Of a stretch of DNA of 64,000 nucleotides, positions 1-64,000 are shown in pieces. Source of the DNA: Clostridiales bacterium. Its GTDB lineage: Bacteria > Bacillota > Clostridia > Peptostreptococcales > Anaerovoracaceae. Under the pieces are notes generated by a model. The model did no database searches, was not told where the DNA came from, and saw nothing but the letters and a program-made list of their open reading frames with translations. The stretch is taken from positions 1-64,000 of the forward strand of contig WRJK01000001.1 in assembly GCA_009782285.1 (NCBI GenBank), given 5' to 3'. Made by a program: the position numbers and the translations under genes. Numbering within the stretch: the first letter of the stretch is position 1; each line of letters opens with the position of its first letter.

Positions 1-1
1 G

Positions 2-1126
2 AAACAGAGGGAGGACGGGAGTGTCGACTACAGAGAGCTGGGGCTGATCAAAAACGTCTACGAAGGCGAGGTGCTGTGCAACATCGTGCTCCCGAAAGCA
101 GGGCTGGACGGAACCAACGTTTTCGGCGGCGCCATACCAGCAAAGCAGGGGAAGCCTGCCGCAGTTGAACCCGGAAACAACGTTGTGATTACGGACGACA
201 AGACGGAACTTCGGGCGGGGACTGACGGGTGCGTATATTTCAAAGGCGGCAAAGTGTACATCGAAGAAGCGTACAGCGTGAAGTCGGACGTCTGCCTGAA
301 AACCGGGAACATACAGTTCAACGGGAGCGTCCATATAGCCGAGAGCGTGCGGCAGGGTTTCAAAGTGACGGCACAGAAAGACATTTACGTCAAAGGGCTG
401 GTAGAAGGCGCCGAACTTTCTGCAGGAGGGAACATTGCCATCGTTGGCGGCATTACGGGCATGAACACAGCAAAAATTGAGGCAGGCGGCGACATAACAG
501 TTAAATTCATTGAAAACGCGCATGTGGAGTGCGGAGGCAACATTACATGCGACATCATCCTCATGTCGGACGTAAAAGCGGAGAAATCGATAGTCATGAA
601 AGGCGAAAGGGCCGCCATCATAGGCGGCAGGGTGCTGGCTGGCGAAACGATAACCGCAAAAGCGCTGGGGTCGAACAAGCACCCCAAACAGGAAGTGTCG
701 GTGCGCAGGAACTGGAACGTTGAAGGCGACAACGCAGAGAAGGAACAAATGAAGGACAGGGAAAAAAAGGCGGCACTGAAGAAAAAGCTGGCAGCAGCAG
801 AAAAGATGGTTGAGGAATACAGCGCAAGGATAAAAGCGGAGAACGCCTTGGGGCCGAAAAAGAGCATTGCCGCAATGAAGGAGTGCATGGTCAAGAAATC
901 AGAGTTTGCAGCAGTGGCAGCATCGCTGAAGAACATGATTGAGAATTACATAGAGCACGACTTTGTATCCAGCATCTCCTGTACGGGGTTTGTCTACCCA
1001 GGCGTCAGAATCCGAATCGACCATTGCCAGATGGACGTCACAACGCCGCTTCAGAACCAGAAGTTTTACGTGAGCGAAGGCGAAATCGTAGCCGGGACGG
1101 TGCTCCCCGGGGAAAGGAACGCATAA
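2..1126 (+). CDS. fapA: FapA/DUF342 family protein, 5' end cut by window
   Basis: Open from the first in-frame codon at position 2, so the true start lies upstream and the protein is N-terminally truncated. The visible 374 residues open with the FapA signature EDGSVDYRELGLIKNVYEGE, then PKAGLDGTNVFGG and IPAKQGK. A right-handed beta-helix-like run of short Gly/Val/Ala repeats follows (about 90-230 of the visible part), then a Lys/Glu-rich coiled coil (about 240-310) and a short beta tail. FapA proteins (flagellar assembly protein A, DUF342) are polymerising beta-helix proteins that often sit in clostridial and Bacillus motility clusters; their molecular role is poorly defined. The stop is 10 bases before cheC, so it is probably the first visible gene of a fapA-cheC-cheD operon. 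Family call is firm, function is not. Confidence 0.9.
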   Translation, partial: KQREDGSVDYRELGLIKNVYEGEVLCNIVLPKAGLDGTNVFGGAIPAKQGKPAAVEPGNNVVITDDKTELRAGTDGCVYFKGGKVYIEEAYSVKSDVCLKTGNIQFNGSVHIAESVRQGFKVTAQKDIYVKGLVEGAELSAGGNIAIVGGITGMNTAKIEAGGDITVKFIENAHVECGGNITCDIILMSDVKAEKSIVMKGERAAIIGGRVLAGETITAKALGSNKHPKQEVSVRRNWNVEGDNAEKEQMKDREKKAALKKKLAAAEKMVEEYSARIKAENALGPKKSIAAMKECMVKKSEFAAVAASLKNMIENYIEHDFVSSISCTGFVYPGVRIRIDHCQMDVTTPLQNQKFYVSEGEIVAGTVLPGERNA

Positions 1127-1136
1127 AGGAGAAACC

Positions 1137-1757
1137 ATGGTAGCAAGTTACGAAGATCTGAACGAGTTGCAGCTGGACGCAATCCGGGAGGTAGCAAGCA
1201 TAGGTGCGGGGAACGCAGCAACAGCCCTTTCAAGCCTCCTGAGCCAGCAGGTCAAAATCGACGTCCCCAATGTGTCCCTTATGGAATACAGCAGCGCTAT
1301 TGAGATACTGGGCGGGCCTGAAACCATAGCCTGCGGAATAATGGTGAGGCTGTCCGGCGACATGAACGGGGTTATCCTGTACCTGCAGGAGCTGGACTTC
1401 ATCAACGTCGTGCTGAAAAGCGTATTCGGCAAGACAGCCAGCGGCTACGAAGAGCTCGGAGAGATGGAGACTTCAGCGCTAATTGAAATAGGGAACATAG
1501 GCATATCCTCATACATAAACTCGCTTGCGGCCTTTGCAAGGATGGACGTGCAGCTTTCCGTGCCGGCGTTTTGCATCAACATGGCGGGCGCGATGATAAC
1601 GGTGCCCATGACGGAAATCGGATACGAGTCGAACAAGATTATGCTGCTCGACGGCAATTTCAAGTGCGGAGGGCAGAAAGTGTCAAGCAAGCTGCTTTTG
1701 GTGCCGGACGTGAAGTCTCTGTCCGAGCTGTTGGGGAGGTTGGGAGTAAACAAGTGA
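1137..1757 (+). CDS. cheC: CheC-family CheY-P phosphatase
   Basis: 206 residues, the usual CheC length. CheC removes phosphate from CheY-P during adaptation and binds CheD. The family has two pseudo-symmetric sites with an E-x2-N signature. Here the second is intact (E117-x2-N120 in ALIEIGNIG), but the first reads E18-V-A-S21, with serine in place of the catalytic asparagine, followed by the conserved IGAGNAATALS. It may therefore work mainly through site two. ATG 1137 has an AAGGAG Shine-Dalgarno 7 bases upstream, and the gene overlaps cheD by 4 bases (GTGA). This genome has a second CheC-like phosphatase in FliY (50440-51561). Confidence 0.95.
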   Translation: MVASYEDLNELQLDAIREVASIGAGNAATALSSLLSQQVKIDVPNVSLMEYSSAIEILGGPETIACGIMVRLSGDMNGVILYLQELDFINVVLKSVFGKTASGYEELGEMETSALIEIGNIGISSYINSLAAFARMDVQLSVPAFCINMAGAMITVPMTEIGYESNKIMLLDGNFKCGGQKVSSKLLLVPDVKSLSELLGRLGVNK

Positions 1758-2233
1758 GTTCACTGTTAGTGGTAGGGATATCAGATGTTAAAATGACCAA
1801 AGCACCCGGCGTACTGATAACTTACGCTCTGGGGTCCTGCATCGGCGTGTGCTTTTACGACTCTGCAATCCGGCTGGGGGCGCTTTTGCACATCATGCTC
1901 CCGGATGCCCCAAGCAAGATCGACAACGTGTTCAAGTACGCAGACACTGGGATAGCAGAAACACTCAGGAAAATGGAGTCGATGGGGGGGAGCAGGAGCA
2001 GGATCACCGCGAAAATCGCGGGCGGCGCACAGATGTTCCACGTCCCCGGCGACAACCACCTCGGGAACATCGGCAAGAGAAACAGCGACAGCGTCAGGAT
2101 GACGCTGCTGAAACAGCGCGTCCGCATGCTTGGCGCCGACGTAGGGGGGACTTTTGCAAGGACAGTTGAATTCGACACGGCGACCGGGGTAGCGAAGGTA
2201 AGAACCTACGGCCACCCGGACAAAGACCTATGA
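1754..2233 (+). CDS. cheD: CheD chemoreceptor glutamine deamidase
   Basis: 159 residues starting at GTG 1754, inside the GTGA overlap with the cheC stop; the longer reading frame upstream merely shadows cheC. CheD deamidates glutamines on chemoreceptors and, when bound to CheC, stimulates CheC phosphatase activity. The catalytic set is visible: T23, C29 in YALGSCIG and H46 in GALLHIMLP, matching the Thr-Cys-His arrangement known for the family. Later motifs AKIAGGAQMF, GNIGKRNSD and LGADVGGTFARTV are also typical. The coding end overlaps the convergent ComFB gene by 6 bases, leaving no room for a terminator between the two operons. Confidence 0.95.
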   Translation: MSSLLVVGISDVKMTKAPGVLITYALGSCIGVCFYDSAIRLGALLHIMLPDAPSKIDNVFKYADTGIAETLRKMESMGGSRSRITAKIAGGAQMFHVPGDNHLGNIGKRNSDSVRMTLLKQRVRMLGADVGGTFARTVEFDTATGVAKVRTYGHPDKDL

Positions 2234-2959
2234 GTGGCTTGGAGATTTGCTGACTTTGGCGCACGCCTCGGCCAGCTTGGAATATATGTCGGTTCTGTAC
2301 TGCATTCCGTAGGAAGTGATTTTTGCAAAGAGCGACCCTTTCAGGCTCACGACGTATTTCGAAGGTATGTTGTTCAGCGTGACGGCGATCACATCGTTGG
2401 TGCACCTCTCGCAGCAGCACATGCCGTAGCCGGACATGATTTTAGGGGCTTCCAACCGGACCACTTCTTCGAGGATGTTTGTCAGGACGAAGCCGTCCAT
2501 AGCCTTCCCGCTGTCAACGAACTCACGGCTGCTTTTTTCTCTTTCTTCTGCGGGCTCTGGTTCAAAGCTTGCTGGTTCAAAGCTATCAGGGCCAAAGCTT
2601 TCAGGGTCAAAAGCCTCGACTTTCGCGCTCTGCGCCCTGTCGTGCTTGATGGCAACGACTGTGTGGTTGTCGTAGCCGGACAGCCTTTCTTCGATCATTT
2701 TCGCTCTCTCCCGAATTTTCAATCTCACGGCTGTTGCCCTTGCTTCCAAATCAAGAGCTTCAACTCTCTCAAGGTTGATGCGTATCTGCTCGGAAATGTC
2801 TTCAGCAGCGTTCTTTGGCAAACCCTCTTCCGTTTGTCTGCCGTTCGGGCTTTCCGGCTGAGGCTTTGGGATGCTGTCTTCAATCTCGTCCGGGGTAAGG
2901 CCGGTCCTGTTGGTTATCATGTTTAACACATGGGAAGTCTTATTGCTTTTTTTCGGCAT
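2228..2959 (-). CDS. ComFB-domain protein with acidic repeat linker
   Basis: 243 residues. The C-terminal third (about 150-235) is a ComFB domain: NILEEVVRLEAPKI, then a Cys cluster GMCCCERC, DVIAVTLNNIPSKYVVS and a Lys/Tyr-rich tail. ComFB cysteines bind zinc in known members, and ComFB proteins have recently been reported as cyclic-dinucleotide receptors; which ligand would apply here is unknown. The N-terminal half is polar and contains a tandem acidic repeat around PESFG-PDSFE-PASFE-PEPAE. ATG 2959 is preferred over TTG 2965 because AGGAAAGGG lies 8 bases before the ATG. The gene follows parA on the same strand with an 18-base gap and converges on cheD. Motility or competence output is inference only. 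Confidence 0.8.
   Translation of the reverse strand: MPKKSNKTSHVLNMITNRTGLTPDEIEDSIPKPQPESPNGRQTEEGLPKNAAEDISEQIRINLERVEALDLEARATAVRLKIRERAKMIEERLSGYDNHTVVAIKHDRAQSAKVEAFDPESFGPDSFEPASFEPEPAEEREKSSREFVDSGKAMDGFVLTNILEEVVRLEAPKIMSGYGMCCCERCTNDVIAVTLNNIPSKYVVSLKGSLFAKITSYGMQYRTDIYSKLAEACAKVSKSPSHS
2559..2618. repeat. Four imperfect 15-bp tandem repeats inside the ComFB gene
   Basis: The plus strand shows four consecutive 15-base units beginning GGTTCAAAGC, GGTTCAAAGC, GGGCCAAAGC and GGGTCAAAAG. On the coding (minus) strand they give the acidic pentapeptide-like series around SF-x-P-x in the linker before the ComFB domain. Since the unit is a multiple of three, copy-number changes would lengthen or shorten the linker without a frameshift. 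Confidence 0.75.
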
Positions 2960-2977
2960 GGTCAAAACCCTTTCCTG

Positions 2978-3736
2978 CTACAGGTTGTTGCATATTTCCT
3001 TCACCAGGTCATTGTAGTCGGAAGCTGCGTTTGACTTCGGAGCATAGGATATAATGCTTTGCCCGTGAGCAGGGGCTTCGGCGACAGCGACGTTGTTCCT
3101 GATTTTTACATTGAAGATGGTTGTTTCAAGCTGCAGTGCTATGGCTGCGGCAAGTTCCTCGACCTCTTTGACGAGGTTGAGGTGCCGGTTGTATTTTGTG
3201 AGCAGCACACCCGATATCTTCAATCCGGAGTTGTAGAATTTCTTGACTATTTCAATGGTGTCCTTCAGCTGGCTGATCCCGAGCAGGCTGAGCACCTCCG
3301 GCACCATGGGTATAATGAGGGAATCAGACGTGACATACGCGTTTACGGTGAGAAGGTTGAGGGCAGGCGGCGTGTCGATTATTATAAAATCGTAGTCCTT
3401 CCTTATCGGTTCAATGGCGCTGCTCAGGATGAACTCCCGCCCGGAACGGTTGAACTCCAGCTCTGCCGAGCTCAGGAGGATGTTTGACGGCAGCACGTCG
3501 CCGCAGCCAGTGCTTTGGATCGCCTCCCTTGCTGATGCAGCACCCTTCAGGACATCGTAGGCGGTAAGGCCGTTTTCGATGTCGATGCCAAGGCAGAACC
3601 CAAGGTTCCCCTGAGGGTCTAGGTCTATCCCGAGAACCTTGTACCCACTTAAATACAAGCCGTTTACAAGAGAACAGCAGGTTGTCGTCTTACCGACTCC
3701 GCCTTTCTGGTTGGTGACTGTGATGATGTACGCCAA
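2978..3736 (-). CDS. ParA/Soj-family P-loop ATPase
   Basis: 252 residues from TTG 3736. The deviant Walker A QKGGVGKTT, the A' motif LDLDPQGNLG and Walker B IIIDTPP are all present, and the length is that of a stand-alone Soj/ParA. ParA proteins dimerise on ATP and bind DNA or membranes to position plasmids, chromosomes, chemoreceptor arrays or flagella. An in-frame ATG at 3751 exists, but the only strong Shine-Dalgarno, GGAGGGG (3748-3742), lies inside its codons and is about 6 bases from TTG 3736, so TTG is chosen. No ParB gene is adjacent; the partner on the same transcript is the ComFB gene. It is not an obvious FlhG, since there is no flhF next to it. It probably positions something in the motility or signalling context; the cargo is unknown. 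Confidence 0.88.
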   Translation of the reverse strand: MAYIITVTNQKGGVGKTTTCCSLVNGLYLSGYKVLGIDLDPQGNLGFCLGIDIENGLTAYDVLKGAASAREAIQSTGCGDVLPSNILLSSAELEFNRSGREFILSSAIEPIRKDYDFIIIDTPPALNLLTVNAYVTSDSLIIPMVPEVLSLLGISQLKDTIEIVKKFYNSGLKISGVLLTKYNRHLNLVKEVEELAAAIALQLETTIFNVKIRNNVAVAEAPAHGQSIISYAPKSNAASDYNDLVKEICNNL

Positions 3737-3777
3737 GTCGCGCCCCTCCATGATAAAAAAATTATTATTAACTAATT

Positions 3778-3805
3778 TTAACATATGACGATATAAAAGT
3801 ATAGT
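3778..3805 (+). promoter_or_regulatory. Candidate sigma-A promoter for fliD
   Basis: TTAACA (3778-3783), a 16-base spacer, TATAGT (3800-3805); each hexamer matches consensus at five of six positions. It lies 51 bases before the fliD ATG and overlaps the divergent parA promoter candidate. No convincing sigma-28 motif was seen here. Confidence 0.45.
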
Positions 3806-3817
3806 CTTATTGTTCAA
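3790..3817 (-). promoter_or_regulatory. Candidate promoter for parA-comFB
   Basis: On the minus strand: TTGAAC (3817-3812), 16-base spacer, TATATC (3795-3790). It overlaps the oppositely oriented fliD promoter candidate, so the two operons could compete for polymerase. The -10 match is weak. Confidence 0.3.
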
Positions 3818-3856
3818 AAAAGTATATTATGAACGGGGCAGAAGGAGGTAATCCCT

Positions 3857-6253
3857 ATGGTAAGCAGCATTTATTCGACGTCGATGTCTTCCATGTACTC
3901 TACAGCAGCGAGAAAAGGCATCGCGGGCCTCGCGTCCGGCATAAACACCGAGGAGCTGATTGAGGCAATGACTGCGGCGACAAGGGGCAGGATAGCGAAA
4001 TTACTGCAAAAACAAACGATGGCGGGATGGAAGACAGATGCGTACCAATCCGTCACTTCAATGCTTCTTGACTTCAAGAGCAAATACATGTCGGCAATGT
4101 CGCTGGCAAACATGAGGAGCGCCAGCTTTTACCAGAGCGCAACCATCACTCCGGGAGGGCCAAACGCAGGGGCTGTCAGCGTGACAGGCCCTGCTTCTGC
4201 GACTTTGGGCAACTTCTCAATAAAATCGATAGAAAACCTTGCAACCACAGCCGCGTTCACGTCGACAAAAAATGCTTCGCAGAATGAAATCAGGTCAAGG
4301 GACATCGGTGCGCTAATAGACAGCGGCTATTATTCCAGCAAGCTTGAGGGAGGCACGATCAACCTGAAGTTCAACGGTGTGAGCTACAACATTGAGCTGA
4401 ATGACATTGAAACGGACGCGAACCCTACACAGAACGCTCAAAAAATCGTTGAGGCTGTTAACCGGGGGATAGAAGCCGCAGGGCTCAAAGGCAAGGTCGG
4501 GGCTTCGCTCAACGCTTCGGACAAAGTGCAGCTGAACGTGCTTACGTCGAACGGGGACGGAATTGAGATTGCGGCGATCAGCAGCAACGTCAGGAACGCT
4601 CTGGGCATCTATGCCGGCGAAACGGGGAATCAAGGCAACCCGATAATCGGCGGAGTAGACATTGTGACTGATGCAGACGACACGGTCACGCATAAAACGT
4701 TTCAGGAGGCGCTGGACGGCAAATCCATCACTTTCAATTTGGATGGCGTGAACAAGACGATCACGTTTAGCGAGGCAGAATTCGGCACCTACAATGACCT
4801 TGCCGATGCAAGCGACGTTGCAGCCTACATCAACGGCAAACTTGCCGGCGCTTTCGGTGCAAAAGTTGCGGTTTCTATTGAGAACGAATGCCTTGTGTTT
4901 AAAACAAACGACCCGACAGCCGTACTGTCATTGGCAGGCGGAGCAGCGGGGGTCACGGACCTCAACGGTGTACTGGGCATCGACCTTGGGGCAGCGAACA
5001 GGCTGCTGCTGAACCAGCCGCTGGCCAAAACCAACTTGAACAGCGACGCTGCAGCATTTTTTCAAGACCCTGGCTTTTTAGACGGCAGCACGTCTTATGA
5101 AATAGACGTAAACGGAACCAAGTTCAATATATACAGCGACAAGATAATCGTGAACGACGGCGCGTCAGGGCCGAAAACCTATAAATTTGACAATGGCACG
5201 GCGATGCGCGATGTGGTGAACACGATCAACAATTCCGGCGCCGGCGCCAGGATCCAGTACAACAGCACCACAGACAATTTTATCGTTACCGCAACGGAGC
5301 CCGGCAGCATGGGCAAGGTGGAGGTGACCGGCGCATTGGCAGACGCCATCTTTGGAAATCCGGTGCCGACAGATGGCGTGGACGCCAAACTGACCGTCAG
5401 TTTCGACGGGGTGAACGAGGTTCAGATTACGAGGAGCTCCAACAACTTCAACTTGAACGGCTTGAACATTACTCTTAACAGCATCTTTGCGGCTGATACG
5501 GGTGACATAACCTTTACGGCAAAGGCGAACACCGATGCAATCATGAGCGCCATAAAAGACATGGTTTCGGCCTACAACGACATAATAGCAAAAGTCAACA
5601 AAGAACTTAACACCAAGCCGGACAGAAAATTCCAGCCACTAACTTGGGATCAACGGAACCAGCTGAGCCAGGGCGAAATCGACGTGTGGGAGGCAAAAAC
5701 CAAGGAAGGGCTGCTGTTTGCGGACTCTATCTTGGCTTCCCTTGCTACAGACCTCCGGTTCGCGTTTTCGATGCCCATAGGCGAGTCGTCTTTGAGCCAG
5801 ATAGGGATCAGATCCTCATCGGCCTGGCAGGACAACGGAAAGCTGATAATAGACGAAGAAAAGCTCCGCCAAGCGATTGAAAGCGATCCGGAAAAAGTAG
5901 CCGACCTCTTTACAATGGCAGCAGCGTCAGGCAGCACCACGCCCGCTTCGCAAAATGCCGGGGTCATGGCAAGGCTGGACGCCGTAATGAGCAAATACAC
6001 CAACACCCTGGGGACGCAGAAAGGCTTGCTCATCGAAAGGGCGGGGCACGAGAGCTCGCCCCTTTCCACAACGAGCAGTGCCATGTACAAGGAGATGGCG
6101 GCTTACGACAGGGAACTCCAGACTCTTCAGGACAGGCTTGCAACGGAGGAGGCCCGCTACGCGAAGCAGTTCGTCAGCCTTGAAAAGTACATAAGCCAGA
6201 TGAACCAGCAAAGCAGCTGGCTTACCCAGATGTTTACCAACAACCAACAGTAG
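3857..6253 (+). CDS. fliD: FliD flagellar filament cap (hook-associated protein 2)
   Basis: 798 residues, on the long side for FliD. The N-terminal FliD domain is clear (GIAGLASGINTEELIEAM, then GWKTDAYQSVTSMLLDFKSK) and the C-terminal FliD domain begins near residue 560 (AIMSAIKDMVSAYNDIIAKV) and ends in a coiled coil (RLATEEARYAKQFVSLEKYI). The middle is a long beta-rich region, presumably the surface-exposed head domains. FliD caps the growing filament and folds flagellin. A GAAGGAGG Shine-Dalgarno lies 7 bases before ATG 3857. It is the first gene of fliD-fliS-chaperone; no flagellin gene is in this window. Confidence 0.96.
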   Translation: MVSSIYSTSMSSMYSTAARKGIAGLASGINTEELIEAMTAATRGRIAKLLQKQTMAGWKTDAYQSVTSMLLDFKSKYMSAMSLANMRSASFYQSATITPGGPNAGAVSVTGPASATLGNFSIKSIENLATTAAFTSTKNASQNEIRSRDIGALIDSGYYSSKLEGGTINLKFNGVSYNIELNDIETDANPTQNAQKIVEAVNRGIEAAGLKGKVGASLNASDKVQLNVLTSNGDGIEIAAISSNVRNALGIYAGETGNQGNPIIGGVDIVTDADDTVTHKTFQEALDGKSITFNLDGVNKTITFSEAEFGTYNDLADASDVAAYINGKLAGAFGAKVAVSIENECLVFKTNDPTAVLSLAGGAAGVTDLNGVLGIDLGAANRLLLNQPLAKTNLNSDAAAFFQDPGFLDGSTSYEIDVNGTKFNIYSDKIIVNDGASGPKTYKFDNGTAMRDVVNTINNSGAGARIQYNSTTDNFIVTATEPGSMGKVEVTGALADAIFGNPVPTDGVDAKLTVSFDGVNEVQITRSSNNFNLNGLNITLNSIFAADTGDITFTAKANTDAIMSAIKDMVSAYNDIIAKVNKELNTKPDRKFQPLTWDQRNQLSQGEIDVWEAKTKEGLLFADSILASLATDLRFAFSMPIGESSLSQIGIRSSSAWQDNGKLIIDEEKLRQAIESDPEKVADLFTMAAASGSTTPASQNAGVMARLDAVMSKYTNTLGTQKGLLIERAGHESSPLSTTSSAMYKEMAAYDRELQTLQDRLATEEARYAKQFVSLEKYISQMNQQSSWLTQMFTNNQQ

Positions 6254-6294
6254 CGGCGTCAGTTAAATCTCAGTTTGCGAGAGAGGAAAAATAT

Positions 6295-6684
6295 ATGACG
6301 GCATACAGTATAGGATTACAGGAGTACAAGGAGCAAGCGATCAATACTATGACACCCGGCGAAATGCTGATACTGCTTTATGACGAGATAGTTAAGCGGT
6401 TGAAGAAAGCCGAGATGCTGGCGAACAAGTCAGACTTTGAGAATTTTGAAAACGAAATCAAGCGGGCGCAGGACGTAGTGACGTACCTGAACAACGCTTT
6501 GGACAGGAGGATAGAGATAAGCAAGAACCTTGCCCAGCTGTACAGCTTCTTCAACTACCAGATGGCAAGGATAACGGCAGGCAGGAACCTTCACCTGATC
6601 GACGAGCTGATCCCGCTGGTGGAGGACCTCCGGGACACCTACAAGCAGGCTGACAGGTTGAGTAAGATAACATGTCAGCGATGA
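6295..6684 (+). CDS. fliS: FliS flagellin export chaperone
   Basis: 129 residues, full family length. The helical-bundle signature is present: YSIGLQEYKEQAINTMTPGE, MLILLYDEIVKRLKKAE, and the region around ALDRRIEISKNLAQLYSFFN. FliS binds the flagellin C-terminus in the cytoplasm and blocks premature polymerisation. It sits 41 bases after fliD with a GAGAGG ribosome site, and its stop overlaps the next gene by 13 bases. Confidence 0.96.
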   Translation: MTAYSIGLQEYKEQAINTMTPGEMLILLYDEIVKRLKKAEMLANKSDFENFENEIKRAQDVVTYLNNALDRRIEISKNLAQLYSFFNYQMARITAGRNLHLIDELIPLVEDLRDTYKQADRLSKITCQR

Positions 6685-7055
6685 ACCTAGTATTGTCCGG
6701 CCTCCAGAGCAGGCACAAGCAGATGGACAACCTGATGGCGCTGACGAAAGAGATGGGGAAGGCGATTGAGCTGAACGACTTGGAATCCCTCGGGGCGGTG
6801 CTGTCGATGCGCCAGGAGACGATGGGAAGGATCGACGACATCAACACGGAGGTCATGAACAGGATATCGGGCTTGGACCAGCCCGGCAGGGACAAAATGA
6901 AGCGCGTGCTGAAGCAGGAGGCAGGGCCGGAAGACTTGGATAACCCGCTTGAAGCAGGCATTTTCGACACGAACAGGATGACAATGCTGCTTTTACAGAA
7001 GATAATAGACCTTGACGGGGCAATAAACGACAAGATATCAAAAAGAGGAGGCTGA
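6672..7055 (+). CDS. Small helical flagellar chaperone-like protein (FliT/FlgN-type)
   Basis: 127 residues, predicted almost wholly alpha-helical with heptad-like spacing (LQSRHKQMDNLMALTKEMGK, IDDINTEVMNRISGL, MTMLLLQKIIDLDGAINDKI). Its place directly after fliS, overlapping by 13 bases, is where FliT- or FlgN-type export chaperones for FliD or hook-associated proteins usually lie. Sequence conservation in these families is low, so the specific assignment is contextual. ATG 6681, in an ATGA overlap with the fliS stop, is an alternative start. The gene ends at the loop of the following terminator hairpin. Confidence 0.75.
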   Translation: MSAMNLVLSGLQSRHKQMDNLMALTKEMGKAIELNDLESLGAVLSMRQETMGRIDDINTEVMNRISGLDQPGRDKMKRVLKQEAGPEDLDNPLEAGIFDTNRMTMLLLQKIIDLDGAINDKISKRGG

Positions 7056-7066
7056 GCCTCCTTTTT
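7046..7066. terminator. Bidirectional intrinsic terminator
   Basis: AGGAGGC / GCCTCCT stem with a TGA loop (the loop is the stop codon of the preceding gene), preceded by A4 and followed by T5, so it works in both orientations. It separates the fliD operon from the convergent aldolase gene. Confidence 0.85.
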
Positions 7067-7085
7067 GAATGCCATGCTTCCTAGG

Positions 7086-8099
7086 CTAAATGTCCTGCAA
7101 AAAAGAATCCACGTCTTCCTCGGCAGAGCCCCATGAGGTCACGAGCCTGATGCAGATGTTGTTTTCGTCGATGGGCTTCCACCTGTAGAAGAAGTACTTT
7201 TCCTCAAGCTTTTCGACCAGTTTTATTGGCAGAATGGGGAAAATCTGGTTTGTAGGCGAATCAACCAGGAAACCGTGCCCTTTGGCCGCGATGCCGTCGC
7301 GGAGCTTGTTCGCCAGTCTGTTCGAATGCTCGGCGAGCCGGAAATACAGCCCGTCCTTGAGCAGAGCCTCGAACTGTACGCCCAGCAGCCTGCCCTTTGC
7401 CAGCAGCCCGCACTGCTGCTTGGTGACGTACCTGAATTCAGGCTGAAGCTCCGGGTTCACGATCACTAGGGCTTCGCCGAACAAAGCCCCATTCTTCGTG
7501 CCGCCAATGTAAAAGGCGTCGGTGAGGGCGGCAAGGTCAGGAAGGGTCAGGTCGTTTCCCTGTGCGGTAAGCGCACAGCCAAGCCGAGCCCCGTCAAGGT
7601 AGAGGTACATGCTGTTTTCCCTGCAGACTTCGCTCAACGCGGTCAGCTCCGCCTTTGTGTATATGGTGCCGATTTCCGTAGAGTCGGAGACGTAGACGAG
7701 CTTTGGCTTCACCATGTGTTCGTCTTCGTGTTCAATCAGGGCCTCTTTGACGTGAGCCGGGCAGAGCTTCCCGTCAGGAGTGTCAAACGCCACCACTTTG
7801 TGCCCCCTCGCTTCCACGGATCCTGTTTCGTGCATGTAGATATGGGCAGAACGCGAGGCAAGCACCGCCTCGTGGGGGCGCAGGAAAGCCGAAATTGAAG
7901 TGTAGTTCGCTGGAGTGCCGCCAATCATGAAATGCACTTCGGCGCCAGAGTTTTCAATCAAGCCTTTAATTGTGTCCGCAGCGCCGAAACAGTGGTCGTC
8001 AAGCCCGTAGCCGTCCCAGTGCTCATAGTTTGTGTTCGCCAAGGCTTCCAAAACCTGCGGGTGCCCCCCCAGGCTGTAATCGCTTCTGAAAAAAATCAT
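7086..8099 (-). CDS. Threonine aldolase-like PLP lyase
   Basis: 337 residues from ATG 8099. Fold-type I PLP enzyme of the low-specificity L-threonine aldolase / beta-eliminating lyase family, which splits threonine or allo-threonine to glycine and acetaldehyde. The Schiff-base lysine is in YIGGTKNGALFG (K202) and the PLP-nitrogen aspartate in LYLDGARLG. N-terminal RSDYSLGGHPQVLEAL and HIYMHETG are family-typical. An upstream in-frame ATG at 8129 lies inside the TGAA microsatellite and has no Shine-Dalgarno; ATG 8099 has a modest AAAGGGA about 9 bases before it. Probably cotranscribed with the upstream PIN toxin gene. Substrate preference cannot be told from sequence. Confidence 0.9.
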   Translation of the reverse strand: MIFFRSDYSLGGHPQVLEALANTNYEHWDGYGLDDHCFGAADTIKGLIENSGAEVHFMIGGTPANYTSISAFLRPHEAVLASRSAHIYMHETGSVEARGHKVVAFDTPDGKLCPAHVKEALIEHEDEHMVKPKLVYVSDSTEIGTIYTKAELTALSEVCRENSMYLYLDGARLGCALTAQGNDLTLPDLAALTDAFYIGGTKNGALFGEALVIVNPELQPEFRYVTKQQCGLLAKGRLLGVQFEALLKDGLYFRLAEHSNRLANKLRDGIAAKGHGFLVDSPTNQIFPILPIKLVEKLEEKYFFYRWKPIDENNICIRLVTSWGSAEEDVDSFLQDI

Positions 8100-8120
8100 A
8101 TGAATCGTCCCTTTCTGTTT

Positions 8121-8146
8121 TTCATTCATTCATTCATTCATTCATT
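8121..8146. repeat. (TTCA)6 tetranucleotide microsatellite at a gene junction
   Basis: Six TTCA units followed by TT; on the coding minus strand it reads ATGAATGAATGA and so on. Each unit carries an ATG overlapping a TGA. The PIN gene ends at a TGA within it (8136-8134), and an upstream potential start for the aldolase gene (8129) is one of its ATGs. Confidence 0.9.
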
Positions 8147-8571
8147 TTATTAGGTGGAGTTGTAATTTTATTTAGAAATTCTTCGGGATTTAGTACGTTT
8201 ATTGTACTGTCTGTGAAGTCTTTTGTGTTGCGTGTCACAATATAATCAGCCAATATGTTTTTTCCAACAACAAATTGAATGGAATCCTCAAAATCATCCC
8301 ATTGCAATTTTAACGCTTCATAAATATTGTCCTCCGATACAGTTGCAACGCTAATAGTCTGCAAGAGGTTCATTATTAGCTCAGTTGCAGCATTTTTGTT
8401 TTTCAGTTCTTTTTTGGTGATATAGAAAATGTCTGTAATAGCAGAAGCTGAAACAAATCCGTGCAATTCACCCCTTTCTGATAAGAAGATAATTCTTGCT
8501 GAATCCTCAAAAAACGGCACCCGACGCAATAATACGTCTATAATCACATTTGTGTCAATCAAAACGTTCAT
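8134..8571 (-). CDS. PIN-domain ribonuclease toxin (VapC-like)
   Basis: 145 residues from ATG 8571. The PIN signature opens the protein (MNVLIDTNVIIDVLLRR, with the first acidic residue D6), and the later acidic residues are in DDFEDSIQF and VTRNTKDF. PIN toxins cleave RNA, commonly tRNA or rRNA, and are blocked by the cognate antitoxin encoded upstream, which overlaps this gene by 17 bases. A GGAAAGG motif lies about 10 bases before the ATG. Base composition is clearly more AT-rich than the flanking motility genes, hinting at acquisition by transfer. Confidence 0.88.
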   Translation of the reverse strand: MNVLIDTNVIIDVLLRRVPFFEDSARIIFLSERGELHGFVSASAITDIFYITKKELKNKNAATELIMNLLQTISVATVSEDNIYEALKLQWDDFEDSIQFVVGKNILADYIVTRNTKDFTDSTINVLNPEEFLNKITTPPNKMNE

Positions 8572-8818
8572 GATTGCCAAGCCTTTCCATTCGATAATCC
8601 TCAAGGGTTTTGCCATGATCCGGCACAGCACCTATTAATGTTTCTGTAATTGTTCCCATCAGCATCGAGTCAATGTCATTTCTTGAAAGAGAGAGCTTTT
8701 CAGTCGCAACTTTCATAGGAACAATAATGATTTCAACTTTAGTATTTTGGTAATACCGCGGCAACGTGATAATACCGCTCAATAATCTTCCGTCAACAAT
8801 CTGTCTTATTGCTTCCAT
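8555..8818 (-). CDS. Antitoxin of the PIN-domain TA pair
   Basis: 87 residues. It opens with MEAIRQIVDGRLLSGIITLP and closes with NDIDSMLMGTITETLIGAVP then a charged tail (LEDYRMERLGNHERFD), a pattern familiar from chromosomal antitoxins paired with VapC/PIN toxins: a DNA-binding N-terminus and a toxin-embracing C-terminal helix. ATG 8818 is chosen because GGAGG lies 7 bases upstream; the in-frame ATG at 8839 would put that site inside the coding region. It overlaps the toxin start by 17 bases, as expected for translational coupling. Autoregulation of the promoter at 8853-8880 is likely but inferred. Confidence 0.85.
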   Translation of the reverse strand: MEAIRQIVDGRLLSGIITLPRYYQNTKVEIIIVPMKVATEKLSLSRNDIDSMLMGTITETLIGAVPDHGKTLEDYRMERLGNHERFD

Positions 8819-8852
8819 TCCGTATCCTCCTAATTTCAAGTTCTGTCACACT

Positions 8853-8880
8853 TTTATAGCCATCTTATATTGTATACCAA
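8853..8880 (-). promoter_or_regulatory. Candidate promoter of the TA operon
   Basis: Minus strand: TTGGTA (8880-8875), 16-base spacer, TATAAA (8858-8853), 35 bases before the antitoxin start. The rest of 8840-8989 holds a TATAAT on the plus strand (8944-8949) without a good -35, a possible -10 of the following protease gene. Confidence 0.4.
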
Positions 8881-8989
8881 TGCGGTGCTAAACGCAATTA
8901 AAATAATCGCAGCTTTTGTAACCGTGGTGTAACAGCCGTGAAGTATAATATTCATTACATACCGAAAACAAATTAGGGAGGGGTTATTA

Positions 8990-11900
8990 ATGGAGAGAAG
9001 GAAAATGAGAGCATGGTCCATCCTGCTCGCGCTGGTGCTGACACTGACGATTGCGCCGCTGCCGGCAGGGCTGGCGCATGCTGCCATAGAAGGCGGGGAA
9101 AGCTCGCCGGAAAAGCCGATGCAGTCTGAAACTGAATTCGTTGTGGCGCTTGACGTGGGGTTTGCAGAAGAGGTGTTGTCCGGCAAAGCTGAGCTTTTTA
9201 TGACAAACGGCGAAGCGGGCGAGACGCCAAGCCAAGGAAAAAACAAGGCACACAAGAAGATTCCACCCGGGCTGCTGAAAAAAGGATTCGACGCCAAGGA
9301 TACTCACATAAGGAACTTGGAACGCTACATAGCAAAGCATTTAGGGGATGCTCCTGCGCTGATCACGGTCGAAGTCGAAGACAAAGGTAAAATGGAAGAA
9401 GCGAGGGCAGCGGTAGAGGCGTGCGAAGGCGTGCTGTATACAGATCCCCTCACTTATTACTACGCGGACGGATTCAACGATCCGCTGATGCCCGACCAGT
9501 GGGCGCTCAATGTCATCGACGCGTTTGACGCTTGGGACAGCAATACGAACCTGCCCTCTGTAGTTATAGCGGTTTTGGACACCGGGGTGAGGCTTACCCA
9601 CGAAGACTTGGCGGAGAGCATAATTCCGGGTTACGACTTTGTTGACCTCGACGCTGACCCAACAGACATGCACGGGCACGGTACGCACGTAGCCGGCATT
9701 GCTGCCGCGATCAACAACAACGGCAAAGGCATAGCAAGCCCTGCGGGCGGTGCAAAAATACTGCCGGTTCGCGTTCTCGGCGCAGACGGCCGGGGCAACA
9801 GCCTGCAGGTTGCTGACGGTATTTACTACGCTGCAGAAAAAGGCGCCGATATTATCAACATGAGCCTTGGAAGCAACGCTTACTCGAGCGTGATTGACGC
9901 TGCTGTCCGTTATGCGCAAGGCAAAGGCTGTTTGGTGATTGCAGCGTCAGGAAACGACTACTATAAGAACTTGGTTAGCTACCCGGCAGCGCATGACGGG
10001 GTTATTATCGCGGCTTCACTCACGGAAAACGCCGACCACATCGCAATCGAATCTGATTTCTCGAACTACAGAGCAGCATACGCAAACCGCACGATACATG
10101 CGCCAGGCGACAAAATCATCAGTACAGACTATTCAAGCAACAGCTCTTACTCCCAAAAAAGCGGAACTTCCATGGCTGCACCGTATGTTTCAGGCATGGC
10201 GGCTGCGCTTCTGGCGCGAGGCGGGTTTTCGGGCAGCCTCTTCGACAAATTGCTCAATGAAACAGTATCATTGCCAAGGTATTACAAAAGCGGCACTGGT
10301 GTCAGGCCTGACCCGAGCGGCGCTGCCATGAAAGTGCTGAACGACAACGGCAACATGGACGCGTACAAGAACCAAGTTTTCAAGGTCACGTTCGGCGGAA
10401 GCGGATATCCGATGCCGGAAGCGCAATATGTTAGATTTGGTGACAAGGTGGCAGAGCCTGAAGCAACTCCGGTTCTTGCCGGCTATAGTTTTCTCGGCTG
10501 GAAAAGAAGCGGAGATAGCCAGTTTTACAACTTCTCAAACCCCGTGTATTCGAATTTAACCATCAATTCGACATGGGAAATCATTCAAAAATACAAGGTG
10601 AGCATTCAAAGCGACGGCAACGGCTACGCCTTTGCAAACGTGCTCGAAGCCTTGGCAGGCACGGAAATAACAGCAATTGCGACGCCAAACAGCGGGTATC
10701 GTTTCAAGGAATGGAACGTCGTGAGAGGAACCCCTGATTTTTCAAGCTTGTCGGCAAACCCCACTACTTTTACCATGCCGAAAGGCAGTGTGACCGTAAA
10801 GGCTGTCTTTGAACCTGTTGCGGATATGGGCAAAAGCATGGAGCTGCAATTTGCCCCTGTTGCCGTTGCAGCAAACGACGACAAGTCTGTTGTTTATTTG
10901 TCGGACAAAGACGGAAAAAAAGTATACAGCATAAACACGGAGACCTTCGAGCAAGAATCGATATCGTTCTCTTTGATGCCCGAGTCAATGTATTACAAAG
11001 ACGGCAAGCTGTACGTGTCGCTTTGTGAACGGCAGCACAGCTACTATTGGTGGGCGGCTGACCAAATCGGCGCGTATGCAATTGTCGACTGCGAGTCTTT
11101 TACAGTTGATGCACAGCATGACATCGACATTGACCCCTACAGCATCGTTGTTTCAAACGACGATATTGTTTATATTTCATCGGGATCCGGTCAAGGAACC
11201 TATATATGCGGTTATGACAAAAATGGGGATGTCGTTGCCAAAGGCCAAATTCGCAACATGTCACCGATAAAGTACAATTCGTCTCTGAACAAGATTTACG
11301 CCATTAATACGGATTTGTCCCCCCGGGGCATGTCTGCATATGTCATACAAGACGACGGCACGTTTTACGACAATGGCGGCAATGGTGGGACATATTTCAG
11401 ATGGCCATACCACGGCACCTTTTCGTCAGCGGCCAATTTCGCAATTACGCCGGACGATAAATACATTTTCAACGGCGCGGGCTATGTCATTGAATGCAAA
11501 GCAGCGCAGACAGAGGACATGATAAAGATACGCGACCTTGACAGGAGCTATGTTGACGTTGCCTTCGACTTGCCAGGAAATTCGTTCTACATTTCGATGA
11601 CAAACAAAAATATCCACAGTTTCAACTACGATACATTTAAGCAGCAAAAAAGCTATTCTGCCATAAGCGGGGTTCCGGAACGGATTTTTCTCACTGACAG
11701 TGACATAATTGCGATCACAAAGGAATCAAGCAACAAATATTTCATCGAGCAGATTTCAAAGAGCAATTTGCCAATCGGGATGTACAGCATAGGCGTCGAC
11801 TCCCAAGGCAACGGGGCTGCCGCAGCGAACGCATCGGCAGCAGAAGCGGGCGAGGTGATAACGATCGCAGCTATGCCGGACGACGGCAGCGCTTTCAAGG

Positions 11901-14791
11901 AATGGCAAGTCGACAGCGGCAGCGTGACTCTCTCCAATGCGGGGGATACCTTGGCAACTTTCACAATGCCGAGGGAAAACGTATCAATCACAGCTGTTTT
12001 TGAACAAATTGAAACTCCGCAAGGACATGGCGCAGTTCTGTCGTTCGCCCCGGCAGACGCAGTGTCAGACGACGACGGGGCGTTCATATATTTGTCGGAC
12101 AAAGCGCGGAAAAGGGTATACAGGGTGAACACTGCCACATTTGAACAGAATTACATATCGTTCAGCCTCATGCCAGAGTCCATGTATTATAAAGGCGGCA
12201 AGCTTTATGTGTCCCTATGCGAGCAGGAGCACAGTTCGTTCTGGTGGAACGAAAACCAGCGCGGCGCATATGCAGTCATTGACTGCGCGTCGTTCACTGT
12301 CGCTTCGCAATGCAGCATAGATTTTGACCCGTATGACATCGTTGTTTCTGACGACGGCATTGTTTACATAGGGTCAGGTTCTGGCCAGTGGACCTACATA
12401 TACGGCTTTGACCATAACGGGAGCAATGTCGCCAAAGGCCAAATACGCCAGCAGTCGCCCATAGAGTACAATTCTGCTTTGAACAAGATTTATGCCATAA
12501 CGACGGATTTGTCCCCTAGGAACATGTCTGCTTTTGTTATCCAAGGCGACGGTTCGTTTTTTGACGAGGGCGGCAACGGGGGGACATATTACAACTGGCC
12601 ATATCACGGTGCATTTTCATCAGCGGCAAATTTTAAAGTTTCGCCTGACGGGAAGCACATCTTCAACGGCATAGGGTATGTCCTTGATTGTTCGTCTGTT
12701 CGGTCCGCTGACATGGTAAAAACAAAAGACCTGGGCAACAGCTTCAAGGACATAGCATTTGACCTGGCGGCAAACAAGTATTATATTGCACCGAACAACA
12801 ATAAACGCGAAATCCAGAGTTTCAGATACGACACTTGTGCGCCATCAGACCTCTTTTACTTGGTAAACGGAAACCCTGAACGCGTTTTCATAGCGAAAGA
12901 TGGCATTTTGGCGCTCGCCAAGACAGACAATGACTTATACTGCATTGAGTGGGCAAGTTCGGATTCCGCCGTTCACGCACTGGGCGGCGCAGTGTCGATA
13001 ATAGGCGAAGCGAAGTTCGGGCAGAAGCTGACAGTGGACATCACCAGTTTGACTTCATATCCGGGTGCTGAAATCGGATCGTTCACGTATCAATGGAAGC
13101 GTACAGGCGAGGTTATAGCCGGGGCAACCGGCGCGCCGTACACGCCCGTTCTGGCAGACATCGGACAGACTTTGACCGCTACTGTTGCTGCAAACGGCTT
13201 GCCAGGCAATATGACATCAGGGAATACATTGACAGTTGCGAAAGCAGACGGGCCTGCTGAGCCTGCACCGCCCACAATGGCGAGCAAAACGTCTGATAGC
13301 ATAACGCTGAACGCAATGCCCGGCGCGGAGTACATGCGAGTAAAAAGCGACGAATGGGGAGAATCAGGCGGCACGTGGCAGGATTCGCCTACTTTCAGCG
13401 GGCTTGCCCCCAACACGTCATATGTATTCTTCGCGCGCATCAAAGAAACTGCAACCCATGGGGCATCGCCAATAAGCTTGTTCAGCGAGCCGATTGCAAC
13501 CGACATGGCTGACGAAGCCCTACAAGAGCAGACTGTAACTTTTGATGCCCCCGGAACCGTGACAAGGACATACGGCGACGCAGCTTTCACAAACGTAGCG
13601 AAATCATCAGGCAGCGGCACGATTTACTATTCGAGCAGCGACGCGTCGGTAGCGGCGGTGAACTCCACTTCAGGGCAGGTAACCATCTACAAGTCAGGCA
13701 CCACCACCATCGTGGCAACTGCCGCCGCAACCAGCAACTGCAATGAAGGGGCTGCGTCGTACACTTTGACGGTTCGAAAGGCCGGTTTGACGATCAAGCC
13801 AAAGGACATGAACATCAGCGCAAACGCTGCGATTCCGGCGCCGACAGTCGAATATTCAGGTTTGAAATACAATGACATAGGCGCAACCGCAGCGGCACTG
13901 GCAAGCGGCACACTTGACATGGAATTCCGCAACGCTGCAAATACCGGCGCATTGGCGAGCACGTCTGCCGCAGGGACATACAAAATCGTTTTTACCGGCA
14001 GCCCTGTGTTCGCGTCAGACAATTACGTTGTCACCGTTGGAGACGGTGCACTCACCATCACAGCAGCCGAAAGCGGTGCCGTTGAGGACGTCGGCGGTGG
14101 CGGTGGCGGTGGCGTCGGCGGTGGCGGCAGTGCTGGCGGCGAGGAACCAAAAGAGATAAGCGTCGAAGCAAGCGCACCGCAAGCAGCTATGGACTCTTTC
14201 CCGACGTTCATACAGGGTTTCGAAGACGGCACCTTCAGGGGCGACTTGCTTATTACCAGAGAGCAGTTCGTCACCATCCTGGCCAGGCTGAAGAACGGCG
14301 GCGATGTGCCGGCAGCTGACAAAACGAGCCTGTCGTTTAGCGACGTAGCCGCTGGGAGGTGGTCATACGACGCCATTGAATGGAGCGTAGTCGCAGGCAT
14401 AGCAGAGGCTGACGCAGACGGCAATTTCCGGCCTGCGCAGCCGCTCACAAGGGCAGACATGGCAACCATGCTGGTTAAGGCAGACAATTTAACCCGGATG
14501 GCGGAGAACACGTTCAGCGACATAGACGGGCACCCTGCAGCTGACTACATACTTAAAGCCACAGCGGCAAAGATATTCACCGGCTACCCTGACGGCACGT
14601 TCAAGCCGGACGGCAACACAAAGAGGGACGAAGCTGTAGCCGCAATTGCAAGGTACCTGCTCGGCGGCGAGCCGGAAGACAGCATGTGGAAGGGCATCGC
14701 CCTGACGTTTACTGACTTGAAAGACACCAATTGGGCTTACAAATACATAGCTTTAGCAGTGGAAGGCTGGGCTGCTGTTCCCAAAAAGTAA
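8990..14791 (+). CDS. Large secreted subtilisin-family protease with SLH cell-wall anchor
   Basis: 1933 residues. A signal peptide (about 1-31, ending GLAHA) is followed by a pro-region and an S8 peptidase domain with the full triad: D197 (VLDTGVRLTHEDL), H230 (HGHGTHVAG) and S394 (SGTSMAAP). Then come an InlB-type beta repeat (about 463-530), two tandem copies of a 395-residue unit (InlB_B-like module plus a beta-propeller-like module, about 535-1327), Ig-like, FN3-like, Big_2-like and MBG-like modules, a glycine-rich linker (about 1702-1722) and SLH repeats to the end. SLH repeats bind pyruvylated secondary cell-wall polymer, so the protease is probably displayed on the surface. Its N-terminal 430 residues are clearly paralogous to the dockerin protease at 17605. 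AGGGAGGGG lies 7 bases before ATG 8990. Confidence 0.95.
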   Translation: MERRKMRAWSILLALVLTLTIAPLPAGLAHAAIEGGESSPEKPMQSETEFVVALDVGFAEEVLSGKAELFMTNGEAGETPSQGKNKAHKKIPPGLLKKGFDAKDTHIRNLERYIAKHLGDAPALITVEVEDKGKMEEARAAVEACEGVLYTDPLTYYYADGFNDPLMPDQWALNVIDAFDAWDSNTNLPSVVIAVLDTGVRLTHEDLAESIIPGYDFVDLDADPTDMHGHGTHVAGIAAAINNNGKGIASPAGGAKILPVRVLGADGRGNSLQVADGIYYAAEKGADIINMSLGSNAYSSVIDAAVRYAQGKGCLVIAASGNDYYKNLVSYPAAHDGVIIAASLTENADHIAIESDFSNYRAAYANRTIHAPGDKIISTDYSSNSSYSQKSGTSMAAPYVSGMAAALLARGGFSGSLFDKLLNETVSLPRYYKSGTGVRPDPSGAAMKVLNDNGNMDAYKNQVFKVTFGGSGYPMPEAQYVRFGDKVAEPEATPVLAGYSFLGWKRSGDSQFYNFSNPVYSNLTINSTWEIIQKYKVSIQSDGNGYAFANVLEALAGTEITAIATPNSGYRFKEWNVVRGTPDFSSLSANPTTFTMPKGSVTVKAVFEPVADMGKSMELQFAPVAVAANDDKSVVYLSDKDGKKVYSINTETFEQESISFSLMPESMYYKDGKLYVSLCERQHSYYWWAADQIGAYAIVDCESFTVDAQHDIDIDPYSIVVSNDDIVYISSGSGQGTYICGYDKNGDVVAKGQIRNMSPIKYNSSLNKIYAINTDLSPRGMSAYVIQDDGTFYDNGGNGGTYFRWPYHGTFSSAANFAITPDDKYIFNGAGYVIECKAAQTEDMIKIRDLDRSYVDVAFDLPGNSFYISMTNKNIHSFNYDTFKQQKSYSAISGVPERIFLTDSDIIAITKESSNKYFIEQISKSNLPIGMYSIGVDSQGNGAAAANASAAEAGEVITIAAMPDDGSAFKEWQVDSGSVTLSNAGDTLATFTMPRENVSITAVFEQIETPQGHGAVLSFAPADAVSDDDGAFIYLSDKARKRVYRVNTATFEQNYISFSLMPESMYYKGGKLYVSLCEQEHSSFWWNENQRGAYAVIDCASFTVASQCSIDFDPYDIVVSDDGIVYIGSGSGQWTYIYGFDHNGSNVAKGQIRQQSPIEYNSALNKIYAITTDLSPRNMSAFVIQGDGSFFDEGGNGGTYYNWPYHGAFSSAANFKVSPDGKHIFNGIGYVLDCSSVRSADMVKTKDLGNSFKDIAFDLAANKYYIAPNNNKREIQSFRYDTCAPSDLFYLVNGNPERVFIAKDGILALAKTDNDLYCIEWASSDSAVHALGGAVSIIGEAKFGQKLTVDITSLTSYPGAEIGSFTYQWKRTGEVIAGATGAPYTPVLADIGQTLTATVAANGLPGNMTSGNTLTVAKADGPAEPAPPTMASKTSDSITLNAMPGAEYMRVKSDEWGESGGTWQDSPTFSGLAPNTSYVFFARIKETATHGASPISLFSEPIATDMADEALQEQTVTFDAPGTVTRTYGDAAFTNVAKSSGSGTIYYSSSDASVAAVNSTSGQVTIYKSGTTTIVATAAATSNCNEGAASYTLTVRKAGLTIKPKDMNISANAAIPAPTVEYSGLKYNDIGATAAALASGTLDMEFRNAANTGALASTSAAGTYKIVFTGSPVFASDNYVVTVGDGALTITAAESGAVEDVGGGGGGGVGGGGSAGGEEPKEISVEASAPQAAMDSFPTFIQGFEDGTFRGDLLITREQFVTILARLKNGGDVPAADKTSLSFSDVAAGRWSYDAIEWSVVAGIAEADADGNFRPAQPLTRADMATMLVKADNLTRMAENTFSDIDGHPAADYILKATAAKIFTGYPDGTFKPDGNTKRDEAVAAIARYLLGGEPEDSMWKGIALTFTDLKDTNWAYKYIALAVEGWAAVPKK
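10591..12972 (+). repeat. Tandem intragenic duplication, unit about 1185 bp
   Basis: Copy one begins near 10591 (YKVSIQSDGNG), copy two near 11776 (YSIGVDSQGNG), an offset of 395 codons. Each has an InlB_B-like module (GYRFKEW / SAFKEW; TFTMPKGSVT / TFTMPRENVS) followed by a propeller-like module with shared strings such as SFSLMPESMYYK and GGNGGTY. The copies have diverged at many positions, so this is an old duplication rather than an assembly artefact. Confidence 0.85.
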
Positions 14792-14815
14792 ACAGTATAA
14801 CAGATAAACACAGGG

Positions 14816-14855
14816 GGCTGTGCTAAACCGAAAGTTTGGCGCAGCCTACTTTTTT
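14816..14855 (+). terminator. Intrinsic terminator after the SLH protease
   Basis: A 13-bp stem (GGCTGTGCTAAAC with GTTTGGCGCAGCC, two G-T pairs), loop CGAAA, then TACTTTTTT. Strong rho-independent form, closing the protease gene as a monocistron. Confidence 0.92.
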
Positions 14856-14862
14856 GTTGAAA

Positions 14863-14880
14863 ACTACAGAAAATTGTAGT
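14863..14880. promoter_or_regulatory. Palindromic operator candidate upstream of the flavodiiron gene
   Basis: ACTACA-N6-TGTAGT, a perfect 6+6 inverted repeat, about 80 bases before the start. TATAAA at 14910-14915 is a possible -10 element downstream of it. The regulator is not identifiable; the half-site resembles CopY/BlaI-type TACA/TGTA operators, but the spacer is longer than usual. Confidence 0.4.
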
Positions 14881-14959
14881 AAAATAGTAGTGTAATTTTA
14901 TAGCAGTTGTATAAAATCTTGCACATGCAAGGTCCAAACTTATCAAAGGAGGGCGAAAG

Positions 14960-17497
14960 TTGAAGACGAAACAATTAACGAATGACTTATACTGGGTAGG
15001 TTGCCTTGACCCTGGGCTACGGGTGTTCGACATCATCATGTTCACTGAATTCGGCACTACTTACAATTCCTATGTGCTGAAAGGGTCCGAAAAGACTGCG
15101 TTGTTTGAGACTTCAAAGGCGAAATGTTTTGACGAATACGTTAAAAAAATTGAAGAAATCACTCCTGTAGAAAAGATAGACTACATAGTGCTGGACCACA
15201 CTGAGCCCGACCACGCGGGGTCTGTCGAAAGGCTGCTGGAACTGAACCCGAAAATCAAGCTTGTGGGCTCTGCGACAGCGATAGGCTTCATGAAAGAAAT
15301 CTGCAACAGGGATTTCAACGCCGTGCCGGTAAAGGAAGGGGACGTGATATCCCTAGGGAACAAAACCCTGCGCTTCATAGCGGCACCGAACCTACACTGG
15401 CCAGATAGCATATACACATACATAGCAGAAGAAAAAACCTTGTTGACATGCGATTCCTTCGGCTCGCATTATTCCTGCGAAGGCGTTACGAACGACAGGA
15501 TTGAAAACCAGGAAAACTACATGAAAGCGCTCAGATACTATTTCGACTGCATAATAGGGCCGTTCAAGTCATACATGCTCAAGGCAATCAGCAAGATAAG
15601 CGATCTGGACGTTGAAATCATATGCCCCGGCCACGGGCCCGTCTTGACAGAAGACCCATGGAAAATAGTCGAAATATGCAAAGGATGGTCAACGCCCCAA
15701 ATCACCAACACGAAAAAAACGGTGGTGATCCCTTACGTTTCGGCATATGGTTATACGGAAACGCTGGCAAGCAGGATAGCGGACGGGATAAAAGAAGCAG
15801 GCGACGTTGACGTGAAGCTTCACGACATGGTGACGGCTGATGCAGGCCTTGTCTTGGAAGATATTGCCTATGCCGATGGTGTCTTGTTTGGCACTCCCAC
15901 CATTATAGGCGAGGCCTTGAAGCCGATATGGGATTTGACAACGTCCATGTTCGCCGGCGTGCACGGCGGGAAAATCGCCTCTGCCTTCGGCTCCTACGGT
16001 TGGAGCGGCGAAGGCGTGCCCCACATCATGAAGAGGCTTGGGCAGCTGCGACTGAAGCTGTACGGGGAAGGGTTGAGGGTAAGGTTCAAGCCGAGCAAAG
16101 CCCAGCTTGCAGAGGCATTTGACTTCGGCTACGGTTTCGGCTGTTCCGTGCTTGCCGGGGAAATCGTGGTGCCGGAGAAAACAGGCGGCGACTTAGTGTG
16201 GAAATGCCTCGTATGCGGCGAAATGATAAGCGGGGCCAACCCTCCGGGCGTGTGCCCGGTCTGCAGCGTAGGGCCGGAACAATTTGTCAAAGTACTCGTC
16301 CCGGAGCTGACGTTCAGGAGGGACACTACGGAAAAATTTGTGATAATCGGGAACGGGGCTGCCGGTACCTCCGCCTGCGAAGAGATAAGGGCGAGAAACG
16401 CCACTTGCAGCATAGAGATGATATCAAGGGAAAACGTCATCGGGTACAACAGGCCGATGCTGACAAAGGGTATACTTTCAGAAGTCGACATGCTCAACCT
16501 GTTTATCAAACCTTACGGCTGGTACAAGGAAAACGGGGTGGAGTTGACCCTTGGCGTCGGCGTCGAAGAAATTGTCGAGGGCTCAAAGACGCTGAAATTG
16601 TCTGACGGTTCCGAAAGGGCATACGACAAGCTGATCATAGCTACCGGCGCCGAATCCTTTGTGCCACCCTTCAAAGGCGTTGAAAAAGAAGGCGTCTTCG
16701 CTATAAGGACGCTTGAAACCATAAACAAAATCAGGGAATACATGAATGGAAACGTCAAAAACGCAGTCGTGATTGGCGGCGGCGTCCTCGGACTTGAAGC
16801 CGCTTGGGAGCTCAAAAAAACCGGCATTGGGGTCACCGTTGTCGAAGCAGGACCCGTTATAATGGGCAGACAGCTTGACGAGAGGGCAGGCAAATTCCTC
16901 TTGGAGGCTTTCGAAAGGACGGGCGTCAAATACGCCGTCGGAAGCGGAATCGAGGAAATCGCAGGCGAGGGGCGAGCGACGGGCGTGAAGCTGGCAGACG
17001 GCGCTACGGTTCCGGCAGACATTGTGATCATATCAACCGGAGTGAGGCAAAACATAACTTTGGCTCAAGGGATCGGAATCGAAACCAAGCGGTCGATAGT
17101 GGTTAACGAGCGGATGGAGACGGGGAAAGAAGGCATTTATGCGTGCGGGGACTGTGCCGAGTTCGAAGGGACGAACTACGCGATATGGCCCCAGGCCGTA
17201 GACATGGGAAAAATCGCGGGCGCAAATGCTGCCGGAGATGAGGCTGTCTACAAAAAAACCACCCCGGCAGTCACCTTCAGCGGCATGAACACCTCTATTT
17301 TCTCTCTTGGCGACATTGGCAAATCCGAGGGCAAAAAATACAAAACCAAGGAATACTGCGACGAGGAGAACCTGATCTACGAGAAGCTCTACTTTTTGAA
17401 CAGCCGATTCTGCGGCGGCATACTGATGGGCGACATCAGCAAGTCGGGCACCCTGCTTGCGGCGTTCGAGGAAAAGGCGCACATATCCAAGATGTAG
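14960..17497 (+). CDS. Multidomain (class F-type) flavodiiron protein
   Basis: 845 residues from TTG 14960 (AAAGGAGGG 6 bases upstream). Domain order: beta-lactamase-like diiron domain (about 1-245; ligands in HTEPDHAG, NLHWPDS, CDSFGSH and CPGHG), flavodoxin domain (about 250-395, IPYVSAYGYTETLASRIADG), a short-spaced rubredoxin-like domain (CLVCG, 12 residues, CPVC; about 413-440), then an FAD/NAD(P)H oxidoreductase (IIGNGAAGTSACEEIR, VIGGGVLGLEAAWEL). This lets one chain take electrons from NAD(P)H to the diiron site and reduce O2 to water or NO to N2O in the cytoplasm; similar fusions are known in clostridia. All diiron and rubredoxin ligands appear present. It lies between two paralogous proteases and is flanked by hairpins on both sides, so is likely monocistronic. 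Confidence 0.95.
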   Translation: MKTKQLTNDLYWVGCLDPGLRVFDIIMFTEFGTTYNSYVLKGSEKTALFETSKAKCFDEYVKKIEEITPVEKIDYIVLDHTEPDHAGSVERLLELNPKIKLVGSATAIGFMKEICNRDFNAVPVKEGDVISLGNKTLRFIAAPNLHWPDSIYTYIAEEKTLLTCDSFGSHYSCEGVTNDRIENQENYMKALRYYFDCIIGPFKSYMLKAISKISDLDVEIICPGHGPVLTEDPWKIVEICKGWSTPQITNTKKTVVIPYVSAYGYTETLASRIADGIKEAGDVDVKLHDMVTADAGLVLEDIAYADGVLFGTPTIIGEALKPIWDLTTSMFAGVHGGKIASAFGSYGWSGEGVPHIMKRLGQLRLKLYGEGLRVRFKPSKAQLAEAFDFGYGFGCSVLAGEIVVPEKTGGDLVWKCLVCGEMISGANPPGVCPVCSVGPEQFVKVLVPELTFRRDTTEKFVIIGNGAAGTSACEEIRARNATCSIEMISRENVIGYNRPMLTKGILSEVDMLNLFIKPYGWYKENGVELTLGVGVEEIVEGSKTLKLSDGSERAYDKLIIATGAESFVPPFKGVEKEGVFAIRTLETINKIREYMNGNVKNAVVIGGGVLGLEAAWELKKTGIGVTVVEAGPVIMGRQLDERAGKFLLEAFERTGVKYAVGSGIEEIAGEGRATGVKLADGATVPADIVIISTGVRQNITLAQGIGIETKRSIVVNERMETGKEGIYACGDCAEFEGTNYAIWPQAVDMGKIAGANAAGDEAVYKKTTPAVTFSGMNTSIFSLGDIGKSEGKKYKTKEYCDEENLIYEKLYFLNSRFCGGILMGDISKSGTLLAAFEEKAHISKM

Positions 17498-17515
17498 AGG
17501 TGCGGTGTAAAATAC

Positions 17516-17542
17516 GGGGCTGTTGAGCGTTTCAGCAGCCCC
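17516..17542 (+). terminator. Hairpin after the flavodiiron gene
   Basis: GGGGCTGTTGA pairs with TTCAGCAGCCCC around a short GCG-type loop. No clean T-run follows; the next base starts the TTGACA of the downstream promoter, so termination may be partial. Confidence 0.55.
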
Positions 17543-17570
17543 TTGACAATTTGGAGCATTGGGGTATAAT
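17543..17570 (+). promoter_or_regulatory. Consensus sigma-A promoter of the dockerin protease
   Basis: TTGACA (17543-17548), 16-base spacer, TATAAT (17565-17570): both hexamers are perfect. It abuts the upstream hairpin and lies 34 bases before ATG 17605, which rules out the longer open frame starting at 17551. Confidence 0.85.
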
Positions 17571-17604
17571 TAAATCAATAACCATTTATTTGAGGGATAG
17601 AGTC

Positions 17605-20016
17605 ATGAAGAAGAAATTGTGGTTGATGGTTGCCCTTGCTCTTGCGTTGGCGGTTGCAAATGCAAGCCCGGCGCTTGGTGTCGAAACGTCGGATGGGACG
17701 GGGAACCAGCACAATAAGCCGACGCAGTCAGAAACCGAATTTGTCGTAGCCATTGATCCTGAGTTCGCCGACAAGGTGGTTTCCGGGCAAGCGGAACTTT
17801 TTGCTTACGAAGACAAAACGGCAGCCTTGCCTAGTGGTCAAAAAGATGAGAAGAAGCTAAAGAAGCTGCCGCCTGGGCTGCTCAAAAAAGGGCTTGACGG
17901 TAAAGAGGAGCATGCAAGGAACCTTGAACGATACATGAAAAAGCACATGGGCAGCGGACCAGTGCTCATGACGGTCGAAGTCGAAGACAAAGGCATGATA
18001 GAGGAAGCAAGGGCTGCCGTCGAGAAATGCGAAGGCGTCCTATATACAGACCCGCAGGTATATTATTATGCGAGCGGGTTCAACGACCCTCGCTCCGCTG
18101 AACAGTGGGGGCTTGAAGTGATTTCCGCGTACAACGCTTGGAATGGCAACACCAATTTGCCAAAAATTACCATTGCAATCCTCGACTCGGGCGTGCGCCT
18201 GACCCACGAGGATCTTGCGGCGAGCATATCCGAAAAAAAGTGGGATTTTATTGACGACGATTCCAACCCGTCAGATTTGCACGGCCACGGTACGCATGTC
18301 GCAGGAATTGCCGCAGCAATATGCGACAACAGCAGGGGTATAGCGTCTCCAGCAGGCGGCGCGAAAATCATGCCGGTGCGTGTGCTGGACGCAGGCGGCG
18401 AGGGAAGCCTCATTGGCGTCGCTTCAGGAATCCGCTATGCGGCAGACAACGGTGCCGACGTAATCAACATGAGCTTGGGAAGCTACATGGATGTCCAAAC
18501 GATGCGCGATGCGGTCAACTACGCCCTGGCAAAGGGCTGCCTTGTGGTCGCGTCTGCCGGGAACGACGGCTTGTCAGCTGTGGAGTACCCCGCTCGCTAC
18601 GACGGTGTGATCATAGCTGCGTCGCTGAATGTGTCGTCTGTGCCGGGATTTCCCTATGCAGAATCACGCAATTCAAACTATGACAGGCAGTATGCTTACC
18701 GTACTGTGCATGCGCCCGGTCAATTGATTCTGAGCACCTACGCCGGCAGCAACACGTCATACAACTATATGAGCGGCACGTCGATGGCATCTGCGTACGT
18801 CAGTGGGGTCGCGGCGGCTATCAAGGCGCGGGGCGGCTACACCGGCTCGCTTTTCAACGCTGTGCTCAGCGCGACATACACAGTGCCTAGGGGCAAGATG
18901 GATATACTGGGGGGCGTTAGCGTCTCGGGAACGATGAAAATTCTTGATTACGACAAAAAGTCTTCAACGCCTGAATACGTTACTGTGGCTTTTGAGCCGA
19001 ACGGCGGCGGGCCCGCGCCCGCCCCGCAATCCGTGCCCGTCGGTGGGCTGGCGGCGGCGCCAACGCAGATCAGCAGGGATGGGTACCTTTTCATAGGCTG
19101 GTACGCAGAACCGGGGTTTTCAGGAGAACCCTTCAATTTCATGTCACCTGTGGGATACCCTACGGTTCTTTACGCAAAATGGGAACCGGCTCCGAGGGGT
19201 TTCCGCGTTGGGCAGGAAACCTATGGCGGCTTGAACGCGGCTCTTGCCGCAGCAGAAAACGGAGGTGAAATAACGTTGCTGGCAGACATGCAGCACACGG
19301 GTGCGATTGAGATTGTAAACAAGATAATAACGTTCAATTTGGCGGGCCACAGCCTTAACGTGTTCTGTTTCAGTGACGACGCAGGCCTGTACGTGGAAGG
19401 AGGCGAGGTTCGCATAGCGGGCGGGGGCGCATTCAACATAAACTGCGCTGCCGAATGCACGTATGGCATCAATGCGGTGGACTCGGTTGTTGAAGCCACC
19501 AACGTCAGCGTCGGCATGCAGTCCTGCGCAATAAGGGCAGAGGGCGAAAGCAGCGTAACTGCCTATGGGAACGTTATATCCGGCCTTGCCGGAGTTGAAA
19601 TAACATCTATCGGCAATTCCACCGTCACGATAGACGGCAAGTTAAATGCACCTGAGTTCGCAGCGCTACAAGGTGCAGCAGTAAACCAAAAGGACTGTCT
19701 GGGCCCGTCTACAAGGGCAGGGTATGTTACATACTACCGGGAAAACGATGAGGGCGCTGCCACGCTTTGGGTCAGGCAGACAGATGCGGGCTACTCGAAA
19801 TACGACCTGAACAAGGACAACAAAGTGGGTGCCCTTGACCTTGGCATCATGCTGCTGTACTGCGGCTTTGACAAGGATGCCCCCGATTGGGGCGACGTTA
19901 TTAAAGTCAACGATTCGAGAGGCGCCGGCGTTTGCGCCGGCATGTGCGACGTCAACGGGGACGGCCTGATTGACATGCTTGACCTGCTCGACCTTTTCAT
20001 CCACTATACGAAATGA
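17605..20016 (+). CDS. Secreted subtilisin-family protease with C-terminal dockerin
   Basis: 803 residues from ATG 17605. Signal peptide (about 1-24), pro-region, then an S8 domain with triad D194 (ILDSGVRLTHEDL), H228 (HGHGTHVAG) and S393 (SGTSMASAYVSG). A Listeria-Bacteroides type InlB repeat (about 455-528, ending PTVLYAKWEP) and a beta-helix-like stretch follow. The last 70 residues form a type I dockerin: two calcium-loop repeats, DLNKDNKVGALD and DVNGDGLIDMLD. Dockerins bind cohesins on scaffoldins; no cohesin gene is in this window. The pro-region and S8 domain are closely similar to the SLH protease at 8990, so the two paralogues carry the same catalytic unit with different anchoring. 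Confidence 0.94.
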   Translation: MKKKLWLMVALALALAVANASPALGVETSDGTGNQHNKPTQSETEFVVAIDPEFADKVVSGQAELFAYEDKTAALPSGQKDEKKLKKLPPGLLKKGLDGKEEHARNLERYMKKHMGSGPVLMTVEVEDKGMIEEARAAVEKCEGVLYTDPQVYYYASGFNDPRSAEQWGLEVISAYNAWNGNTNLPKITIAILDSGVRLTHEDLAASISEKKWDFIDDDSNPSDLHGHGTHVAGIAAAICDNSRGIASPAGGAKIMPVRVLDAGGEGSLIGVASGIRYAADNGADVINMSLGSYMDVQTMRDAVNYALAKGCLVVASAGNDGLSAVEYPARYDGVIIAASLNVSSVPGFPYAESRNSNYDRQYAYRTVHAPGQLILSTYAGSNTSYNYMSGTSMASAYVSGVAAAIKARGGYTGSLFNAVLSATYTVPRGKMDILGGVSVSGTMKILDYDKKSSTPEYVTVAFEPNGGGPAPAPQSVPVGGLAAAPTQISRDGYLFIGWYAEPGFSGEPFNFMSPVGYPTVLYAKWEPAPRGFRVGQETYGGLNAALAAAENGGEITLLADMQHTGAIEIVNKIITFNLAGHSLNVFCFSDDAGLYVEGGEVRIAGGGAFNINCAAECTYGINAVDSVVEATNVSVGMQSCAIRAEGESSVTAYGNVISGLAGVEITSIGNSTVTIDGKLNAPEFAALQGAAVNQKDCLGPSTRAGYVTYYRENDEGAATLWVRQTDAGYSKYDLNKDNKVGALDLGIMLLYCGFDKDAPDWGDVIKVNDSRGAGVCAGMCDVNGDGLIDMLDLLDLFIHYTK

Positions 20017-20057
20017 CATTGGATGGCTGACCACAACCGATGGCAGCCGTATGCAGG

Positions 20058-20093
20058 CAACCGCCATGCTTGCTGGTTTTCGGCGGTTGTTTT
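20058..20093 (+). terminator. Possible terminator after the dockerin protease
   Basis: CAACCGCC (20058-20065) and GGCGGTTG (20082-20089) form an 8-bp stem with a 16-base loop, followed by TTTT. The long loop makes it a moderate candidate; it could attenuate rather than end transcription into the macroglobulin gene, for which no clear separate promoter is visible. Confidence 0.5.
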
Positions 20094-20153
20094 CAGCTGG
20101 AACTTTTTCGAGGTGAAGATTGTCTAAAAAAGAAAAGAGAGGTGGGATTTACT

Positions 20154-23100
20154 ATGCAAAAAATCAAAAACAAAGCAGTTCAATTCATCAATGCCATTAA
20201 AAGCAAGCCGGCTGTCGCCATTGCGTCCTCCGCTGCAGCGGTTGTTGTTGTCCTAGTCATTTGCTTCGCACTGCTTGGCGGCTACGAGCCACTGCCCGAG
20301 TCGTTTGCCGGCGAGATCAGCATAGTGCCGGTTTACGATTCAGAGTACGGTGTCGGAGCGGCGCAAGGGTTCATCATCACATCAGCGGAACCGTTGACGG
20401 ATGAGCTCGTTGTTAGCTCCCTGGTGCTGTCGCCTCCTTTCGAATACACGCTGAAAAGGGAGGACGAAGGCAAATCCTACACAATCAAGCCCAAAACTCC
20501 GCTTCTCGCGAACACGGTCTATCAAATGGGGCTGGATCCTGAGCGGGCTTTGGCAGACAGGGCACCAAGGGCTTCAAACACTTGGGCCTTCCAGATTGAG
20601 GCAGAGTTCGAGCTTCTCGGCTCTATCCCGACTGACAAGGGGACGGATGTCCCCGTAAACACGGTTTTGCGGTTTACGTTCACTCAGGCGGTAGACGCTC
20701 AGATCGCCGGCGGATATATAAACGTGAGCCCTGAAATCGGCGGAATATGGGAAAGCAAAGGGGAACAGCTAACATTTATCCCTCAGAGCGACCTCAGCTT
20801 GAACACTGTATATACCATTAGCGTCAGGGAGGGCTTGCCAAACCTTGCTGGCGACGGGAAGCTTTCTGAAAGCCGTGAGATCCAATTTCAGACAGCACTT
20901 AGGGAAGATAGCAGCAACAGGACATGGTTCAACATTGAAAACGACAACAATTGCTTCCGGACTGACGAGATTCCGGCTTTTCGATACTACAACGGGTGGA
21001 ACGGGGATACTATCGGAGCCTTCAATGTAGAGGTGTTTAGTTTTAGCGACGAAAGCAGTTACATAGAAGCGCTGAAATCACGCCAGCCGGCATATTACTG
21101 GTGTTACGCAGAAACAGAGGAAGCCGTCGATACAGGCAGCTTGACGGAGGTGTACAGCTTCGAAGTCAAAAATCTGGAAGCCAAAGTACTGCGCTGCCCT
21201 GAAACACTAAGCGCCGGCTATTACCTTGCTGACATTAAAGCTGACGGGGAAAGAAGGCAGAGCTTGTTTCAGGTTACCGACATCTCCGGTTACTTTGCTG
21301 CAGGGGAAAAAGATTCCCTTGTCTGGATAAACGACCTGGCAACAGGGCAGCCGATCAGCGGTGCGACGGTTTCCCTTGTGGGCTCGGCAAAGTCGGCTGT
21401 AACAGACGATATGGGCATTGCCGTTATTGACGGCACGAATGAAAGAAACCCGATAATTAGCATATCCGGCAGGGGCGACCGTTTGGTTATGAACAGCTTT
21501 AACTATTACGCCGGGCAAGAGGAGCCGGCAATCAATTCCTACGACTACTGGTACTGCGTTTCAACCGACCGGCAGATATACCGCCCCGGCGATACGGTGA
21601 ACTATTTTGGGATCATGGCGCCGAGGAGCGAGAAGGGCAGGCATTTTGCAGAGGCTGAGCTGGTGCTGAGAGGCGGAGCGTATTGGAGAGATTCTGCAAT
21701 CCGGCAGAAAGTGGAAATCGAGGATGGCGTCATCAGCGGTTCATGGGAACTGCCGATGCTGAACACGGGTTGGTACTCCGTCAGCATTGAAATCGACGGC
21801 CAAAGCTTCGGGTACGCCGGGTTTGAGGTGGCGTATTACGAGAAACCGGCCTATCAGTTTTCCTTGAAAAGCGGCAAAAAGGCCGTGTTCGCAGGCGAAC
21901 AGGTGACGTGGAGCATACATGCGGGTTATTTCGAGGGTACCCCTGTGGCAGGCCTTGAAATTAACACAAGGCATGACGGAAAAGAAGAAAAGACAACAAC
22001 AGACGGGGAAGGGGAGACGCTTGTAACAGGCACTGCGCGTCAAACAGACAGCAGTTATTTGACGGGCAGCACATACCTATCCGTATCGGCTGTCATGCCG
22101 GAACTGGGGGACGTGTCAGCTTACAGCGACGTAGCTGTATTCAACAGCGACATCGACATTGAAGGGAAGGTGAAGCGAGACGGGGGCTCTTTCAAGCTGC
22201 ATCTTGACGGCTATGACGTGAACTTGGACAAAATAAACGAAGGGGCTCAGATTTGGCGCAGCGAGTACAGAGAGCCCATTTCAGGAGCCGTAAGCTTGAG
22301 CGCTGACTTGGTGCGGATCGAATACGACAAAATACAGAATGGGCCCTTTTACAACGAGTACACCCTCCAGACCTACTACACCTATGACTACAATCAGCGC
22401 GAAGTGCATGAAAACAGCTTCGAGCTGTCGCTTATGTGGGGGGGCCTTGATTTCACCGCTGACTTGGAAACAGGCAATTCCTATAGGCTGGTCATTTTTG
22501 GAAAGGACCACAAAGGCCGGGATTTCACACGCTCGTACTATATCCCGGAAGAATCGCGGAATGCAACAATTCCAAACATTTCAGGAGGGGAAGATTTCTG
22601 GGAGAACTTCGAGTGGGGCCAATACAGGTACTTCTACATATCAGAGACAAACAGCGGCAATTACGAGCATGCCGTTGGCGACGAACTGGCATTTGCCATC
22701 TGGTGCTGGGGCGTGCAAGTTCCAAAACCTGAAAGAGGCAATATCCTCTATTTCAGGAGCCAAGAAACGGTCCGCGACTATGTGCTCTCCAGAGACGGCA
22801 CATACGAAATGAAGTTTGAAGAAACAGACATACCCAACATTAACTTGGCGGCTGTCTGTTTTGACGGGAAATACTACGCTGAAAGCGAATGCCGCTACGT
22901 TTCCCTCAATCCGGCTGACAAGGCTGCCAAGGTGAGCGTCACAACTGACAAAAAACGCTACGCACCGGGGGAAACGGTTGAAATGTCCCTCTCAATGACC
23001 GACAAGGACGGCAAGCCGCTTGCAGGGAGCATAAACGTAAGCATAGTCGACGAGGCACTGTTCGCAGTGGCGGAAAACTACGTGGACATTGGCAACGCGG

Positions 23101-25148
23101 TGTTTGGCAACAAGTACTACTATAGCTACAGAGGCGCTGTCAGCCACCTTCCCGTTGAAGCAAGCCCAGGAGGCGCCGAGATGGGCGACGGCGGAGGCGA
23201 ACGCGAGGATTTCAGGGACACAGCTTTTTTCAAAACAATCAAGGCAGATTCGAAAGGGCGGGCTTCGCTCAGCTTCGAGCTTCCGGACAACATCACGTCT
23301 TGGCGAGTGACATGGCAGGCGTATTCCCCGGGTATACATGTCGGGAAAGGCAGCATCAACATAGACGCGTCGCTGGACTTCTTCTTGGATTACCGCTTGG
23401 CAAGGACGTTCCTTAAAGGCGACGAGCCGAAGGCAGGGCTGCGGTCTGCCGGGTTGGGGATAGATCCTTTAAAAAGCCTATCATCGTACACGGTGGAAAT
23501 CACCCAGGCGGGATTTAGCAAAACAGCAAGCGGACAGGCAAACACGTGGCAGGAGATATCGCTCCCACAGCTAACAGAAGACAAGATCAGGGTGAAAATC
23601 AGCGCACAGAACGGGGAGTACAAAGACGCGGTGAACATGGACATTTCAACAGTGGACAGCTTCGCGAGCCACTGGTTCTGCGAAGAATCCAAGCTTGCGG
23701 CAGGCTTGCGCCCGGCAGGGTCGAAAACTTATCCGACGACGATTGTCTTCAGCGACAAAGCATACGCTGCAGAGCTTTCCAGCCTCTACAACTTGGCGTG
23801 GCGCAGCGGCATAAGGCTCGAACAAAAACTCGTCTCCCAAATTGCTTCCGACATTTTATTTCATGACATGGGGGTCGAGAGGTACTCCGTCAGCGAAGAC
23901 GAAGAACGCACAGCAAGGGAAGACATCATCAAATACCAGCGAGGGAACGGTGGGGTGTCTTCGTTCACGTACTCTGACGCAGACGTTGAAACCAGCGCAC
24001 TGGCAGCGTCCATCGGCGGCGAGTATTTCGACAAAGATGCGCTGGCTGCGTATTTCTATAATTCCCTTGGGAGAGAGGATGCTGGGCTTTTGGACAAGAC
24101 CCTCTGCCTGTGGGGGCTTGCGGCACTGAGGGCGCCGGTGCTTCTTGATATCACAAAAACCCTTGAGGACCCTTACTTGGACGGTGAATGCAAACTAAAT
24201 CTGACTATGGCGCTGTATTTCGCAGGCGACGGGGCTAGGGCAAAAACCCTTGCAAAGGAAGTCATAGCGGAATTTACGGAAGACCTCGGCACAGAGGTTC
24301 GGTCGAAGATAGGCATAAGCGACCAGCTTTACGGAAGGATCCGGCACGAGGCTGCCGAGCAGACGAAAGCCACTGCGCGGCTGGCGTTGCTTGCTAGCGC
24401 ATTCGACTTGCCGCAAGCAGAAGGGCTTGCCCAGTACATGAGTAACAACGCCTACGAGGGCGACTATTACCTGATGGAGAAAATGGGCATAGCGCAGAAC
24501 AACCTGTCGCGGCTTCCAGAGGGGGACACCAAGTTTGCATACGCCCTTGAGGGTAAATCAAATACCGTCGATCTTCGCAAGAAAACCGTTTATTCTCTGC
24601 TCGTATTGCCTGAGCAGCTTGACAGGATCAGTTTTAGCGAAATCGAAGGTGACATCACAGTGCTCTCCTGCTATCTGAAAGAAGGGCAGCCGCCGGATGG
24701 GGAAGCTGCAGCCGGGCAGCTTACGATTGATAGGGCCATAAACGGGAGCAGAGGCGGAGCCGTTTCTGTCCCGCAGGGGAAGCCTGTCCGCATAACCATT
24801 GATTTCTGGATAGCGGCAGATGCGCCAAACGGCTGCTACACCATCACGGACATGCTGCCGGCAGGGCTGCGCTTCGGAAACAATGAAACCTCAAGCGACT
24901 GCTACGCTTGGCCCGGCGGCAATGAGAATAAAGAGGTAACGGCCGGCATATATAAAACGGACTACAGTTTTTATTCGTGGTGGAAGCCTTCGTACTACAT
25001 GCCTGACGGGAGCCTGAAAGGAAAACTGGTTTACACCGCTTACCCTGCAATGACAGGCAGCTTTACAGCGGAGGCGCCGCGTTTTGGGCACAGCATCAAC
25101 GACGGAATCATGATCCACGCACCGGAAACGAGGGTTACGATAGAGTGA
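20154..25148 (+). CDS. Membrane-anchored alpha-2-macroglobulin family protein lacking the thioester Cys
   Basis: 1664 residues from ATG 20154 (GAGAGGTGG upstream); an open frame to 20040 has no ribosome site. A single hydrophobic segment (about 20-43) suggests an N-terminal membrane anchor, not a lipobox. Bacterial A2M layout: a MG1/Big-5-like domain (about 150-240), macroglobulin MG domains, an A2M core around SWRVTWQAYSPGIHVGK, and a helical thioester-type domain from about 1200. At the expected Cys-x-Glu-Gln site the protein reads GIRLEQ (R1221), so no thioester can form. Bacterial A2Ms are thought to trap attacking proteases in the periplasm or at the cell surface; thioesterless forms must act non-covalently. 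Its stop overlaps the MEMO gene start (GTGA). Confidence 0.88.
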   Translation: MQKIKNKAVQFINAIKSKPAVAIASSAAAVVVVLVICFALLGGYEPLPESFAGEISIVPVYDSEYGVGAAQGFIITSAEPLTDELVVSSLVLSPPFEYTLKREDEGKSYTIKPKTPLLANTVYQMGLDPERALADRAPRASNTWAFQIEAEFELLGSIPTDKGTDVPVNTVLRFTFTQAVDAQIAGGYINVSPEIGGIWESKGEQLTFIPQSDLSLNTVYTISVREGLPNLAGDGKLSESREIQFQTALREDSSNRTWFNIENDNNCFRTDEIPAFRYYNGWNGDTIGAFNVEVFSFSDESSYIEALKSRQPAYYWCYAETEEAVDTGSLTEVYSFEVKNLEAKVLRCPETLSAGYYLADIKADGERRQSLFQVTDISGYFAAGEKDSLVWINDLATGQPISGATVSLVGSAKSAVTDDMGIAVIDGTNERNPIISISGRGDRLVMNSFNYYAGQEEPAINSYDYWYCVSTDRQIYRPGDTVNYFGIMAPRSEKGRHFAEAELVLRGGAYWRDSAIRQKVEIEDGVISGSWELPMLNTGWYSVSIEIDGQSFGYAGFEVAYYEKPAYQFSLKSGKKAVFAGEQVTWSIHAGYFEGTPVAGLEINTRHDGKEEKTTTDGEGETLVTGTARQTDSSYLTGSTYLSVSAVMPELGDVSAYSDVAVFNSDIDIEGKVKRDGGSFKLHLDGYDVNLDKINEGAQIWRSEYREPISGAVSLSADLVRIEYDKIQNGPFYNEYTLQTYYTYDYNQREVHENSFELSLMWGGLDFTADLETGNSYRLVIFGKDHKGRDFTRSYYIPEESRNATIPNISGGEDFWENFEWGQYRYFYISETNSGNYEHAVGDELAFAIWCWGVQVPKPERGNILYFRSQETVRDYVLSRDGTYEMKFEETDIPNINLAAVCFDGKYYAESECRYVSLNPADKAAKVSVTTDKKRYAPGETVEMSLSMTDKDGKPLAGSINVSIVDEALFAVAENYVDIGNAVFGNKYYYSYRGAVSHLPVEASPGGAEMGDGGGEREDFRDTAFFKTIKADSKGRASLSFELPDNITSWRVTWQAYSPGIHVGKGSINIDASLDFFLDYRLARTFLKGDEPKAGLRSAGLGIDPLKSLSSYTVEITQAGFSKTASGQANTWQEISLPQLTEDKIRVKISAQNGEYKDAVNMDISTVDSFASHWFCEESKLAAGLRPAGSKTYPTTIVFSDKAYAAELSSLYNLAWRSGIRLEQKLVSQIASDILFHDMGVERYSVSEDEERTAREDIIKYQRGNGGVSSFTYSDADVETSALAASIGGEYFDKDALAAYFYNSLGREDAGLLDKTLCLWGLAALRAPVLLDITKTLEDPYLDGECKLNLTMALYFAGDGARAKTLAKEVIAEFTEDLGTEVRSKIGISDQLYGRIRHEAAEQTKATARLALLASAFDLPQAEGLAQYMSNNAYEGDYYLMEKMGIAQNNLSRLPEGDTKFAYALEGKSNTVDLRKKTVYSLLVLPEQLDRISFSEIEGDITVLSCYLKEGQPPDGEAAAGQLTIDRAINGSRGGAVSVPQGKPVRITIDFWIAADAPNGCYTITDMLPAGLRFGNNETSSDCYAWPGGNENKEVTAGIYKTDYSFYSWWKPSYYMPDGSLKGKLVYTAYPAMTGSFTAEAPRFGHSINDGIMIHAPETRVTIE

Positions 25149-26110
25149 ACGGGCGGCTGAAGACGAACATAAAGAAAGCCGTCGCATGCAAGGCGTGCAT
25201 TGCCGCCCTCGCCGTGCAGGCTGCCTTGTCAGCCTGCACAGGCACGGCTGGCGTTGCCTCAGACTGGGAAGCGGCTGCGCTTGAGCAGGACGGCAAGGTG
25301 GCGTTTACCCAGACCCAGGCTATCGACGCGAGGCCGTTCCTCAGCGAGAGCGAGCTTCTGAAGAGCGTGTCCGAAGAGTGCTGGGAGGCATTTGGGCTGG
25401 GCAAGCCTGACGGTTTGGCAAGCGTAGGCGAAAAACCGATAAGAGGGGTCGTTGTGCCCCACCACGCGGCAGCAGCAGCACTTTCGGCATACCTTATAAG
25501 CAGGCTGGCTGAAAGCCAGCCGCCTGCGGTGATAATACTTGCGCCGAACCACTACAACACAGGTGCTGAGGCAATTACAGCCGCCTCGGACTTTATGTGC
25601 CACAGCAAAAGGGTTTCAGCAGGCACAGAGGCGGCTGAGCGGCTCGGCAGGGCAGGGCTTGTCAGCATAAGCGACGAGCCTTTCAAGAGGGAGCACAGCA
25701 TCGGCATGCTGTTGCCGATCATCGCTTGGTACTTGCCTGACGCGGAGGTTATTCCTGTCATTTTTCACCACGGCGCGGATGAGGGTAGAATACTTGCCGT
25801 CCTCCATGCGCTTTCGCCTGAAATTGAGGCAGGGGCGGTTGTCGTTGCTTCGATCGACTTTTCCCATTACCTGACTTGGGCTGAGGCTGTTGAAAAAGAC
25901 CGGGAAACGAGAGGGTACTTGGAAAATGGCGACGCTGCAGCAATCTCCAAGCTGGACAGCAGCTACGTAGACTCGCCCACTGTCATGGCGGCGATGCTCA
26001 TGCATTTCGGAACGGAAGGCATGGAGATCGTTGCGAATACCAATTCCGGCATCCTTATGAACAACCCTGTCTCCCCCTGTACAAGCTATTTTGCGATTCA
26101 ATTCCGATGA
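25145..26110 (+). CDS. MEMO-family (AmmeMemoRadiSam B) lipoprotein
   Basis: 321 residues from GTG 25145, overlapping the macroglobulin stop by 4 bases. The first 31 residues look like a lipoprotein signal with lipobox LSA-C31. The body is a MEMO domain: VVVPHHAAA (H106/H107), LAPNHYNTG (H136), EHSIG (H184), DFSHY (H241) and SPC (C312), matching the His/His/Cys metal-site pattern of the family. MEMO proteins bind a metal and resemble ring-cleaving dioxygenases; the bacterial members usually pair with AMMECR1 and a radical SAM protein, neither of which is present here. An exported MEMO coupled to a macroglobulin is unusual. Reaction unknown. Confidence 0.88.
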   Translation: MNGRLKTNIKKAVACKACIAALAVQAALSACTGTAGVASDWEAAALEQDGKVAFTQTQAIDARPFLSESELLKSVSEECWEAFGLGKPDGLASVGEKPIRGVVVPHHAAAAALSAYLISRLAESQPPAVIILAPNHYNTGAEAITAASDFMCHSKRVSAGTEAAERLGRAGLVSISDEPFKREHSIGMLLPIIAWYLPDAEVIPVIFHHGADEGRILAVLHALSPEIEAGAVVVASIDFSHYLTWAEAVEKDRETRGYLENGDAAAISKLDSSYVDSPTVMAAMLMHFGTEGMEIVANTNSGILMNNPVSPCTSYFAIQFR

Positions 26111-26154
26111 AAAAACTCCGAAAAACTCTGTGATTATCATCTGAAAATTTAGTG

Positions 26155-26183
26155 TTGCTTTTTTCTTAGGATACTGTTATAAT
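26155..26183 (+). promoter_or_regulatory. Promoter of the liv operon (extended -10)
   Basis: TTGCTT (26155-26160), 17-base spacer, TATAAT (26178-26183) with TG at 26175-26176 (extended -10). About 75 bases of 5' leader separate it from livK. The remainder of 26111-26266 shows no other feature. Confidence 0.75.
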
Positions 26184-26266
26184 ATAGCAGCCGAAATGTT
26201 CATTTTTTCAGGTGGGCGTTTTAGCGCGTTTTAACTACTTTTTTACATTATAATGGAGGAGTTTAT

Positions 26267-27484
26267 ATGAAAAAGTTTTTAACAATTCTAGTAGTTTGCA
26301 TGCTCGTGCTGACGATGTTCGCGGGCTGCACCGGCACAGCTACGCCACCAGATGATGATGGTCAGGGTACGGAACCCCCGCCCCCAGTAGAAGACAACGA
26401 TCTTCCGGTAGTGAGGATCGGCGTGTACGAGCCCCAGTCAGGAGACAACGGCGCCGGCGGGAAGCAAGAGATACTGGGCATGCAGTATGCCAACTATGAG
26501 ACCCCGACGGTGGTGATCGCCGGCACAACATACGAGGTTGAACTCGTTTACGCCGACAACCAGTCTGCCAACGACAAGGCGGTGTCAGCAGCGCAGACGC
26601 TCATAGCAGCAGGCTGCCCCATCGTGCTTGGATCGTACGGTTCCGGCGTGTCAATCGCCGCTTCCGACACCTTTGGCGACGTGCCCATCCCGGTTATCGG
26701 CGTCACCTGCACGAACCCGGCAGTAACCTTGGGCAACGACCATTACTTCCGCATCTGCTTCCTCGACCCGTTCCAAGGGCCTGTTTTGGCGCAATTCGCA
26801 AAAGACAAGTTCAGTGCCAGCAAAGCTTATTGCCTCTCGAAGCTGGGCGACGACTACTCAGTCGGCCTCTGCAACTTCTTCGCAGAAGCTTTCGGCAAAG
26901 AAAACTGCCGCATGGAATCCTTCCCTGAAGGCACATCCGACTACAGCACCTATGTTGCTAACGCAAAGGCTTATGGGGCCGATGTGTTCTTCTCGCCGGT
27001 TTCAACCGAAGCTGCCGCGCTGATCATCGACCAAGTTGACGCACAGGGGCTCGGGACACCGCTTCTGGCAGGGGACACATGGGACTCCAACGTCATCCTC
27101 AATGCAGCGAAAGGCAAAGACATTGAGCTGTTTGTAACGACGTTCTACCAAGAAGGTGGTGCGCCCGCATTTGACAACGGGATCAAAGCTTGGATCAACA
27201 GCAACCCCACAGCCAAGCAGAACAATGGCGGCGACGACATGATTGCTGCTGTTTCGGCCATGGGCTACGACGCATACTATACAGCGCTTGAGGCTTTCAA
27301 GGTAGCCGGCTCGGTTGAAGCGGGGGATATACTTGCCATACTGCCCGCGTTGACGTACAAAGGGGTTTCTGGAAACATCGCATTCGACGACGTAGGCGAT
27401 GCGAAACGCGACACGGCATTCGTGAAGGTCTGCAACACAGCGACCGGCGAATGGGATTTCGTCAAAGAGCAAGGCATCGATTAA
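26267..27484 (+). CDS. livK: Branched-chain amino-acid ABC transporter, substrate-binding lipoprotein
   Basis: 405 residues. Lipoprotein signal with lipobox MFAGC (Cys about 24) and an acidic/proline linker, then a type I periplasmic-binding fold (VRIGVYEPQSGDNGAGGKQE, ADNQSANDKAVSAAQTLIAA, GDDYSVGLCNFFAEAFG). It captures the amino acid outside the membrane and delivers it to LivHM. A hairpin between this gene and livH fits the common pattern of excess binding protein. Leu/Ile/Val is the usual family ligand, but related proteins bind amides, urea or other amino acids, so the substrate is open. Confidence 0.93.
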   Translation: MKKFLTILVVCMLVLTMFAGCTGTATPPDDDGQGTEPPPPVEDNDLPVVRIGVYEPQSGDNGAGGKQEILGMQYANYETPTVVIAGTTYEVELVYADNQSANDKAVSAAQTLIAAGCPIVLGSYGSGVSIAASDTFGDVPIPVIGVTCTNPAVTLGNDHYFRICFLDPFQGPVLAQFAKDKFSASKAYCLSKLGDDYSVGLCNFFAEAFGKENCRMESFPEGTSDYSTYVANAKAYGADVFFSPVSTEAAALIIDQVDAQGLGTPLLAGDTWDSNVILNAAKGKDIELFVTTFYQEGGAPAFDNGIKAWINSNPTAKQNNGGDDMIAAVSAMGYDAYYTALEAFKVAGSVEAGDILAILPALTYKGVSGNIAFDDVGDAKRDTAFVKVCNTATGEWDFVKEQGID

Positions 27485-27526
27485 TAGGCAGCGACGTTTC
27501 CCGCAACGATATAATTCACAACAAGT

Positions 27527-27552
27527 CTGGCGAGGGCTTAGGCCTTCGCCAG
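27527..27552 (+). terminator. Intra-operon attenuator hairpin
   Basis: CTGGCGAGGGC and GCCTTCGCCAG form an 11-bp stem with a 4-base loop, followed by a T-rich but not pure-T tract. It lies in the 121-base gap between livK and livH and probably lowers readthrough or protects the livK message. Confidence 0.55.
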
Positions 27553-27605
27553 TGCCATTATTATTATCTTTATTTTATTAAGATACAGCAAGGAGACGAG
27601 GTTTC

Positions 27606-28538
27606 TTGGATTTTTTTAACACTACCCTGCCGTACATGTTGTCAGGAATATCGGTAGGAGGACAGTATGCACTCATTGCAATAGGTTACACCATGGTTTA
27701 TGGCATTTTGAGGTTGATCAACTTTGCGCATGCGGACGTTTTCATGGTCAGCGCCCTGCTGATGGTCTATGCTGTGTCAACGTATTCTGTAATGCTCTTC
27801 TTGGCGATCCCATTGGTTGTTACGCTCACGGTGCTCCTAGGGTTCACAATAGAGAGGGTCGCATACAAGCCGTTGCGCAACGCCCCGCGCATGTCGGTCA
27901 TGGTCTCAGCCATCGGTGTGAGCTACCTGCTGCAAAACCTAGCGCTGTACATCACAGGCGGGCTAAACAAAAATTACCCTACAATACCGTGGTTGTCCGA
28001 TTCAATTACGGTTTTTGGGGCAATGACGAAACGGGTGACGGTGGTCACGCCCTTCCTTACCATTGCCTTGGTCATCGTCTTGGTAATGCTCATCCAGCGC
28101 ACCAAGATCGGCACAGCCATGCGGGCTGTAGCCAAAGACTTTGAAACGAGCCAGCTGATGGGCATCAAGATCAATTCCGTCATTTCGATGACATTCATTA
28201 TCGGTACGTTCTTGGCTGGGATCGGATCGATACTCTATTTTACCAACTATCCGGGCGTGACGCCGCAAGCCGGTGCCATGCCGGGGCTGAAAGCCTTTGT
28301 GGCGGCAGTTTTTGGCGGCATCGGCTCAGTCCCCGGGGCAGTCTTGGGAGGGTTCACCATTGGGATCTGCGAAAGCCTCATCAAAGGCATGGATTCTATT
28401 TTGGTCAGCGTTGGCATACTGAAGGAACCTCTTGAGCTTGCCACCTTCTCCGACGCGTTCACTTTCGTTCTTTTGATAGTGATTCTGGTCTTCAAGCCGA
28501 CAGGGCTTCTGGGCGAGAAGATATCAGACAAGGTTTAG
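27606..28538 (+). CDS. livH: Branched-chain amino-acid ABC transporter permease LivH
   Basis: 310 residues from TTG 27606 (AAGGAGACGAGG upstream). Polytopic inner-membrane permease of the LivH type: GGQYALIAIGYTMVYGILRL and INFAHADVFMVSALLM near the N-terminus, the coupling-loop region FETSQLMGIKINSVISMTF, and the C-terminal GGIGSVPGAVLGGF. With LivM it forms the membrane channel. The next gene starts 12 bases downstream. Confidence 0.95.
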   Translation: MDFFNTTLPYMLSGISVGGQYALIAIGYTMVYGILRLINFAHADVFMVSALLMVYAVSTYSVMLFLAIPLVVTLTVLLGFTIERVAYKPLRNAPRMSVMVSAIGVSYLLQNLALYITGGLNKNYPTIPWLSDSITVFGAMTKRVTVVTPFLTIALVIVLVMLIQRTKIGTAMRAVAKDFETSQLMGIKINSVISMTFIIGTFLAGIGSILYFTNYPGVTPQAGAMPGLKAFVAAVFGGIGSVPGAVLGGFTIGICESLIKGMDSILVSVGILKEPLELATFSDAFTFVLLIVILVFKPTGLLGEKISDKV

Positions 28539-28550
28539 GGAGGTGCGCTG

Positions 28551-29723
28551 ATGGAAAACAAGAAGACACAGAATATTACTACAGTGGTAGGCATAGTATT
28601 TTTGTTGCTGCTGGTCATCGTCCTTGAGCAGATTATCAGCCCTACGAGCACTATGGCGATGCTCCTCACGGTCACGAAAAAGAGCGCGATTTACGCGGTG
28701 GTGGCGGTTTCAATGAACCTTCTGAACGGCTTTACGGGGTTGTTTTCCCTGGGGCAGGCGGGGTTCATGCTTATGGGCGCGTACACCTATGCGATTTTTA
28801 CCATTCCGCGGGCAGAGCGGGACGCGGTTTACTACTACTACGACCAGGCGATGGAGCTGTCCTTTCCCGAAGTGTTTGGAAACGCTTTGGGAAGCGTTGG
28901 CTTCCTGCTTGGCGTGCTTCTGGCGATCATCCTTGGAGGCCTGGTGGCAGCTGCAGTGGCGTATGTCATCGGGTTCCCGGTGCTTAGGCTCAAAAGCGAC
29001 TATCTTGCGATAGCAACCTTGGGTTTTGCCGAGATAATACGCGCACTGTTCCAGTGGACCAAACTGGGCCCGATTACGAACGGCGCAAACCCCCTGAAAA
29101 ATTACGTTAGGCTCAATTCGTTCAAAATTGAGATGGGGGACACCACGATCGGCTTGAGCACTTTTACGACATTGCTTTTTGCAACCATTTGCATTGGCAT
29201 CATGGTGATGCTCATCAATTCTTCTTACGGAAGGGCCTTCAAGGCCATCAGGGAAGACGAGGTGGCGGCTGAAGCCATGGGGATCAACCTTTACAAGCAC
29301 AAGCAGATTGCATTCTGCATCAGCTGCTTCTTTGCCGGCGTTGGCGGCGCGATGCTTGCGATGTTTGCCAACACTGTGCAGGCCAACAACTTCAAGTCAA
29401 ACATGACTTTCGAGATACTGCTCATCGTAGTTCTTGGCGGCATAGGTTCTGTCTCGGGCAGCTGCATCGGCGCGGTGCTTTTCGTATTCGCAGCAGAGTG
29501 GTGGCTCAGGGGCCTAGACTCAGGGAAATGGTTGTTTATCAACGCCCCAGGCGTATTGCGCAACGGGTTCCGCCTAGTAGTGTTCTCCGTTGGCATCATG
29601 ATAGTCATCCTGTTCTTCCGCAGGGGGATCATGGGAGACAAGGAATTGCCGTACTACGCCAAGCGGATAAGGGACAGGTTCATTATTAACAAACCGAAGG
29701 CAGGTGAGAAGGAAAATGGCTGA
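28551..29723 (+). CDS. livM: Branched-chain amino-acid ABC transporter permease LivM
   Basis: 390 residues, a typical LivM. It shows GLFSLGQAGFMLMGAYTYAI, the coupling-helix region AIREDEVAAEAMGINLYKHK and the conserved VVLGGIGSVSGSCIGAVLF. About nine membrane segments can be seen as long hydrophobic runs. GGGAGGTG lies before ATG 28551, and the last 8 bases overlap livG. Confidence 0.95.
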   Translation: MENKKTQNITTVVGIVFLLLLVIVLEQIISPTSTMAMLLTVTKKSAIYAVVAVSMNLLNGFTGLFSLGQAGFMLMGAYTYAIFTIPRAERDAVYYYYDQAMELSFPEVFGNALGSVGFLLGVLLAIILGGLVAAAVAYVIGFPVLRLKSDYLAIATLGFAEIIRALFQWTKLGPITNGANPLKNYVRLNSFKIEMGDTTIGLSTFTTLLFATICIGIMVMLINSSYGRAFKAIREDEVAAEAMGINLYKHKQIAFCISCFFAGVGGAMLAMFANTVQANNFKSNMTFEILLIVVLGGIGSVSGSCIGAVLFVFAAEWWLRGLDSGKWLFINAPGVLRNGFRLVVFSVGIMIVILFFRRGIMGDKELPYYAKRIRDRFIINKPKAGEKENG

Positions 29724-30564
29724 AAACGTATTGCGTCTTGAAGACATCACCATGCAGTTCGGCGGTGTAGTTGCGGTGGACAATTTCTCGATGGAAGTGA
29801 ACAAGGGTGAAATAGTGGCGCTGATCGGGCCCAACGGGGCAGGCAAGACCACGGCTTTCAACTGCATCACAGGGGTTTACGAGCCAACGAACGGCCGAGT
29901 AACCCTTCACGGGGAAGTAATCGTGGAGAACCATCCACAGGGAAAGATGAAAGACCTGTACAAAGGGGAAAACAACGGCAAATACACCAACGTTGTGAGC
30001 CATACGCCAGACAAGATAACATACCGGGAGATAGCCCGGACTTTTCAGAACATACGCCTGTTTAAAGCGCTTACAGTCTTTGACAACGTACTCATAGCGA
30101 AGCACATGCGGGCAAAGCACAATGTGTTCTCGTCAACGTTCAGGTTCAGCGCAAAAGAGGAAAGGCGCATGAGGGATGAGGCATTGAGCCTGCTGGAAGA
30201 GCAAAACTTGCTCCACCTGAAGGACAGCATTGCTTCAAGCCTGCCCTACGGGCTCCAAAGGAGGCTGGAGATCGCCAGGGCGCTGGCTACCGAGCCTTCC
30301 ATAATACTTTTGGACGAGCCGGCTGCGGGCATGAACCCACAAGAGACTTTTGAACTGACCAGCTTCATAAGGCAGATCAGGGAGGAGTACAAACTCACAG
30401 TGTTCATGATCGAGCACCACATGGATCTTGTCATGAAGATATCCGACAGGATTTACGTCCTCGACTTCGGCAAGATGATATCTCACGGAACCCCGACAGA
30501 GGTTCAAAACGACCAAAAGGTCATAGACGCGTACTTGGGGGTGGTAGAAGATGCTGAAGATTGA
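29716..30564 (+). CDS. livG: Branched-chain amino-acid ABC transporter ATPase LivG
   Basis: 282 residues from ATG 29716, which follows GAGAAGGA; the in-frame GTG at 29704 has no ribosome site. Walker A GPNGAGKTT, signature LPYGLQRRLEIARAL, Walker B IILLDEPAAGMNP and switch histidine in FMIEHHMD. The insertion before the Q-loop (about residues 70-100, PQGKMKDLYKGENNG) is typical of LivG. It powers LivHM together with LivF, with which it overlaps by 14 bases. Confidence 0.95.
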   Translation: MAENVLRLEDITMQFGGVVAVDNFSMEVNKGEIVALIGPNGAGKTTAFNCITGVYEPTNGRVTLHGEVIVENHPQGKMKDLYKGENNGKYTNVVSHTPDKITYREIARTFQNIRLFKALTVFDNVLIAKHMRAKHNVFSSTFRFSAKEERRMRDEALSLLEEQNLLHLKDSIASSLPYGLQRRLEIARALATEPSIILLDEPAAGMNPQETFELTSFIRQIREEYKLTVFMIEHHMDLVMKISDRIYVLDFGKMISHGTPTEVQNDQKVIDAYLGVVEDAED

Positions 30565-31246
30565 GGACTTGAGAGTCAACTACGGAGGGATTGAGGCTGT
30601 AAAGGGCATTTCGATAGATGTACCGGAAAAGGAAATAGTCACGCTGATCGGGGCAAACGGAGCGGGGAAATCCACCACGCTCAGGACCGTTGCGGGGCTG
30701 GTGAAGCCTGCGTCCGGCCGCATATCCTTTTTCGATGAAGACATTACCGCTCTGCCTTCGCACAGCATCGTCGCAAAAGGCATCACCATGGTTCCTGAAG
30801 GCCGCCGGGTCTTTCCGGACTTGACTGTGCTGGAAAACCTGAAAATGGGAGCGTACCTGCGCAAGGACAGTTTGAAGGACGACATCCAGTGGGTCTATGA
30901 CTTGTTCCCGCGCCTGAAAGAGCGGTCGTGGCAGCTCGCGGGCACATTGTCCGGGGGCGAGCAGCAGATGCTTGCCGTCGGGCGAGCACTGATGAGCCGT
31001 CCAAAACTGATGATGATGGATGAACCTTCCCTCGGGCTGGCGCCGATTATTGTCAGGGGCATATTCGAGATCATCAAGGAAATCAACCGTCAGGGCGTGA
31101 CAATCCTGCTCATTGAGCAAAACGCCAACATAGCCCTGCACACGGCCAACACAGCCTACGTGCTGGAAACCGGCCGCTTGACGATGAAGGGCATCGGCAA
31201 GGAGCTTCTGAACAACGAAGCGGTGAAAAAGGCGTACCTTGGCTGA
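30551..31246 (+). CDS. livF: Branched-chain amino-acid ABC transporter ATPase LivF
   Basis: 231 residues. Walker A GANGAGKST, signature LSGGEQQMLAVGRAL, Walker B LMMMDEPSLGLAP and H-loop region ILLIEQN, the LivF pattern in which the switch histidine is replaced. Last gene of livKHMGF. mreB follows after 22 bases with no visible promoter or terminator, so some readthrough is likely. Confidence 0.95.
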   Translation: MLKIEDLRVNYGGIEAVKGISIDVPEKEIVTLIGANGAGKSTTLRTVAGLVKPASGRISFFDEDITALPSHSIVAKGITMVPEGRRVFPDLTVLENLKMGAYLRKDSLKDDIQWVYDLFPRLKERSWQLAGTLSGGEQQMLAVGRALMSRPKLMMMDEPSLGLAPIIVRGIFEIIKEINRQGVTILLIEQNANIALHTANTAYVLETGRLTMKGIGKELLNNEAVKKAYLG

Positions 31247-31268
31247 TTGAAAGATAAGGAGGGCATGT

Positions 31269-32291
31269 ATGGGATTTGCGGACGAGGTGGGGATCGATCT
31301 CGGTACAGCTAACGTACTCGTTTACATAAAAGGGAAAGGCGTCGTTTTGAGCGAGCCTACAGTGGTAGCTATCAACAAGGACGACAACCAGATAAAGGCT
31401 ATCGGGGAAGACGCAAGGCAGATGCTGGGGAGGACTCCGGCCAACATTGTTGCGGTCAGGCCTCTTCGCGACGGCGTCATATCCGACTACGACATAACAG
31501 AGCGGATGCTCAAATACTTTATCCGCAAAGTCTGCAAGAGCAGCAAGTTCTTCAAGCCCCGCATCATGGTGTGCGTGCCAAGCGGGGTCACCGAAGTGGA
31601 AAAAAGGGCAGTGAGGGAAGCTGCTATGCAAGCGGGGGGCAAGGCTGTTTTTCTCATGGAAGAGCCTATTGCTGCGGCAATGGGTGCAGGCATCGACATA
31701 TTGAGGCCGGACGGCGTCATGGTGATAGACGTGGGCGGCGGCACAACTGACATCGCCGTGATTTCCCTTGGAGGGATCGTTGCAAATGCGTCGGTCAAAG
31801 TCGCAGGGGACAGATTCGACGAAGCCATAGTGAAATACATGCGTAGAGAGCATAAGCTCTACATAGGCGAGCGCACTTCTGAAGAGGTCAAAATAAACAT
31901 AGGCACAGCGTATCCAAGGCAAGAACTGATAAGAATGGAGTGCAGGGGGAGGGATCTTGTTACGGGGCTTCCAAAATCCATCGAGGTAACGTCGAAAGAG
32001 ATAATGGAGGCGCTGGACGAGCCACTTACCACCATTTGCGAGGCTGTGCACGGGGTGCTTGAGAGGACGCCGCCGGAGCTTGCTGCAGACATCAGCAATT
32101 CCGGGATTGTCATTACAGGCGGCGGGGCGCTTTTGAACGGCATTGATTTAAGAATTGAAGAACGCACGGGGATCAAAGTCACCATTGCAGAAGACCCAAA
32201 ATCCTGCGTTGCGACAGGAACCGGCAAAGCACTGGATTCAATTGACATAATTGAAAGAAGCCAGATGAACAAGAGGAAGCCTTACACATAA
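31269..32291 (+). CDS. mreB: MreB/Mbl actin-like rod-shape protein
   Basis: 340 residues, usual MreB length. Actin-fold phosphate loops GIDLGTANVLVYIKGKGVV and MVIDVGGGTTDIAVISLGG, the connect motif EEPIAAAMGAG and the adenosine motif SGIVITGGGALLNG are all present. It forms membrane-associated filaments guiding lateral wall synthesis. No mreC or mreD follows, which is the arrangement of the Mbl or MreBH paralogues, so this may be Mbl rather than the MreB of the mreBCD operon. The TAA stop overlaps the next ATG by one base. Confidence 0.93.
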   Translation: MGFADEVGIDLGTANVLVYIKGKGVVLSEPTVVAINKDDNQIKAIGEDARQMLGRTPANIVAVRPLRDGVISDYDITERMLKYFIRKVCKSSKFFKPRIMVCVPSGVTEVEKRAVREAAMQAGGKAVFLMEEPIAAAMGAGIDILRPDGVMVIDVGGGTTDIAVISLGGIVANASVKVAGDRFDEAIVKYMRREHKLYIGERTSEEVKINIGTAYPRQELIRMECRGRDLVTGLPKSIEVTSKEIMEALDEPLTTICEAVHGVLERTPPELAADISNSGIVITGGGALLNGIDLRIEERTGIKVTIAEDPKSCVATGTGKALDSIDIIERSQMNKRKPYT

Positions 32292-33451
32292 TGAAATTGG
32301 AACTGATAGCGACTGCCACTTTCGGTCTGGAAGCCGTCGTCAAGCGCGAAGTCGAAGCCCTAGGGTACAAGGTGCTGAAATCTGAAGATGCGAAAATAAC
32401 GTTTTGCGGCGACGAGCGGGCAATCGCCAAGGCAAACCTCTGGTTGCGTTGCGCAGACAGGGTGCATGTCAAGATGGGAGAGTTCACCGCTTGCGAGTTC
32501 GAGGAGCTTTTTCAGCAAACGAAAGCCCTGCCTTGGGAGGAGTGGATACCGGTAGACGGAAGGTTCACTGTTTCGGGCACTTCCGTCAAGTCAAAGCTCC
32601 ACAGCGTTCCCTCATGCCAAAGCATCGTAAAAAAGGCAATAGTGGAAAGGCTTAGCGAGACGTACTGCATCAGCCAGTTCCCGGAATCGGGAGACGAGTA
32701 CCCTGTCAAGGTTTCCGTTTTGAAGGACAGGGCGACGTTGACAATCGACACAAGCGGAGCAGGGCTGCACAAGAGGGGGTACAGGGTTCGCGATGTTAGT
32801 GCGCCCATTAAAGAAACGCTGGCTGCTTCGATGGTGGCTCTTTCGTTTTGGAAAAAGGGCAGGGAGCTTTTCGACCCGTGCTGCGGCTCGGGGACCATAC
32901 CCATAGAAGCAGCCCTGATAGGCAGAAACATCGCACCCGGGTTGAACCGGAAATTCATAAGCGAGGATTGGGACGCACTCCCCAGCGGCATCTGGAAAGA
33001 GGAAAGGAAGCACGCTTTCAATGCGATCGACCATGAAGCCGACTTGAAAATATTCGCATCGGATGTTTCGCGGTCTGCCATATCCGCAGCAAGGGAAAAC
33101 GCAATCGAAGCGGGCGTGGACGACTGCATCCGCTTCAGGGCAATGGACGTATCCGGCTTAAAACCCGAGAGGAGAAACGGGATAGTCGTAACCAACCCGC
33201 CCTACGGCAGCCGGATAGGAGAAAAAAAAGAAATAGAAAGAATATACGCTTCATTGAGGGGGCTTTCGCTGGAAGACCCCACGTGGTCGTTTTTTGTGAT
33301 CACATCCGACAAAAATTTTGAAAATTCCGCCTTCGGAAAGCCGGCAGACAGGAGAAGGAAGCTTTACAACGGGCGCATAGAGGCGTGCTACTATCAGTAC
33401 CACGGACGATTTGAACGGTCGGCTGACCCTCCGCTTCATACAAGGAGTTAA
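32291..33451 (+). CDS. THUMP-domain class I RNA methyltransferase (RlmL/YpsC-like)
   Basis: 386 residues. N-terminal ferredoxin-like plus THUMP region (1-160; LIATATFGLEAVVKREVEAL), then a SAM-dependent methyltransferase domain with motif I LFDPCCGSGTIPIEAAL, ASDVSRSAISAARENA and the catalytic NPPYGSRIG. These enzymes form N2-methylguanosine in 23S rRNA (E. coli RlmL, Bacillus YpsC). Start overlaps the mreB stop (TAATG). Target position is not provable from sequence. Confidence 0.92.
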   Translation: MKLELIATATFGLEAVVKREVEALGYKVLKSEDAKITFCGDERAIAKANLWLRCADRVHVKMGEFTACEFEELFQQTKALPWEEWIPVDGRFTVSGTSVKSKLHSVPSCQSIVKKAIVERLSETYCISQFPESGDEYPVKVSVLKDRATLTIDTSGAGLHKRGYRVRDVSAPIKETLAASMVALSFWKKGRELFDPCCGSGTIPIEAALIGRNIAPGLNRKFISEDWDALPSGIWKEERKHAFNAIDHEADLKIFASDVSRSAISAARENAIEAGVDDCIRFRAMDVSGLKPERRNGIVVTNPPYGSRIGEKKEIERIYASLRGLSLEDPTWSFFVITSDKNFENSAFGKPADRRRKLYNGRIEACYYQYHGRFERSADPPLHTRS

Positions 33452-33492
33452 TCATATACCTATTATTTAAAAAATGTAAAGGAGATGGAAAA

Positions 33493-34488
33493 ATGGCTGT
33501 TAATTTGAAAGGTAGAAGTTTTTTAACACTGATGGATTTTACTCCGGAAGAAATAAGGTACCTTCTGGACCTTTCCCACGACCTGAAGGCAAAAAAAAGA
33601 GCCGGGATTTTCAATTACCTCCTGCATGGGAAGAACATCGTGCTCTTGTTCGAAAAATCCTCAACGAGGACTAGGTGCGCTTTTGAGGTCGCGTGCCTTG
33701 AAGAGGGCGGGCACGTCACCTTCCTCGATTCGGGGAGCTCGCAAATGGGCAAGAAGGAGTCCCTTGAAGATACGGCTAAGGTGCTGGGGAGGTTTTATGA
33801 CGGGATTGAGTACAGGGGGTTTGAGCAGGGCGTCGTTGAAGACCTTGCTAAATTCTCAGGAGTGCCCGTGTGGAACGGCTTGACTGACGTGGACCACCCA
33901 ACGCAGATACTGGCCGACCTGCTCACCATGGAGGAGCATGTGGCCAAGCCGCTGAACAAGGTGAAAGTGGTGTTCTGCGGCGACGTCAGGAACAACATGA
34001 GCTACGCGTGGATGTACGGGTGCGCCAAAATGGGCATGCACTACGTAGCCTACGGCCCGGATGAGCTTATCAACGGCATAGATTCCGGTGTGCTTGAAAG
34101 GGTCAAAGCTGTAGCATGCGAAACCGGGGCGGTCATTGAAACCTGCAGCGGCCCGGAATGCTTGGAAGGCGCAGACGTGCTCTACACAGACGTGTGGGCG
34201 TCTATGGGCGAAGAAGCCCAGATACCGGACAGGGTTAGGCTGTTGACCCCGTACAAGGTCACCATGGACATGATAAAAGCCACCGGCAACGGGGATGTAG
34301 TCTTCCTGCACTGCCTGCCGTCCTTCCACGATTTCGAAACCACCATGGCAAAAACCCAGATGGACCTTGGGCACGACATCAGGGAAGTGACAGACGACGT
34401 GTTCAGGAGCAGGCATTCCAAGGTGTTTGACGAAGCGGAAAACAGGATGCACACGATTAAGGCAGTTATAGTTGCAACTATCGCATAA
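33493..34488 (+). CDS. arcB: Ornithine carbamoyltransferase, probably catabolic
   Basis: 331 residues. Carbamoyl-phosphate motif STRTR (57-61), VDHPTQILADL and the ornithine/zinc-type motif FLHCLPSFHD mark an ornithine carbamoyltransferase. In the arginine deiminase pathway it splits citrulline phosphorolytically to ornithine and carbamoyl phosphate. The catabolic call comes from its neighbours arcA and arcC, 26 and 31 bases apart. AAGGAGATG precedes ATG 33493. No arcD antiporter or ArgR gene is seen nearby. Confidence 0.94.
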   Translation: MAVNLKGRSFLTLMDFTPEEIRYLLDLSHDLKAKKRAGIFNYLLHGKNIVLLFEKSSTRTRCAFEVACLEEGGHVTFLDSGSSQMGKKESLEDTAKVLGRFYDGIEYRGFEQGVVEDLAKFSGVPVWNGLTDVDHPTQILADLLTMEEHVAKPLNKVKVVFCGDVRNNMSYAWMYGCAKMGMHYVAYGPDELINGIDSGVLERVKAVACETGAVIETCSGPECLEGADVLYTDVWASMGEEAQIPDRVRLLTPYKVTMDMIKATGNGDVVFLHCLPSFHDFETTMAKTQMDLGHDIREVTDDVFRSRHSKVFDEAENRMHTIKAVIVATIA

Positions 34489-34514
34489 TTATTGCAGAAG
34501 GAGTTTGAGGGACG

Positions 34515-35732
34515 ATGAAAGGAATCCATAATTTCTCTGAGATAGGGAAATTGAACAAAGTGTTGCTGCACAAGATTGGCAACGAAATCGAGGCTCTTGT
34601 GCCCGACAATTTTGAGAGGTTGTTGTTTGACGACATACCGTACCTGAAGATAGCAAGGCAGGAATATGACAAATTCGCGGAGCTTCTGACAAGCAACGGC
34701 GTCGAAGTCGTTTACTACATCGACGAAACGGCAAAAGCGCTGAAAGACCCGGCTGTCAGGAGCGAGTTTACGAACAGGTTCATAGACGAGAGTGATATAA
34801 GCTCACCCCGCGTCAAGGAAGCCATCAAGGACTACCTTGACAGGATGGACGTGCGGGACATGGTTGAAACTGTGATTTCCGGGGTGAAAAAGGACGAAGT
34901 GGGCAGCCCGGACCCCAATTCCCTAGCCGACTACATTTCCCGGGCATACCCCTATTACACGGACCCCATGCCCAACATGTATTTTACCAGGGACCCTGGC
35001 GCATGCATTGGGAACGGCATGAGCATACACCACATGAGCACAAAGGCAAGAAGGCGCGAGGCGCTGCTGCTCCACTACATATTCACCGACAACAAGGAAT
35101 TTGCTCCTGATGGCTCGCAGATGTGGTACGACTACGATCATGAGTATTCCGTTGAGGGTGGCGACGTGCTGGTGCTTTCAAAGGACGTTGTCGCCATAGG
35201 CCTGTCGCAGAGGACAACGGCAGCCGGCATCGAGAGGTTTGCGGAAAACATCCTCGGCAAATCGACTTTCAGGAAGGTGCTGGTGTTTGATATACCAAAA
35301 TGCAGGGCTTTCATGCACCTTGACACGGTGTTTACGATGGTGGACTACGACAAATTCACGATCCATCCCGAGATAGAAGGTCCGCTCCAGATGTTCGAGA
35401 TCACCCTTGACAAAAATGGCAAGGCTAGGTTCCAGAGCAGGCAGGAGGAACTTGTGAACATTTTGAGCTCAGAGCTCAAAATGACCGCCATTGAACTGAT
35501 AAGATGCGGCGGCGACGATCGGATGGCTGCCCAGAGGGAGCAGTGGAACGACGGCTCAAACACTCTTGCCATTGCGCCGGGCGTTGTCGTCACGTACGAG
35601 AGGAATTACGTAACCAACGACTTGCTGGCAAAGCGGGGGGTAAAGGTTCTCACAATGCCAAGCTCTGAGCTTTCACGGGGGAGAGGCGGCCCCAGGTGCA
35701 TGAGCTGCCCGGTTAACAGGGACGACATATAA
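34515..35732 (+). CDS. arcA: Arginine deiminase
   Basis: 405 residues, family length. Guanidino-modifying enzyme fold with MPNMYFTRDPG, the ENG-type segment VEGGDVLVL, the His motif MHLDTVFTMVD and the C-terminal active-site loop RGRGGPRCMSCP (catalytic C395). It converts arginine to citrulline and ammonia, the first step of fermentative arginine use. The ribosome site AGAAGGAG precedes ATG 34515. The order arcB-arcA-arcC differs from the arcABC order of many Firmicutes. Confidence 0.96.
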   Translation: MKGIHNFSEIGKLNKVLLHKIGNEIEALVPDNFERLLFDDIPYLKIARQEYDKFAELLTSNGVEVVYYIDETAKALKDPAVRSEFTNRFIDESDISSPRVKEAIKDYLDRMDVRDMVETVISGVKKDEVGSPDPNSLADYISRAYPYYTDPMPNMYFTRDPGACIGNGMSIHHMSTKARRREALLLHYIFTDNKEFAPDGSQMWYDYDHEYSVEGGDVLVLSKDVVAIGLSQRTTAAGIERFAENILGKSTFRKVLVFDIPKCRAFMHLDTVFTMVDYDKFTIHPEIEGPLQMFEITLDKNGKARFQSRQEELVNILSSELKMTAIELIRCGGDDRMAAQREQWNDGSNTLAIAPGVVVTYERNYVTNDLLAKRGVKVLTMPSSELSRGRGGPRCMSCPVNRDDI

Positions 35733-35763
35733 AGCAAAAGATTGTTTAAGGAGGGGACTAAAG

Positions 35764-36705
35764 ATGGAAAAGCTGGTCATTGCGCTTGGAGGGAACGCTC
35801 TTCAATCAGGAAACGGCCCGGCGACTGCCGAAGCTCAACTCGAGGTGGTGAAGTCCACTTGCGACTATATTGCCCAGATAAGCAAAGAGGGCTATGAAAT
35901 GGCGATAGTTCACGGGAACGGCCCGCAGGTTGGAAGGATTTTGCTTGCTTCCGAGACGGCAAAGGACGTGACCCCGGTGATGCCGTTTGACGTCTGCGGG
36001 GCAATGTCGCAGGGATACATAGGCTACCACTTGCAGCAAAGCTTGAAACACTCTTTGAAATTGAAGGGGCTGGACATCCCGGTTGTCACGGTTGCCACTC
36101 AGGTAGTAGTAGATGAAAACGACCCGGGGTTTGCAAACCCGACAAAGCCTATCGGCGCTTTTTACTCGAAGGAAGAGGCAGAAGAGCTCGCTGCGAAGAA
36201 CGGCTACGTGATGAAAGAAGACGCAGGCAGGGGTTTCAGGAGAGTGGTCGCATCCCCCATGCCCAAGGAGATAGTCGAGCTTGATTCTGTTTTGAAGCTT
36301 TGGGACACAACGATAGTCGTCACCTGCGGAGGCGGAGGCATCCCCGTGGTAAAAAAAGAAGACGGACGGCTTGAAGGGACCGCCGCAGTCATCGACAAAG
36401 ACTTTGCGGCTGAACTGCTGGCTGAGAGCATCGGCGCCGACTTGCTTGTAATACTGACAGAAGTGGAGAAAGTCGCGATCAACTTCAACAAACCCGACCA
36501 AAAGGACTTGCCCAGGGCGACATATGCTGAATGTGAAAAATACATATCAGAAAACCAGTTTGCCCCAGGCAGCATGCTGCCAAAAGTGCAGGCAGCGATG
36601 AAGTTCGTCAAGGCGAACCCGTCAAAAAAAGCGATAATCAGCTCACTCGGCAAGGCTGTGGACGCCATAGCCGGCAAGACCGGAACGGAAATCGTATTCG
36701 AATAA
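35764..36705 (+). CDS. arcC: Carbamate kinase
   Basis: 313 residues. Amino-acid-kinase fold: VIALGGNALQSGNG at the N-terminus, AIVHGNGPQVGR, VVTCGGGGIPVV and VIDKDFAAELLAESIGADLL. It transfers phosphate from carbamoyl phosphate to ADP, giving ATP, ammonia and CO2, so the pathway yields one ATP per arginine. AAGGAGGGG lies before ATG 35764. It ends 6 bases from the convergent cheV stop. Confidence 0.96.
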   Translation: MEKLVIALGGNALQSGNGPATAEAQLEVVKSTCDYIAQISKEGYEMAIVHGNGPQVGRILLASETAKDVTPVMPFDVCGAMSQGYIGYHLQQSLKHSLKLKGLDIPVVTVATQVVVDENDPGFANPTKPIGAFYSKEEAEELAAKNGYVMKEDAGRGFRRVVASPMPKEIVELDSVLKLWDTTIVVTCGGGGIPVVKKEDGRLEGTAAVIDKDFAAELLAESIGADLLVILTEVEKVAINFNKPDQKDLPRATYAECEKYISENQFAPGSMLPKVQAAMKFVKANPSKKAIISSLGKAVDAIAGKTGTEIVFE

Positions 36706-36711
36706 TTACAG

Positions 36712-37632
36712 CTATTTTGTCATGCTGTCAATGAGTGAAACAAGCTTGACGATTTCGGGCTTTGAAATCTGCGCGTCGGCGCCGACTTCAAGGCCTTTTT
36801 TCTTCATTTCGTCATTGATCAGCGAAGAGAACAGTATGACCGGGATGCCTTTGAGCATAAGATCGTCCTTAATGAGCTTGGTGAGGTGGTGGCCGTCCAT
36901 AAGGGGCATCTCTATGTCGGAAACCAAGCAGGAAACGGTGTTCTCAATAGGGTGGCCTTTTGTTTTAAGGTCGGACAGGAAATCCCACGCTTCTTGGCCG
37001 TTGTCGAATTTCAGCGTGTTAACGTACCCTGCCTTTTGCAGGGAATTAATGATCAGCTTGGAGAGGAGGTTCGAGTCCTCGACCACAAAAATCGGCTTGT
37101 CGCTTCTCGGCCTTTCGCCGAGCTTGTCCAAGTCGGAGGCTTGGATGCTGGTCTGTGGGCTTATTTCGGCTATGATTTTCTCAAAATCCAGAATCGTTAT
37201 CAGCCGGTCCTCGTATTCCGCGATGCCTGTCGCTACGCCTTCCTCCCCGCCGTATATAATGGTATCCGGTTTTTGAATCTTGGTCCATGAAATGCGGTCA
37301 ATGCCAACCACTGAGTGGACATGGAAAGCGAACATCAGGTTGTTGAAGTTCGTTATCACAAAAATGTCCTTGTTTCCTTCTTCGGAAGGAGGCAGCTTGA
37401 GGTGTTTTGCCAAATCGACAACTGTTATGACGTCTGTCCTCGGCTTGAAAATCCCCTCTATGTCAGGGTGGGATTTCTGCATTGGGGTGACCGGGCAGGC
37501 CATCATGATCTCACGGACTTTCGCAACGTTGATTCCAAACAAGCTGCCCGCAACGGTAAACTCCATAATTTCAAATTCATTGGTTCCAGATTCAAGCAGG
37601 ATGTCGGTTTGATTTGAATGCGCAGAAGACAT
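36712..37632 (-). CDS. cheV: CheV chemotaxis adaptor (CheW plus receiver)
   Basis: 306 residues. N-terminal CheW-like domain (about 20-160; EIMEFTVAGSLFGINVAKVR, GIFKPRTDVITVVDLAKHL, ILDFEKIIAEI) and C-terminal response-regulator receiver (about 180-305) with acidic pocket VVEDS, phospho-acceptor aspartate in CLVSDIEMPLMDG, SS in ILFSSL and lysine in ISKPE. CheV couples receptors to CheA and its phosphorylation tunes adaptation. AGGAGGT lies 7 bases before the ATG at 37632. Monocistronic and antisense to the arc operon. Confidence 0.95.
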   Translation of the reverse strand: MSSAHSNQTDILLESGTNEFEIMEFTVAGSLFGINVAKVREIMMACPVTPMQKSHPDIEGIFKPRTDVITVVDLAKHLKLPPSEEGNKDIFVITNFNNLMFAFHVHSVVGIDRISWTKIQKPDTIIYGGEEGVATGIAEYEDRLITILDFEKIIAEISPQTSIQASDLDKLGERPRSDKPIFVVEDSNLLSKLIINSLQKAGYVNTLKFDNGQEAWDFLSDLKTKGHPIENTVSCLVSDIEMPLMDGHHLTKLIKDDLMLKGIPVILFSSLINDEMKKKGLEVGADAQISKPEIVKLVSLIDSMTK

Positions 37633-37691
37633 AAACGCTACCTCCTAAAAGAAATTCAGATTCGCAAGACGAAATGACCTTTCATCGTTTA

Positions 37692-37719
37692 ATTATACCA
37701 TATTTGAAAAATATAGCAA
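37692..37719 (-). promoter_or_regulatory. Promoter of cheV
   Basis: Minus strand: TTGCTA (37719-37714), 16-base spacer, perfect TATAAT (37697-37692), 60 bases before the cheV start. Back to back with the tRNA gene, for which a TTGACT at 37735-37740 is the only -35-like hexamer seen. Confidence 0.65.
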
Positions 37720-37782
37720 GGATAAAAATAAGTATTGACTAGAGAGGCATTTTAAAGTAAGCTATTATAGGAAACCAGAGTT

Positions 37783-37859
37783 GGGGGCATAGCTCAGTTG
37801 GTTAGAGCGCTTGCTCGACAAGCAAGAGGTCATAGGTTCGAATCCCATTGTCCCCACCA
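37783..37859 (+). tRNA. tRNA-Val(GAC)
   Basis: A 77-base cloverleaf with encoded CCA: acceptor GGGGGCA/TGTCCCC (one G-T pair), D arm GCTC/GAGC, anticodon stem CTTGC/GCAAG with loop TCGACAA, variable AGGTC, T arm with TTCGAAT loop and A73. The anticodon is GAC (valine). Two oddities: position 33 reads C instead of the near-universal U, and the T stem has one A-C mismatch. Confidence 0.9.
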
Positions 37860-37984
37860 TATTTTTTACCTTGTGTGTTAGAATAATATATCAAATATCA
37901 ATGCATTTCAGAACTGTACTATAATAATCAATAACTGCCGTTTTGACTTTTTTTATTTTTAATGTGGCAATTTTCAACGGCTAG

Positions 37985-37993
37985 TGGTATAAT
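37985..37993 (+). promoter_or_regulatory. Extended -10 promoter of the flagellar operon
   Basis: TGGTATAAT, an extended -10 element 69 bases before the flgC ATG. No good -35 stands 16-18 bases upstream (TGGCAA at most). The rest of 37860-38062 is AT-rich with no other recognisable element and no clear sigma-28 or sigma-54 site. Confidence 0.6.
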
Positions 37994-38062
37994 ATGTATT
38001 ATTTATTTATCTATTACGATCTATAAAATGTCAAAACTCGTATTGAGGGGAGGAAGACTTAA

Positions 38063-38569
38063 ATGTCGTTTCTAAGGGCCCTGAACATAAGCGGATCAGC
38101 CTTGACTGCACAGCGAGCGAGGCTGGACATCGTATCGGAAAACATTTCCAACATTGATACCACAAGAACGGAAAACGGAGGTCCTTACAGAAGAAAGGTT
38201 GTACAGTTCCAGGCAGTAGGGGACAAGAATTTCAAGACTGCGTTGGGAAATGCGCTCCTGCGCGACGGCGAGCACCGTGCCGGACACGTCAACCATGTTC
38301 ATCTCCGCCACAGGCACGTCCTGCAGGCGGGTCAAGGGGGCGCCGGCGTGATAGTCTCGGACATTATTGAGGACGAATCCCCGTTCAAGACCATTTACGA
38401 CCCAACGCACCCAGACGCAGACGAGTACGGGTACGTAATGATGCCCAATGTTGAACTGATCAAAGAGGTTGTAGACGCCATGTCCGCAAGCCGTTCATAC
38501 GAGGCGAACGTCACTGCTGTTAACGCTGTCAAACTGATGGCAAGCAAAGCTTTGGAGGTTGGAAGGTAA
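38063..38569 (+). CDS. flgC: FlgC flagellar proximal rod protein with internal insertion
   Basis: 168 residues, some 20-35 longer than most FlgC. The N-terminus (FLRALNISGSALTAQRARLD, ENISNIDTTRTENGGPYRRK) and C-terminus (DPTHPDADEYGYVMMPNVEL, ISASR-type MSASRSYEANVTAVNAVKLM) are canonical. Between them, about residues 62-95, lies a His/Arg/Gly-rich stretch (DGEHRAGHVNHVHLRHRHVL) that does not look like FlgC. GAGGGGAGGA precedes ATG 38063. It is the first gene of the operon; flgB, normally just upstream, is missing here. Confidence 0.92.
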   Translation: MSFLRALNISGSALTAQRARLDIVSENISNIDTTRTENGGPYRRKVVQFQAVGDKNFKTALGNALLRDGEHRAGHVNHVHLRHRHVLQAGQGGAGVIVSDIIEDESPFKTIYDPTHPDADEYGYVMMPNVELIKEVVDAMSASRSYEANVTAVNAVKLMASKALEVGR

Positions 38570-38570
38570 A

Positions 38571-38873
38571 ATGTTCATAACACCAATGTCGCCGCTTGGA
38601 GAGATTAGCGGATTTCACGCCGAGCAGCCAAACCCGCAAGCCGGGCCAGCAGGGCTGCCTTTTAAAGAGATATTTAGCACGGCTATTCAAAACATGAAAG
38701 AAACCGAAATCATATCGAACAACGACACCGCCCTCCTTGCGCTTGGCGACATCGACGACCTGCATACTCTGGGGATCGACGCCACTAAGGCATATCTTGC
38801 GGAAAAGCTCGTAATTGAGCTTCGGAACCGTGCGATGGAAGCGTACTCGGAAATCATGCGGATAAACCTCTAA
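38571..38873 (+). CDS. fliE: FliE MS-ring/rod junction protein
   Basis: 100 residues from ATG 38571, one base after the flgC stop. FliE signature in the C-terminal half: PFKEIFSTAIQNM, DLHTLGIDATKAYLAEKLVI and RNRAMEAYSEIMRINL. FliE joins the MS ring to the proximal rod. GGAGGTTGGAAGG lies upstream within flgC. A 74-base gap with a hairpin separates it from fliF. Confidence 0.95.
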   Translation: MFITPMSPLGEISGFHAEQPNPQAGPAGLPFKEIFSTAIQNMKETEIISNNDTALLALGDIDDLHTLGIDATKAYLAEKLVIELRNRAMEAYSEIMRINL

Positions 38874-38909
38874 CAGCGACGGAAATGCAACTTGAAAAAT
38901 CGTGATGGT

Positions 38910-38929
38910 GTGGGCGCAGCCCACGTTTT
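38910..38929 (+). terminator. Attenuator-like hairpin between fliE and fliF
   Basis: GTGGGC / GCCCAC stem with GCA loop, one G, then TTTT. A short but canonical intrinsic-terminator form inside the operon, 19 bases before the fliF start; probably partial. Confidence 0.5.
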
Positions 38930-38947
38930 AACAGTGAGGAAATAACG

Positions 38948-40576
38948 TTGCGGGACAAACTGGAACAACTGTTGGCAAAGGCAAGAGAAACAAACGACAA
39001 GTTGAGTAAACGTAATCGAATCCTTCTAATATCGTGCGCCGCCGCCGTTTTAGTAATTGCAGTGGGCGGGGCGCTGTTGTTGAACGCAAACAAAAGCTCC
39101 ACGCCTTTGCTGGTCAACCTTTCGCAGACGGAAGCGACGGAAATCATAGGAAAGCTTCAGGACATGGGCGTGAACGCGACCTACAGCAAGGGGACTATCT
39201 CAGTCCCTTCAAACCAGGAAGACACGCTTAGGGCGCAGCTTGTGCTGTTGGGTTACCCAAAACAAGGGATGACTTACGATGTCTTCAAAGACAACGTCGG
39301 CATGATGGCGACGGATTTTGAAAAGGAGACGTTCAAGCTTTACGACCTGCAGGATCGGATAGCAGGCACTATTCGGCATTTTGAAGGCGTTGAGGACGCT
39401 GTGGTCTTCATTTCCACGGGAAACAACGGCAAGTATGTGCTGGAAAAGGACAAGGAAGAGCCCAGTGTGGGCGTGACAGTGTTCATGAGGGGCAGAGGAT
39501 CCCCCAGCCCTGACCAAGTGAAAGGCATTCAGCGGCTGGTGACCCATGCAATCCCGGGGATGAAGACCGAAAACGTGGCGGTTGTTGACGGCAACGGTAA
39601 TGACGTGACAGACGGCCCGAAGATGGAAGAGTCAGGGGTGTCGAGGCTGAAGAGGACGCTGGAGAGCGAGATAGAGGAAAGCGTCAGGTCAAAGGTTGAA
39701 TACCTAATTGAGGCCATATTCGGACCGGACAAGGTCAGGGTCTCGGTTAGCTGCAGCGTTGACGTCAAAAAGAAAATTCAGGAAAGGATTGACTACTACC
39801 CAGTTGAGGGCACCGACCACGGGGTGACTGAGCACATGGAGACCATTGTCGAAGCCGTCGGGCAAGGGAGCGTTGTAGGCGGCGTCCCCGGCACTGAGCT
39901 GAACGCCAACATCCCGATCTATCCAAACATCACGTCGGACGGGTCTGACATTTACTATACTGACGAAAAGGCGTTTGATTACCTTGTCAGTCAGATGAAG
40001 GAGCAGATTCAGGACGACGGGGGGGACATCCTGGACTTGTCCGTGGGCATTGCCGTCGATGAAGAAAGGCTCACCCGCACCCAAAAAGAAGACCTGAGAC
40101 AGATGGTGGCAAATGCGGCAGGGATAAGCGTTGCCGATGCAGACCAAAAGGTCTCCGTAGTGAACTATCCCTTTGCAAGGGATACGACAGAGACTGTTGT
40201 CGGCCCTATCGCTAAGTATTTTGAGGACAACCCCCTCATGAAATGGGTGCTGATCGGCGCACTGGGGTTGCTGCTTTTGCTCATCGTCCTGTTCATTTTG
40301 GTCTGGAGGAAGGTTATGGCCAAAAAGAGGCGCAAACAGGAAGAGAAGGATCTGCAGGCGATGGAGGAAGCGGCGGCTGCGGCAGCGTCAGCGGCGGCTG
40401 CGGCAGGAGTTGCAGAGGAAGAGGTAGACATACTGAACATACCGCTCGACCAAGTGAAGAAAACCCGTGAAATGGAGCTCAAGGCGCAAATCGGCGAATT
40501 TGCCGACTTGAACCCTGAGATAGCTGCACAGCTGATAAAGACATGGTTGAAGGGGGGGACAGGCAATGAGCAGTGA
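38948..40576 (+). CDS. fliF: FliF flagellar MS-ring protein
   Basis: 542 residues from TTG 38948 (GAGGAAA upstream). Two membrane segments bracket the ring domains: ILLISCAAAVLVIAVGGALL near residue 25-45 and WVLIGALGLLLLLIVLFILV near 430-455. The YscJ/FliF domain reads LSQTEATEIIGKLQDMGVNA, VPSNQEDTLRAQLVLLGYP and IAGTIRHFEGVEDAVVFIST. The cytoplasmic tail ends in the FliG-binding segment. It is the basal-body scaffold in the membrane. It overlaps fliG by 11 bases. Confidence 0.96.
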   Translation: MRDKLEQLLAKARETNDKLSKRNRILLISCAAAVLVIAVGGALLLNANKSSTPLLVNLSQTEATEIIGKLQDMGVNATYSKGTISVPSNQEDTLRAQLVLLGYPKQGMTYDVFKDNVGMMATDFEKETFKLYDLQDRIAGTIRHFEGVEDAVVFISTGNNGKYVLEKDKEEPSVGVTVFMRGRGSPSPDQVKGIQRLVTHAIPGMKTENVAVVDGNGNDVTDGPKMEESGVSRLKRTLESEIEESVRSKVEYLIEAIFGPDKVRVSVSCSVDVKKKIQERIDYYPVEGTDHGVTEHMETIVEAVGQGSVVGGVPGTELNANIPIYPNITSDGSDIYYTDEKAFDYLVSQMKEQIQDDGGDILDLSVGIAVDEERLTRTQKEDLRQMVANAAGISVADADQKVSVVNYPFARDTTETVVGPIAKYFEDNPLMKWVLIGALGLLLLLIVLFILVWRKVMAKKRRKQEEKDLQAMEEAAAAAASAAAAAGVAEEEVDILNIPLDQVKKTREMELKAQIGEFADLNPEIAAQLIKTWLKGGTGNEQ

Positions 40577-41570
40577 GCTGTCGCTGGGCCAGAAAGCGGC
40601 TACGGTCATAATTTCGCTTGGGACTGAGACGGCATCAAAGCTGTACAAATTCCTGAGCGAAGACGAGCTCGAAGCCCTTACCTTGGAAGTCGCCAAGATG
40701 GAAAACATTTCGCCGGAAGTGACGGAGAGCGCCTTGGACGATTTCTACAAGCTGTGCCTTACCCAAAAAGTCATAACCGACGGTGGGCTCGAATACGCCA
40801 AGACCGTCTTGGAAAAAGCTTTCGGCCTTCAAGTGGCTACGTCATTGCTGGAGCGGGTGACAAAATCACTGAAAGTCAGGTCGTTCGAGTTTATCAGGAA
40901 AACCGACAGCAAGAACCTGTTTGCAGTCATCCAGCATGAGAGGCCGCAGACCTTGGCGTTGATCCTGTCATATGCCAGAGCAGACCAAGCGTCTGCCGTA
41001 ATACAGGAACTGCCCAAGAGCAAGAGGATCCAAGTCGTCGAGTGCATCGCGAAGATGGACAGCACGTCGCCGGAGACGATAAAAATAGTGGAAAACGTGC
41101 TCGAAAAGCGGTTCGCTTCGGTACTTTCCCTTGACTTTGCGCAGATTGGCGGCATCGACTACATCGCGGATGTTTTGAACAACATGGACAGGGGCAACGA
41201 GAAGTTCATATTCGACGAGCTCAGCAAAAAAGACGCGAAGCTGGCTGACGAGATCAGGAAGAAGATGTTTGTGTTCGAAGACATTACTATTATCGACAAC
41301 AGGGGCATCCAGAAAATACTCACCCAAGTCGACGCCCACGACTTGGTGTACGCGCTCAAAGGGGCGAACAAGGAAGTTATGGACCTCATATTCGCGAACA
41401 TGTCTACCCGTATGGCGGAAACCATCAAATCCGACTTGGAATACACGTACAACGTCCGCGTAAGGGATGTGGAAGAGGCGCAGCAGCGCATTGTAGCCGT
41501 GATCAGGCGCTTGGAAGAAGAAGGCGAACTGGTGATAGCAAAGGGTGGGCAGGATGAAATCATTGCTTAG
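40566..41570 (+). CDS. fliG: FliG motor switch protein
   Basis: 334 residues. FliG N, middle and C domains: LGQKAATVIISLGTETASKL, the EHPQ-type segment QHERPQTLALILSYARADQA, and FVFEDITIIDNRGIQKILTQ followed by a C-domain carrying the charged torque helix (TRMAETIKSDLEYTYNVRVR). It sits on FliF and interacts with MotA. It overlaps fliH by 17 bases. Confidence 0.97.
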   Translation: MSSELSLGQKAATVIISLGTETASKLYKFLSEDELEALTLEVAKMENISPEVTESALDDFYKLCLTQKVITDGGLEYAKTVLEKAFGLQVATSLLERVTKSLKVRSFEFIRKTDSKNLFAVIQHERPQTLALILSYARADQASAVIQELPKSKRIQVVECIAKMDSTSPETIKIVENVLEKRFASVLSLDFAQIGGIDYIADVLNNMDRGNEKFIFDELSKKDAKLADEIRKKMFVFEDITIIDNRGIQKILTQVDAHDLVYALKGANKEVMDLIFANMSTRMAETIKSDLEYTYNVRVRDVEEAQQRIVAVIRRLEEEGELVIAKGGQDEIIA

Positions 41571-42462
41571 TGATGCATGCAGTAAAATATTCAAATTCAG
41601 TGACTTCGCAGAAGAAGAGCCCGTACCTGAAACAAACTGCGGCCTTTTTTCGACAGAGGCGCCGTACATAATATTCACGGACGACGACCTGTTGGCCAAT
41701 GACAAGGCACCGGAAGAAGACGAGGAAGCAGGCGGCGATGACGAAGTCGCCTTGGAAAGCCCTGGTGAGACAGCGGCAGCCGAAGAGGCGCAGGAAAGCG
41801 CGGCAGCGTCTTTTGCAGAAATGATGATCGAAAAAGCGGAGCAGGAGGCAAAAAGCATCATCGAAGAAGCGCGGGACAAGGCTGAATCAGCACTGGCTGA
41901 GGCTGAGCAAAAGGCCGGGGAGGTTTTTTCGGCAGCAAAAAAAGAAGGTTATGAAAAAGGATACGAGGCAGGGTTTGCTGAAGGCAGTGAAGAAGGCGCA
42001 AACCGTGCGTTGAACACGACGAAGGACAAATACAGGAAGTTGATTGAAGCGGTTGACGAGGCTTGTTGGGACATCGACGCCCAGAAAACCGAGATGCTAA
42101 AGCAGAACATCGAAGACCTTACTGAACTGGCTCTTTCGATTGCGGAAAAGGTTGTCTGCGTGTCCCTTGAATCAAGCGGGGAAGTCATAAAAAGGATGAT
42201 ACTGGCTGCAGCAGCTCCAGCCGGTGAGGAGCAGTGGGCAAAAGTGGTCATATCCTCATCGGACGCCAAGCTGACAGAAGAAGACGGGATAGACTTGATA
42301 GCGGAACTTGCTGCCATATCTGACAAAATCGACTTGGTAGTGATGGACGGCGCAGCACAGGGGACCTGCCTTGTGGAGTTCCCGGACCACGTGACGGACG
42401 CAAGCGCAGGAATCCAGCTGCAGAACATCAAGGACTTGGTGCGCGGGGCAGACAGAGAGTAG
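41554..42462 (+). CDS. fliH: FliH flagellar export ATPase regulator
   Basis: 302 residues from ATG 41554. An acidic N-terminal region is followed by a long Glu/Ala coiled coil (EQEAKSIIEEARDKAESALA, then GYEKGYEAGFAEGSEEGANR), the GxxxG-rich helix of FliH, and a C-terminal V-ATPase-E-like domain (LALSIAEKVV onward). FliH brings FliI to the export gate. The start is preceded by AAGGGTGGGCAGG inside fliG. N-terminal acidity is unusually strong. Confidence 0.92.
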   Translation: MKSLLSDACSKIFKFSDFAEEEPVPETNCGLFSTEAPYIIFTDDDLLANDKAPEEDEEAGGDDEVALESPGETAAAEEAQESAAASFAEMMIEKAEQEAKSIIEEARDKAESALAEAEQKAGEVFSAAKKEGYEKGYEAGFAEGSEEGANRALNTTKDKYRKLIEAVDEACWDIDAQKTEMLKQNIEDLTELALSIAEKVVCVSLESSGEVIKRMILAAAAPAGEEQWAKVVISSSDAKLTEEDGIDLIAELAAISDKIDLVVMDGAAQGTCLVEFPDHVTDASAGIQLQNIKDLVRGADRE

Positions 42463-42472
42463 GAGGCGAATT

Positions 42473-43774
42473 TTGTATTATAGAAAGCTGGCTGACATCG
42501 TCAAAAAAACGGAATTTGCCAATCGGCTCGGCAAAATCGAAAACGTGATAGGAATGACCATTGAAGCCTCCGGCGTCAAGGGCGGCATCGGTGACCTGTG
42601 CATCATCAGCGACATGGGCAAGTTTCCGGTGCTGGCGGAAATCGTCGGGTTCAAGGACGACAGGGTGCTGCTTATGCCCTATGATGAAATAAGGGGCATC
42701 TCAGTGGGGAACTACGTCAAAAACACAAAGCGCAAGCTGGGGGTGCCGGTGGGGGGCTTCCTGCTGGGAAGGATAATAAACGCCATAGGAGAGCCCATCG
42801 ACGAAGGTGCGCCGTTTGTGAAGAAGCCAGGGCATTTTTCCGGAAGCGGATACACTAACCCGCTGAGCAGGCCTCCAATATCTGAAAGGCTTGATTTTGG
42901 GGTCAAGGCCATAGACGGGCTGCTAACCATAGGGAAAGGGCAGAGGATAGGAATATTTTCGGGAAGCGGCGTAGGGAAGAGCACTTTGATGGGTATGGTT
43001 GCGAGGAAAGCCTATGCGGACATAAACGTCATCGCTCTAGTTGGCGAGAGGGGCAGGGAAGTTCTGGAATTCATCCAGCGCGACTTGGGCGAAGAAGGGC
43101 TGAAAAAATCGATCGTCGTCGTCGCCACGTCGGATCAGCCGGCAATGATGAGGGCAAGGTGCCCGCTTACCGCCACGCTGGTGGCTGAGCATTTCAGAGA
43201 GCAGGGCTTGGATGTGCTTCTTATGATGGACTCGCTTACCAGGTTCGCCATGGCTCAGCGGGAGATAGGGCTCGCCATAGGCGAGCCGCCCATAGCGAGG
43301 GGGTACACGCCGTCGATCTATGCGGAACTCCCGAAGCTCCTCGAGCGCAGCGGGAATTTCTCTACAGGTTCGATTACTGGGATTTACACTGTTTTGGTGG
43401 AAGGGGACGACACCAACGAGCCAATTTCGGACACCGTAAGGGGGATACTGGACGGGCATATTGTTCTGTCGAGAAAGCTGGCGCACAGGCGCCATTTCCC
43501 AGCGATCGACGTAAGCGCAAGCATTTCCCGGCTGATGATATCGATTGTTTCTGACGAGCACATAAACACAGCTGCCAAAATAAGAAGCATACTGAGCATA
43601 TACGAGCAAAACGAAGACTTGGTAGCCATTGGGGCGTACAAAGCAGGCTCGAACCCAGAGCTGGATGCCGCCATCGGCAAAATAGGCAGCATCAACAGCT
43701 TCTTGACACAGGACATAGACGAAGCGTTTACATATAACGACATTTTGCAGAAGATGAAGCATATAGCGAGTTAA
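42473..43774 (+). CDS. fliI: FliI flagellar export ATPase
   Basis: 433 residues from TTG 42473 (AGGAGGCG upstream). F1-beta-like ATPase: Walker A GSGVGKST (164-171), VALVGERGREVLEFI-type segment, Walker B region VLLMMDSLTRFAMAQRE and AELPKLLERSG. It energises type III export at the flagellar base. Length and motifs are standard. Confidence 0.97.
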   Translation: MYYRKLADIVKKTEFANRLGKIENVIGMTIEASGVKGGIGDLCIISDMGKFPVLAEIVGFKDDRVLLMPYDEIRGISVGNYVKNTKRKLGVPVGGFLLGRIINAIGEPIDEGAPFVKKPGHFSGSGYTNPLSRPPISERLDFGVKAIDGLLTIGKGQRIGIFSGSGVGKSTLMGMVARKAYADINVIALVGERGREVLEFIQRDLGEEGLKKSIVVVATSDQPAMMRARCPLTATLVAEHFREQGLDVLLMMDSLTRFAMAQREIGLAIGEPPIARGYTPSIYAELPKLLERSGNFSTGSITGIYTVLVEGDDTNEPISDTVRGILDGHIVLSRKLAHRRHFPAIDVSASISRLMISIVSDEHINTAAKIRSILSIYEQNEDLVAIGAYKAGSNPELDAAIGKIGSINSFLTQDIDEAFTYNDILQKMKHIAS

Positions 43775-43797
43775 CGGGAACGAATAAGGAGCGATGA

Positions 43798-44250
43798 ATG
43801 AAAAAGTTTACGTTTTCTCTAAGCACGGTAAAAGGCTACAAGGACAAGCTGCTTGGCAATTTAAAAATAGAACATGCCGCGATACTGGCAAAGATGTCGA
43901 AGCAAAAGGAATTGATCAAAGGCATGGAAGAGTCCGAGAGGCTGGTCAACAGCGAGTTGAATGAAAGAAACAGCAAGGGGATAGCCCCCCACGAGCTGGT
44001 GAATTACCAGCGCTACCTGAGAGTGCTGCAAAACGACATAAAAGTTGAATACGAGAACCTTGCGAAACTTCAGAAGGCTGAAGAGGAAAAGCGGGAAGAG
44101 CTTTTGGAGATGAAGAAGGAAACAGCCTCCTTTGAGAAATTGGAAGAGAAAAAACTGGAAGAATACAACGTTCTAGCCCGAAAAGAGGGTGAATTGTTCA
44201 TAGAAGAGTTTGTGAGCAACAAAAAGTATGCAAAACAAGAAAGGAGGTGA
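43798..44250 (+). CDS. fliJ: FliJ flagellar export chaperone
   Basis: 150 residues, nearly all coiled coil: KKFTFSLSTVKGYKDKLLGN at the N-terminus, a long amphipathic helix pair, and a Lys/Glu-rich C-terminus ending KKYAKQERR. FliJ fits into the FliI hexamer like the gamma subunit of ATP synthase. Low sequence conservation makes position (after fliI, before fliK) an important part of the call. An alternative ATG lies at 43794 but is out of frame. Confidence 0.9.
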   Translation: MKKFTFSLSTVKGYKDKLLGNLKIEHAAILAKMSKQKELIKGMEESERLVNSELNERNSKGIAPHELVNYQRYLRVLQNDIKVEYENLAKLQKAEEEKREELLEMKKETASFEKLEEKKLEEYNVLARKEGELFIEEFVSNKKYAKQERR

Positions 44251-44256
44251 TGAAAA

Positions 44257-45348
44257 TTGCAAGCAGTAAACGCGGAGTACGGCAAGCCTTTTGACGCTGT
44301 GCCTTTGTGGGCAGATGGAAAGCCAAGGGCGCCTGCCAAAGAAGGAAGCTCGTTTTTGGACATTGTGGGCAAGGCGCTGAGCGAGAAGGATGCGAGCTGC
44401 AGTTCAGATGATTTGCAGATGGGTGTCTTGATAGCAATGCTGGCAGAGGCAGACGTGACGGTGCAACCTATTGATGTCATAGGCCAGGTGCGGGCGCGGC
44501 AAGGGCATGGGCAGGAAATGCAGCAAAAAGCCCAAGCAGCACCGGAAGCGCAGCATGAAGCCGCAGCGGGCATTCAGGAGAGCGCTGTGAAGCAAGAAGG
44601 CGTAGCCGAAGCAGCGGCAAGCACTGTGACGCCGGCAAGGGAGGCAAATCAAGCGAAGCCGGAGACAGCCAAACCGGAACCAGCGGTTGCAAAGGCGGCA
44701 CAGCAAAATGCCCAAACAAGCAACGAGAAAAGCGAGCAAACGCAAGTCGAGAAGCAGGCGCCGGCGAAGAGCGAAGCCAACTCAACCAAACCTGCTGACA
44801 TCAGGCAAGAAACGGCTAAGGGCGTCAAGCAGGAAGCAGCAAAGGACTTTAAGCAAGAAATAGCCGGGCCGGCTAGGCAGGAAACCCAGATCGACACAGA
44901 AAAGACCTACATCAGAGTCGGCGACGGGGACAAGATCGGCTCTGAAAAGTTCGCTTCCGAGGTGTCGGACAAGATACTCGCGAAGATGACGGAAGGGAAG
45001 CAGCAATTCGAGGTCGAGCTTATGCCCAGAGAACTGGGGAAAATCATCATCAAGCTAGTCATGCAGAACGGCAAAGCAGAAATCATAATGCAGTGCCTAA
45101 ACCCCAAGACCCAGCAGCTTGTCATGATGAACATGGAATCAATTAGGGCCATAGTCGAGGAAAGGACCGGGATGCAGACGGCTGTGACGGTAAAGGAGGA
45201 CGCCGAAGCGAGAAGCGACATGGATGGCAAAGGCCAAGGCAAGCAAAGCGGGCAGGATGGCCAGCAGGAGAAGAAATGGGCCGAAGCCGAGGCAGACATC
45301 TTTTTGCAGCAGCTAAGGCTGGGGCTTGCGGAATTGTCGGATACTTGA
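44257..45348 (+). CDS. fliK: FliK hook-length control protein
   Basis: 363 residues from TTG 44257 (GGAGGTGATG upstream). The centre (about 85-210) is low-complexity, rich in Ala, Gln, Glu and Lys, as expected of the molecular ruler. The C-terminal Flg_hook domain (about 240-340) shows FEVELMPRELGKIIIKLVMQ and GKAEIIMQCLNPKTQQLVMM. FliK is secreted and switches export specificity when the hook is complete, acting on FlhB. Confidence 0.92.
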   Translation: MQAVNAEYGKPFDAVPLWADGKPRAPAKEGSSFLDIVGKALSEKDASCSSDDLQMGVLIAMLAEADVTVQPIDVIGQVRARQGHGQEMQQKAQAAPEAQHEAAAGIQESAVKQEGVAEAAASTVTPAREANQAKPETAKPEPAVAKAAQQNAQTSNEKSEQTQVEKQAPAKSEANSTKPADIRQETAKGVKQEAAKDFKQEIAGPARQETQIDTEKTYIRVGDGDKIGSEKFASEVSDKILAKMTEGKQQFEVELMPRELGKIIIKLVMQNGKAEIIMQCLNPKTQQLVMMNMESIRAIVEERTGMQTAVTVKEDAEARSDMDGKGQGKQSGQDGQQEKKWAEAEADIFLQQLRLGLAELSDT

Positions 45349-45365
45349 GGAAAGGAGTGACAAAT

Positions 45366-45863
45366 ATGTCAGACCCGATAAACGGGGCAAACAGCATAGC
45401 AAACAACCACTACGTCGACATGCAGATACAGTCGGCGGTGCAAAGGGCGGCATCAACTACGGAAGCCGGCCTCGGCATGAACGATTTCATCAGGCTGCTT
45501 GTAGCGCAGCTTCAAAACCAAGACATGCTGAACCCCATGGACAACACCGAATTCATAGCCCAGATGGCCACATTTTCAACGCTGACCGCAATAAACAGCA
45601 TGGCAGAGCAGAGCATGACCTCATATGCAGTGTCGCTTCTTGGGAAGGAAGTAACCGCAGCGGCCTTCAATACCGCAGGGAACCTGGAAAAAACAACAGG
45701 GGTCGTCACCGGGGTCTCGCTCTTTGAAGGCAGCCCAAAGGTCTACATTGGCGACAAGGCGTTTGACCTTCAAAGCGTCATGACCGTGGGCAAACTGCCC
45801 GAGCCTGAGAGCCAGAACGAGCCGGAGGACCGGAGCGAGCCGGAGGTTGATGAACATGACTGA
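45366..45863 (+). CDS. flgD: FlgD hook-capping scaffold, N-terminal type
   Basis: 165 residues from ATG 45366 (AAAGGAGTGA upstream). The conserved FlgD N-terminal domain is GLGMNDFIRLLVAQLQNQDM followed by NPMDNTEFIAQMATFSTLTA and SLLGKEV; a short beta domain and acidic tail follow. FlgD caps the growing hook. It is shorter than enterobacterial FlgD, normal for Firmicutes. Confidence 0.95.
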   Translation: MSDPINGANSIANNHYVDMQIQSAVQRAASTTEAGLGMNDFIRLLVAQLQNQDMLNPMDNTEFIAQMATFSTLTAINSMAEQSMTSYAVSLLGKEVTAAAFNTAGNLEKTTGVVTGVSLFEGSPKVYIGDKAFDLQSVMTVGKLPEPESQNEPEDRSEPEVDEHD

Positions 45864-46251
45864 TGTAAGCAGAGCAAACGCACAAAACAGAATCAGCCAA
45901 GTGGTGGGGAACACTGCGGCAACCGAAGCCCTGAGAAGGGGAACCGTGCCGGGCACTGCTTTCAAGACGCTGTTGGACGAGCAGCTCTCAAAGAACAGCC
46001 CGCTCCTGTTTTCGAAGCACGCCCGCGAAAGGGTTGACCAGAGGGGCATAGAGCTTACTGACACACTGCTCAAAAGCCTCGGCGACGCCGTTTCGATGGC
46101 GAGGGACAAAGGGGCGAAGGATGTGGTCGTCATCGACGCCAAGCAGGCATTCATAGTGAACATCCCCAACAACGTTGTCATAACAACGATGACCGGCAGC
46201 GAGATGAAGGAAAACGTATTTACAAATATTGACAGTGCTGTGATCATATGA
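45856..46251 (+). CDS. Conserved flagellar operon protein (TIGR02530 type)
   Basis: 131 residues from ATG 45856, with GGAGG 9 bases upstream and an 8-base overlap with flgD. The C-terminal part matches the conserved flagellar operon protein seen between flgD and flgE in clostridia and Bacillus: SKHARERVDQRGIELTDTLL, AKDVVVIDAKQAFIVNIPNN and ENVFTNIDSAVII at the C-terminus. Function is not established; strict synteny suggests a role in hook assembly. Confidence 0.85.
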   Translation: MTDVSRANAQNRISQVVGNTAATEALRRGTVPGTAFKTLLDEQLSKNSPLLFSKHARERVDQRGIELTDTLLKSLGDAVSMARDKGAKDVVVIDAKQAFIVNIPNNVVITTMTGSEMKENVFTNIDSAVII

Positions 46252-46335
46252 CCGGACCATTTATGGAAGTCATGGAAGCTTGTCCGAATGACGGGCTTCA
46301 AAACGGCTCTTTCAAATTTGAAAGGAGACTAAATA

Positions 46336-47415
46336 ATGGTTAAATCAATGTATGCTGCCGTGGCTGGGCTGCGGACGCATCAGGCCAAAATGGACGTTAT
46401 CGGGAACAACATAGCGAACGTGAACACTTACGGTTTCAAAAAAGCGAGAGCTACGTTCAGGGATCAGTTTTACGCCACGATGAAAGGTTCCAGCGAAGCC
46501 AACGACGTTTACGGCGGCGGCAACCCGTCCCAAGTGGGGTACGGGGTGGCGCTAAGCTCGGTGGACATAGATTTCGGCACGGGCGCCGGTGCGCCTACAG
46601 GCAACGGCATGGACGTGATGATCAGCGGCAACGGCTTTTTCATGGTTGGCGGCTTTGCAAAGAGCGGCTACGCCACCATATCAAACAACACGGACATGCT
46701 CAACATCTCTTCGCTTTATTACACTAGGGTAGGCATATTCAACATCGACGGGCAGGGCAATTTTGTGGATTCTTGCAGGAACTACGTATACGGGTTCATG
46801 CAGGACTCGCCGATTGTTGCCGCAGCCACCGCTGACGACCCTGAAATTGTCGAGGTGCTGCAGGTTCCCTGGTGCTACTACACTGCAGACGGGAAGCCTG
46901 TCACGGGCGCAGACGGCAAGGCTGTCCGAGTAGAATGGAAAGCAGACCCAGGGCCGCCCCCTAACTATGAGCTGGACGCAAACGGGTTCAAGGTGCGCGA
47001 CGACGGAGCCGATCCGGGCAGTTGGGATGACACGGCAGGGGACTATATTGCGCCGATGAAGCTCACCAACATAAGCATCGGTGCCGACGGCGTCATAACG
47101 GGGACGAACCGCGACACCGAGGAGAACATAACAATAGGGCAGATAGCCGTTGCTGACGTCCCGAACGCCAACGCATTGGAAAACATCAGCGAGGGCTATT
47201 ACAAGGCAAAAAAGAACACCGGCGTCATTACGGCAGAACTCCCCGGAAAAGGGAGCACAGGCTCCCTTGAGCCGGGCAAATTGGAGATGTCAAACGTGGA
47301 CCTTGCCCAAGAGTTCACTGACATGATCACGACACAGAGGGGCTTTCAAGCCAACGGCAGGATAATCACCGTCACCGACGAGATGCTTGCCGAGCTTGTG
47401 AACCTGAAGAGATAG
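46336..47415 (+). CDS. flgE: FlgE flagellar hook protein
   Basis: 359 residues. Both rod/hook signatures are present: MVKSMYAAVAGLRTHQAKMD with IGNNIANVNTYGFKKARATF at the N-terminus and EFTDMITTQRGFQANGRIIT at the C-terminus. The middle contains the hook-domain segment NGMDVMISGNGFFMV. On the short side for a hook protein, but position after flgD supports FlgE. A strong hairpin follows the stop. Confidence 0.92.
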   Translation: MVKSMYAAVAGLRTHQAKMDVIGNNIANVNTYGFKKARATFRDQFYATMKGSSEANDVYGGGNPSQVGYGVALSSVDIDFGTGAGAPTGNGMDVMISGNGFFMVGGFAKSGYATISNNTDMLNISSLYYTRVGIFNIDGQGNFVDSCRNYVYGFMQDSPIVAAATADDPEIVEVLQVPWCYYTADGKPVTGADGKAVRVEWKADPGPPPNYELDANGFKVRDDGADPGSWDDTAGDYIAPMKLTNISIGADGVITGTNRDTEENITIGQIAVADVPNANALENISEGYYKAKKNTGVITAELPGKGSTGSLEPGKLEMSNVDLAQEFTDMITTQRGFQANGRIITVTDEMLAELVNLKR

Positions 47416-47430
47416 GTTTTAACTGTGCAT

Positions 47431-47458
47431 GGCGGGTCTGCCGGCAGGCAGGCCCGCC
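47431..47458 (+). other. Strong GC-rich RNA hairpin between flgE and flbD
   Basis: GGCGGGTCTGCC and GGCAGGCCCGCC form a 12-bp stem (one G-T pair) with a GGCA loop. No T-run follows, so it is more likely a message-stabilising or processing structure at the flgE 3' end than a terminator. Confidence 0.7.
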
Positions 47459-47480
47459 AAACGCGAGACACGGAGGGGCC

Positions 47481-47690
47481 ATGATATTTCTGACAAAGCT
47501 GAACGGTGAGGAATTTGTAGTAAACTGCGAGCAGATTCAGATGATTGAACTCATACCGGAATCAAAAGTCGTCCTGATGAACAAGGAGTTCTTCATAGTG
47601 CGCGAGACTGCAAAGGAAATCATTGACAAATCGGTCGATTACGGCGCAACCATAATTAACAGGGCCAGGGCGGGCGCAATCGACCTTTAG
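47481..47690 (+). CDS. flbD: FlbD small flagellar protein
   Basis: 69 residues: MIFLTKLNGEEFVVNCEQIQ, then MIELIPESKVVLMNKEFFIV, the FlbD/DUF pattern found directly after flgE in Firmicutes and spirochaetes. Role in motor or stator assembly is not settled. CACGGAGGGGCC precedes the ATG and motA begins 17 bases later. Confidence 0.92.
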   Translation: MIFLTKLNGEEFVVNCEQIQMIELIPESKVVLMNKEFFIVRETAKEIIDKSVDYGATIINRARAGAIDL

Positions 47691-47707
47691 AGGAGGGCGG
47701 CAGGCAT

Positions 47708-48484
47708 ATGGATCCTAGCATGGCCGTCGGCATAGCAGCCGGCATAGGGCTAATAATGTATGGCATCGGCTTTGGAAATTTGGACGCGTTCGCGAGTTTT
47801 CAGAGCGCGGTCATTGTAATTGGCGGAACCTTTGCCGCACTTGTGGCGTCTTTCCCGTCGAGGATGCTTTCGAAAGTACCGCAGCAGGTTGTGATTGCAG
47901 TAAAGGGGCATCTGCCGGAACCCGGCCTGTTCATTGAGCAGATAGCATACTTCGCCGAAGTGGCAAGGAGGTACGGGCTCCTTGCGCTTGAAGAGCACGC
48001 AGTGGTACAGGAGGACGAATTCATGAGAGACAGCCTGCTCCTCATCGTGGACGCGGTTGATTCGGACAAAGCCCGTGCTATGCTTGAAGCCGACTTGGTT
48101 TACCTTGACGACAGGCACAAGGAAGCAAATTCGTTTTTTGAAAGGGGCGCAGCCTTTTCTCCGGCATTCGGCATGATCGGCACCTTGATAGGGCTGATCC
48201 TGATGCTGGCAAACCTGCAGCTGGACGCAGTGGACGGAACCACAGTGCTGACCCACGGAATGGCCATAGCGCTGATAACCACGTTTTACGGCAGCCTGCT
48301 CGCCAACTTGTTTTTCATACCTGTATCCAGCAAGCTGCAGGCCAAGCACGAAAGGGAGATGCTGTGCAAGCAGATCATCATAGAGGGCATACTGTCGATA
48401 CAAGCCGGCGAGAACCCCAAATTTATCCGCGACAAGCTCATTTCGTTCCTGCCCTATAAGGAAAGGCTCAACCTGAAAAAATAA
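47708..48484 (+). CDS. motA: MotA stator subunit
   Basis: 258 residues. Four membrane segments are visible (two N-terminal, two after residue 150), with the large cytoplasmic loop between them. Conserved strings include AVIVIGGTFAALVASFPSRM, AFGMIGTLIGLILMLANLQL and MAIALITTFYGSLLANLFFI. MotA and MotB form the ion-driven torque unit. GGAGGGCGGC lies upstream of ATG 47708. Whether it uses protons or sodium cannot be decided here. Confidence 0.96.
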   Translation: MDPSMAVGIAAGIGLIMYGIGFGNLDAFASFQSAVIVIGGTFAALVASFPSRMLSKVPQQVVIAVKGHLPEPGLFIEQIAYFAEVARRYGLLALEEHAVVQEDEFMRDSLLLIVDAVDSDKARAMLEADLVYLDDRHKEANSFFERGAAFSPAFGMIGTLIGLILMLANLQLDAVDGTTVLTHGMAIALITTFYGSLLANLFFIPVSSKLQAKHEREMLCKQIIIEGILSIQAGENPKFIRDKLISFLPYKERLNLKK

Positions 48485-48516
48485 GCGGCAGAAGGGACGA
48501 GGAAGGCCATAATGCA

Positions 48517-49281
48517 ATGTTGAAAAGACCGAACCAGCCAATCAAAAAGGATTTGTGGATGACAACGTACAGCGACATGACGACGCTGCTTTTATGCTTC
48601 TTCGTTTTGCTGTTCGCGGCTTCCACAGTCGACAACGCAAAATGGCAAATATTGGTAAGAAGCCTGAACCCGAACGCGTCAGTGGTGTCGCAGATCGTAA
48701 ACGAGATGTCAGAGGGCGAGTACACTGAAATGGTCGATACTGAAGGGGAAGCGCTGCTGACAGACGCTAAGTCTTTCGACCAGCTGTATTGGCAGATGAG
48801 GAGGTACGTGGAAGAAAACAGCATGGCTGCCGACGTGGAAGTGGCCGGCGGCGACGGGTACACGTTCATTACTTTCAAAAATAACATATTGTTTGACGGG
48901 GACAAGTACAATTTAAGGCCAGACGGAATGGCGGTGCTGGATTTCCTTTGCCGCGGGGTGTCGGAGATAGGCAGCGCCGTAAAGGAAATGAGGATACTGG
49001 GCCATACAAACCAAGCCGACCCAAACAACCCAAACGATGTGAGGGGCGACAGGTTCCTTGCCTCGAACAGGGCGGCAGAGGTGCTGGTGTACATTCAGGA
49101 AAAGAACATCATGGAACCCCAAAAACTGGTCAGCATAGGCTACGGGCAGTTTTACCCGGTAAGGCCCTTTGTGGAGGAAGAAGACAGGCTTCAAAACAGG
49201 AGGGTCGAGATACTGATAACCGAAGCGGATGCCGTAGACGTATCGCTTGAGCAGGTTTATGCGCAGATAAGCGCAGACTGA
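48517..49281 (+). CDS. motB: MotB stator subunit
   Basis: 254 residues. A plug/membrane region DLWMTTYSDMTTLLLCFFVL holds the ion-binding aspartate (in YSD), followed by a linker and an OmpA-like peptidoglycan-binding domain (about 125-245: LRPDGMAVLDFLC, ILGHTN, RFLASNRAAEVLVYI, GYGQFYPV, NRRVEILI). It anchors the stator in the wall. It ends 65 bases before fliM, where an internal promoter lies; fliL, often here, is absent. Confidence 0.95.
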   Translation: MLKRPNQPIKKDLWMTTYSDMTTLLLCFFVLLFAASTVDNAKWQILVRSLNPNASVVSQIVNEMSEGEYTEMVDTEGEALLTDAKSFDQLYWQMRRYVEENSMAADVEVAGGDGYTFITFKNNILFDGDKYNLRPDGMAVLDFLCRGVSEIGSAVKEMRILGHTNQADPNNPNDVRGDRFLASNRAAEVLVYIQEKNIMEPQKLVSIGYGQFYPVRPFVEEEDRLQNRRVEILITEADAVDVSLEQVYAQISAD

Positions 49282-49295
49282 CGATGAAAACACTT

Positions 49296-49323
49296 TTGAC
49301 TTAGGTCGATTAAAATATACAAT
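49296..49323 (+). promoter_or_regulatory. Internal sigma-A promoter before fliM
   Basis: TTGACT (49296-49301), 16-base spacer, TACAAT (49318-49323), five of six matches each, 24 bases before ATG 49347. It could drive fliM-fliY-fliOPQR-flhB independently of the main flagellar promoter. Confidence 0.6.
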
Positions 49324-49346
49324 TCGTAAGGAGACAATGCAGTAAT

Positions 49347-50414
49347 ATGGGTGACGTACTTACACAAAGCCAAATAGACGCCCTTTTAAATTCGGTGCAG
49401 CAAAGCGGGAATTTTGACGCCCCTGCCGACAAGGGCGGCGCTGCTGACGCAGGTGCGGGCGCAGGCGCCACGGCAATTGCTGCTGAACAGGACAAAGACA
49501 AGAAATACAGGAAATACAATTTTCACACTCCAAAGAAATTCACCAAGGACAGGCTGAAGCTGCTTAGGAGCGTCTATGAAAACTATGCCCGGCTGATATC
49601 ATCGCACTTGACGAGTTTTCTTAGGATTGGCTGTGAAATCGAGCTTTTTGAAATAGAGGAACAGCGGTATTACGAATTCAACAACGCGCTTGGTGAAGAA
49701 AGCCTCCTCGCTTTTATCAACGTGGACATTGAGGAAGACGGGGTCGAGGAAGACCCTGTACTGCTGGTCATGTCCAATTCCGTCATGTACACGATGCTTG
49801 ACAGGATGCTGGGGGGGACAGGGGAACCGGACGGGGAAAGCGACGGTACAGACCAAGGCGGCTATACGGATATAGAAGTGGCGGTTTACGAAACGGTTTT
49901 GGAGCATATCGCCCCCATCATGTCCGACGTGTGGCAGAATTATTTGGGCATTGCGTTCAAATTCCACAAACTGGAACCAAACCCAAACCTCATACAGGTC
50001 ATTTCAATTGACGAAATCGTGGTGATAATAACGTTCAACGTCGCGGTAAGAGACACGCAAGGGCAGATGAGCATTTGCCTGCCTGGAAGCATATTGGACA
50101 AAGTGTTCAAACATTTCGAACAGACCAGCATCGCGGGCAGCCGCAAGAAAGACAGCCAGACGAACAATGAAAAGCAGAACATCATCAAAGGTATTGAGAA
50201 TTCGGTTTTGGAGGTTAAGGCAGAATTTGACAAATCAAACATATTGCTTGAGGAACTGTACTCTATGAACGTGGGGGACGTTTTGAACTTGAACTTGCCG
50301 AAAGGCTCGGAAATCAACGTCAATATAGGAAACAAGCCATGGTTCAAGGGAAAACTGGGTATTTACAAGGACAATGTCGCTGTCCGGCTGACCGGGCTGC
50401 ACAATGAACAATGA
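49347..50414 (+). CDS. fliM: FliM motor switch protein
   Basis: 355 residues. The extreme N-terminus MGDVLTQSQIDALLNSVQQS is the CheY-P binding peptide; an Ala/Gly/Asp linker, the CheC-like middle domain (FTKDRLKLLRSVYENYARLI to about 250) and a C-terminal SpoA/FliN-like domain (LNVGDVLNLNLPKGSEI-type, VRLTGLHNEQ end) follow. It forms the C-ring with FliG and FliY. AAGGAGAC precedes the ATG at about 11 bases. Confidence 0.96.
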   Translation: MGDVLTQSQIDALLNSVQQSGNFDAPADKGGAADAGAGAGATAIAAEQDKDKKYRKYNFHTPKKFTKDRLKLLRSVYENYARLISSHLTSFLRIGCEIELFEIEEQRYYEFNNALGEESLLAFINVDIEEDGVEEDPVLLVMSNSVMYTMLDRMLGGTGEPDGESDGTDQGGYTDIEVAVYETVLEHIAPIMSDVWQNYLGIAFKFHKLEPNPNLIQVISIDEIVVIITFNVAVRDTQGQMSICLPGSILDKVFKHFEQTSIAGSRKKDSQTNNEKQNIIKGIENSVLEVKAEFDKSNILLEELYSMNVGDVLNLNLPKGSEINVNIGNKPWFKGKLGIYKDNVAVRLTGLHNEQ

Positions 50415-50439
50415 ATCAAGAACGCGGGAGGATAAGACG

Positions 50440-51561
50440 ATGAGCGAAGATTACAGCAAACTTTTCAGTACGATGGAGATAGACGCGATTGGCGAGATTT
50501 TAAACATAAGTTTAGGGTCTTCAGCCACGGCGGCATCGACTATGCTGGACAGGCGGATTGAAATAACGACGCCAAACGTAAAGGTTATGAGTTTTCGGGA
50601 ATTCGAGTTTTCTTCACTGGAACCTGCCATAGTCGTAGAGATTACGTATGTTGCCGGCTTGGAAGGGAACAATGTAATGATACTCAAACGCCATGATATA
50701 AAAATCATCTTGGAAATACTCATGGGGGCCGCTTACTCAGATGAAGAGTTCCAGCTTGACGAAATAGCCATCAGCGCAGTAAGCGAGCTGATGAACCAGA
50801 TGATGGGTGCATCGGCAACAGCGCTTTCCGAGTTCTTGGGGGAATCAATAAACATTTCCACCCCTCGCACGTTTGAAATACAAAACGCCGAAGAGTTCAA
50901 GGAAGCTTATTTCAATCAGACAGAACCTATCGTAGCGGTCATGTTCAACCTGACCATCGGGGATCAAGTAACAAGCGAATTCATGTCTGTCCTTACTATA
51001 CCTCTTGCCAAGGAGATCATAAAGTCATTTGGGCTGTCAGAGGACAGTTACGAGCCGGTAGAAGACACCGGGCACCACATTGAGCCTCAGACAGCGCCTG
51101 CCCCTGTACCGGTTGCGCATGAACCAGCTCCGGCGCCGGCACCGCCGCCTCCTCCAGCGCCGGCACCGGCACCGGCGCCTGTTTCCGCGCCGGCATATGC
51201 GCCGCCGCCGGAATATGCACAGCCGGCATACGCCCCGGCGCCAAAAGTGATAAACGTCGAGCCTCAGCGGACCGGCTACAAACCGGGCCGGGAGTTCACT
51301 GAAAGCGAGCCGGCAAACCTTGGCCTCATCATGTCGGTCCCCCTTCAGGTTTCGGTTGAAATTGGCAGGACAAAGAAACAGGTGAAAGAGATAATGGACT
51401 TCGCACAAGGGACATTGATCATACTGGACAAGCTGGCGGGGGACCAAGTGGACATTTACGTGAACGGGCAGAAGTTCGCCAAAGGCGACGTTGTCGTTAT
51501 TGACGATTCCTTTGGCGTCAAAATCACCGAAATCATGGAGTCAGTGGGGCCGCTGCTGTAA
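50440..51561 (+). CDS. fliY: FliY: CheC-like phosphatase fused to FliN switch domain
   Basis: 373 residues from ATG 50440, which has GGGAGGAT 8 bases upstream; the ATG at 50404 overlapping the fliM stop has no ribosome site. The N-terminal CheC-like half keeps both E-x2-N sites, E19/N22 and E116/N119, so it should dephosphorylate CheY-P at the motor. A Pro/Ala linker of about 55 residues (AP repeats) leads to a FliN/SpoA domain (about 290-373: VPLQVSVEIGRTKKQVKEIM, ILDKLAGDQVDIYVNGQKFA). It is a C-ring component and signal terminator. Confidence 0.95.
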   Translation: MSEDYSKLFSTMEIDAIGEILNISLGSSATAASTMLDRRIEITTPNVKVMSFREFEFSSLEPAIVVEITYVAGLEGNNVMILKRHDIKIILEILMGAAYSDEEFQLDEIAISAVSELMNQMMGASATALSEFLGESINISTPRTFEIQNAEEFKEAYFNQTEPIVAVMFNLTIGDQVTSEFMSVLTIPLAKEIIKSFGLSEDSYEPVEDTGHHIEPQTAPAPVPVAHEPAPAPAPPPPPAPAPAPAPVSAPAYAPPPEYAQPAYAPAPKVINVEPQRTGYKPGREFTESEPANLGLIMSVPLQVSVEIGRTKKQVKEIMDFAQGTLIILDKLAGDQVDIYVNGQKFAKGDVVVIDDSFGVKITEIMESVGPLL

Positions 51562-51574
51562 AGGAGAAGATATT

Positions 51575-51850
51575 TTGAACGGCATAATTCCTTTGATAGT
51601 GGCGCTTTTCGCAGTAGGGGTTGTTTTGTATCTGAGCTACCTGTTCAGTCGCTATCTTGCGGTGGGCGCAGCCAAAATCAGCAAATCCAAGTACATAAAG
51701 ATCATAGACAGGGTCGTCCTCGGACAGGATAGGCTGCTTTTGATTGCAATGATCGGAGACAAGCATTATTTAATAGGCTCATCGGCGCAATCCATTCAGA
51801 TTCTAACGGAAATCGAGGGCACAGACATGTTCGAGCATTCAAAGAGGTGA
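51575..51850 (+). CDS. fliO: FliO/FliZ flagellar export apparatus assembly protein
   Basis: 91 residues from TTG 51575 (AAGGAGAAG upstream); an upstream open frame only shadows fliY. One membrane segment (IIPLIVALFAVGVVLYLSYL), then the FliO cytoplasmic motif KYIKIIDRVVLGQDRLLLIA and YLIGSSAQSIQILTEI. FliO helps assemble FliP rings. Position between fliY and fliP agrees. Confidence 0.88.
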   Translation: MNGIIPLIVALFAVGVVLYLSYLFSRYLAVGAAKISKSKYIKIIDRVVLGQDRLLLIAMIGDKHYLIGSSAQSIQILTEIEGTDMFEHSKR

Positions 51851-51859
51851 TATTTTTTT

Positions 51860-52525
51860 ATGACTGACGCGCTTATTAACATTAACGGCGGAGACGTGAC
51901 GACCCTTGAAATCATTTTTTTGCTCACGATGATTTCGCTCATTCCATCCCTGCTTATAATGGTGACTTCCTTCACTAGGATAATCATCGTCCTTTCCATT
52001 TTCAGGAACGCCCTTGGCCTGCAGCAGACGCCGCCAAACATGGTGCTCATCAGCATCGCGATATTCCTTTCGATACTCATAATGGGACCTGTCATCGACG
52101 ACATAAACCAGGATGCGTACCAGCCCTACAGGGATCAGCTGATTTCTCAGGAAGAGGCCCTTGCAGCTGCAGCTGTCCCCGTCAAGGAATTCATGCTGAA
52201 GCAGACGAAGCCGGATTCGCTGAACTTGTTTTTGGAATTCGCGGAAGTGGCGCCTCCGGAAACGCAAGAAGAGCTGATCAACCTGCCGCTTCGGATAGTG
52301 ATCCCTTCGTTCATGGCAAGCGAGCTTGCCCGCGCTTTCATTATGGGCTTTTTGCTGTACATACCATTTCTGGTCATAGACGTGATTGTGGCCAGTACGC
52401 TCATGTCCATGGGCATGATTATGCTGCCGCCCGTTATGATTTCACTGCCGTTCAAGGTGCTTTTGTTCGTTGTGGTGAACGGGTGGGACCTGCTGTTCAT
52501 GACAATAGTGAAGAGCTTCAACTGA
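51860..52525 (+). CDS. fliP: FliP flagellar export gate protein
   Basis: 221 residues, a compact FliP without the N-terminal signal extension. Motifs: FLLTMISLIPSLLIMVTSFT, RIIIVLSIFRNALGLQQTPP, IVIPSFMASELARAFIMGFL and VASTLMSMGMIMLPPVMISL. Five FliP with FliQ and FliR make the export gate in the membrane. The gene starts 9 bases after the fliO stop. Confidence 0.96.
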   Translation: MTDALININGGDVTTLEIIFLLTMISLIPSLLIMVTSFTRIIIVLSIFRNALGLQQTPPNMVLISIAIFLSILIMGPVIDDINQDAYQPYRDQLISQEEALAAAAVPVKEFMLKQTKPDSLNLFLEFAEVAPPETQEELINLPLRIVIPSFMASELARAFIMGFLLYIPFLVIDVIVASTLMSMGMIMLPPVMISLPFKVLLFVVVNGWDLLFMTIVKSFN

Positions 52526-52541
52526 AAGGGGCTGATCTGCC

Positions 52542-52802
52542 ATGATGTCAACAGAAACCCTTGAGATAATGGGCCAAGCTATTTCAATAGCGATAAGGCT
52601 TGCAGCCCCGCTGCTCCTTGTCAGCATGGCGGTAGGGTTATTGATTGCAATACTGCAGGCAGCAACGCAGATACACGAGCAGACGATCACCTTTGTGCCA
52701 AAGCTGCTGCTGATAGGCCTGATACTGCTTGCGGCAGGCCCCTGGATGCTCAACACGCTTATGGATTTCCTCGTCAGGATTTTCGACGTTATGATAAGGT
52801 AG
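52542..52802 (+). CDS. fliQ: FliQ flagellar export gate protein
   Basis: 86 residues with two membrane helices: LAAPLLLVSMAVGLLIAILQ, the conserved AATQIHEQTITFVPKLL loop, and ILLAAGPWMLNTLMDFLV. ATG 52542 is followed by a second ATG codon at 52545; either could initiate. Standard order after fliP. Confidence 0.95.
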   Translation: MMSTETLEIMGQAISIAIRLAAPLLLVSMAVGLLIAILQAATQIHEQTITFVPKLLLIGLILLAAGPWMLNTLMDFLVRIFDVMIR

Positions 52803-52809
52803 GCGCAAA

Positions 52810-53583
52810 ATGCTGGACGTGACCCAGATGACCGGGCTGGCGTGCGTATTCATGCGGATGACCGGCTGCATACTGTTCAATCCGATATTCGGCAGGCGGA
52901 ACTTCCCCGTCATGTTCCAGATCGGAGTCACGCTGGCGCTGACTGTGATGGTTTTCACGTATTCTGAATTGGCAGTCGACCTCAGCGGCTCTACATTTGC
53001 TGAAACCTTCGTAATCTTGATAAAAGAGCTTTTCGTCGGGTTTGCCATGGGGACCGTAGTGTCGCTTTTCGTATACGTGGTCCTGCTTGGAGGGGAATTC
53101 ATCGACTTGCAGATGGGCCTTTCCATGTCGAGGCTGTACGACCCCCAGAGCGGCGTGCAGATGTCCGTCAACGCAACGTTCTTCAACCTGATGTTCGTGT
53201 TCATGTTTTTTGGGCTGAACGGCCATCTGACACTGATACACATGTTCATCAACTCAGCGGAGTTGATCCCATACGGGCAGATAGTGTTTTCAAACCCGGC
53301 ATTGTCCGTGAAAATTTTGGACGTTTTCTGCCAGTGCACAATCATGGGCATAAAGATGGCGATGCCCATCCTAGGCATGGAGTTCCTGCTCGAAATGGGG
53401 GTGGGGATACTGATGAAGACCATCCCTCAGATCAACGTCTTCGTCATCAACCTTCAGGTAAAGATTTTGACGGGGCTCGTTATGCTGGCTGCGATTTTCA
53501 CACCGCTGAGCAATTACATAGAGCAAGTGATAGGCGGTTTGTTCAAGACCATGGGGGAGGTAATGGTACTGATAGGCGGATAA
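52810..53583 (+). CDS. fliR: FliR flagellar export gate protein
   Basis: 257 residues, polytopic, with FliR signatures VFMRMTGCILFNPIFGRRNF, VILIKELFVGFAMGTVVSLF, GGEFIDLQMGLSMSRLYDPQ and LNGHLTLIHMFINS. It completes the FliPQR gate. It starts 7 bases after fliQ; flhB follows after a 36-base gap. Confidence 0.95.
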   Translation: MLDVTQMTGLACVFMRMTGCILFNPIFGRRNFPVMFQIGVTLALTVMVFTYSELAVDLSGSTFAETFVILIKELFVGFAMGTVVSLFVYVVLLGGEFIDLQMGLSMSRLYDPQSGVQMSVNATFFNLMFVFMFFGLNGHLTLIHMFINSAELIPYGQIVFSNPALSVKILDVFCQCTIMGIKMAMPILGMEFLLEMGVGILMKTIPQINVFVINLQVKILTGLVMLAAIFTPLSNYIEQVIGGLFKTMGEVMVLIGG

Positions 53584-53619
53584 GGCTGGCGTTTACGGCA
53601 GCTGAAGGGGGGGAGAAAT

Positions 53620-54690
53620 TTGGCAGACGGCGGAACCGGAGAAAAAACCGAAAAAGCAACCCCTAAAAAGAGAAAAGACGAACGGAAGAAGGGCAACGTG
53701 TTCTCCAGCAGGGACATAGTAACAGTTGCTTCGATTTTGGTGATGTTTTTTGCCATAAGGCTGTGGTTCCCGACTATGCGCGAACACATGGACTCCTTCC
53801 TTAGAAGGTTCATCGACTACGCAGCGACGAAAGACAGCCTTTCTGTCACGCTGGTCAGCGACTTTTACATCGAGGCAGCCATCACGGTGTGTGTGGTGGC
53901 GCTTCCGCTGCTTTTTTTGTCGCTTCTCGTGAGCGTTGTCGCAACCGGCGCCCAAACGAAATTCCTGTTTGCCCAAGAAGCCCTCAAACCCAAGTTCAGC
54001 AGGATAAACCCGGTCGAGGGCTTTAAGCGCATGTTTTCGCTAAGGAGCTTCGTCGAATTGATTAAAGGGCTGCTGAAGATAGTCATCTTGGTTGTCATAG
54101 TCTACAGGTTTTTGGTAGGCAGGGCCATGCCCCTTGCGAAAACTTTGTTTATGAATCTCGAACAATCGACGACATATATATTAAGCTCAGTCATAACCCT
54201 AGTGGTGCAGATATGCATCGTCTTTGTGTGCGTGGCCGCCCTTGACTTTGTTTATCAGCGCTGGGACTACGAGCGCAGGATCAAGATGTCCAAGCACGAA
54301 GTGAAAGAGGAGTACAAGCAGCTTGAGGGCGATCCGCAGGTGAAACGCAGGATAAGGGACGTGCAGATGAAATTCGCCATGTCGCGTATGATGCAAGCTG
54401 TCCCCACCGCCGACGTGGTCATTAAAAACCCGACACACTATGCGGTCGCCTTGAAGTATGACATGGAACAGGACATGGCGCCGGTCCTCGTGGCAAAGGG
54501 ACAGGACGAAATGGCGCTGATGATAATAAAAGTTGCAGAGGAGCACAATGTATTCATAACTGAGAACAAGCCCCTTGCTCAGGCGCTCTATGCTTCAATT
54601 GACTTGAACAGAGAGATCAGCGCTGAATTTTACGACACGGTGGCAGAAATACTGGCGCTCCTCTACAGGATGAACAACAGGAAAATGTAG
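53620..54690 (+). CDS. flhB: FlhB export specificity switch protein
   Basis: 356 residues from TTG 53620 (AGGGGGGGAG upstream). N-terminal GEKTEKATPKKRKDERKKGN, four membrane segments, then the cytoplasmic domain with the self-cleaving NPTH in VVIKNPTHYAVALKYD and the C-terminal AQALYASIDLNREISAEFYD. FlhB cleaves at Asn-Pro and switches export from hook to filament proteins on a signal from FliK. flhA is not in this window. Confidence 0.97.
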   Translation: MADGGTGEKTEKATPKKRKDERKKGNVFSSRDIVTVASILVMFFAIRLWFPTMREHMDSFLRRFIDYAATKDSLSVTLVSDFYIEAAITVCVVALPLLFLSLLVSVVATGAQTKFLFAQEALKPKFSRINPVEGFKRMFSLRSFVELIKGLLKIVILVVIVYRFLVGRAMPLAKTLFMNLEQSTTYILSSVITLVVQICIVFVCVAALDFVYQRWDYERRIKMSKHEVKEEYKQLEGDPQVKRRIRDVQMKFAMSRMMQAVPTADVVIKNPTHYAVALKYDMEQDMAPVLVAKGQDEMALMIIKVAEEHNVFITENKPLAQALYASIDLNREISAEFYDTVAEILALLYRMNNRKM

Positions 54691-54729
54691 AAGCAGGCCG
54701 CAGTACGCCGGCCTTGGAAGGAATGCTTT

Positions 54730-56145
54730 ATGGCAAACGTTTTAAATGTGACGCAGCCCGCAACGGGGCAGGAAAACGTGAACAGGATAAGGCCCCAGTC
54801 GGCAGGCGAGCCCCTGAGCCAAGTCCACCAGGTTGTCGACCCCACGCGGGTGATAAAGGCGCAGGATCAGACCGTATACCAAGACAGGCAGACGAACCAG
54901 TACCAGCCAAACATGGATTCGAACTTCGACAAATTCCTGTCGGCGCTTAGAAACACCCCCACGCTGACGCAAACATATACCGAGCTGTTTTTTTCTAAGA
55001 TGGGCAACCTTGTCAATTCGGGCATTGGGGAAAATTTCACCCGTGAGATTTCCAAATTCATGGAACTGATCAAAATGAGCGACACCCAGCTCCTCGAAAT
55101 GCTCCAAGGCCAGCAGGGCCAGAACCTGAAGTTCTCAGGGCAGTTCTTTGACGCGCTCAGGGAGCTGGTCAATTCCAACGTGTCATACGACCTAAAAGTG
55201 GCAATCCTAGACTTCCTGCGGAAATACGACAGCCTGACGTCCAGCGGACACATCCATAAGAACATCATGGCAAATTTGAGAAACATCTCATCCAGCCTGC
55301 CTGCCCAAGCGGCAGAGAAGCTCACCGCTATGATGGAAAAGCTGTCTTCAAGGGAAACGATGGGGAACAACCCGCAGAACCTTGGAGTGCTCAAGAACGA
55401 AGTCATGCCTTTTCTTGCAAAGTACGTCGCCACCACAAAGGACTTGGGCACGGTAAGGAACCTCATCGCGGCTCTGACGCTGAACATTGCAAGGTACGAG
55501 GCGGGAACGAAGGAGTCCTACATGCAGGCGCTGCGGGAGCTTGCTTCATACAGCGAGCTCGGCAAAGCCATGAAAGGCGTCAGTGTGGACGAGATGGCGC
55601 TGCGCCTTGCCAGGGCGGGTCAAAACGAGGGCAACAGCCTAGTCGACAAGCTGATAACTATCATCACAAAGGGGATGAGCGGAGACGCAGGGCTCCAGAG
55701 CAAGGCTGTGTTCCAGAACATGGTGTCCTCAATACTTATCAACGAGAGCGTGTACATGCCGCTGCTGCATTTCATGCTGCCCGCATACGTGAACGGGGGG
55801 ATGTTCTTTTCGGAGCTATGGGTCGACCCAAACGCTGAAAAAATGGCGGATGGCGAGGAAGAAGGCAGAGCGGTGAAACTGCTGGTGAAATTTGATATAA
55901 GGGACGTCGGGTTCTTTGAGACCGTCATACTGGCGCAGAACAAGAAAGTTGACATGGAGCTGTACTACCCGGAAAGATACATGGATCGCGAAATCGATAT
56001 GAAAGACGCCATGGTAGGGATTGTGGCAAAAAGCGGCATGACTTTCAGGTCGCTGTTCCTTGCCAAGGTTGAGACACCCAAGATCATATCGGAAGTGTTC
56101 CCCAAAATCTACGAAAGGAGGAACGCTGTCAATGTCATCGTCTAA
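54730..56145 (+). CDS. Uncharacterised flagellar-operon protein (YlqG/FliK-like position)
   Basis: 471 residues, no signal peptide or membrane segment. Residues 1-65 are polar and Gln-rich (TVYQDRQTNQYQPNMDSNF), 70-330 are alpha-helical, and 335-471 look alpha/beta (MFFSELWVDPNA, RAVKLLVKFDIRDVGFFETV, DMELYYPE, FRSLFLAKVE), resembling the way FliK-type C-terminal domains alternate strands. It sits between flhB and a small FlhB-C-terminal homologue, as the Bacillus YlqG-YlqH pair does. I do not recognise a defined family with certainty; a secreted or cytoplasmic partner of the FlhB-like protein is an inference. GGAAGGAA precedes ATG 54730. Confidence 0.7.
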   Translation: MANVLNVTQPATGQENVNRIRPQSAGEPLSQVHQVVDPTRVIKAQDQTVYQDRQTNQYQPNMDSNFDKFLSALRNTPTLTQTYTELFFSKMGNLVNSGIGENFTREISKFMELIKMSDTQLLEMLQGQQGQNLKFSGQFFDALRELVNSNVSYDLKVAILDFLRKYDSLTSSGHIHKNIMANLRNISSSLPAQAAEKLTAMMEKLSSRETMGNNPQNLGVLKNEVMPFLAKYVATTKDLGTVRNLIAALTLNIARYEAGTKESYMQALRELASYSELGKAMKGVSVDEMALRLARAGQNEGNSLVDKLITIITKGMSGDAGLQSKAVFQNMVSSILINESVYMPLLHFMLPAYVNGGMFFSELWVDPNAEKMADGEEEGRAVKLLVKFDIRDVGFFETVILAQNKKVDMELYYPERYMDREIDMKDAMVGIVAKSGMTFRSLFLAKVETPKIISEVFPKIYERRNAVNVIV

Positions 56146-56404
56146 ACACAAAAACAAAAGGACAGCAGTCGCACTCAAATACGACGAGCATAGCAACATC
56201 GCTCCCGTGGTCGTGGCGTCCGGTGCCGGCTACATGGCAGAGAAAATCATCGAAGTAGCGGCTGAAAACAACGTTCCAGTGTTTGAAGACAGCTCCCTCT
56301 CCACAATCCTGTCGCAGCTCGACCTCGGTGCCGAAGTGCCAAACGAGCTGTACCAAGTAGTAGTGGACATCTACGTGTATTTTTTAAACTACCTGCGGAA
56401 ATAA
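56132..56404 (+). CDS. FlhB C-terminal-domain homologue (YlqH/FhlB-like)
   Basis: 90 residues from ATG 56132 (AGGAGG 10 bases upstream, inside the preceding gene). The body matches the cytoplasmic half of FlhB downstream of the cleavage point: TAVALKYDEHSNIAPVVVAS, AEKIIEVAAENNVPVFEDSS, LDLGAEVPNELYQVVVDIY. The NPTH cleavage motif is missing, so it mimics the processed FlhB-CC fragment. Such stand-alone proteins can partly replace FlhB-CC. Overlaps its upstream partner by 14 bases. Confidence 0.9.
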   Translation: MSSSKHKNKRTAVALKYDEHSNIAPVVVASGAGYMAEKIIEVAAENNVPVFEDSSLSTILSQLDLGAEVPNELYQVVVDIYVYFLNYLRK

Positions 56405-56414
56405 ACTCGGGCGT

Positions 56415-56439
56415 ATCGCGACAATTTGCTTGTCGCGAT
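56415..56439 (+). terminator. Hairpin at the end of the flagellar operon
   Basis: ATCGCGACAA / TTGTCGCGAT, a perfect 10-bp stem with TTTGC loop, 10 bases after the last stop. It lacks a T-run, so termination would be weak or rho-assisted. Confidence 0.5.
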
Positions 56440-56488
56440 GTCGGGATTATCTTGACAAAAAAGGTTGACATTGCCCTTGAATTGCCCC

Positions 56489-56517
56489 TTGAATTCCTTC
56501 CTTTTTTGTGAAATAAT
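56489..56517 (+). promoter_or_regulatory. Promoter of the SLH/Big_2 gene
   Basis: TTGAAT (56489-56494), 17-base spacer, AATAAT (56512-56517) with TG at 56509-56510 (extended -10). Leader of about 90 bases. The 56405-56609 gap otherwise holds the upstream hairpin and two TTGACA hexamers at 56453-56458 and 56465-56470 lacking a good -10 at the right distance. Confidence 0.5.
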
Positions 56518-56612
56518 ATACCCAAGCCGGGGCATTACATCTTCTGCAGCAACTATTTGGTGCCTTAACGGCGATTATTTGTAAAGATAGTATTAAAAAG
56601 GAGACAATTGTG

Positions 56613-58715
56613 ATGAAATTAAGAAAAGCAGTATCTGTTGTTGTTCTGGCAGCGATTTGCGTACTGCCGCACCAAGCGGCTGTATTGGCAGCCGACAACT
56701 ATGCGGCGTGGGCTGCCCCATACGTTCATCAAGCTGATGAATTGGGTTTGCTAACGGAAAAAGCGAAAAAGGACTATGTAAAAGCTTTGACAAGGGAAGA
56801 GTTTTGCGAGCTGGTAGTCACCATGTATGAAAAACGCACAGGCAACCAAGTTGCCGTCACAAGCAGACCGTTCACAGACACAACCAACCAGCTTGTGCTG
56901 AAAGCGTATTCGCTAGGCATTGTCAACGGCACCTCGGCGACAACGTTTTCACCAAACAACCCTGTAACGCGCGAACAGGCGGCGGTCATGCTGGTAAATG
57001 CAGTGAGAAAAATCGAACAAGCTCAGGGTGTGAAAATTTATACGCAATACGCGGATACCCTGCCGTTTCAAGACAGCGGCAGCATATCCACTTGGGCGCT
57101 TGAGGCTATGAAGGTGGCGTATGCCAACGGACTGATGCAGGGTGATGGCACAAACGTGCGCCCGTTGGCCAACATAAGCTGCCAAGAATGCATTATCCTT
57201 ATTATCAACGCCTATAACAAAGAGGATGCAGCGCCGCAGGATTTGGGCGGTTTGGCACCGGGGACGACAACAGGGCCTGTACCTAATGTGCCGCCTGGCC
57301 AGCAAGCGGTAACGCCACCGGCAACAGACACGACAACCACTACTACGACGTCAACATCGGCAGGTCCTTTGTCCGTTGTTGTTGACGGAGGCAACATTCC
57401 GCTTAAGGTGAATGAAACGACGCAGTTGTCATACAGCCTTACTGGCGAAGCCGAAATTTCAGGCATAAGCTGGAGCAGCAGTGCACCCAGCGTGGCAACT
57501 ATAGATCAAAACGGCAATGTCAAAGCAATAGGCAAGGGCAACACAAAAATCACCTTGACAGTGACAACAAATGTTAAAACCATTACCGGCACAAAAACCA
57601 TTTACGTGGATCCGCCTCTGGTGGCATTGAACTCCGTTGCCATAACTCAGCCTGTCAGAACCATAAAGTATGGCGACACTTCAACATTCAATGTGCAGCT
57701 CTCCCCGTCAACGGCTTCGGTGGACAGCGTAACATGGTCATCGTCAAATACAGGAGTGGCTACTATCGACTCCAAAGGCAAAGCCACCAGCGTTGCAGCC
57801 GGCACTACGACGATAAAGGTAGCGGTAAAAGCCAAGGATGGCACTATCAAAGAGGCTACGGCAACCCTTACCGTTACCGCACCAATAGCAATCAATTCGA
57901 TTAAATTCGGCTCGAGCAGCTCAGATCCGATGTTTGTCGGCACAACGAGAACAGTCAGCGCCACGATAGGTCCAACAGGCTCTATCGCAACTACCAAGAC
58001 GTGGAGCAGCAGCAGCACTTCCGTAGCTGTAGTGGATAAAAACGGCAAAATATCAGCAATTGCGGCAGGAACAACCATCATCAAACTGGAAACCACCGAC
58101 CGTACTGGCTCAAAATTCTCCAACAGTTTTTCGTTGACAGTCAAAGACAACTACACTTCCAGTTTTACTCTGGGCAAAAGCTCGTACACTCTCGGCATCG
58201 GCGAAACCATCTACCCTGAATTGAATACTTCGCCAGCCACAGCCGTCATTAAAACCGTAAGCTTTTCCTTTAGCCCGAGTGGTGCTGCCTCAGTCAACAG
58301 CACTTCCCGTTCGATAACAGGCAAAAAGGAAGGCTCGGGCGTACTTACTGTCAAGGTGACATTTGAAGACAAGACCTCGCACACGGCACAAGCTAACATT
58401 ACAGTTCAGCCGATGCCTGTTGACACGGTAAGCTTCACCGCAAGCAAAACTGTTCTAAAGGTTAACGGCAAATCAACAGAGGGCTATGTCAATGCCTCTT
58501 ATAGAATAACTCCGAGCAATGCTTCATACGAATCAATTACATTTAGCAGCAGCAACACTTCAGTGGCTACTGTCGCAAATACCAGCTCAAACAGCGCTTC
58601 AGGCAGCCGCAAGATCGAAGCCATCAGCCCAGGCAATTGTACTATCACTATGACGATTAAGTTCAGCAATGGAGCCACAAGGACGGAGAGTTTATCCATT
58701 ACGGTCATTGAGTGA
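56613..58715 (+). CDS. Secreted SLH-domain protein with five Big_2-like Ig domains
   Basis: 700 residues. Signal peptide (about 1-27, ending AVLAA), three N-terminal SLH repeats (about 28-205: APYVHQADELGLL, FTDTTNQLVLKAYSLGIVNG, STWALEAMKVAYANGLMQGD), a Pro/Thr linker with a T-rich run, then five bacterial Ig-like Big_2 repeats (VTWSSSNTGVATIDSKGKAT is typical). It likely binds the wall polymer and projects outward as an S-layer-type or adhesive protein. GTG 56610, three bases earlier, is an equally plausible start (AAGGAG upstream). Codons are more A-rich than in the neighbouring flagellar genes. It comes directly after the flagellar operon but has its own promoter. Confidence 0.9.
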   Translation: MKLRKAVSVVVLAAICVLPHQAAVLAADNYAAWAAPYVHQADELGLLTEKAKKDYVKALTREEFCELVVTMYEKRTGNQVAVTSRPFTDTTNQLVLKAYSLGIVNGTSATTFSPNNPVTREQAAVMLVNAVRKIEQAQGVKIYTQYADTLPFQDSGSISTWALEAMKVAYANGLMQGDGTNVRPLANISCQECIILIINAYNKEDAAPQDLGGLAPGTTTGPVPNVPPGQQAVTPPATDTTTTTTTSTSAGPLSVVVDGGNIPLKVNETTQLSYSLTGEAEISGISWSSSAPSVATIDQNGNVKAIGKGNTKITLTVTTNVKTITGTKTIYVDPPLVALNSVAITQPVRTIKYGDTSTFNVQLSPSTASVDSVTWSSSNTGVATIDSKGKATSVAAGTTTIKVAVKAKDGTIKEATATLTVTAPIAINSIKFGSSSSDPMFVGTTRTVSATIGPTGSIATTKTWSSSSTSVAVVDKNGKISAIAAGTTIIKLETTDRTGSKFSNSFSLTVKDNYTSSFTLGKSSYTLGIGETIYPELNTSPATAVIKTVSFSFSPSGAASVNSTSRSITGKKEGSGVLTVKVTFEDKTSHTAQANITVQPMPVDTVSFTASKTVLKVNGKSTEGYVNASYRITPSNASYESITFSSSNTSVATVANTSSNSASGSRKIEAISPGNCTITMTIKFSNGATRTESLSITVIE

Positions 58716-59323
58716 ATACTCGCATGGAAACGATAATAGCAGCCTCGCAAAACAGGGGCAAGATAATGGAGATGGAAGCCATAACGAAAGAGTTCGGAAT
58801 GCACATTCTATCCAGAGGCGAAGCAGGGGTGGCAGACGTCGAAATAATCGAAGACGGGGCGACATTCGAAGAAAACTCTTTGAAAAAAGCAAGGGAAATA
58901 ATGAAGCTTTGCGGCAAGGCGACCATAGCCGACGATTCAGGCGTAATGGTCGACGCCCTGAACGGTGGGCCGGGAATTTTTTCAGCAAGGTATGCAGGCG
59001 CTGAGTGCGACGACAAAAAAAACAGGGTTAAGCTGCTGAGAGAGATGGAAGGCGTACCCTACGAAAAGAGGACAGCAAAGTTTGTGTCGGTGATAAGCAT
59101 GGTGTACCCTTGCGGGAAGGAAATAGTCGCAAGGGGCGTATGCGAGGGGCACATTGCATTTGAGGAGAGGGGGACGGGCGGTTTTGGCTACGATTCGCTG
59201 TTCGTCCCGCTGGGGTATGAAAAAACCTTTGCAGAGCTGGCTCCTTCAGTGAAGAACGCAGTTAGCCACAGGGCCAACGCGCTCAAACAGCTGAAAGTCA
59301 AACTGGAGAAGGGAAATGACTAA
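58712..59323 (+). CDS. rdgB: RdgB/HAM1 non-canonical purine NTP pyrophosphatase
   Basis: 203 residues if GTG 58712 (overlapping the previous stop as GTGA) is used, 199 if ATG 58724. METIIAASQNRGKIMEMEAI, ENSLKKAREIMKLCGKATIA, DDSGVMVDALNGGPGIFSAR and GFGYDSLFVP are the ITPase signatures. It removes dITP and XTP from the nucleotide pool. No clear Shine-Dalgarno is seen for either start, supporting coupling. Overlaps the next gene by 8 bases. Confidence 0.94.
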   Translation: MNTRMETIIAASQNRGKIMEMEAITKEFGMHILSRGEAGVADVEIIEDGATFEENSLKKAREIMKLCGKATIADDSGVMVDALNGGPGIFSARYAGAECDDKKNRVKLLREMEGVPYEKRTAKFVSVISMVYPCGKEIVARGVCEGHIAFEERGTGGFGYDSLFVPLGYEKTFAELAPSVKNAVSHRANALKQLKVKLEKGND

Positions 59324-60149
59324 AAAGAGGCTGATGCAAATAGTACTGCTGATGATCAGGCAGTTCAAGGATCCATACTACCAAGGGTTTGCGGCGCAGA
59401 TGGCATTTTACTTCATTTTGTCCATTGTGCCAATAATGATAGTGCTGTCCCAGATACTCGGGCTTGTTTCTATTTCCCTAAACGTGCTCGACGATCTGGT
59501 GACACAGTACGTTTCGGAGGAAGTAGCAGAGCTCCTTGAAAATTTCTTGACTTACGTGCCGACGGGGAAAATGAACATAGCTTTCATAATAGTTGCCCTG
59601 TGGTCTGCCTCAAAGGCGCAGTTTGCCATGATGCGGATGGCAAATTACACTATGACGGAAGGACAGTCAACAGGAAAAGGGTTTTTCCGGGACAGGCTGC
59701 GGGCGCTCAGAACTATCACATTCACGCTTTTCACCGTAGCTTTCGCGCTGATTATCCTTGTCTATGGAGAACTTATCTTCAAACTGCTGGTCAGCACCGT
59801 GATAAACACACCCGGCGCAGAGTACGAAATCCACAGGCTCTGGCTGAACCTGAGGTGGCCGGTGTCGCTGGCGCTGTATTTCTTCATGGTGAGTTACAAT
59901 TATTATGCGCTCTCCTATGTGAAAGTTAAATTCAAGGAAGTGATGCCGGGCAGCATTTTTGCCTCGGTAGGCATGTTGGTGGTAACGTTCTTCTATTCGG
60001 CTTACACGAAGTACGTAGGCAATTTTGACATAATATACGGTTCGCTCGCTTCCTCGGTTGCCCTCATGTTCTGGTTCTTTTTCCTTGCTTGGACACTGGG
60101 CCTTGGGGTTGTGTTCAATAAAGTTTATGCAGACACGAGGGTAATATAG
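59316..60149 (+). CDS. YihY/BrkB-family membrane protein
   Basis: 277 residues with about six membrane segments. Family marks are YYQGFAAQMAFYFILSIVPI near the N-terminus, the PTGKMNIAFIIVALWSASKA region, GSIFASVGMLVVTFFYSAY and IIYGSLASSVALMFWFFFLA. Members were once called ribonuclease BN, a name since withdrawn for this family; their function is unknown. It overlaps rdgB by 8 bases, so the pair is cotranscribed. Confidence 0.9.
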   Translation: MTKKRLMQIVLLMIRQFKDPYYQGFAAQMAFYFILSIVPIMIVLSQILGLVSISLNVLDDLVTQYVSEEVAELLENFLTYVPTGKMNIAFIIVALWSASKAQFAMMRMANYTMTEGQSTGKGFFRDRLRALRTITFTLFTVAFALIILVYGELIFKLLVSTVINTPGAEYEIHRLWLNLRWPVSLALYFFMVSYNYYALSYVKVKFKEVMPGSIFASVGMLVVTFFYSAYTKYVGNFDIIYGSLASSVALMFWFFFLAWTLGLGVVFNKVYADTRVI

Positions 60150-60264
60150 CGCCGCTCTAAGAAAAACTTTTACAAGAGAGGATTTTTGTGGTACTCTGTT
60201 CATGTACCTTTAAAAAGCTAAGGCCATTTCCCATTTGAAACGGCAAAGAAAGGAATGATTTATT

Positions 60265-62178
60265 ATGACAAACGACAAAGGCAAGTACTACATCAGCACT
60301 CCCATCTACTATCCAAGCTCAAACCTTCACATCGGCCACACGTACTGCACTGTGATGGCTGACGCCATGGCTAGGTTCAAACGGCTTTGCGGCTACGACG
60401 TGTGGTTTTTGACCGGGACTGACGAGCATGGCCAGAAGATACAGAAAGCGGCAGAGGAGAACGGGCTGACTCCACAGGAATACGTAGACAGGATAGTCGA
60501 AGGCATTAAGGAACTGTGGAAGACCATGGAAATTTCATATGACGATTTTATTAGGACTACGGAAGAAAGGCACGTCAAGCGTGTCCAAGCCATATTCATG
60601 AAAATATATGAGAACGGGGACATCTACAAAGGCGAGTACGAAGGCCTTTACTGCACACCTTGCGAATCCTTTTGGACAGAGAGCCAGCTGGTCGACGGCT
60701 GCTGCCCCGACTGTGGGAGGCCGGTTGAAAAAGCCAGCGAGGAAGCGTACTTTTTCAAATTGTCGAAGTATCAGGACAGGTTGATAGAATTGTTTGAAGG
60801 GACGCCAGAGTTTTTACAGCCAGAAACCCGAAGGAACGAAATGCTGGCCTTTGTCAAGCGGGGGCTCGACGACCTTTGCATCTCGCGGTCCTCTTTCAAC
60901 TGGGGGATACCAGTCCCCATCAACGAAAAGCATGTCATATATGTCTGGCTCGACGCGCTTTCAAATTATATCACAGCCTTGGGGTTTGACGACGAACCAG
61001 AGCTGTACGACAAATACTGGCCTTGCGACGTCCATCTGGTAGGAAAAGAAATAGTCAGGTTCCACAGCATCATCTGGCCTGCAATGCTGATGGCTATGAA
61101 CGAGCCGGTTCCCAAGCAAGTGCTTGGCCATGGCTGGCTCCTACTAGAAGGCGGCAAGATGTCAAAATCCAGAGGGAACGTGATTGATCCGGTGAAGCTG
61201 ATAGAAAGGTACGGCATTGACGCGCTCAAATATTTCCTGCTGAGGGAGTACACATTCGGGCAGGATGGCATTTTTACGAACGAGGTCATGCTGAACAGGA
61301 TGAATTCGGATCTTGCAAATGATTTGGGCAACCTTGTGCTGAGGACAGTCACCATGATCGGCAAGTACTGCGGCGGCATCATCCCAGGGAGCATTTTGCC
61401 CGGGGAGCACGACGACGAGCTAAAGGCTCTTGCCACAGGCGCAGCTGCAAAAGTCGAAGGGTTCATGGACAAGTTCGCATTCAACCTTGCCCTTGAAGAG
61501 ATATGGGCATTGGTCAGGAGGATAAACAAATACATTGACGAAACAATGCCTTGGGTGCTGGCGAGGGACGTTGCAAACAAGGACAGGCTAGACACGGTCA
61601 TGCACAATCTAGCCGACTCGCTCAGGATCATTTCAATACTGATATACCCTTTCATGCACACCACGTCGAAAGAAATAAGGAAGCAGCTGGGAATGTGGTA
61701 TGCGGACGTGGCATGGGAAGACGCCTTTGTCTTTGACATGGCGAACGGAGAGCAGGTGAAGAGAGGCGATGCAATATTCCCTAGGCTGGACATAGAAAAA
61801 GAGCTTGAAGCCCTTGAGCAGCTGCAGGAAAGCTCGCAGAGCGTCCCACTTGAGTTGAAACCAGAAATCGAATACGACGATTTTGACAAGCTAGACTTCA
61901 GGGTCGGACTCATCCTTGAGGCGAAGAAGCACCCGAAAGCAGACAAGCTGCTGGTGTTCAAAGTGAAGATGGGAACCGAAATCAGGCAGGTGCTTTCAGG
62001 GGTTGCAGACGACTACACGCCTGAAGAAATGATAGGGATGAAGGTCGTCGTCGTGGCAAACTTGAAACCTAGGATGCTCAGGGGCCTTGAATCCAAAGGC
62101 ATGCTCCTGTTCGGGGAGAATGGCGACAGATGGGACGTTGTGACGACCACAGCGCCGGACGGGGCATCGGTGAGCTAG
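60265..62178 (+). CDS. metG: Methionyl-tRNA synthetase
   Basis: 637 residues. Class I signatures HIGH (22-25, NLHIGHTY) and KMSKS (298-302); a zinc knuckle CTPCESFW then CCPDCGRP; anticodon-binding helices about 390-510; and a C-terminal Trbp111/EMAP-like tRNA-binding domain (about 530-637: YDDFDKLDFRVGLILEAKKH, ADKLLVFKVKMG, GMLLFGEN). It charges tRNA-Met. AAAGGAATG precedes ATG 60265. The 115-base upstream gap shows no T-box or SAM riboswitch fold that I can see. tatD begins directly after its stop. Confidence 0.97.
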   Translation: MTNDKGKYYISTPIYYPSSNLHIGHTYCTVMADAMARFKRLCGYDVWFLTGTDEHGQKIQKAAEENGLTPQEYVDRIVEGIKELWKTMEISYDDFIRTTEERHVKRVQAIFMKIYENGDIYKGEYEGLYCTPCESFWTESQLVDGCCPDCGRPVEKASEEAYFFKLSKYQDRLIELFEGTPEFLQPETRRNEMLAFVKRGLDDLCISRSSFNWGIPVPINEKHVIYVWLDALSNYITALGFDDEPELYDKYWPCDVHLVGKEIVRFHSIIWPAMLMAMNEPVPKQVLGHGWLLLEGGKMSKSRGNVIDPVKLIERYGIDALKYFLLREYTFGQDGIFTNEVMLNRMNSDLANDLGNLVLRTVTMIGKYCGGIIPGSILPGEHDDELKALATGAAAKVEGFMDKFAFNLALEEIWALVRRINKYIDETMPWVLARDVANKDRLDTVMHNLADSLRIISILIYPFMHTTSKEIRKQLGMWYADVAWEDAFVFDMANGEQVKRGDAIFPRLDIEKELEALEQLQESSQSVPLELKPEIEYDDFDKLDFRVGLILEAKKHPKADKLLVFKVKMGTEIRQVLSGVADDYTPEEMIGMKVVVVANLKPRMLRGLESKGMLLFGENGDRWDVVTTTAPDGASVS

Positions 62179-62991
62179 ATGCTGTTTGATTCGCACATGC
62201 ACTTGAACAATGAAGACATTACAGATGGCCAAAGGGAAGAACTTGTAAGGGAAATAGAAGCGTCGGAAGTCAGCTATGCCGTTGACATCGGGTTCAATCT
62301 TGAAAGCTCGGCTTTGGCTGCAAAACACGCTGAGGAGTATTCGTGGTGCTACGCTGCAGTAGGTTTCCACCCACATGATGCAAAGGAAATGGACGATTTG
62401 GGCCTCATGATGATAAAAGCTCTTTCACGAAAGCCTAAAGTCGTGGCGATAGGGGAAATAGGGCTTGATTTTCATTACGACCATTCGCCGAGGGACGTTC
62501 AAAGGGATTGCTTCAGGAAGCAGATACGCCTTGCGAACGAACTTCAAATGCCAATAGTCGTGCATTCTAGGGAAGCAGACGAAGAAGTGCTCTCAATTCT
62601 CAGGAAAGAACAGGCTTTTTCGAACAAACGCACAAGCCGATTTCCTAAAATCGAAGGAACGGTGGATGCCCGCGTATTGCTTCATTGCTTTTCCGGTAGT
62701 GCTGAACTAGCTAGGCAGTACGTCAAGCTGGGCGGGACGATTTCGATCGCCGGCCCGGTAACATACAAAAATGCGCGAGTAAGCGCAGAAGTCGTAAAAG
62801 CGGTTCCATTAGAGCGCCTGCTTGTCGAAACAGATGCACCGTACCTGGCGCCGGAGCCCATGAGGGGGAAACGCAACAAAGCCCCTTTCGTGGAGTACAC
62901 GGCGAGGAAGGTAGCCGAATTGAAGGGGCTTTCTTACGAGGAAGTTGCAAAAGCCACTTGCGAAAACGCAATACGGTTTTACGGCATATGA
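62179..62991 (+). CDS. tatD: TatD-family metal-dependent hydrolase
   Basis: 270 residues. TIM-barrel amidohydrolase: LFDSHMHLN (HxH metal site), GEIGLDFHYDHSP, VVHSREAD, LHCFSGSAEL and ETDAPYLAPEP are all at expected places. Length is slightly extended by an insertion near residues 150-160. TatD enzymes act as DNases in repair or quality control. The ATG immediately follows the metG TAG, a very common metG-tatD arrangement. Confidence 0.95.
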   Translation: MLFDSHMHLNNEDITDGQREELVREIEASEVSYAVDIGFNLESSALAAKHAEEYSWCYAAVGFHPHDAKEMDDLGLMMIKALSRKPKVVAIGEIGLDFHYDHSPRDVQRDCFRKQIRLANELQMPIVVHSREADEEVLSILRKEQAFSNKRTSRFPKIEGTVDARVLLHCFSGSAELARQYVKLGGTISIAGPVTYKNARVSAEVVKAVPLERLLVETDAPYLAPEPMRGKRNKAPFVEYTARKVAELKGLSYEEVAKATCENAIRFYGI

Positions 62992-63000
62992 AACACGGAA

Positions 63001-63026
63001 GAAGGGGGCAATCAGTTTGCCCCTTC
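63001..63026. terminator. Convergent hairpin between tatD and the WG-repeat gene
   Basis: GGGGCAA / TTGCCCC with a short loop, extended by GAA/TTC across a bulged G. It includes the stop codon of the minus-strand gene. Neither side has a long T-run, so strength is uncertain. Confidence 0.5.
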
Positions 63027-64000
63027 AACGTATATGTACCCTTCCCGGCCGTCTATTTTTGCATAGTACACTTTCACTGCACCGTTGTAGCCGGCATAGA
63101 CAGGGTAGTCGGCAGAGGCAGAATACGGGTTTGTGAGTTCGTCAAAGATAGGCGCAACAATCAGTTTGCCGTTTGAATGTATCCCGAATTTTCCGGTGTT
63201 TTCGTCCACGCAGATAGTGTTCCCTCGCCAAAAGTTAATGCCCCTGTGCGCGATGTCTCCTTCAGGTACGATATTGCCGTCCAAGTCGAGGTAAATAGTT
63301 TTGATGCGGCTTCCAAGGCCGCCTCCAGCTTCAAACAGGTCGACCATTACGTATTCCCCGCCAACGACGTAAACCCATGCGTGGAATTTCCCTGTTTCGT
63401 TTAGCATGTCTCTTGTTATCTCGAGGACTGTTTCCCCGGTTGTGTCTATCACTGAATACCTTCCGGTAAACCACACGTCGGGATCAGTTGAATCATAGTC
63501 GTCGAAAAAGAACTGATAAGCTTGCATGTCCTCTCTCGACACGACTGCCAACCCATTTTTGAATCCTTCGCCATATCCCCAAGAGGGAGGGATTGCAATG
63601 TTCCCAACATAGTCTGCGTACCCTAGGCGATAGAGGAGAGGCTGTGCGCCCGCATCTGCGTCATCGTCTGCGTTCTGATGCATGTTTGGGTATGTTTGAA
63701 GAGGGAGCCATACCGGCATCAGGCCTTCCTCGCTCATCTGGGCGTCCACCGAAATCAGGTCGCCTTCCCATTCAAGCGGGCAGACGTAGTCCCCGAATTT
63801 GTCTATTAATCCGTAGCTGCCTTCAAAATGAAGCGAATCCGTAATGAGGATTTCACCTATTCCGACGGTAGCGACCTCGAAACGGTTGAATTCAAAAGCT
63901 ATGTCCCATGTATAGTCCTTTATAAAATTGCCATTCTTGTCGATGTACGTGTACTTGCATTTCAGCAGGTCCTCATAGTAGACTTCGGATTCTTCCAATA
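63012..64000 (-). CDS. WG-repeat-like protein, 5' end cut by window
   Basis: 329 codons visible, open to the window edge; the first in-frame TTG (63998) is probably internal. Repeated strand motifs fit the WG (beta-propeller-like) repeat family: YTYIDKNGNFI, YGLIDKFGDYV, LGYADYVGNIAIPPSWGYGE, YSVIDTTGETV, FGIHSNGKLIVAPIFDE. Such proteins are often secreted or lipid-anchored, but the N-terminus is not in view, so location is unknown. Converges on tatD. Confidence 0.7.
   Translation of the reverse strand, partial: LEESEVYYEDLLKCKYTYIDKNGNFIKDYTWDIAFEFNRFEVATVGIGEILITDSLHFEGSYGLIDKFGDYVCPLEWEGDLISVDAQMSEEGLMPVWLPLQTYPNMHQNADDDADAGAQPLLYRLGYADYVGNIAIPPSWGYGEGFKNGLAVVSREDMQAYQFFFDDYDSTDPDVWFTGRYSVIDTTGETVLEITRDMLNETGKFHAWVYVVGGEYVMVDLFEAGGGLGSRIKTIYLDLDGNIVPEGDIAHRGINFWRGNTICVDENTGKFGIHSNGKLIVAPIFDELTNPYSASADYPVYAGYNGAVKVYYAKIDGREGYIYVEGAN

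Follow-up and report, generated by a model that had tools for sequence, protein, structure and literature searches.

In the window, a 64,000-nucleotide stretch of a Clostridiales draft genome, an alpha-2-macroglobulin (A2M)-like membrane-anchored protein and an exported MEMO protein are encoded by two overlapping genes, and this pair is a co-inherited, adjacent unit across families and phyla. Moreover, a conserved motif sits at the bait position in the MEMO-linked A2Ms and mostly not in the A2Ms of MEMO-less genomes. We favour the reading that the pair is a two-gene envelope module in which MEMO acts with or on the bait-position loop of the A2M-like protein, and give it a probability of roughly 0.55. 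The subtilase genes upstream are incidental to this unit, and nothing specific ties the unit to them.

Gene organization of the locus

The genome of the window is a 3.1 Mb draft in 210 contigs that is 87.5% complete. A previous sequence-only reading had placed four genes within 17 kb, namely two subtilases, a macroglobulin and a MEMO lipoprotein, and all four ORFs are found where it put them, every one on the + strand and carrying Pfam domains in keeping with those names. An S8 subtilase with SLH domains (positions 8990-14791, +), which has a Peptidase_S8 match and two SLH matches (155.6, 94.6 bits), is followed by a flavodiiron/rubredoxin-like/NAD(P)H oxidoreductase fusion (14960-17497, +) and by an S8 subtilase with a dockerin-like C terminus (17551-20016, +), which has a Peptidase_S8 match and a dockerin match slightly below the Pfam cut-off (20.5 vs 22.9). 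These three genes all lie outside the conserved unit, and the fusion did not figure in the earlier reading. A perfect TTGACA-16-TATAAT match at 17543-17570, near the start of the S8-dockerin gene, suggests that this gene starts near 17605 rather than at 17551. The Asp, His and Ser catalytic motifs are intact in both S8 domains, and because the two subtilases are 53% identical over 502 residues, they are tandem paralogues.

The A2M ORF extends from 20040 to 25148 (+), and its likely start is Met39 at 20154, which has a good ribosome-binding site, GAGAGGTGG, upstream and lies about 137 bases past the end of the S8-dockerin gene. The MEMO gene (25145-26110, +) begins with a GTG inside the stop overlap of the A2M gene. 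Specifically, the junction reads GTGA, in which TGA is the A2M stop and GTG the MEMO start, confirming the 4-base overlap noted earlier. The other neighbours of the pair in the window are the subtilase on one side and a branched-chain amino acid transporter.

The A2M and MEMO genes are inherited together

We searched 326 genomes of the order with a MEMO profile and an A2M profile, using one genome set for both. Strong matches to both occur in 12 genomes and lie side by side in 12/12, one of these pairs having its A2M split by a contig end, while no strong match to A2M alone or to MEMO alone was found in the 326 genomes. The leftover single-profile matches are weak (about 19-32 bits), and those to MEMO fall in frames of 430-490 aa, the size of AMMECR1-fused proteins. 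Across 398 genomes of the phylum, 29 carry both genes, 2 carry A2M only, none carries MEMO only and 367 carry neither, with a full-length A2M in 31/398; the two genes are adjacent in 28 of the 29 genomes and lie on different contigs in the other (G624). Fisher tests that ignore the relatedness of the genomes give p values of 4e-22 for the order and 5e-42 for the phylum.

In line with these counts, the pairing recurs in a species-wide scan, in which 505 places in an 84,980-species collection encode A2M relatives and the best 80 were examined. Ten of these end too soon to judge, leaving 70 decidable loci, at which MEMO lies within 400 bases downstream in 52, within 1.7 kb in 2 and is not adjoining in 16; the exact 4-base overlap is present at 21 of the 70. 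No third conserved neighbour gene was found among the best 80 of the 505 loci, where only MEMO recurs by most A2Ms, and the genes flanking the pair otherwise vary between lineages. Additionally, the A2M and MEMO distance matrices correlate with an r of 0.92. Cultured carriers include Pseudobacteroides cellulosolvens, Dethiosulfatibacter aminovorans and Sedimentibacter acidaminivorans. The pair is also present in single genomes assigned to Chloroflexota, Acidobacteriota and Patescibacteria, for which mis-binning of single MAGs is possible; the Taylorbacteria contig with the pair also bears ribosomal-protein genes. On the A2M tree, the window clusters with genomes of other classes and not with its own family or order, suggesting that the pair has moved horizontally.

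PADLOC returned no match for A2M or MEMO, its S8 matches being generic, and anti-phage defence was rejected as a role.

The A2M-like protein lacks the thioester cysteine

The A2M-like protein comprises an N-terminal transmembrane anchor, Big_5, MG2/bMG3, a bait-region domain, an A2M domain and a thioester-domain fold without the thioester Cys. Its Pfam scores exceed the cut-offs for MG2 (46.7 vs 32.8 bits), A2M (35.8 vs 21 bits) and A2M_BRD (24 vs 22.7 bits), and Big_5 is also matched. The predicted model, which covers residues 510-1702 with a mean pLDDT of 81.5, has the E. coli and Salmonella A2Ms as its closest fold matches, and the MG2, bait-region and A2M domains together with this model place the protein in the alpha-2-macroglobulin fold family. 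Direct phmmer searches against the PDB gave no match for A2M or MEMO, so profiles and folds were needed to place both proteins.

The equivalent of the thioester site (23808-23825, +, residues 1257-1262) reads G-I-R-L-E-Q, with Arg at the place of the Cys of CxEQ. The relatives follow the pattern G-x-R-[VLIATF]-[DE]-[Q/x], and because Arg replaces the Cys in 89/89 relatives aligned at this site, covalent capture via a CxEQ thioester is excluded. The window A2M and 30/31 sampled A2Ms carry a hydrophobic anchor at the N terminus; the remaining one is a fragment.

The MEMO protein is exported and keeps the metal-site histidines of human MEMO1

The MEMO protein matches Pfam Memo (51.9 bits; cut-off 27), and the best structural match of its predicted model (mean pLDDT 89.9) is human MEMO1 (Z 24.1, rmsd 2.8, 249 residues), the Z scores against LigB-type dioxygenases being about 13-18. 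The fold and the Pfam match thus both assign it to the MEMO family. Residues H49, H81, H131, D189 and H192 of MEMO1 correspond to H106, H136, H184, D238 and H241 in the window, and equivalents of H49, H81, D189 and H192 are found in 57/57 exported MEMOs and that of H131 in 56/57. The metal ligands of MEMO1 are H49, H81 and C244; for C244, no conserved Cys is present in the C-terminal part of the 57 MEMOs, the profile alignment ending before C244; D276 is invariant and N300 near-invariant among them. LigB-type enzymes have a Glu at the place of the third metal ligand of MEMO1. An O2-dependent dioxygenase role is unlikely for MEMO in these anaerobes.

At its N terminus the window MEMO carries a signal in which residues 28-31, LSAC, resemble a lipobox; a hydrophobic N-terminal segment is present in 57/57 MEMOs and a lipobox pattern in 22/57. 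Memo is matched in 18 genomes of the sampled phylum, of which 14 have the exported, A2M-linked form. In two Uhrbacteria, exported MEMO is fused to PGA_cap, a domain of capsule synthesis, and the same fusion occurs without A2M on a Rhizobium plasmid; exported MEMO therefore has envelope uses beyond A2M.

A conserved motif at the bait position follows MEMO

In A2Ms, the protease bait lies between the bait-region domain and the A2M domain, and its sequence usually varies. The corresponding loop of MEMO-linked A2Ms is short, measuring 56-63 residues between VDEA and the following domain, and contains the motif AExG(G)EGG, whereas in MEMO-less A2Ms it is mostly longer (58-95 residues) and variable. 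The loop of the window A2M (23106-23264, +, residues about 1023-1075) carries GGAEMGDGG at residues 1044-1052, including the invariant Glu1047, and is predicted to be disordered at model residues 522-544 (1031-1053), where pLDDT falls below 50. Motif calls were verified by eye and against the alignment; the loop motif at locus L058 is a PE variant. When the 219 well-conserved columns of the A2M alignment were scanned without preselection, Glu1047 proved the best separator of MEMO-linked from MEMO-less A2Ms, a Glu occupying this column in 69/69 MEMO-linked vs 3/17 MEMO-less rows.

The motif also forecast an unlinked MEMO. Specifically, the A2M at locus L107 bears the motif without an adjoining MEMO, and MEMO was found on another contig of that genome. 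Conversely, in ten genomes whose A2M lacks the motif, no MEMO was found anywhere; because many of the MEMO-less genomes are drafts, this absence need not hold in every one. In the phylum set, every MEMO-linked A2M read has the motif, and the full motif is absent from the two A2Ms that are MEMO-less at whole-genome level (G614 and G658). A tree built from the existing A2M alignment contains four independent MEMO absences, and the motif is missing in 4/4 of them (sign test, p 0.125), a number of contrasts too small for significance; most MEMO-less A2Ms belong to one clade.

Counter-cases were also observed. The MEMO-less A2M of G658 retains the AE, the rest of the motif being gone, and L083 has PESGGGG within a longer loop. 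An A2M on an Anaerotruncus colihominis plasmid has AESGDG, and this plasmid, the only part of that genome examined, has no MEMO.

A working model for the A2M-MEMO pair

In the model that we favour, A2M and MEMO would both lie on the external side of the membrane, acting as a single complex. The A2M-like protein may serve as a non-covalent trap or a conformational switch, like the type II bacterial A2Ms, and MEMO may dock on, or act on, the conserved bait-position loop. MEMO would thereby set or sense the state of A2M, and cleavage or engagement of the loop would be coupled to the metal-site chemistry of MEMO, in a putative role in cell-envelope protection or surveillance. An envelope role is supported by the known bacterial A2Ms (PMC5764988), by the BlaI/BlaR1 genes directly upstream of the pair at L048 and L119 and the ECF sigma genes directly upstream at L080, L091 and L095, and by the MEMO-PGA_cap fusions. 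The upstream BlaI/BlaR1 or ECF sigma genes further suggest that some A2M-MEMO loci are under envelope-stress control.

A more intimate arrangement, in which MEMO and A2M form a shared active site with Glu1047 as the third metal ligand, or as the substrate, in trans, seems improbable to us. The exported MEMO retains both metal-binding His, no Cys being conserved as the third ligand found in human MEMO1, and in this arrangement a foreign protease that cuts the loop would switch MEMO on or off, making the pair a protease-triggered surface alarm.

Alternative explanations

The sequence-only reading had joined all four genes into one candidate module, with secreted subtilases beside a protease trap for self-protection or regulated processing. 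In such a module the trap would be cognate to the subtilases and MEMO an accessory. The genes do adjoin in the window, where two S8 proteases lie beside a protease-trap homologue, but a subtilase lies within the fetched flanks at only 1 of the best 80 of the 505 A2M loci. The window's genome encodes 12 S8 domains, the two at this locus belonging to tandem paralogues, and 137 bases and its own promoter separate the S8-dockerin gene from the A2M gene. In addition, the A2M-MEMO pair is retained in the sister genome G001 and the single S8 detected there lies on a different contig, this genome being 80% complete and its contig stopping inside A2M, such that the upstream side of the pair is not covered. 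Self-protection from the adjoining subtilases is therefore unsupported, and we regard a subtilase-trap module as very improbable. What stands of the proposed module is its A2M-MEMO half, with 12/12 pairs adjacent in the order, 29 co-occurrences in the phylum and an adjacency far above chance; its subtilase half fails, the subtilases being scattered with respect to A2M. Even harder to credit is that MEMO is component B of the AmmeMemoRadiSam system and follows A2M by accident. MEMO does match NCBIfam TIGR04336 (AmmeMemoRadiSam system protein B; 77.6 vs a cut-off of 26), yet it is exported, has no AMMECR1 or radical-SAM gene beside it, and adjoins A2M far more often than chance allows; the AMMECR1 of this genome is a LigB fusion by a radical-SAM-like gene on another contig (C20), where a canonical MEMO-AMMECR1 fusion was accordingly rejected. 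The neighbourhoods examined contained neither AMMECR1 nor a radical-SAM gene, whether adjoining MEMO or fused to it, and membership in this system was rejected. Since TIGR04336 matches the exported MEMOs, the label "AmmeMemoRadiSam system protein B" is likely misleading for them.

A stronger contender, though we lean against it, holds that A2M and MEMO are co-transcribed and both maintain the envelope but work independently, A2M as a general non-covalent trap and MEMO as an envelope metalloenzyme that does not contact it and may instead act on part of the cell wall or capsule, for instance, much as type I A2M is paired with PBP1c. The type I A2M and PBP1c have been proposed to form a trap and repair pair (PMC5764988), the BlaI/BlaR1 or ECF sigma genes upstream of some loci fit this arrangement, and the PGA_cap fusions of exported MEMO keep it alive. 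It leaves unexplained, however, why the bait-loop motif is conserved just in MEMO-linked A2Ms and why this motif correctly forecast the unlinked MEMO at L107. The motif could also follow MEMO through shared ancestry alone, without any functional link, and the concentration of MEMO-less sequences mostly in one clade, with just four independent contrasts, leaves room for this. On the other hand, the four contrasts all run in the same direction, and among 219 conserved columns with one common phylogeny Glu1047 comes out on top, and we therefore consider shared ancestry alone unlikely.

Relation to known systems

The kind of system is already known, because thioester-less A2Ms with dedicated partner genes exist. 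MagD, the type II A2M of Pseudomonas aeruginosa, is encoded in the magABCDEF operon and traps a protease non-covalently, and its bait region is retained and cleaved by several proteases (PMC5764988). Like MagD, the window A2M has the A2M fold without a thioester, is membrane-associated and is encoded alongside a dedicated partner protein. Unlike MagD, which is partnered within MagA-F, it pairs with MEMO, is anchored through its own N terminus and bears a short conserved motif at the bait position, and it does not lie in a mag-type six-gene operon, as judged by the identities of its neighbours (here a subtilase and a transporter for branched-chain amino acids, with only MEMO recurring in relatives). 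With the type I A2Ms (E. coli YfhM/ECAM and Salmonella Sa-A2M) it shares envelope anchoring, the best structural match and a two-gene pairing with an envelope partner; type I A2Ms have a CxEQ thioester and PBP1c, whereas here Arg replaces the Cys, MEMO is the partner and no PBP1c gene lies next door.

MEMO proteins occur in bacteria, archaea and humans. The exported MEMO resembles human MEMO1 and the LigB-type extradiol dioxygenases in its fold, retains the five His and Asp positions of MEMO1, and differs from human MEMO1 in being exported and membrane-anchored and in having D276 and N300 without a conserved Cys in the C-terminal part. It likewise resembles AmmeMemoRadiSam protein B in its TIGR04336 match, and is set apart from it by its export, its link to A2M and the lack of an AMMECR1/radical-SAM partner.

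Our searches of open papers revealed no link between A2M and MEMO, a prior mention being possible in the MEMO superfamily survey of Burroughs et al. (2019, J Biol Chem). The earlier claim of an undescribed composition thus holds for A2M plus MEMO within the literature searched; the four-gene composition to which it referred is not itself a real unit. As far as the open literature shows, novelty lies in the MEMO partner, in the anchoring and in the motif conserved at the bait position. The primary molecular function of MEMO has been called unknown (PMC11081632), and the MEMO family here gains a testable candidate partner, namely one large protein with a specific loop and a specific residue to mutate, so that simple bacterial proteins could serve to probe MEMO function. 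Taken together, these comparisons suggest that a bacterial macroglobulin family may have turned the protease bait into a dedicated, protein-specific site, unlike both described types of bacterial A2M.

Subtilase genes and their surroundings

The SLH-anchored and dockerin subtilases of the window are separated by the gene (window 14960-17497) of a single 845-aa protein, in which a flavodiiron protein, a rubredoxin-like domain and an NAD(P)H-dependent oxidoreductase are fused. Immediately 5' of the dockerin subtilase lies a perfect match to the sigma-70 consensus promoter (TTGACA, 16-nt spacer, TATAAT; window 17543-17570), and the real start codon of this gene is probably located at around 17605. 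Additionally, a small ORF on the minus strand 5' of the subtilases (window 8134-8631) resembles, as judged by eye, a PIN-domain protein, which may be the toxin of a toxin-antitoxin pair.

A2M relatives, upstream regulatory genes and MEMO fusions

A clade of A2M-like proteins without MEMO (loci L083, L086, L106, L108, L115-L117, L119, L123, L124, L126, L130, L133 and L135), in which the bait-like loops are long and variable, forms a natural contrast group to the MEMO-linked A2Ms. Several of its members come from Oscillospiraceae and Defluviitaleaceae genomes. Anaerotruncus colihominis has a circular plasmid (52 kb; NZ_CP094683.1) that encodes a full-length A2M relative (L226:2887-7980) but no MEMO.

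Genes for a BlaI-type repressor and a BlaR1-type (M56) sensor lie directly upstream of the A2M gene at L048:17035-19030 and L119:3894-5730; in L093 and L098 they precede it at a distance of a few kb. At L080:5040-5591, L091:5202-5753 and L095:5001-5561, all of a Peptococcaceae-like lineage, the directly upstream gene encodes an ECF sigma factor.

Exported MEMO is also found fused to PGA_cap, a capsule-synthesis domain. Specifically, such fusions adjoin A2M in two Uhrbacteria (L128:10982-12757 and L132:10838-12739), and another is encoded without A2M alongside on a Rhizobium plasmid (L227:3773-5524).

Related systems in the host genome

The draft genome that contains the window combines seven cohesin matches (L196-L202) with the dockerin subtilase and SLH proteins, and possibly possesses a cohesin-dockerin surface system of the non-cellulosomal type. 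On contig C20, it encodes a LigB-AMMECR1 fusion (L013:13112-15318) adjoining a radical-SAM-like gene; this is the genome's own AmmeMemoRadiSam-like system, with LigB in place of Memo.
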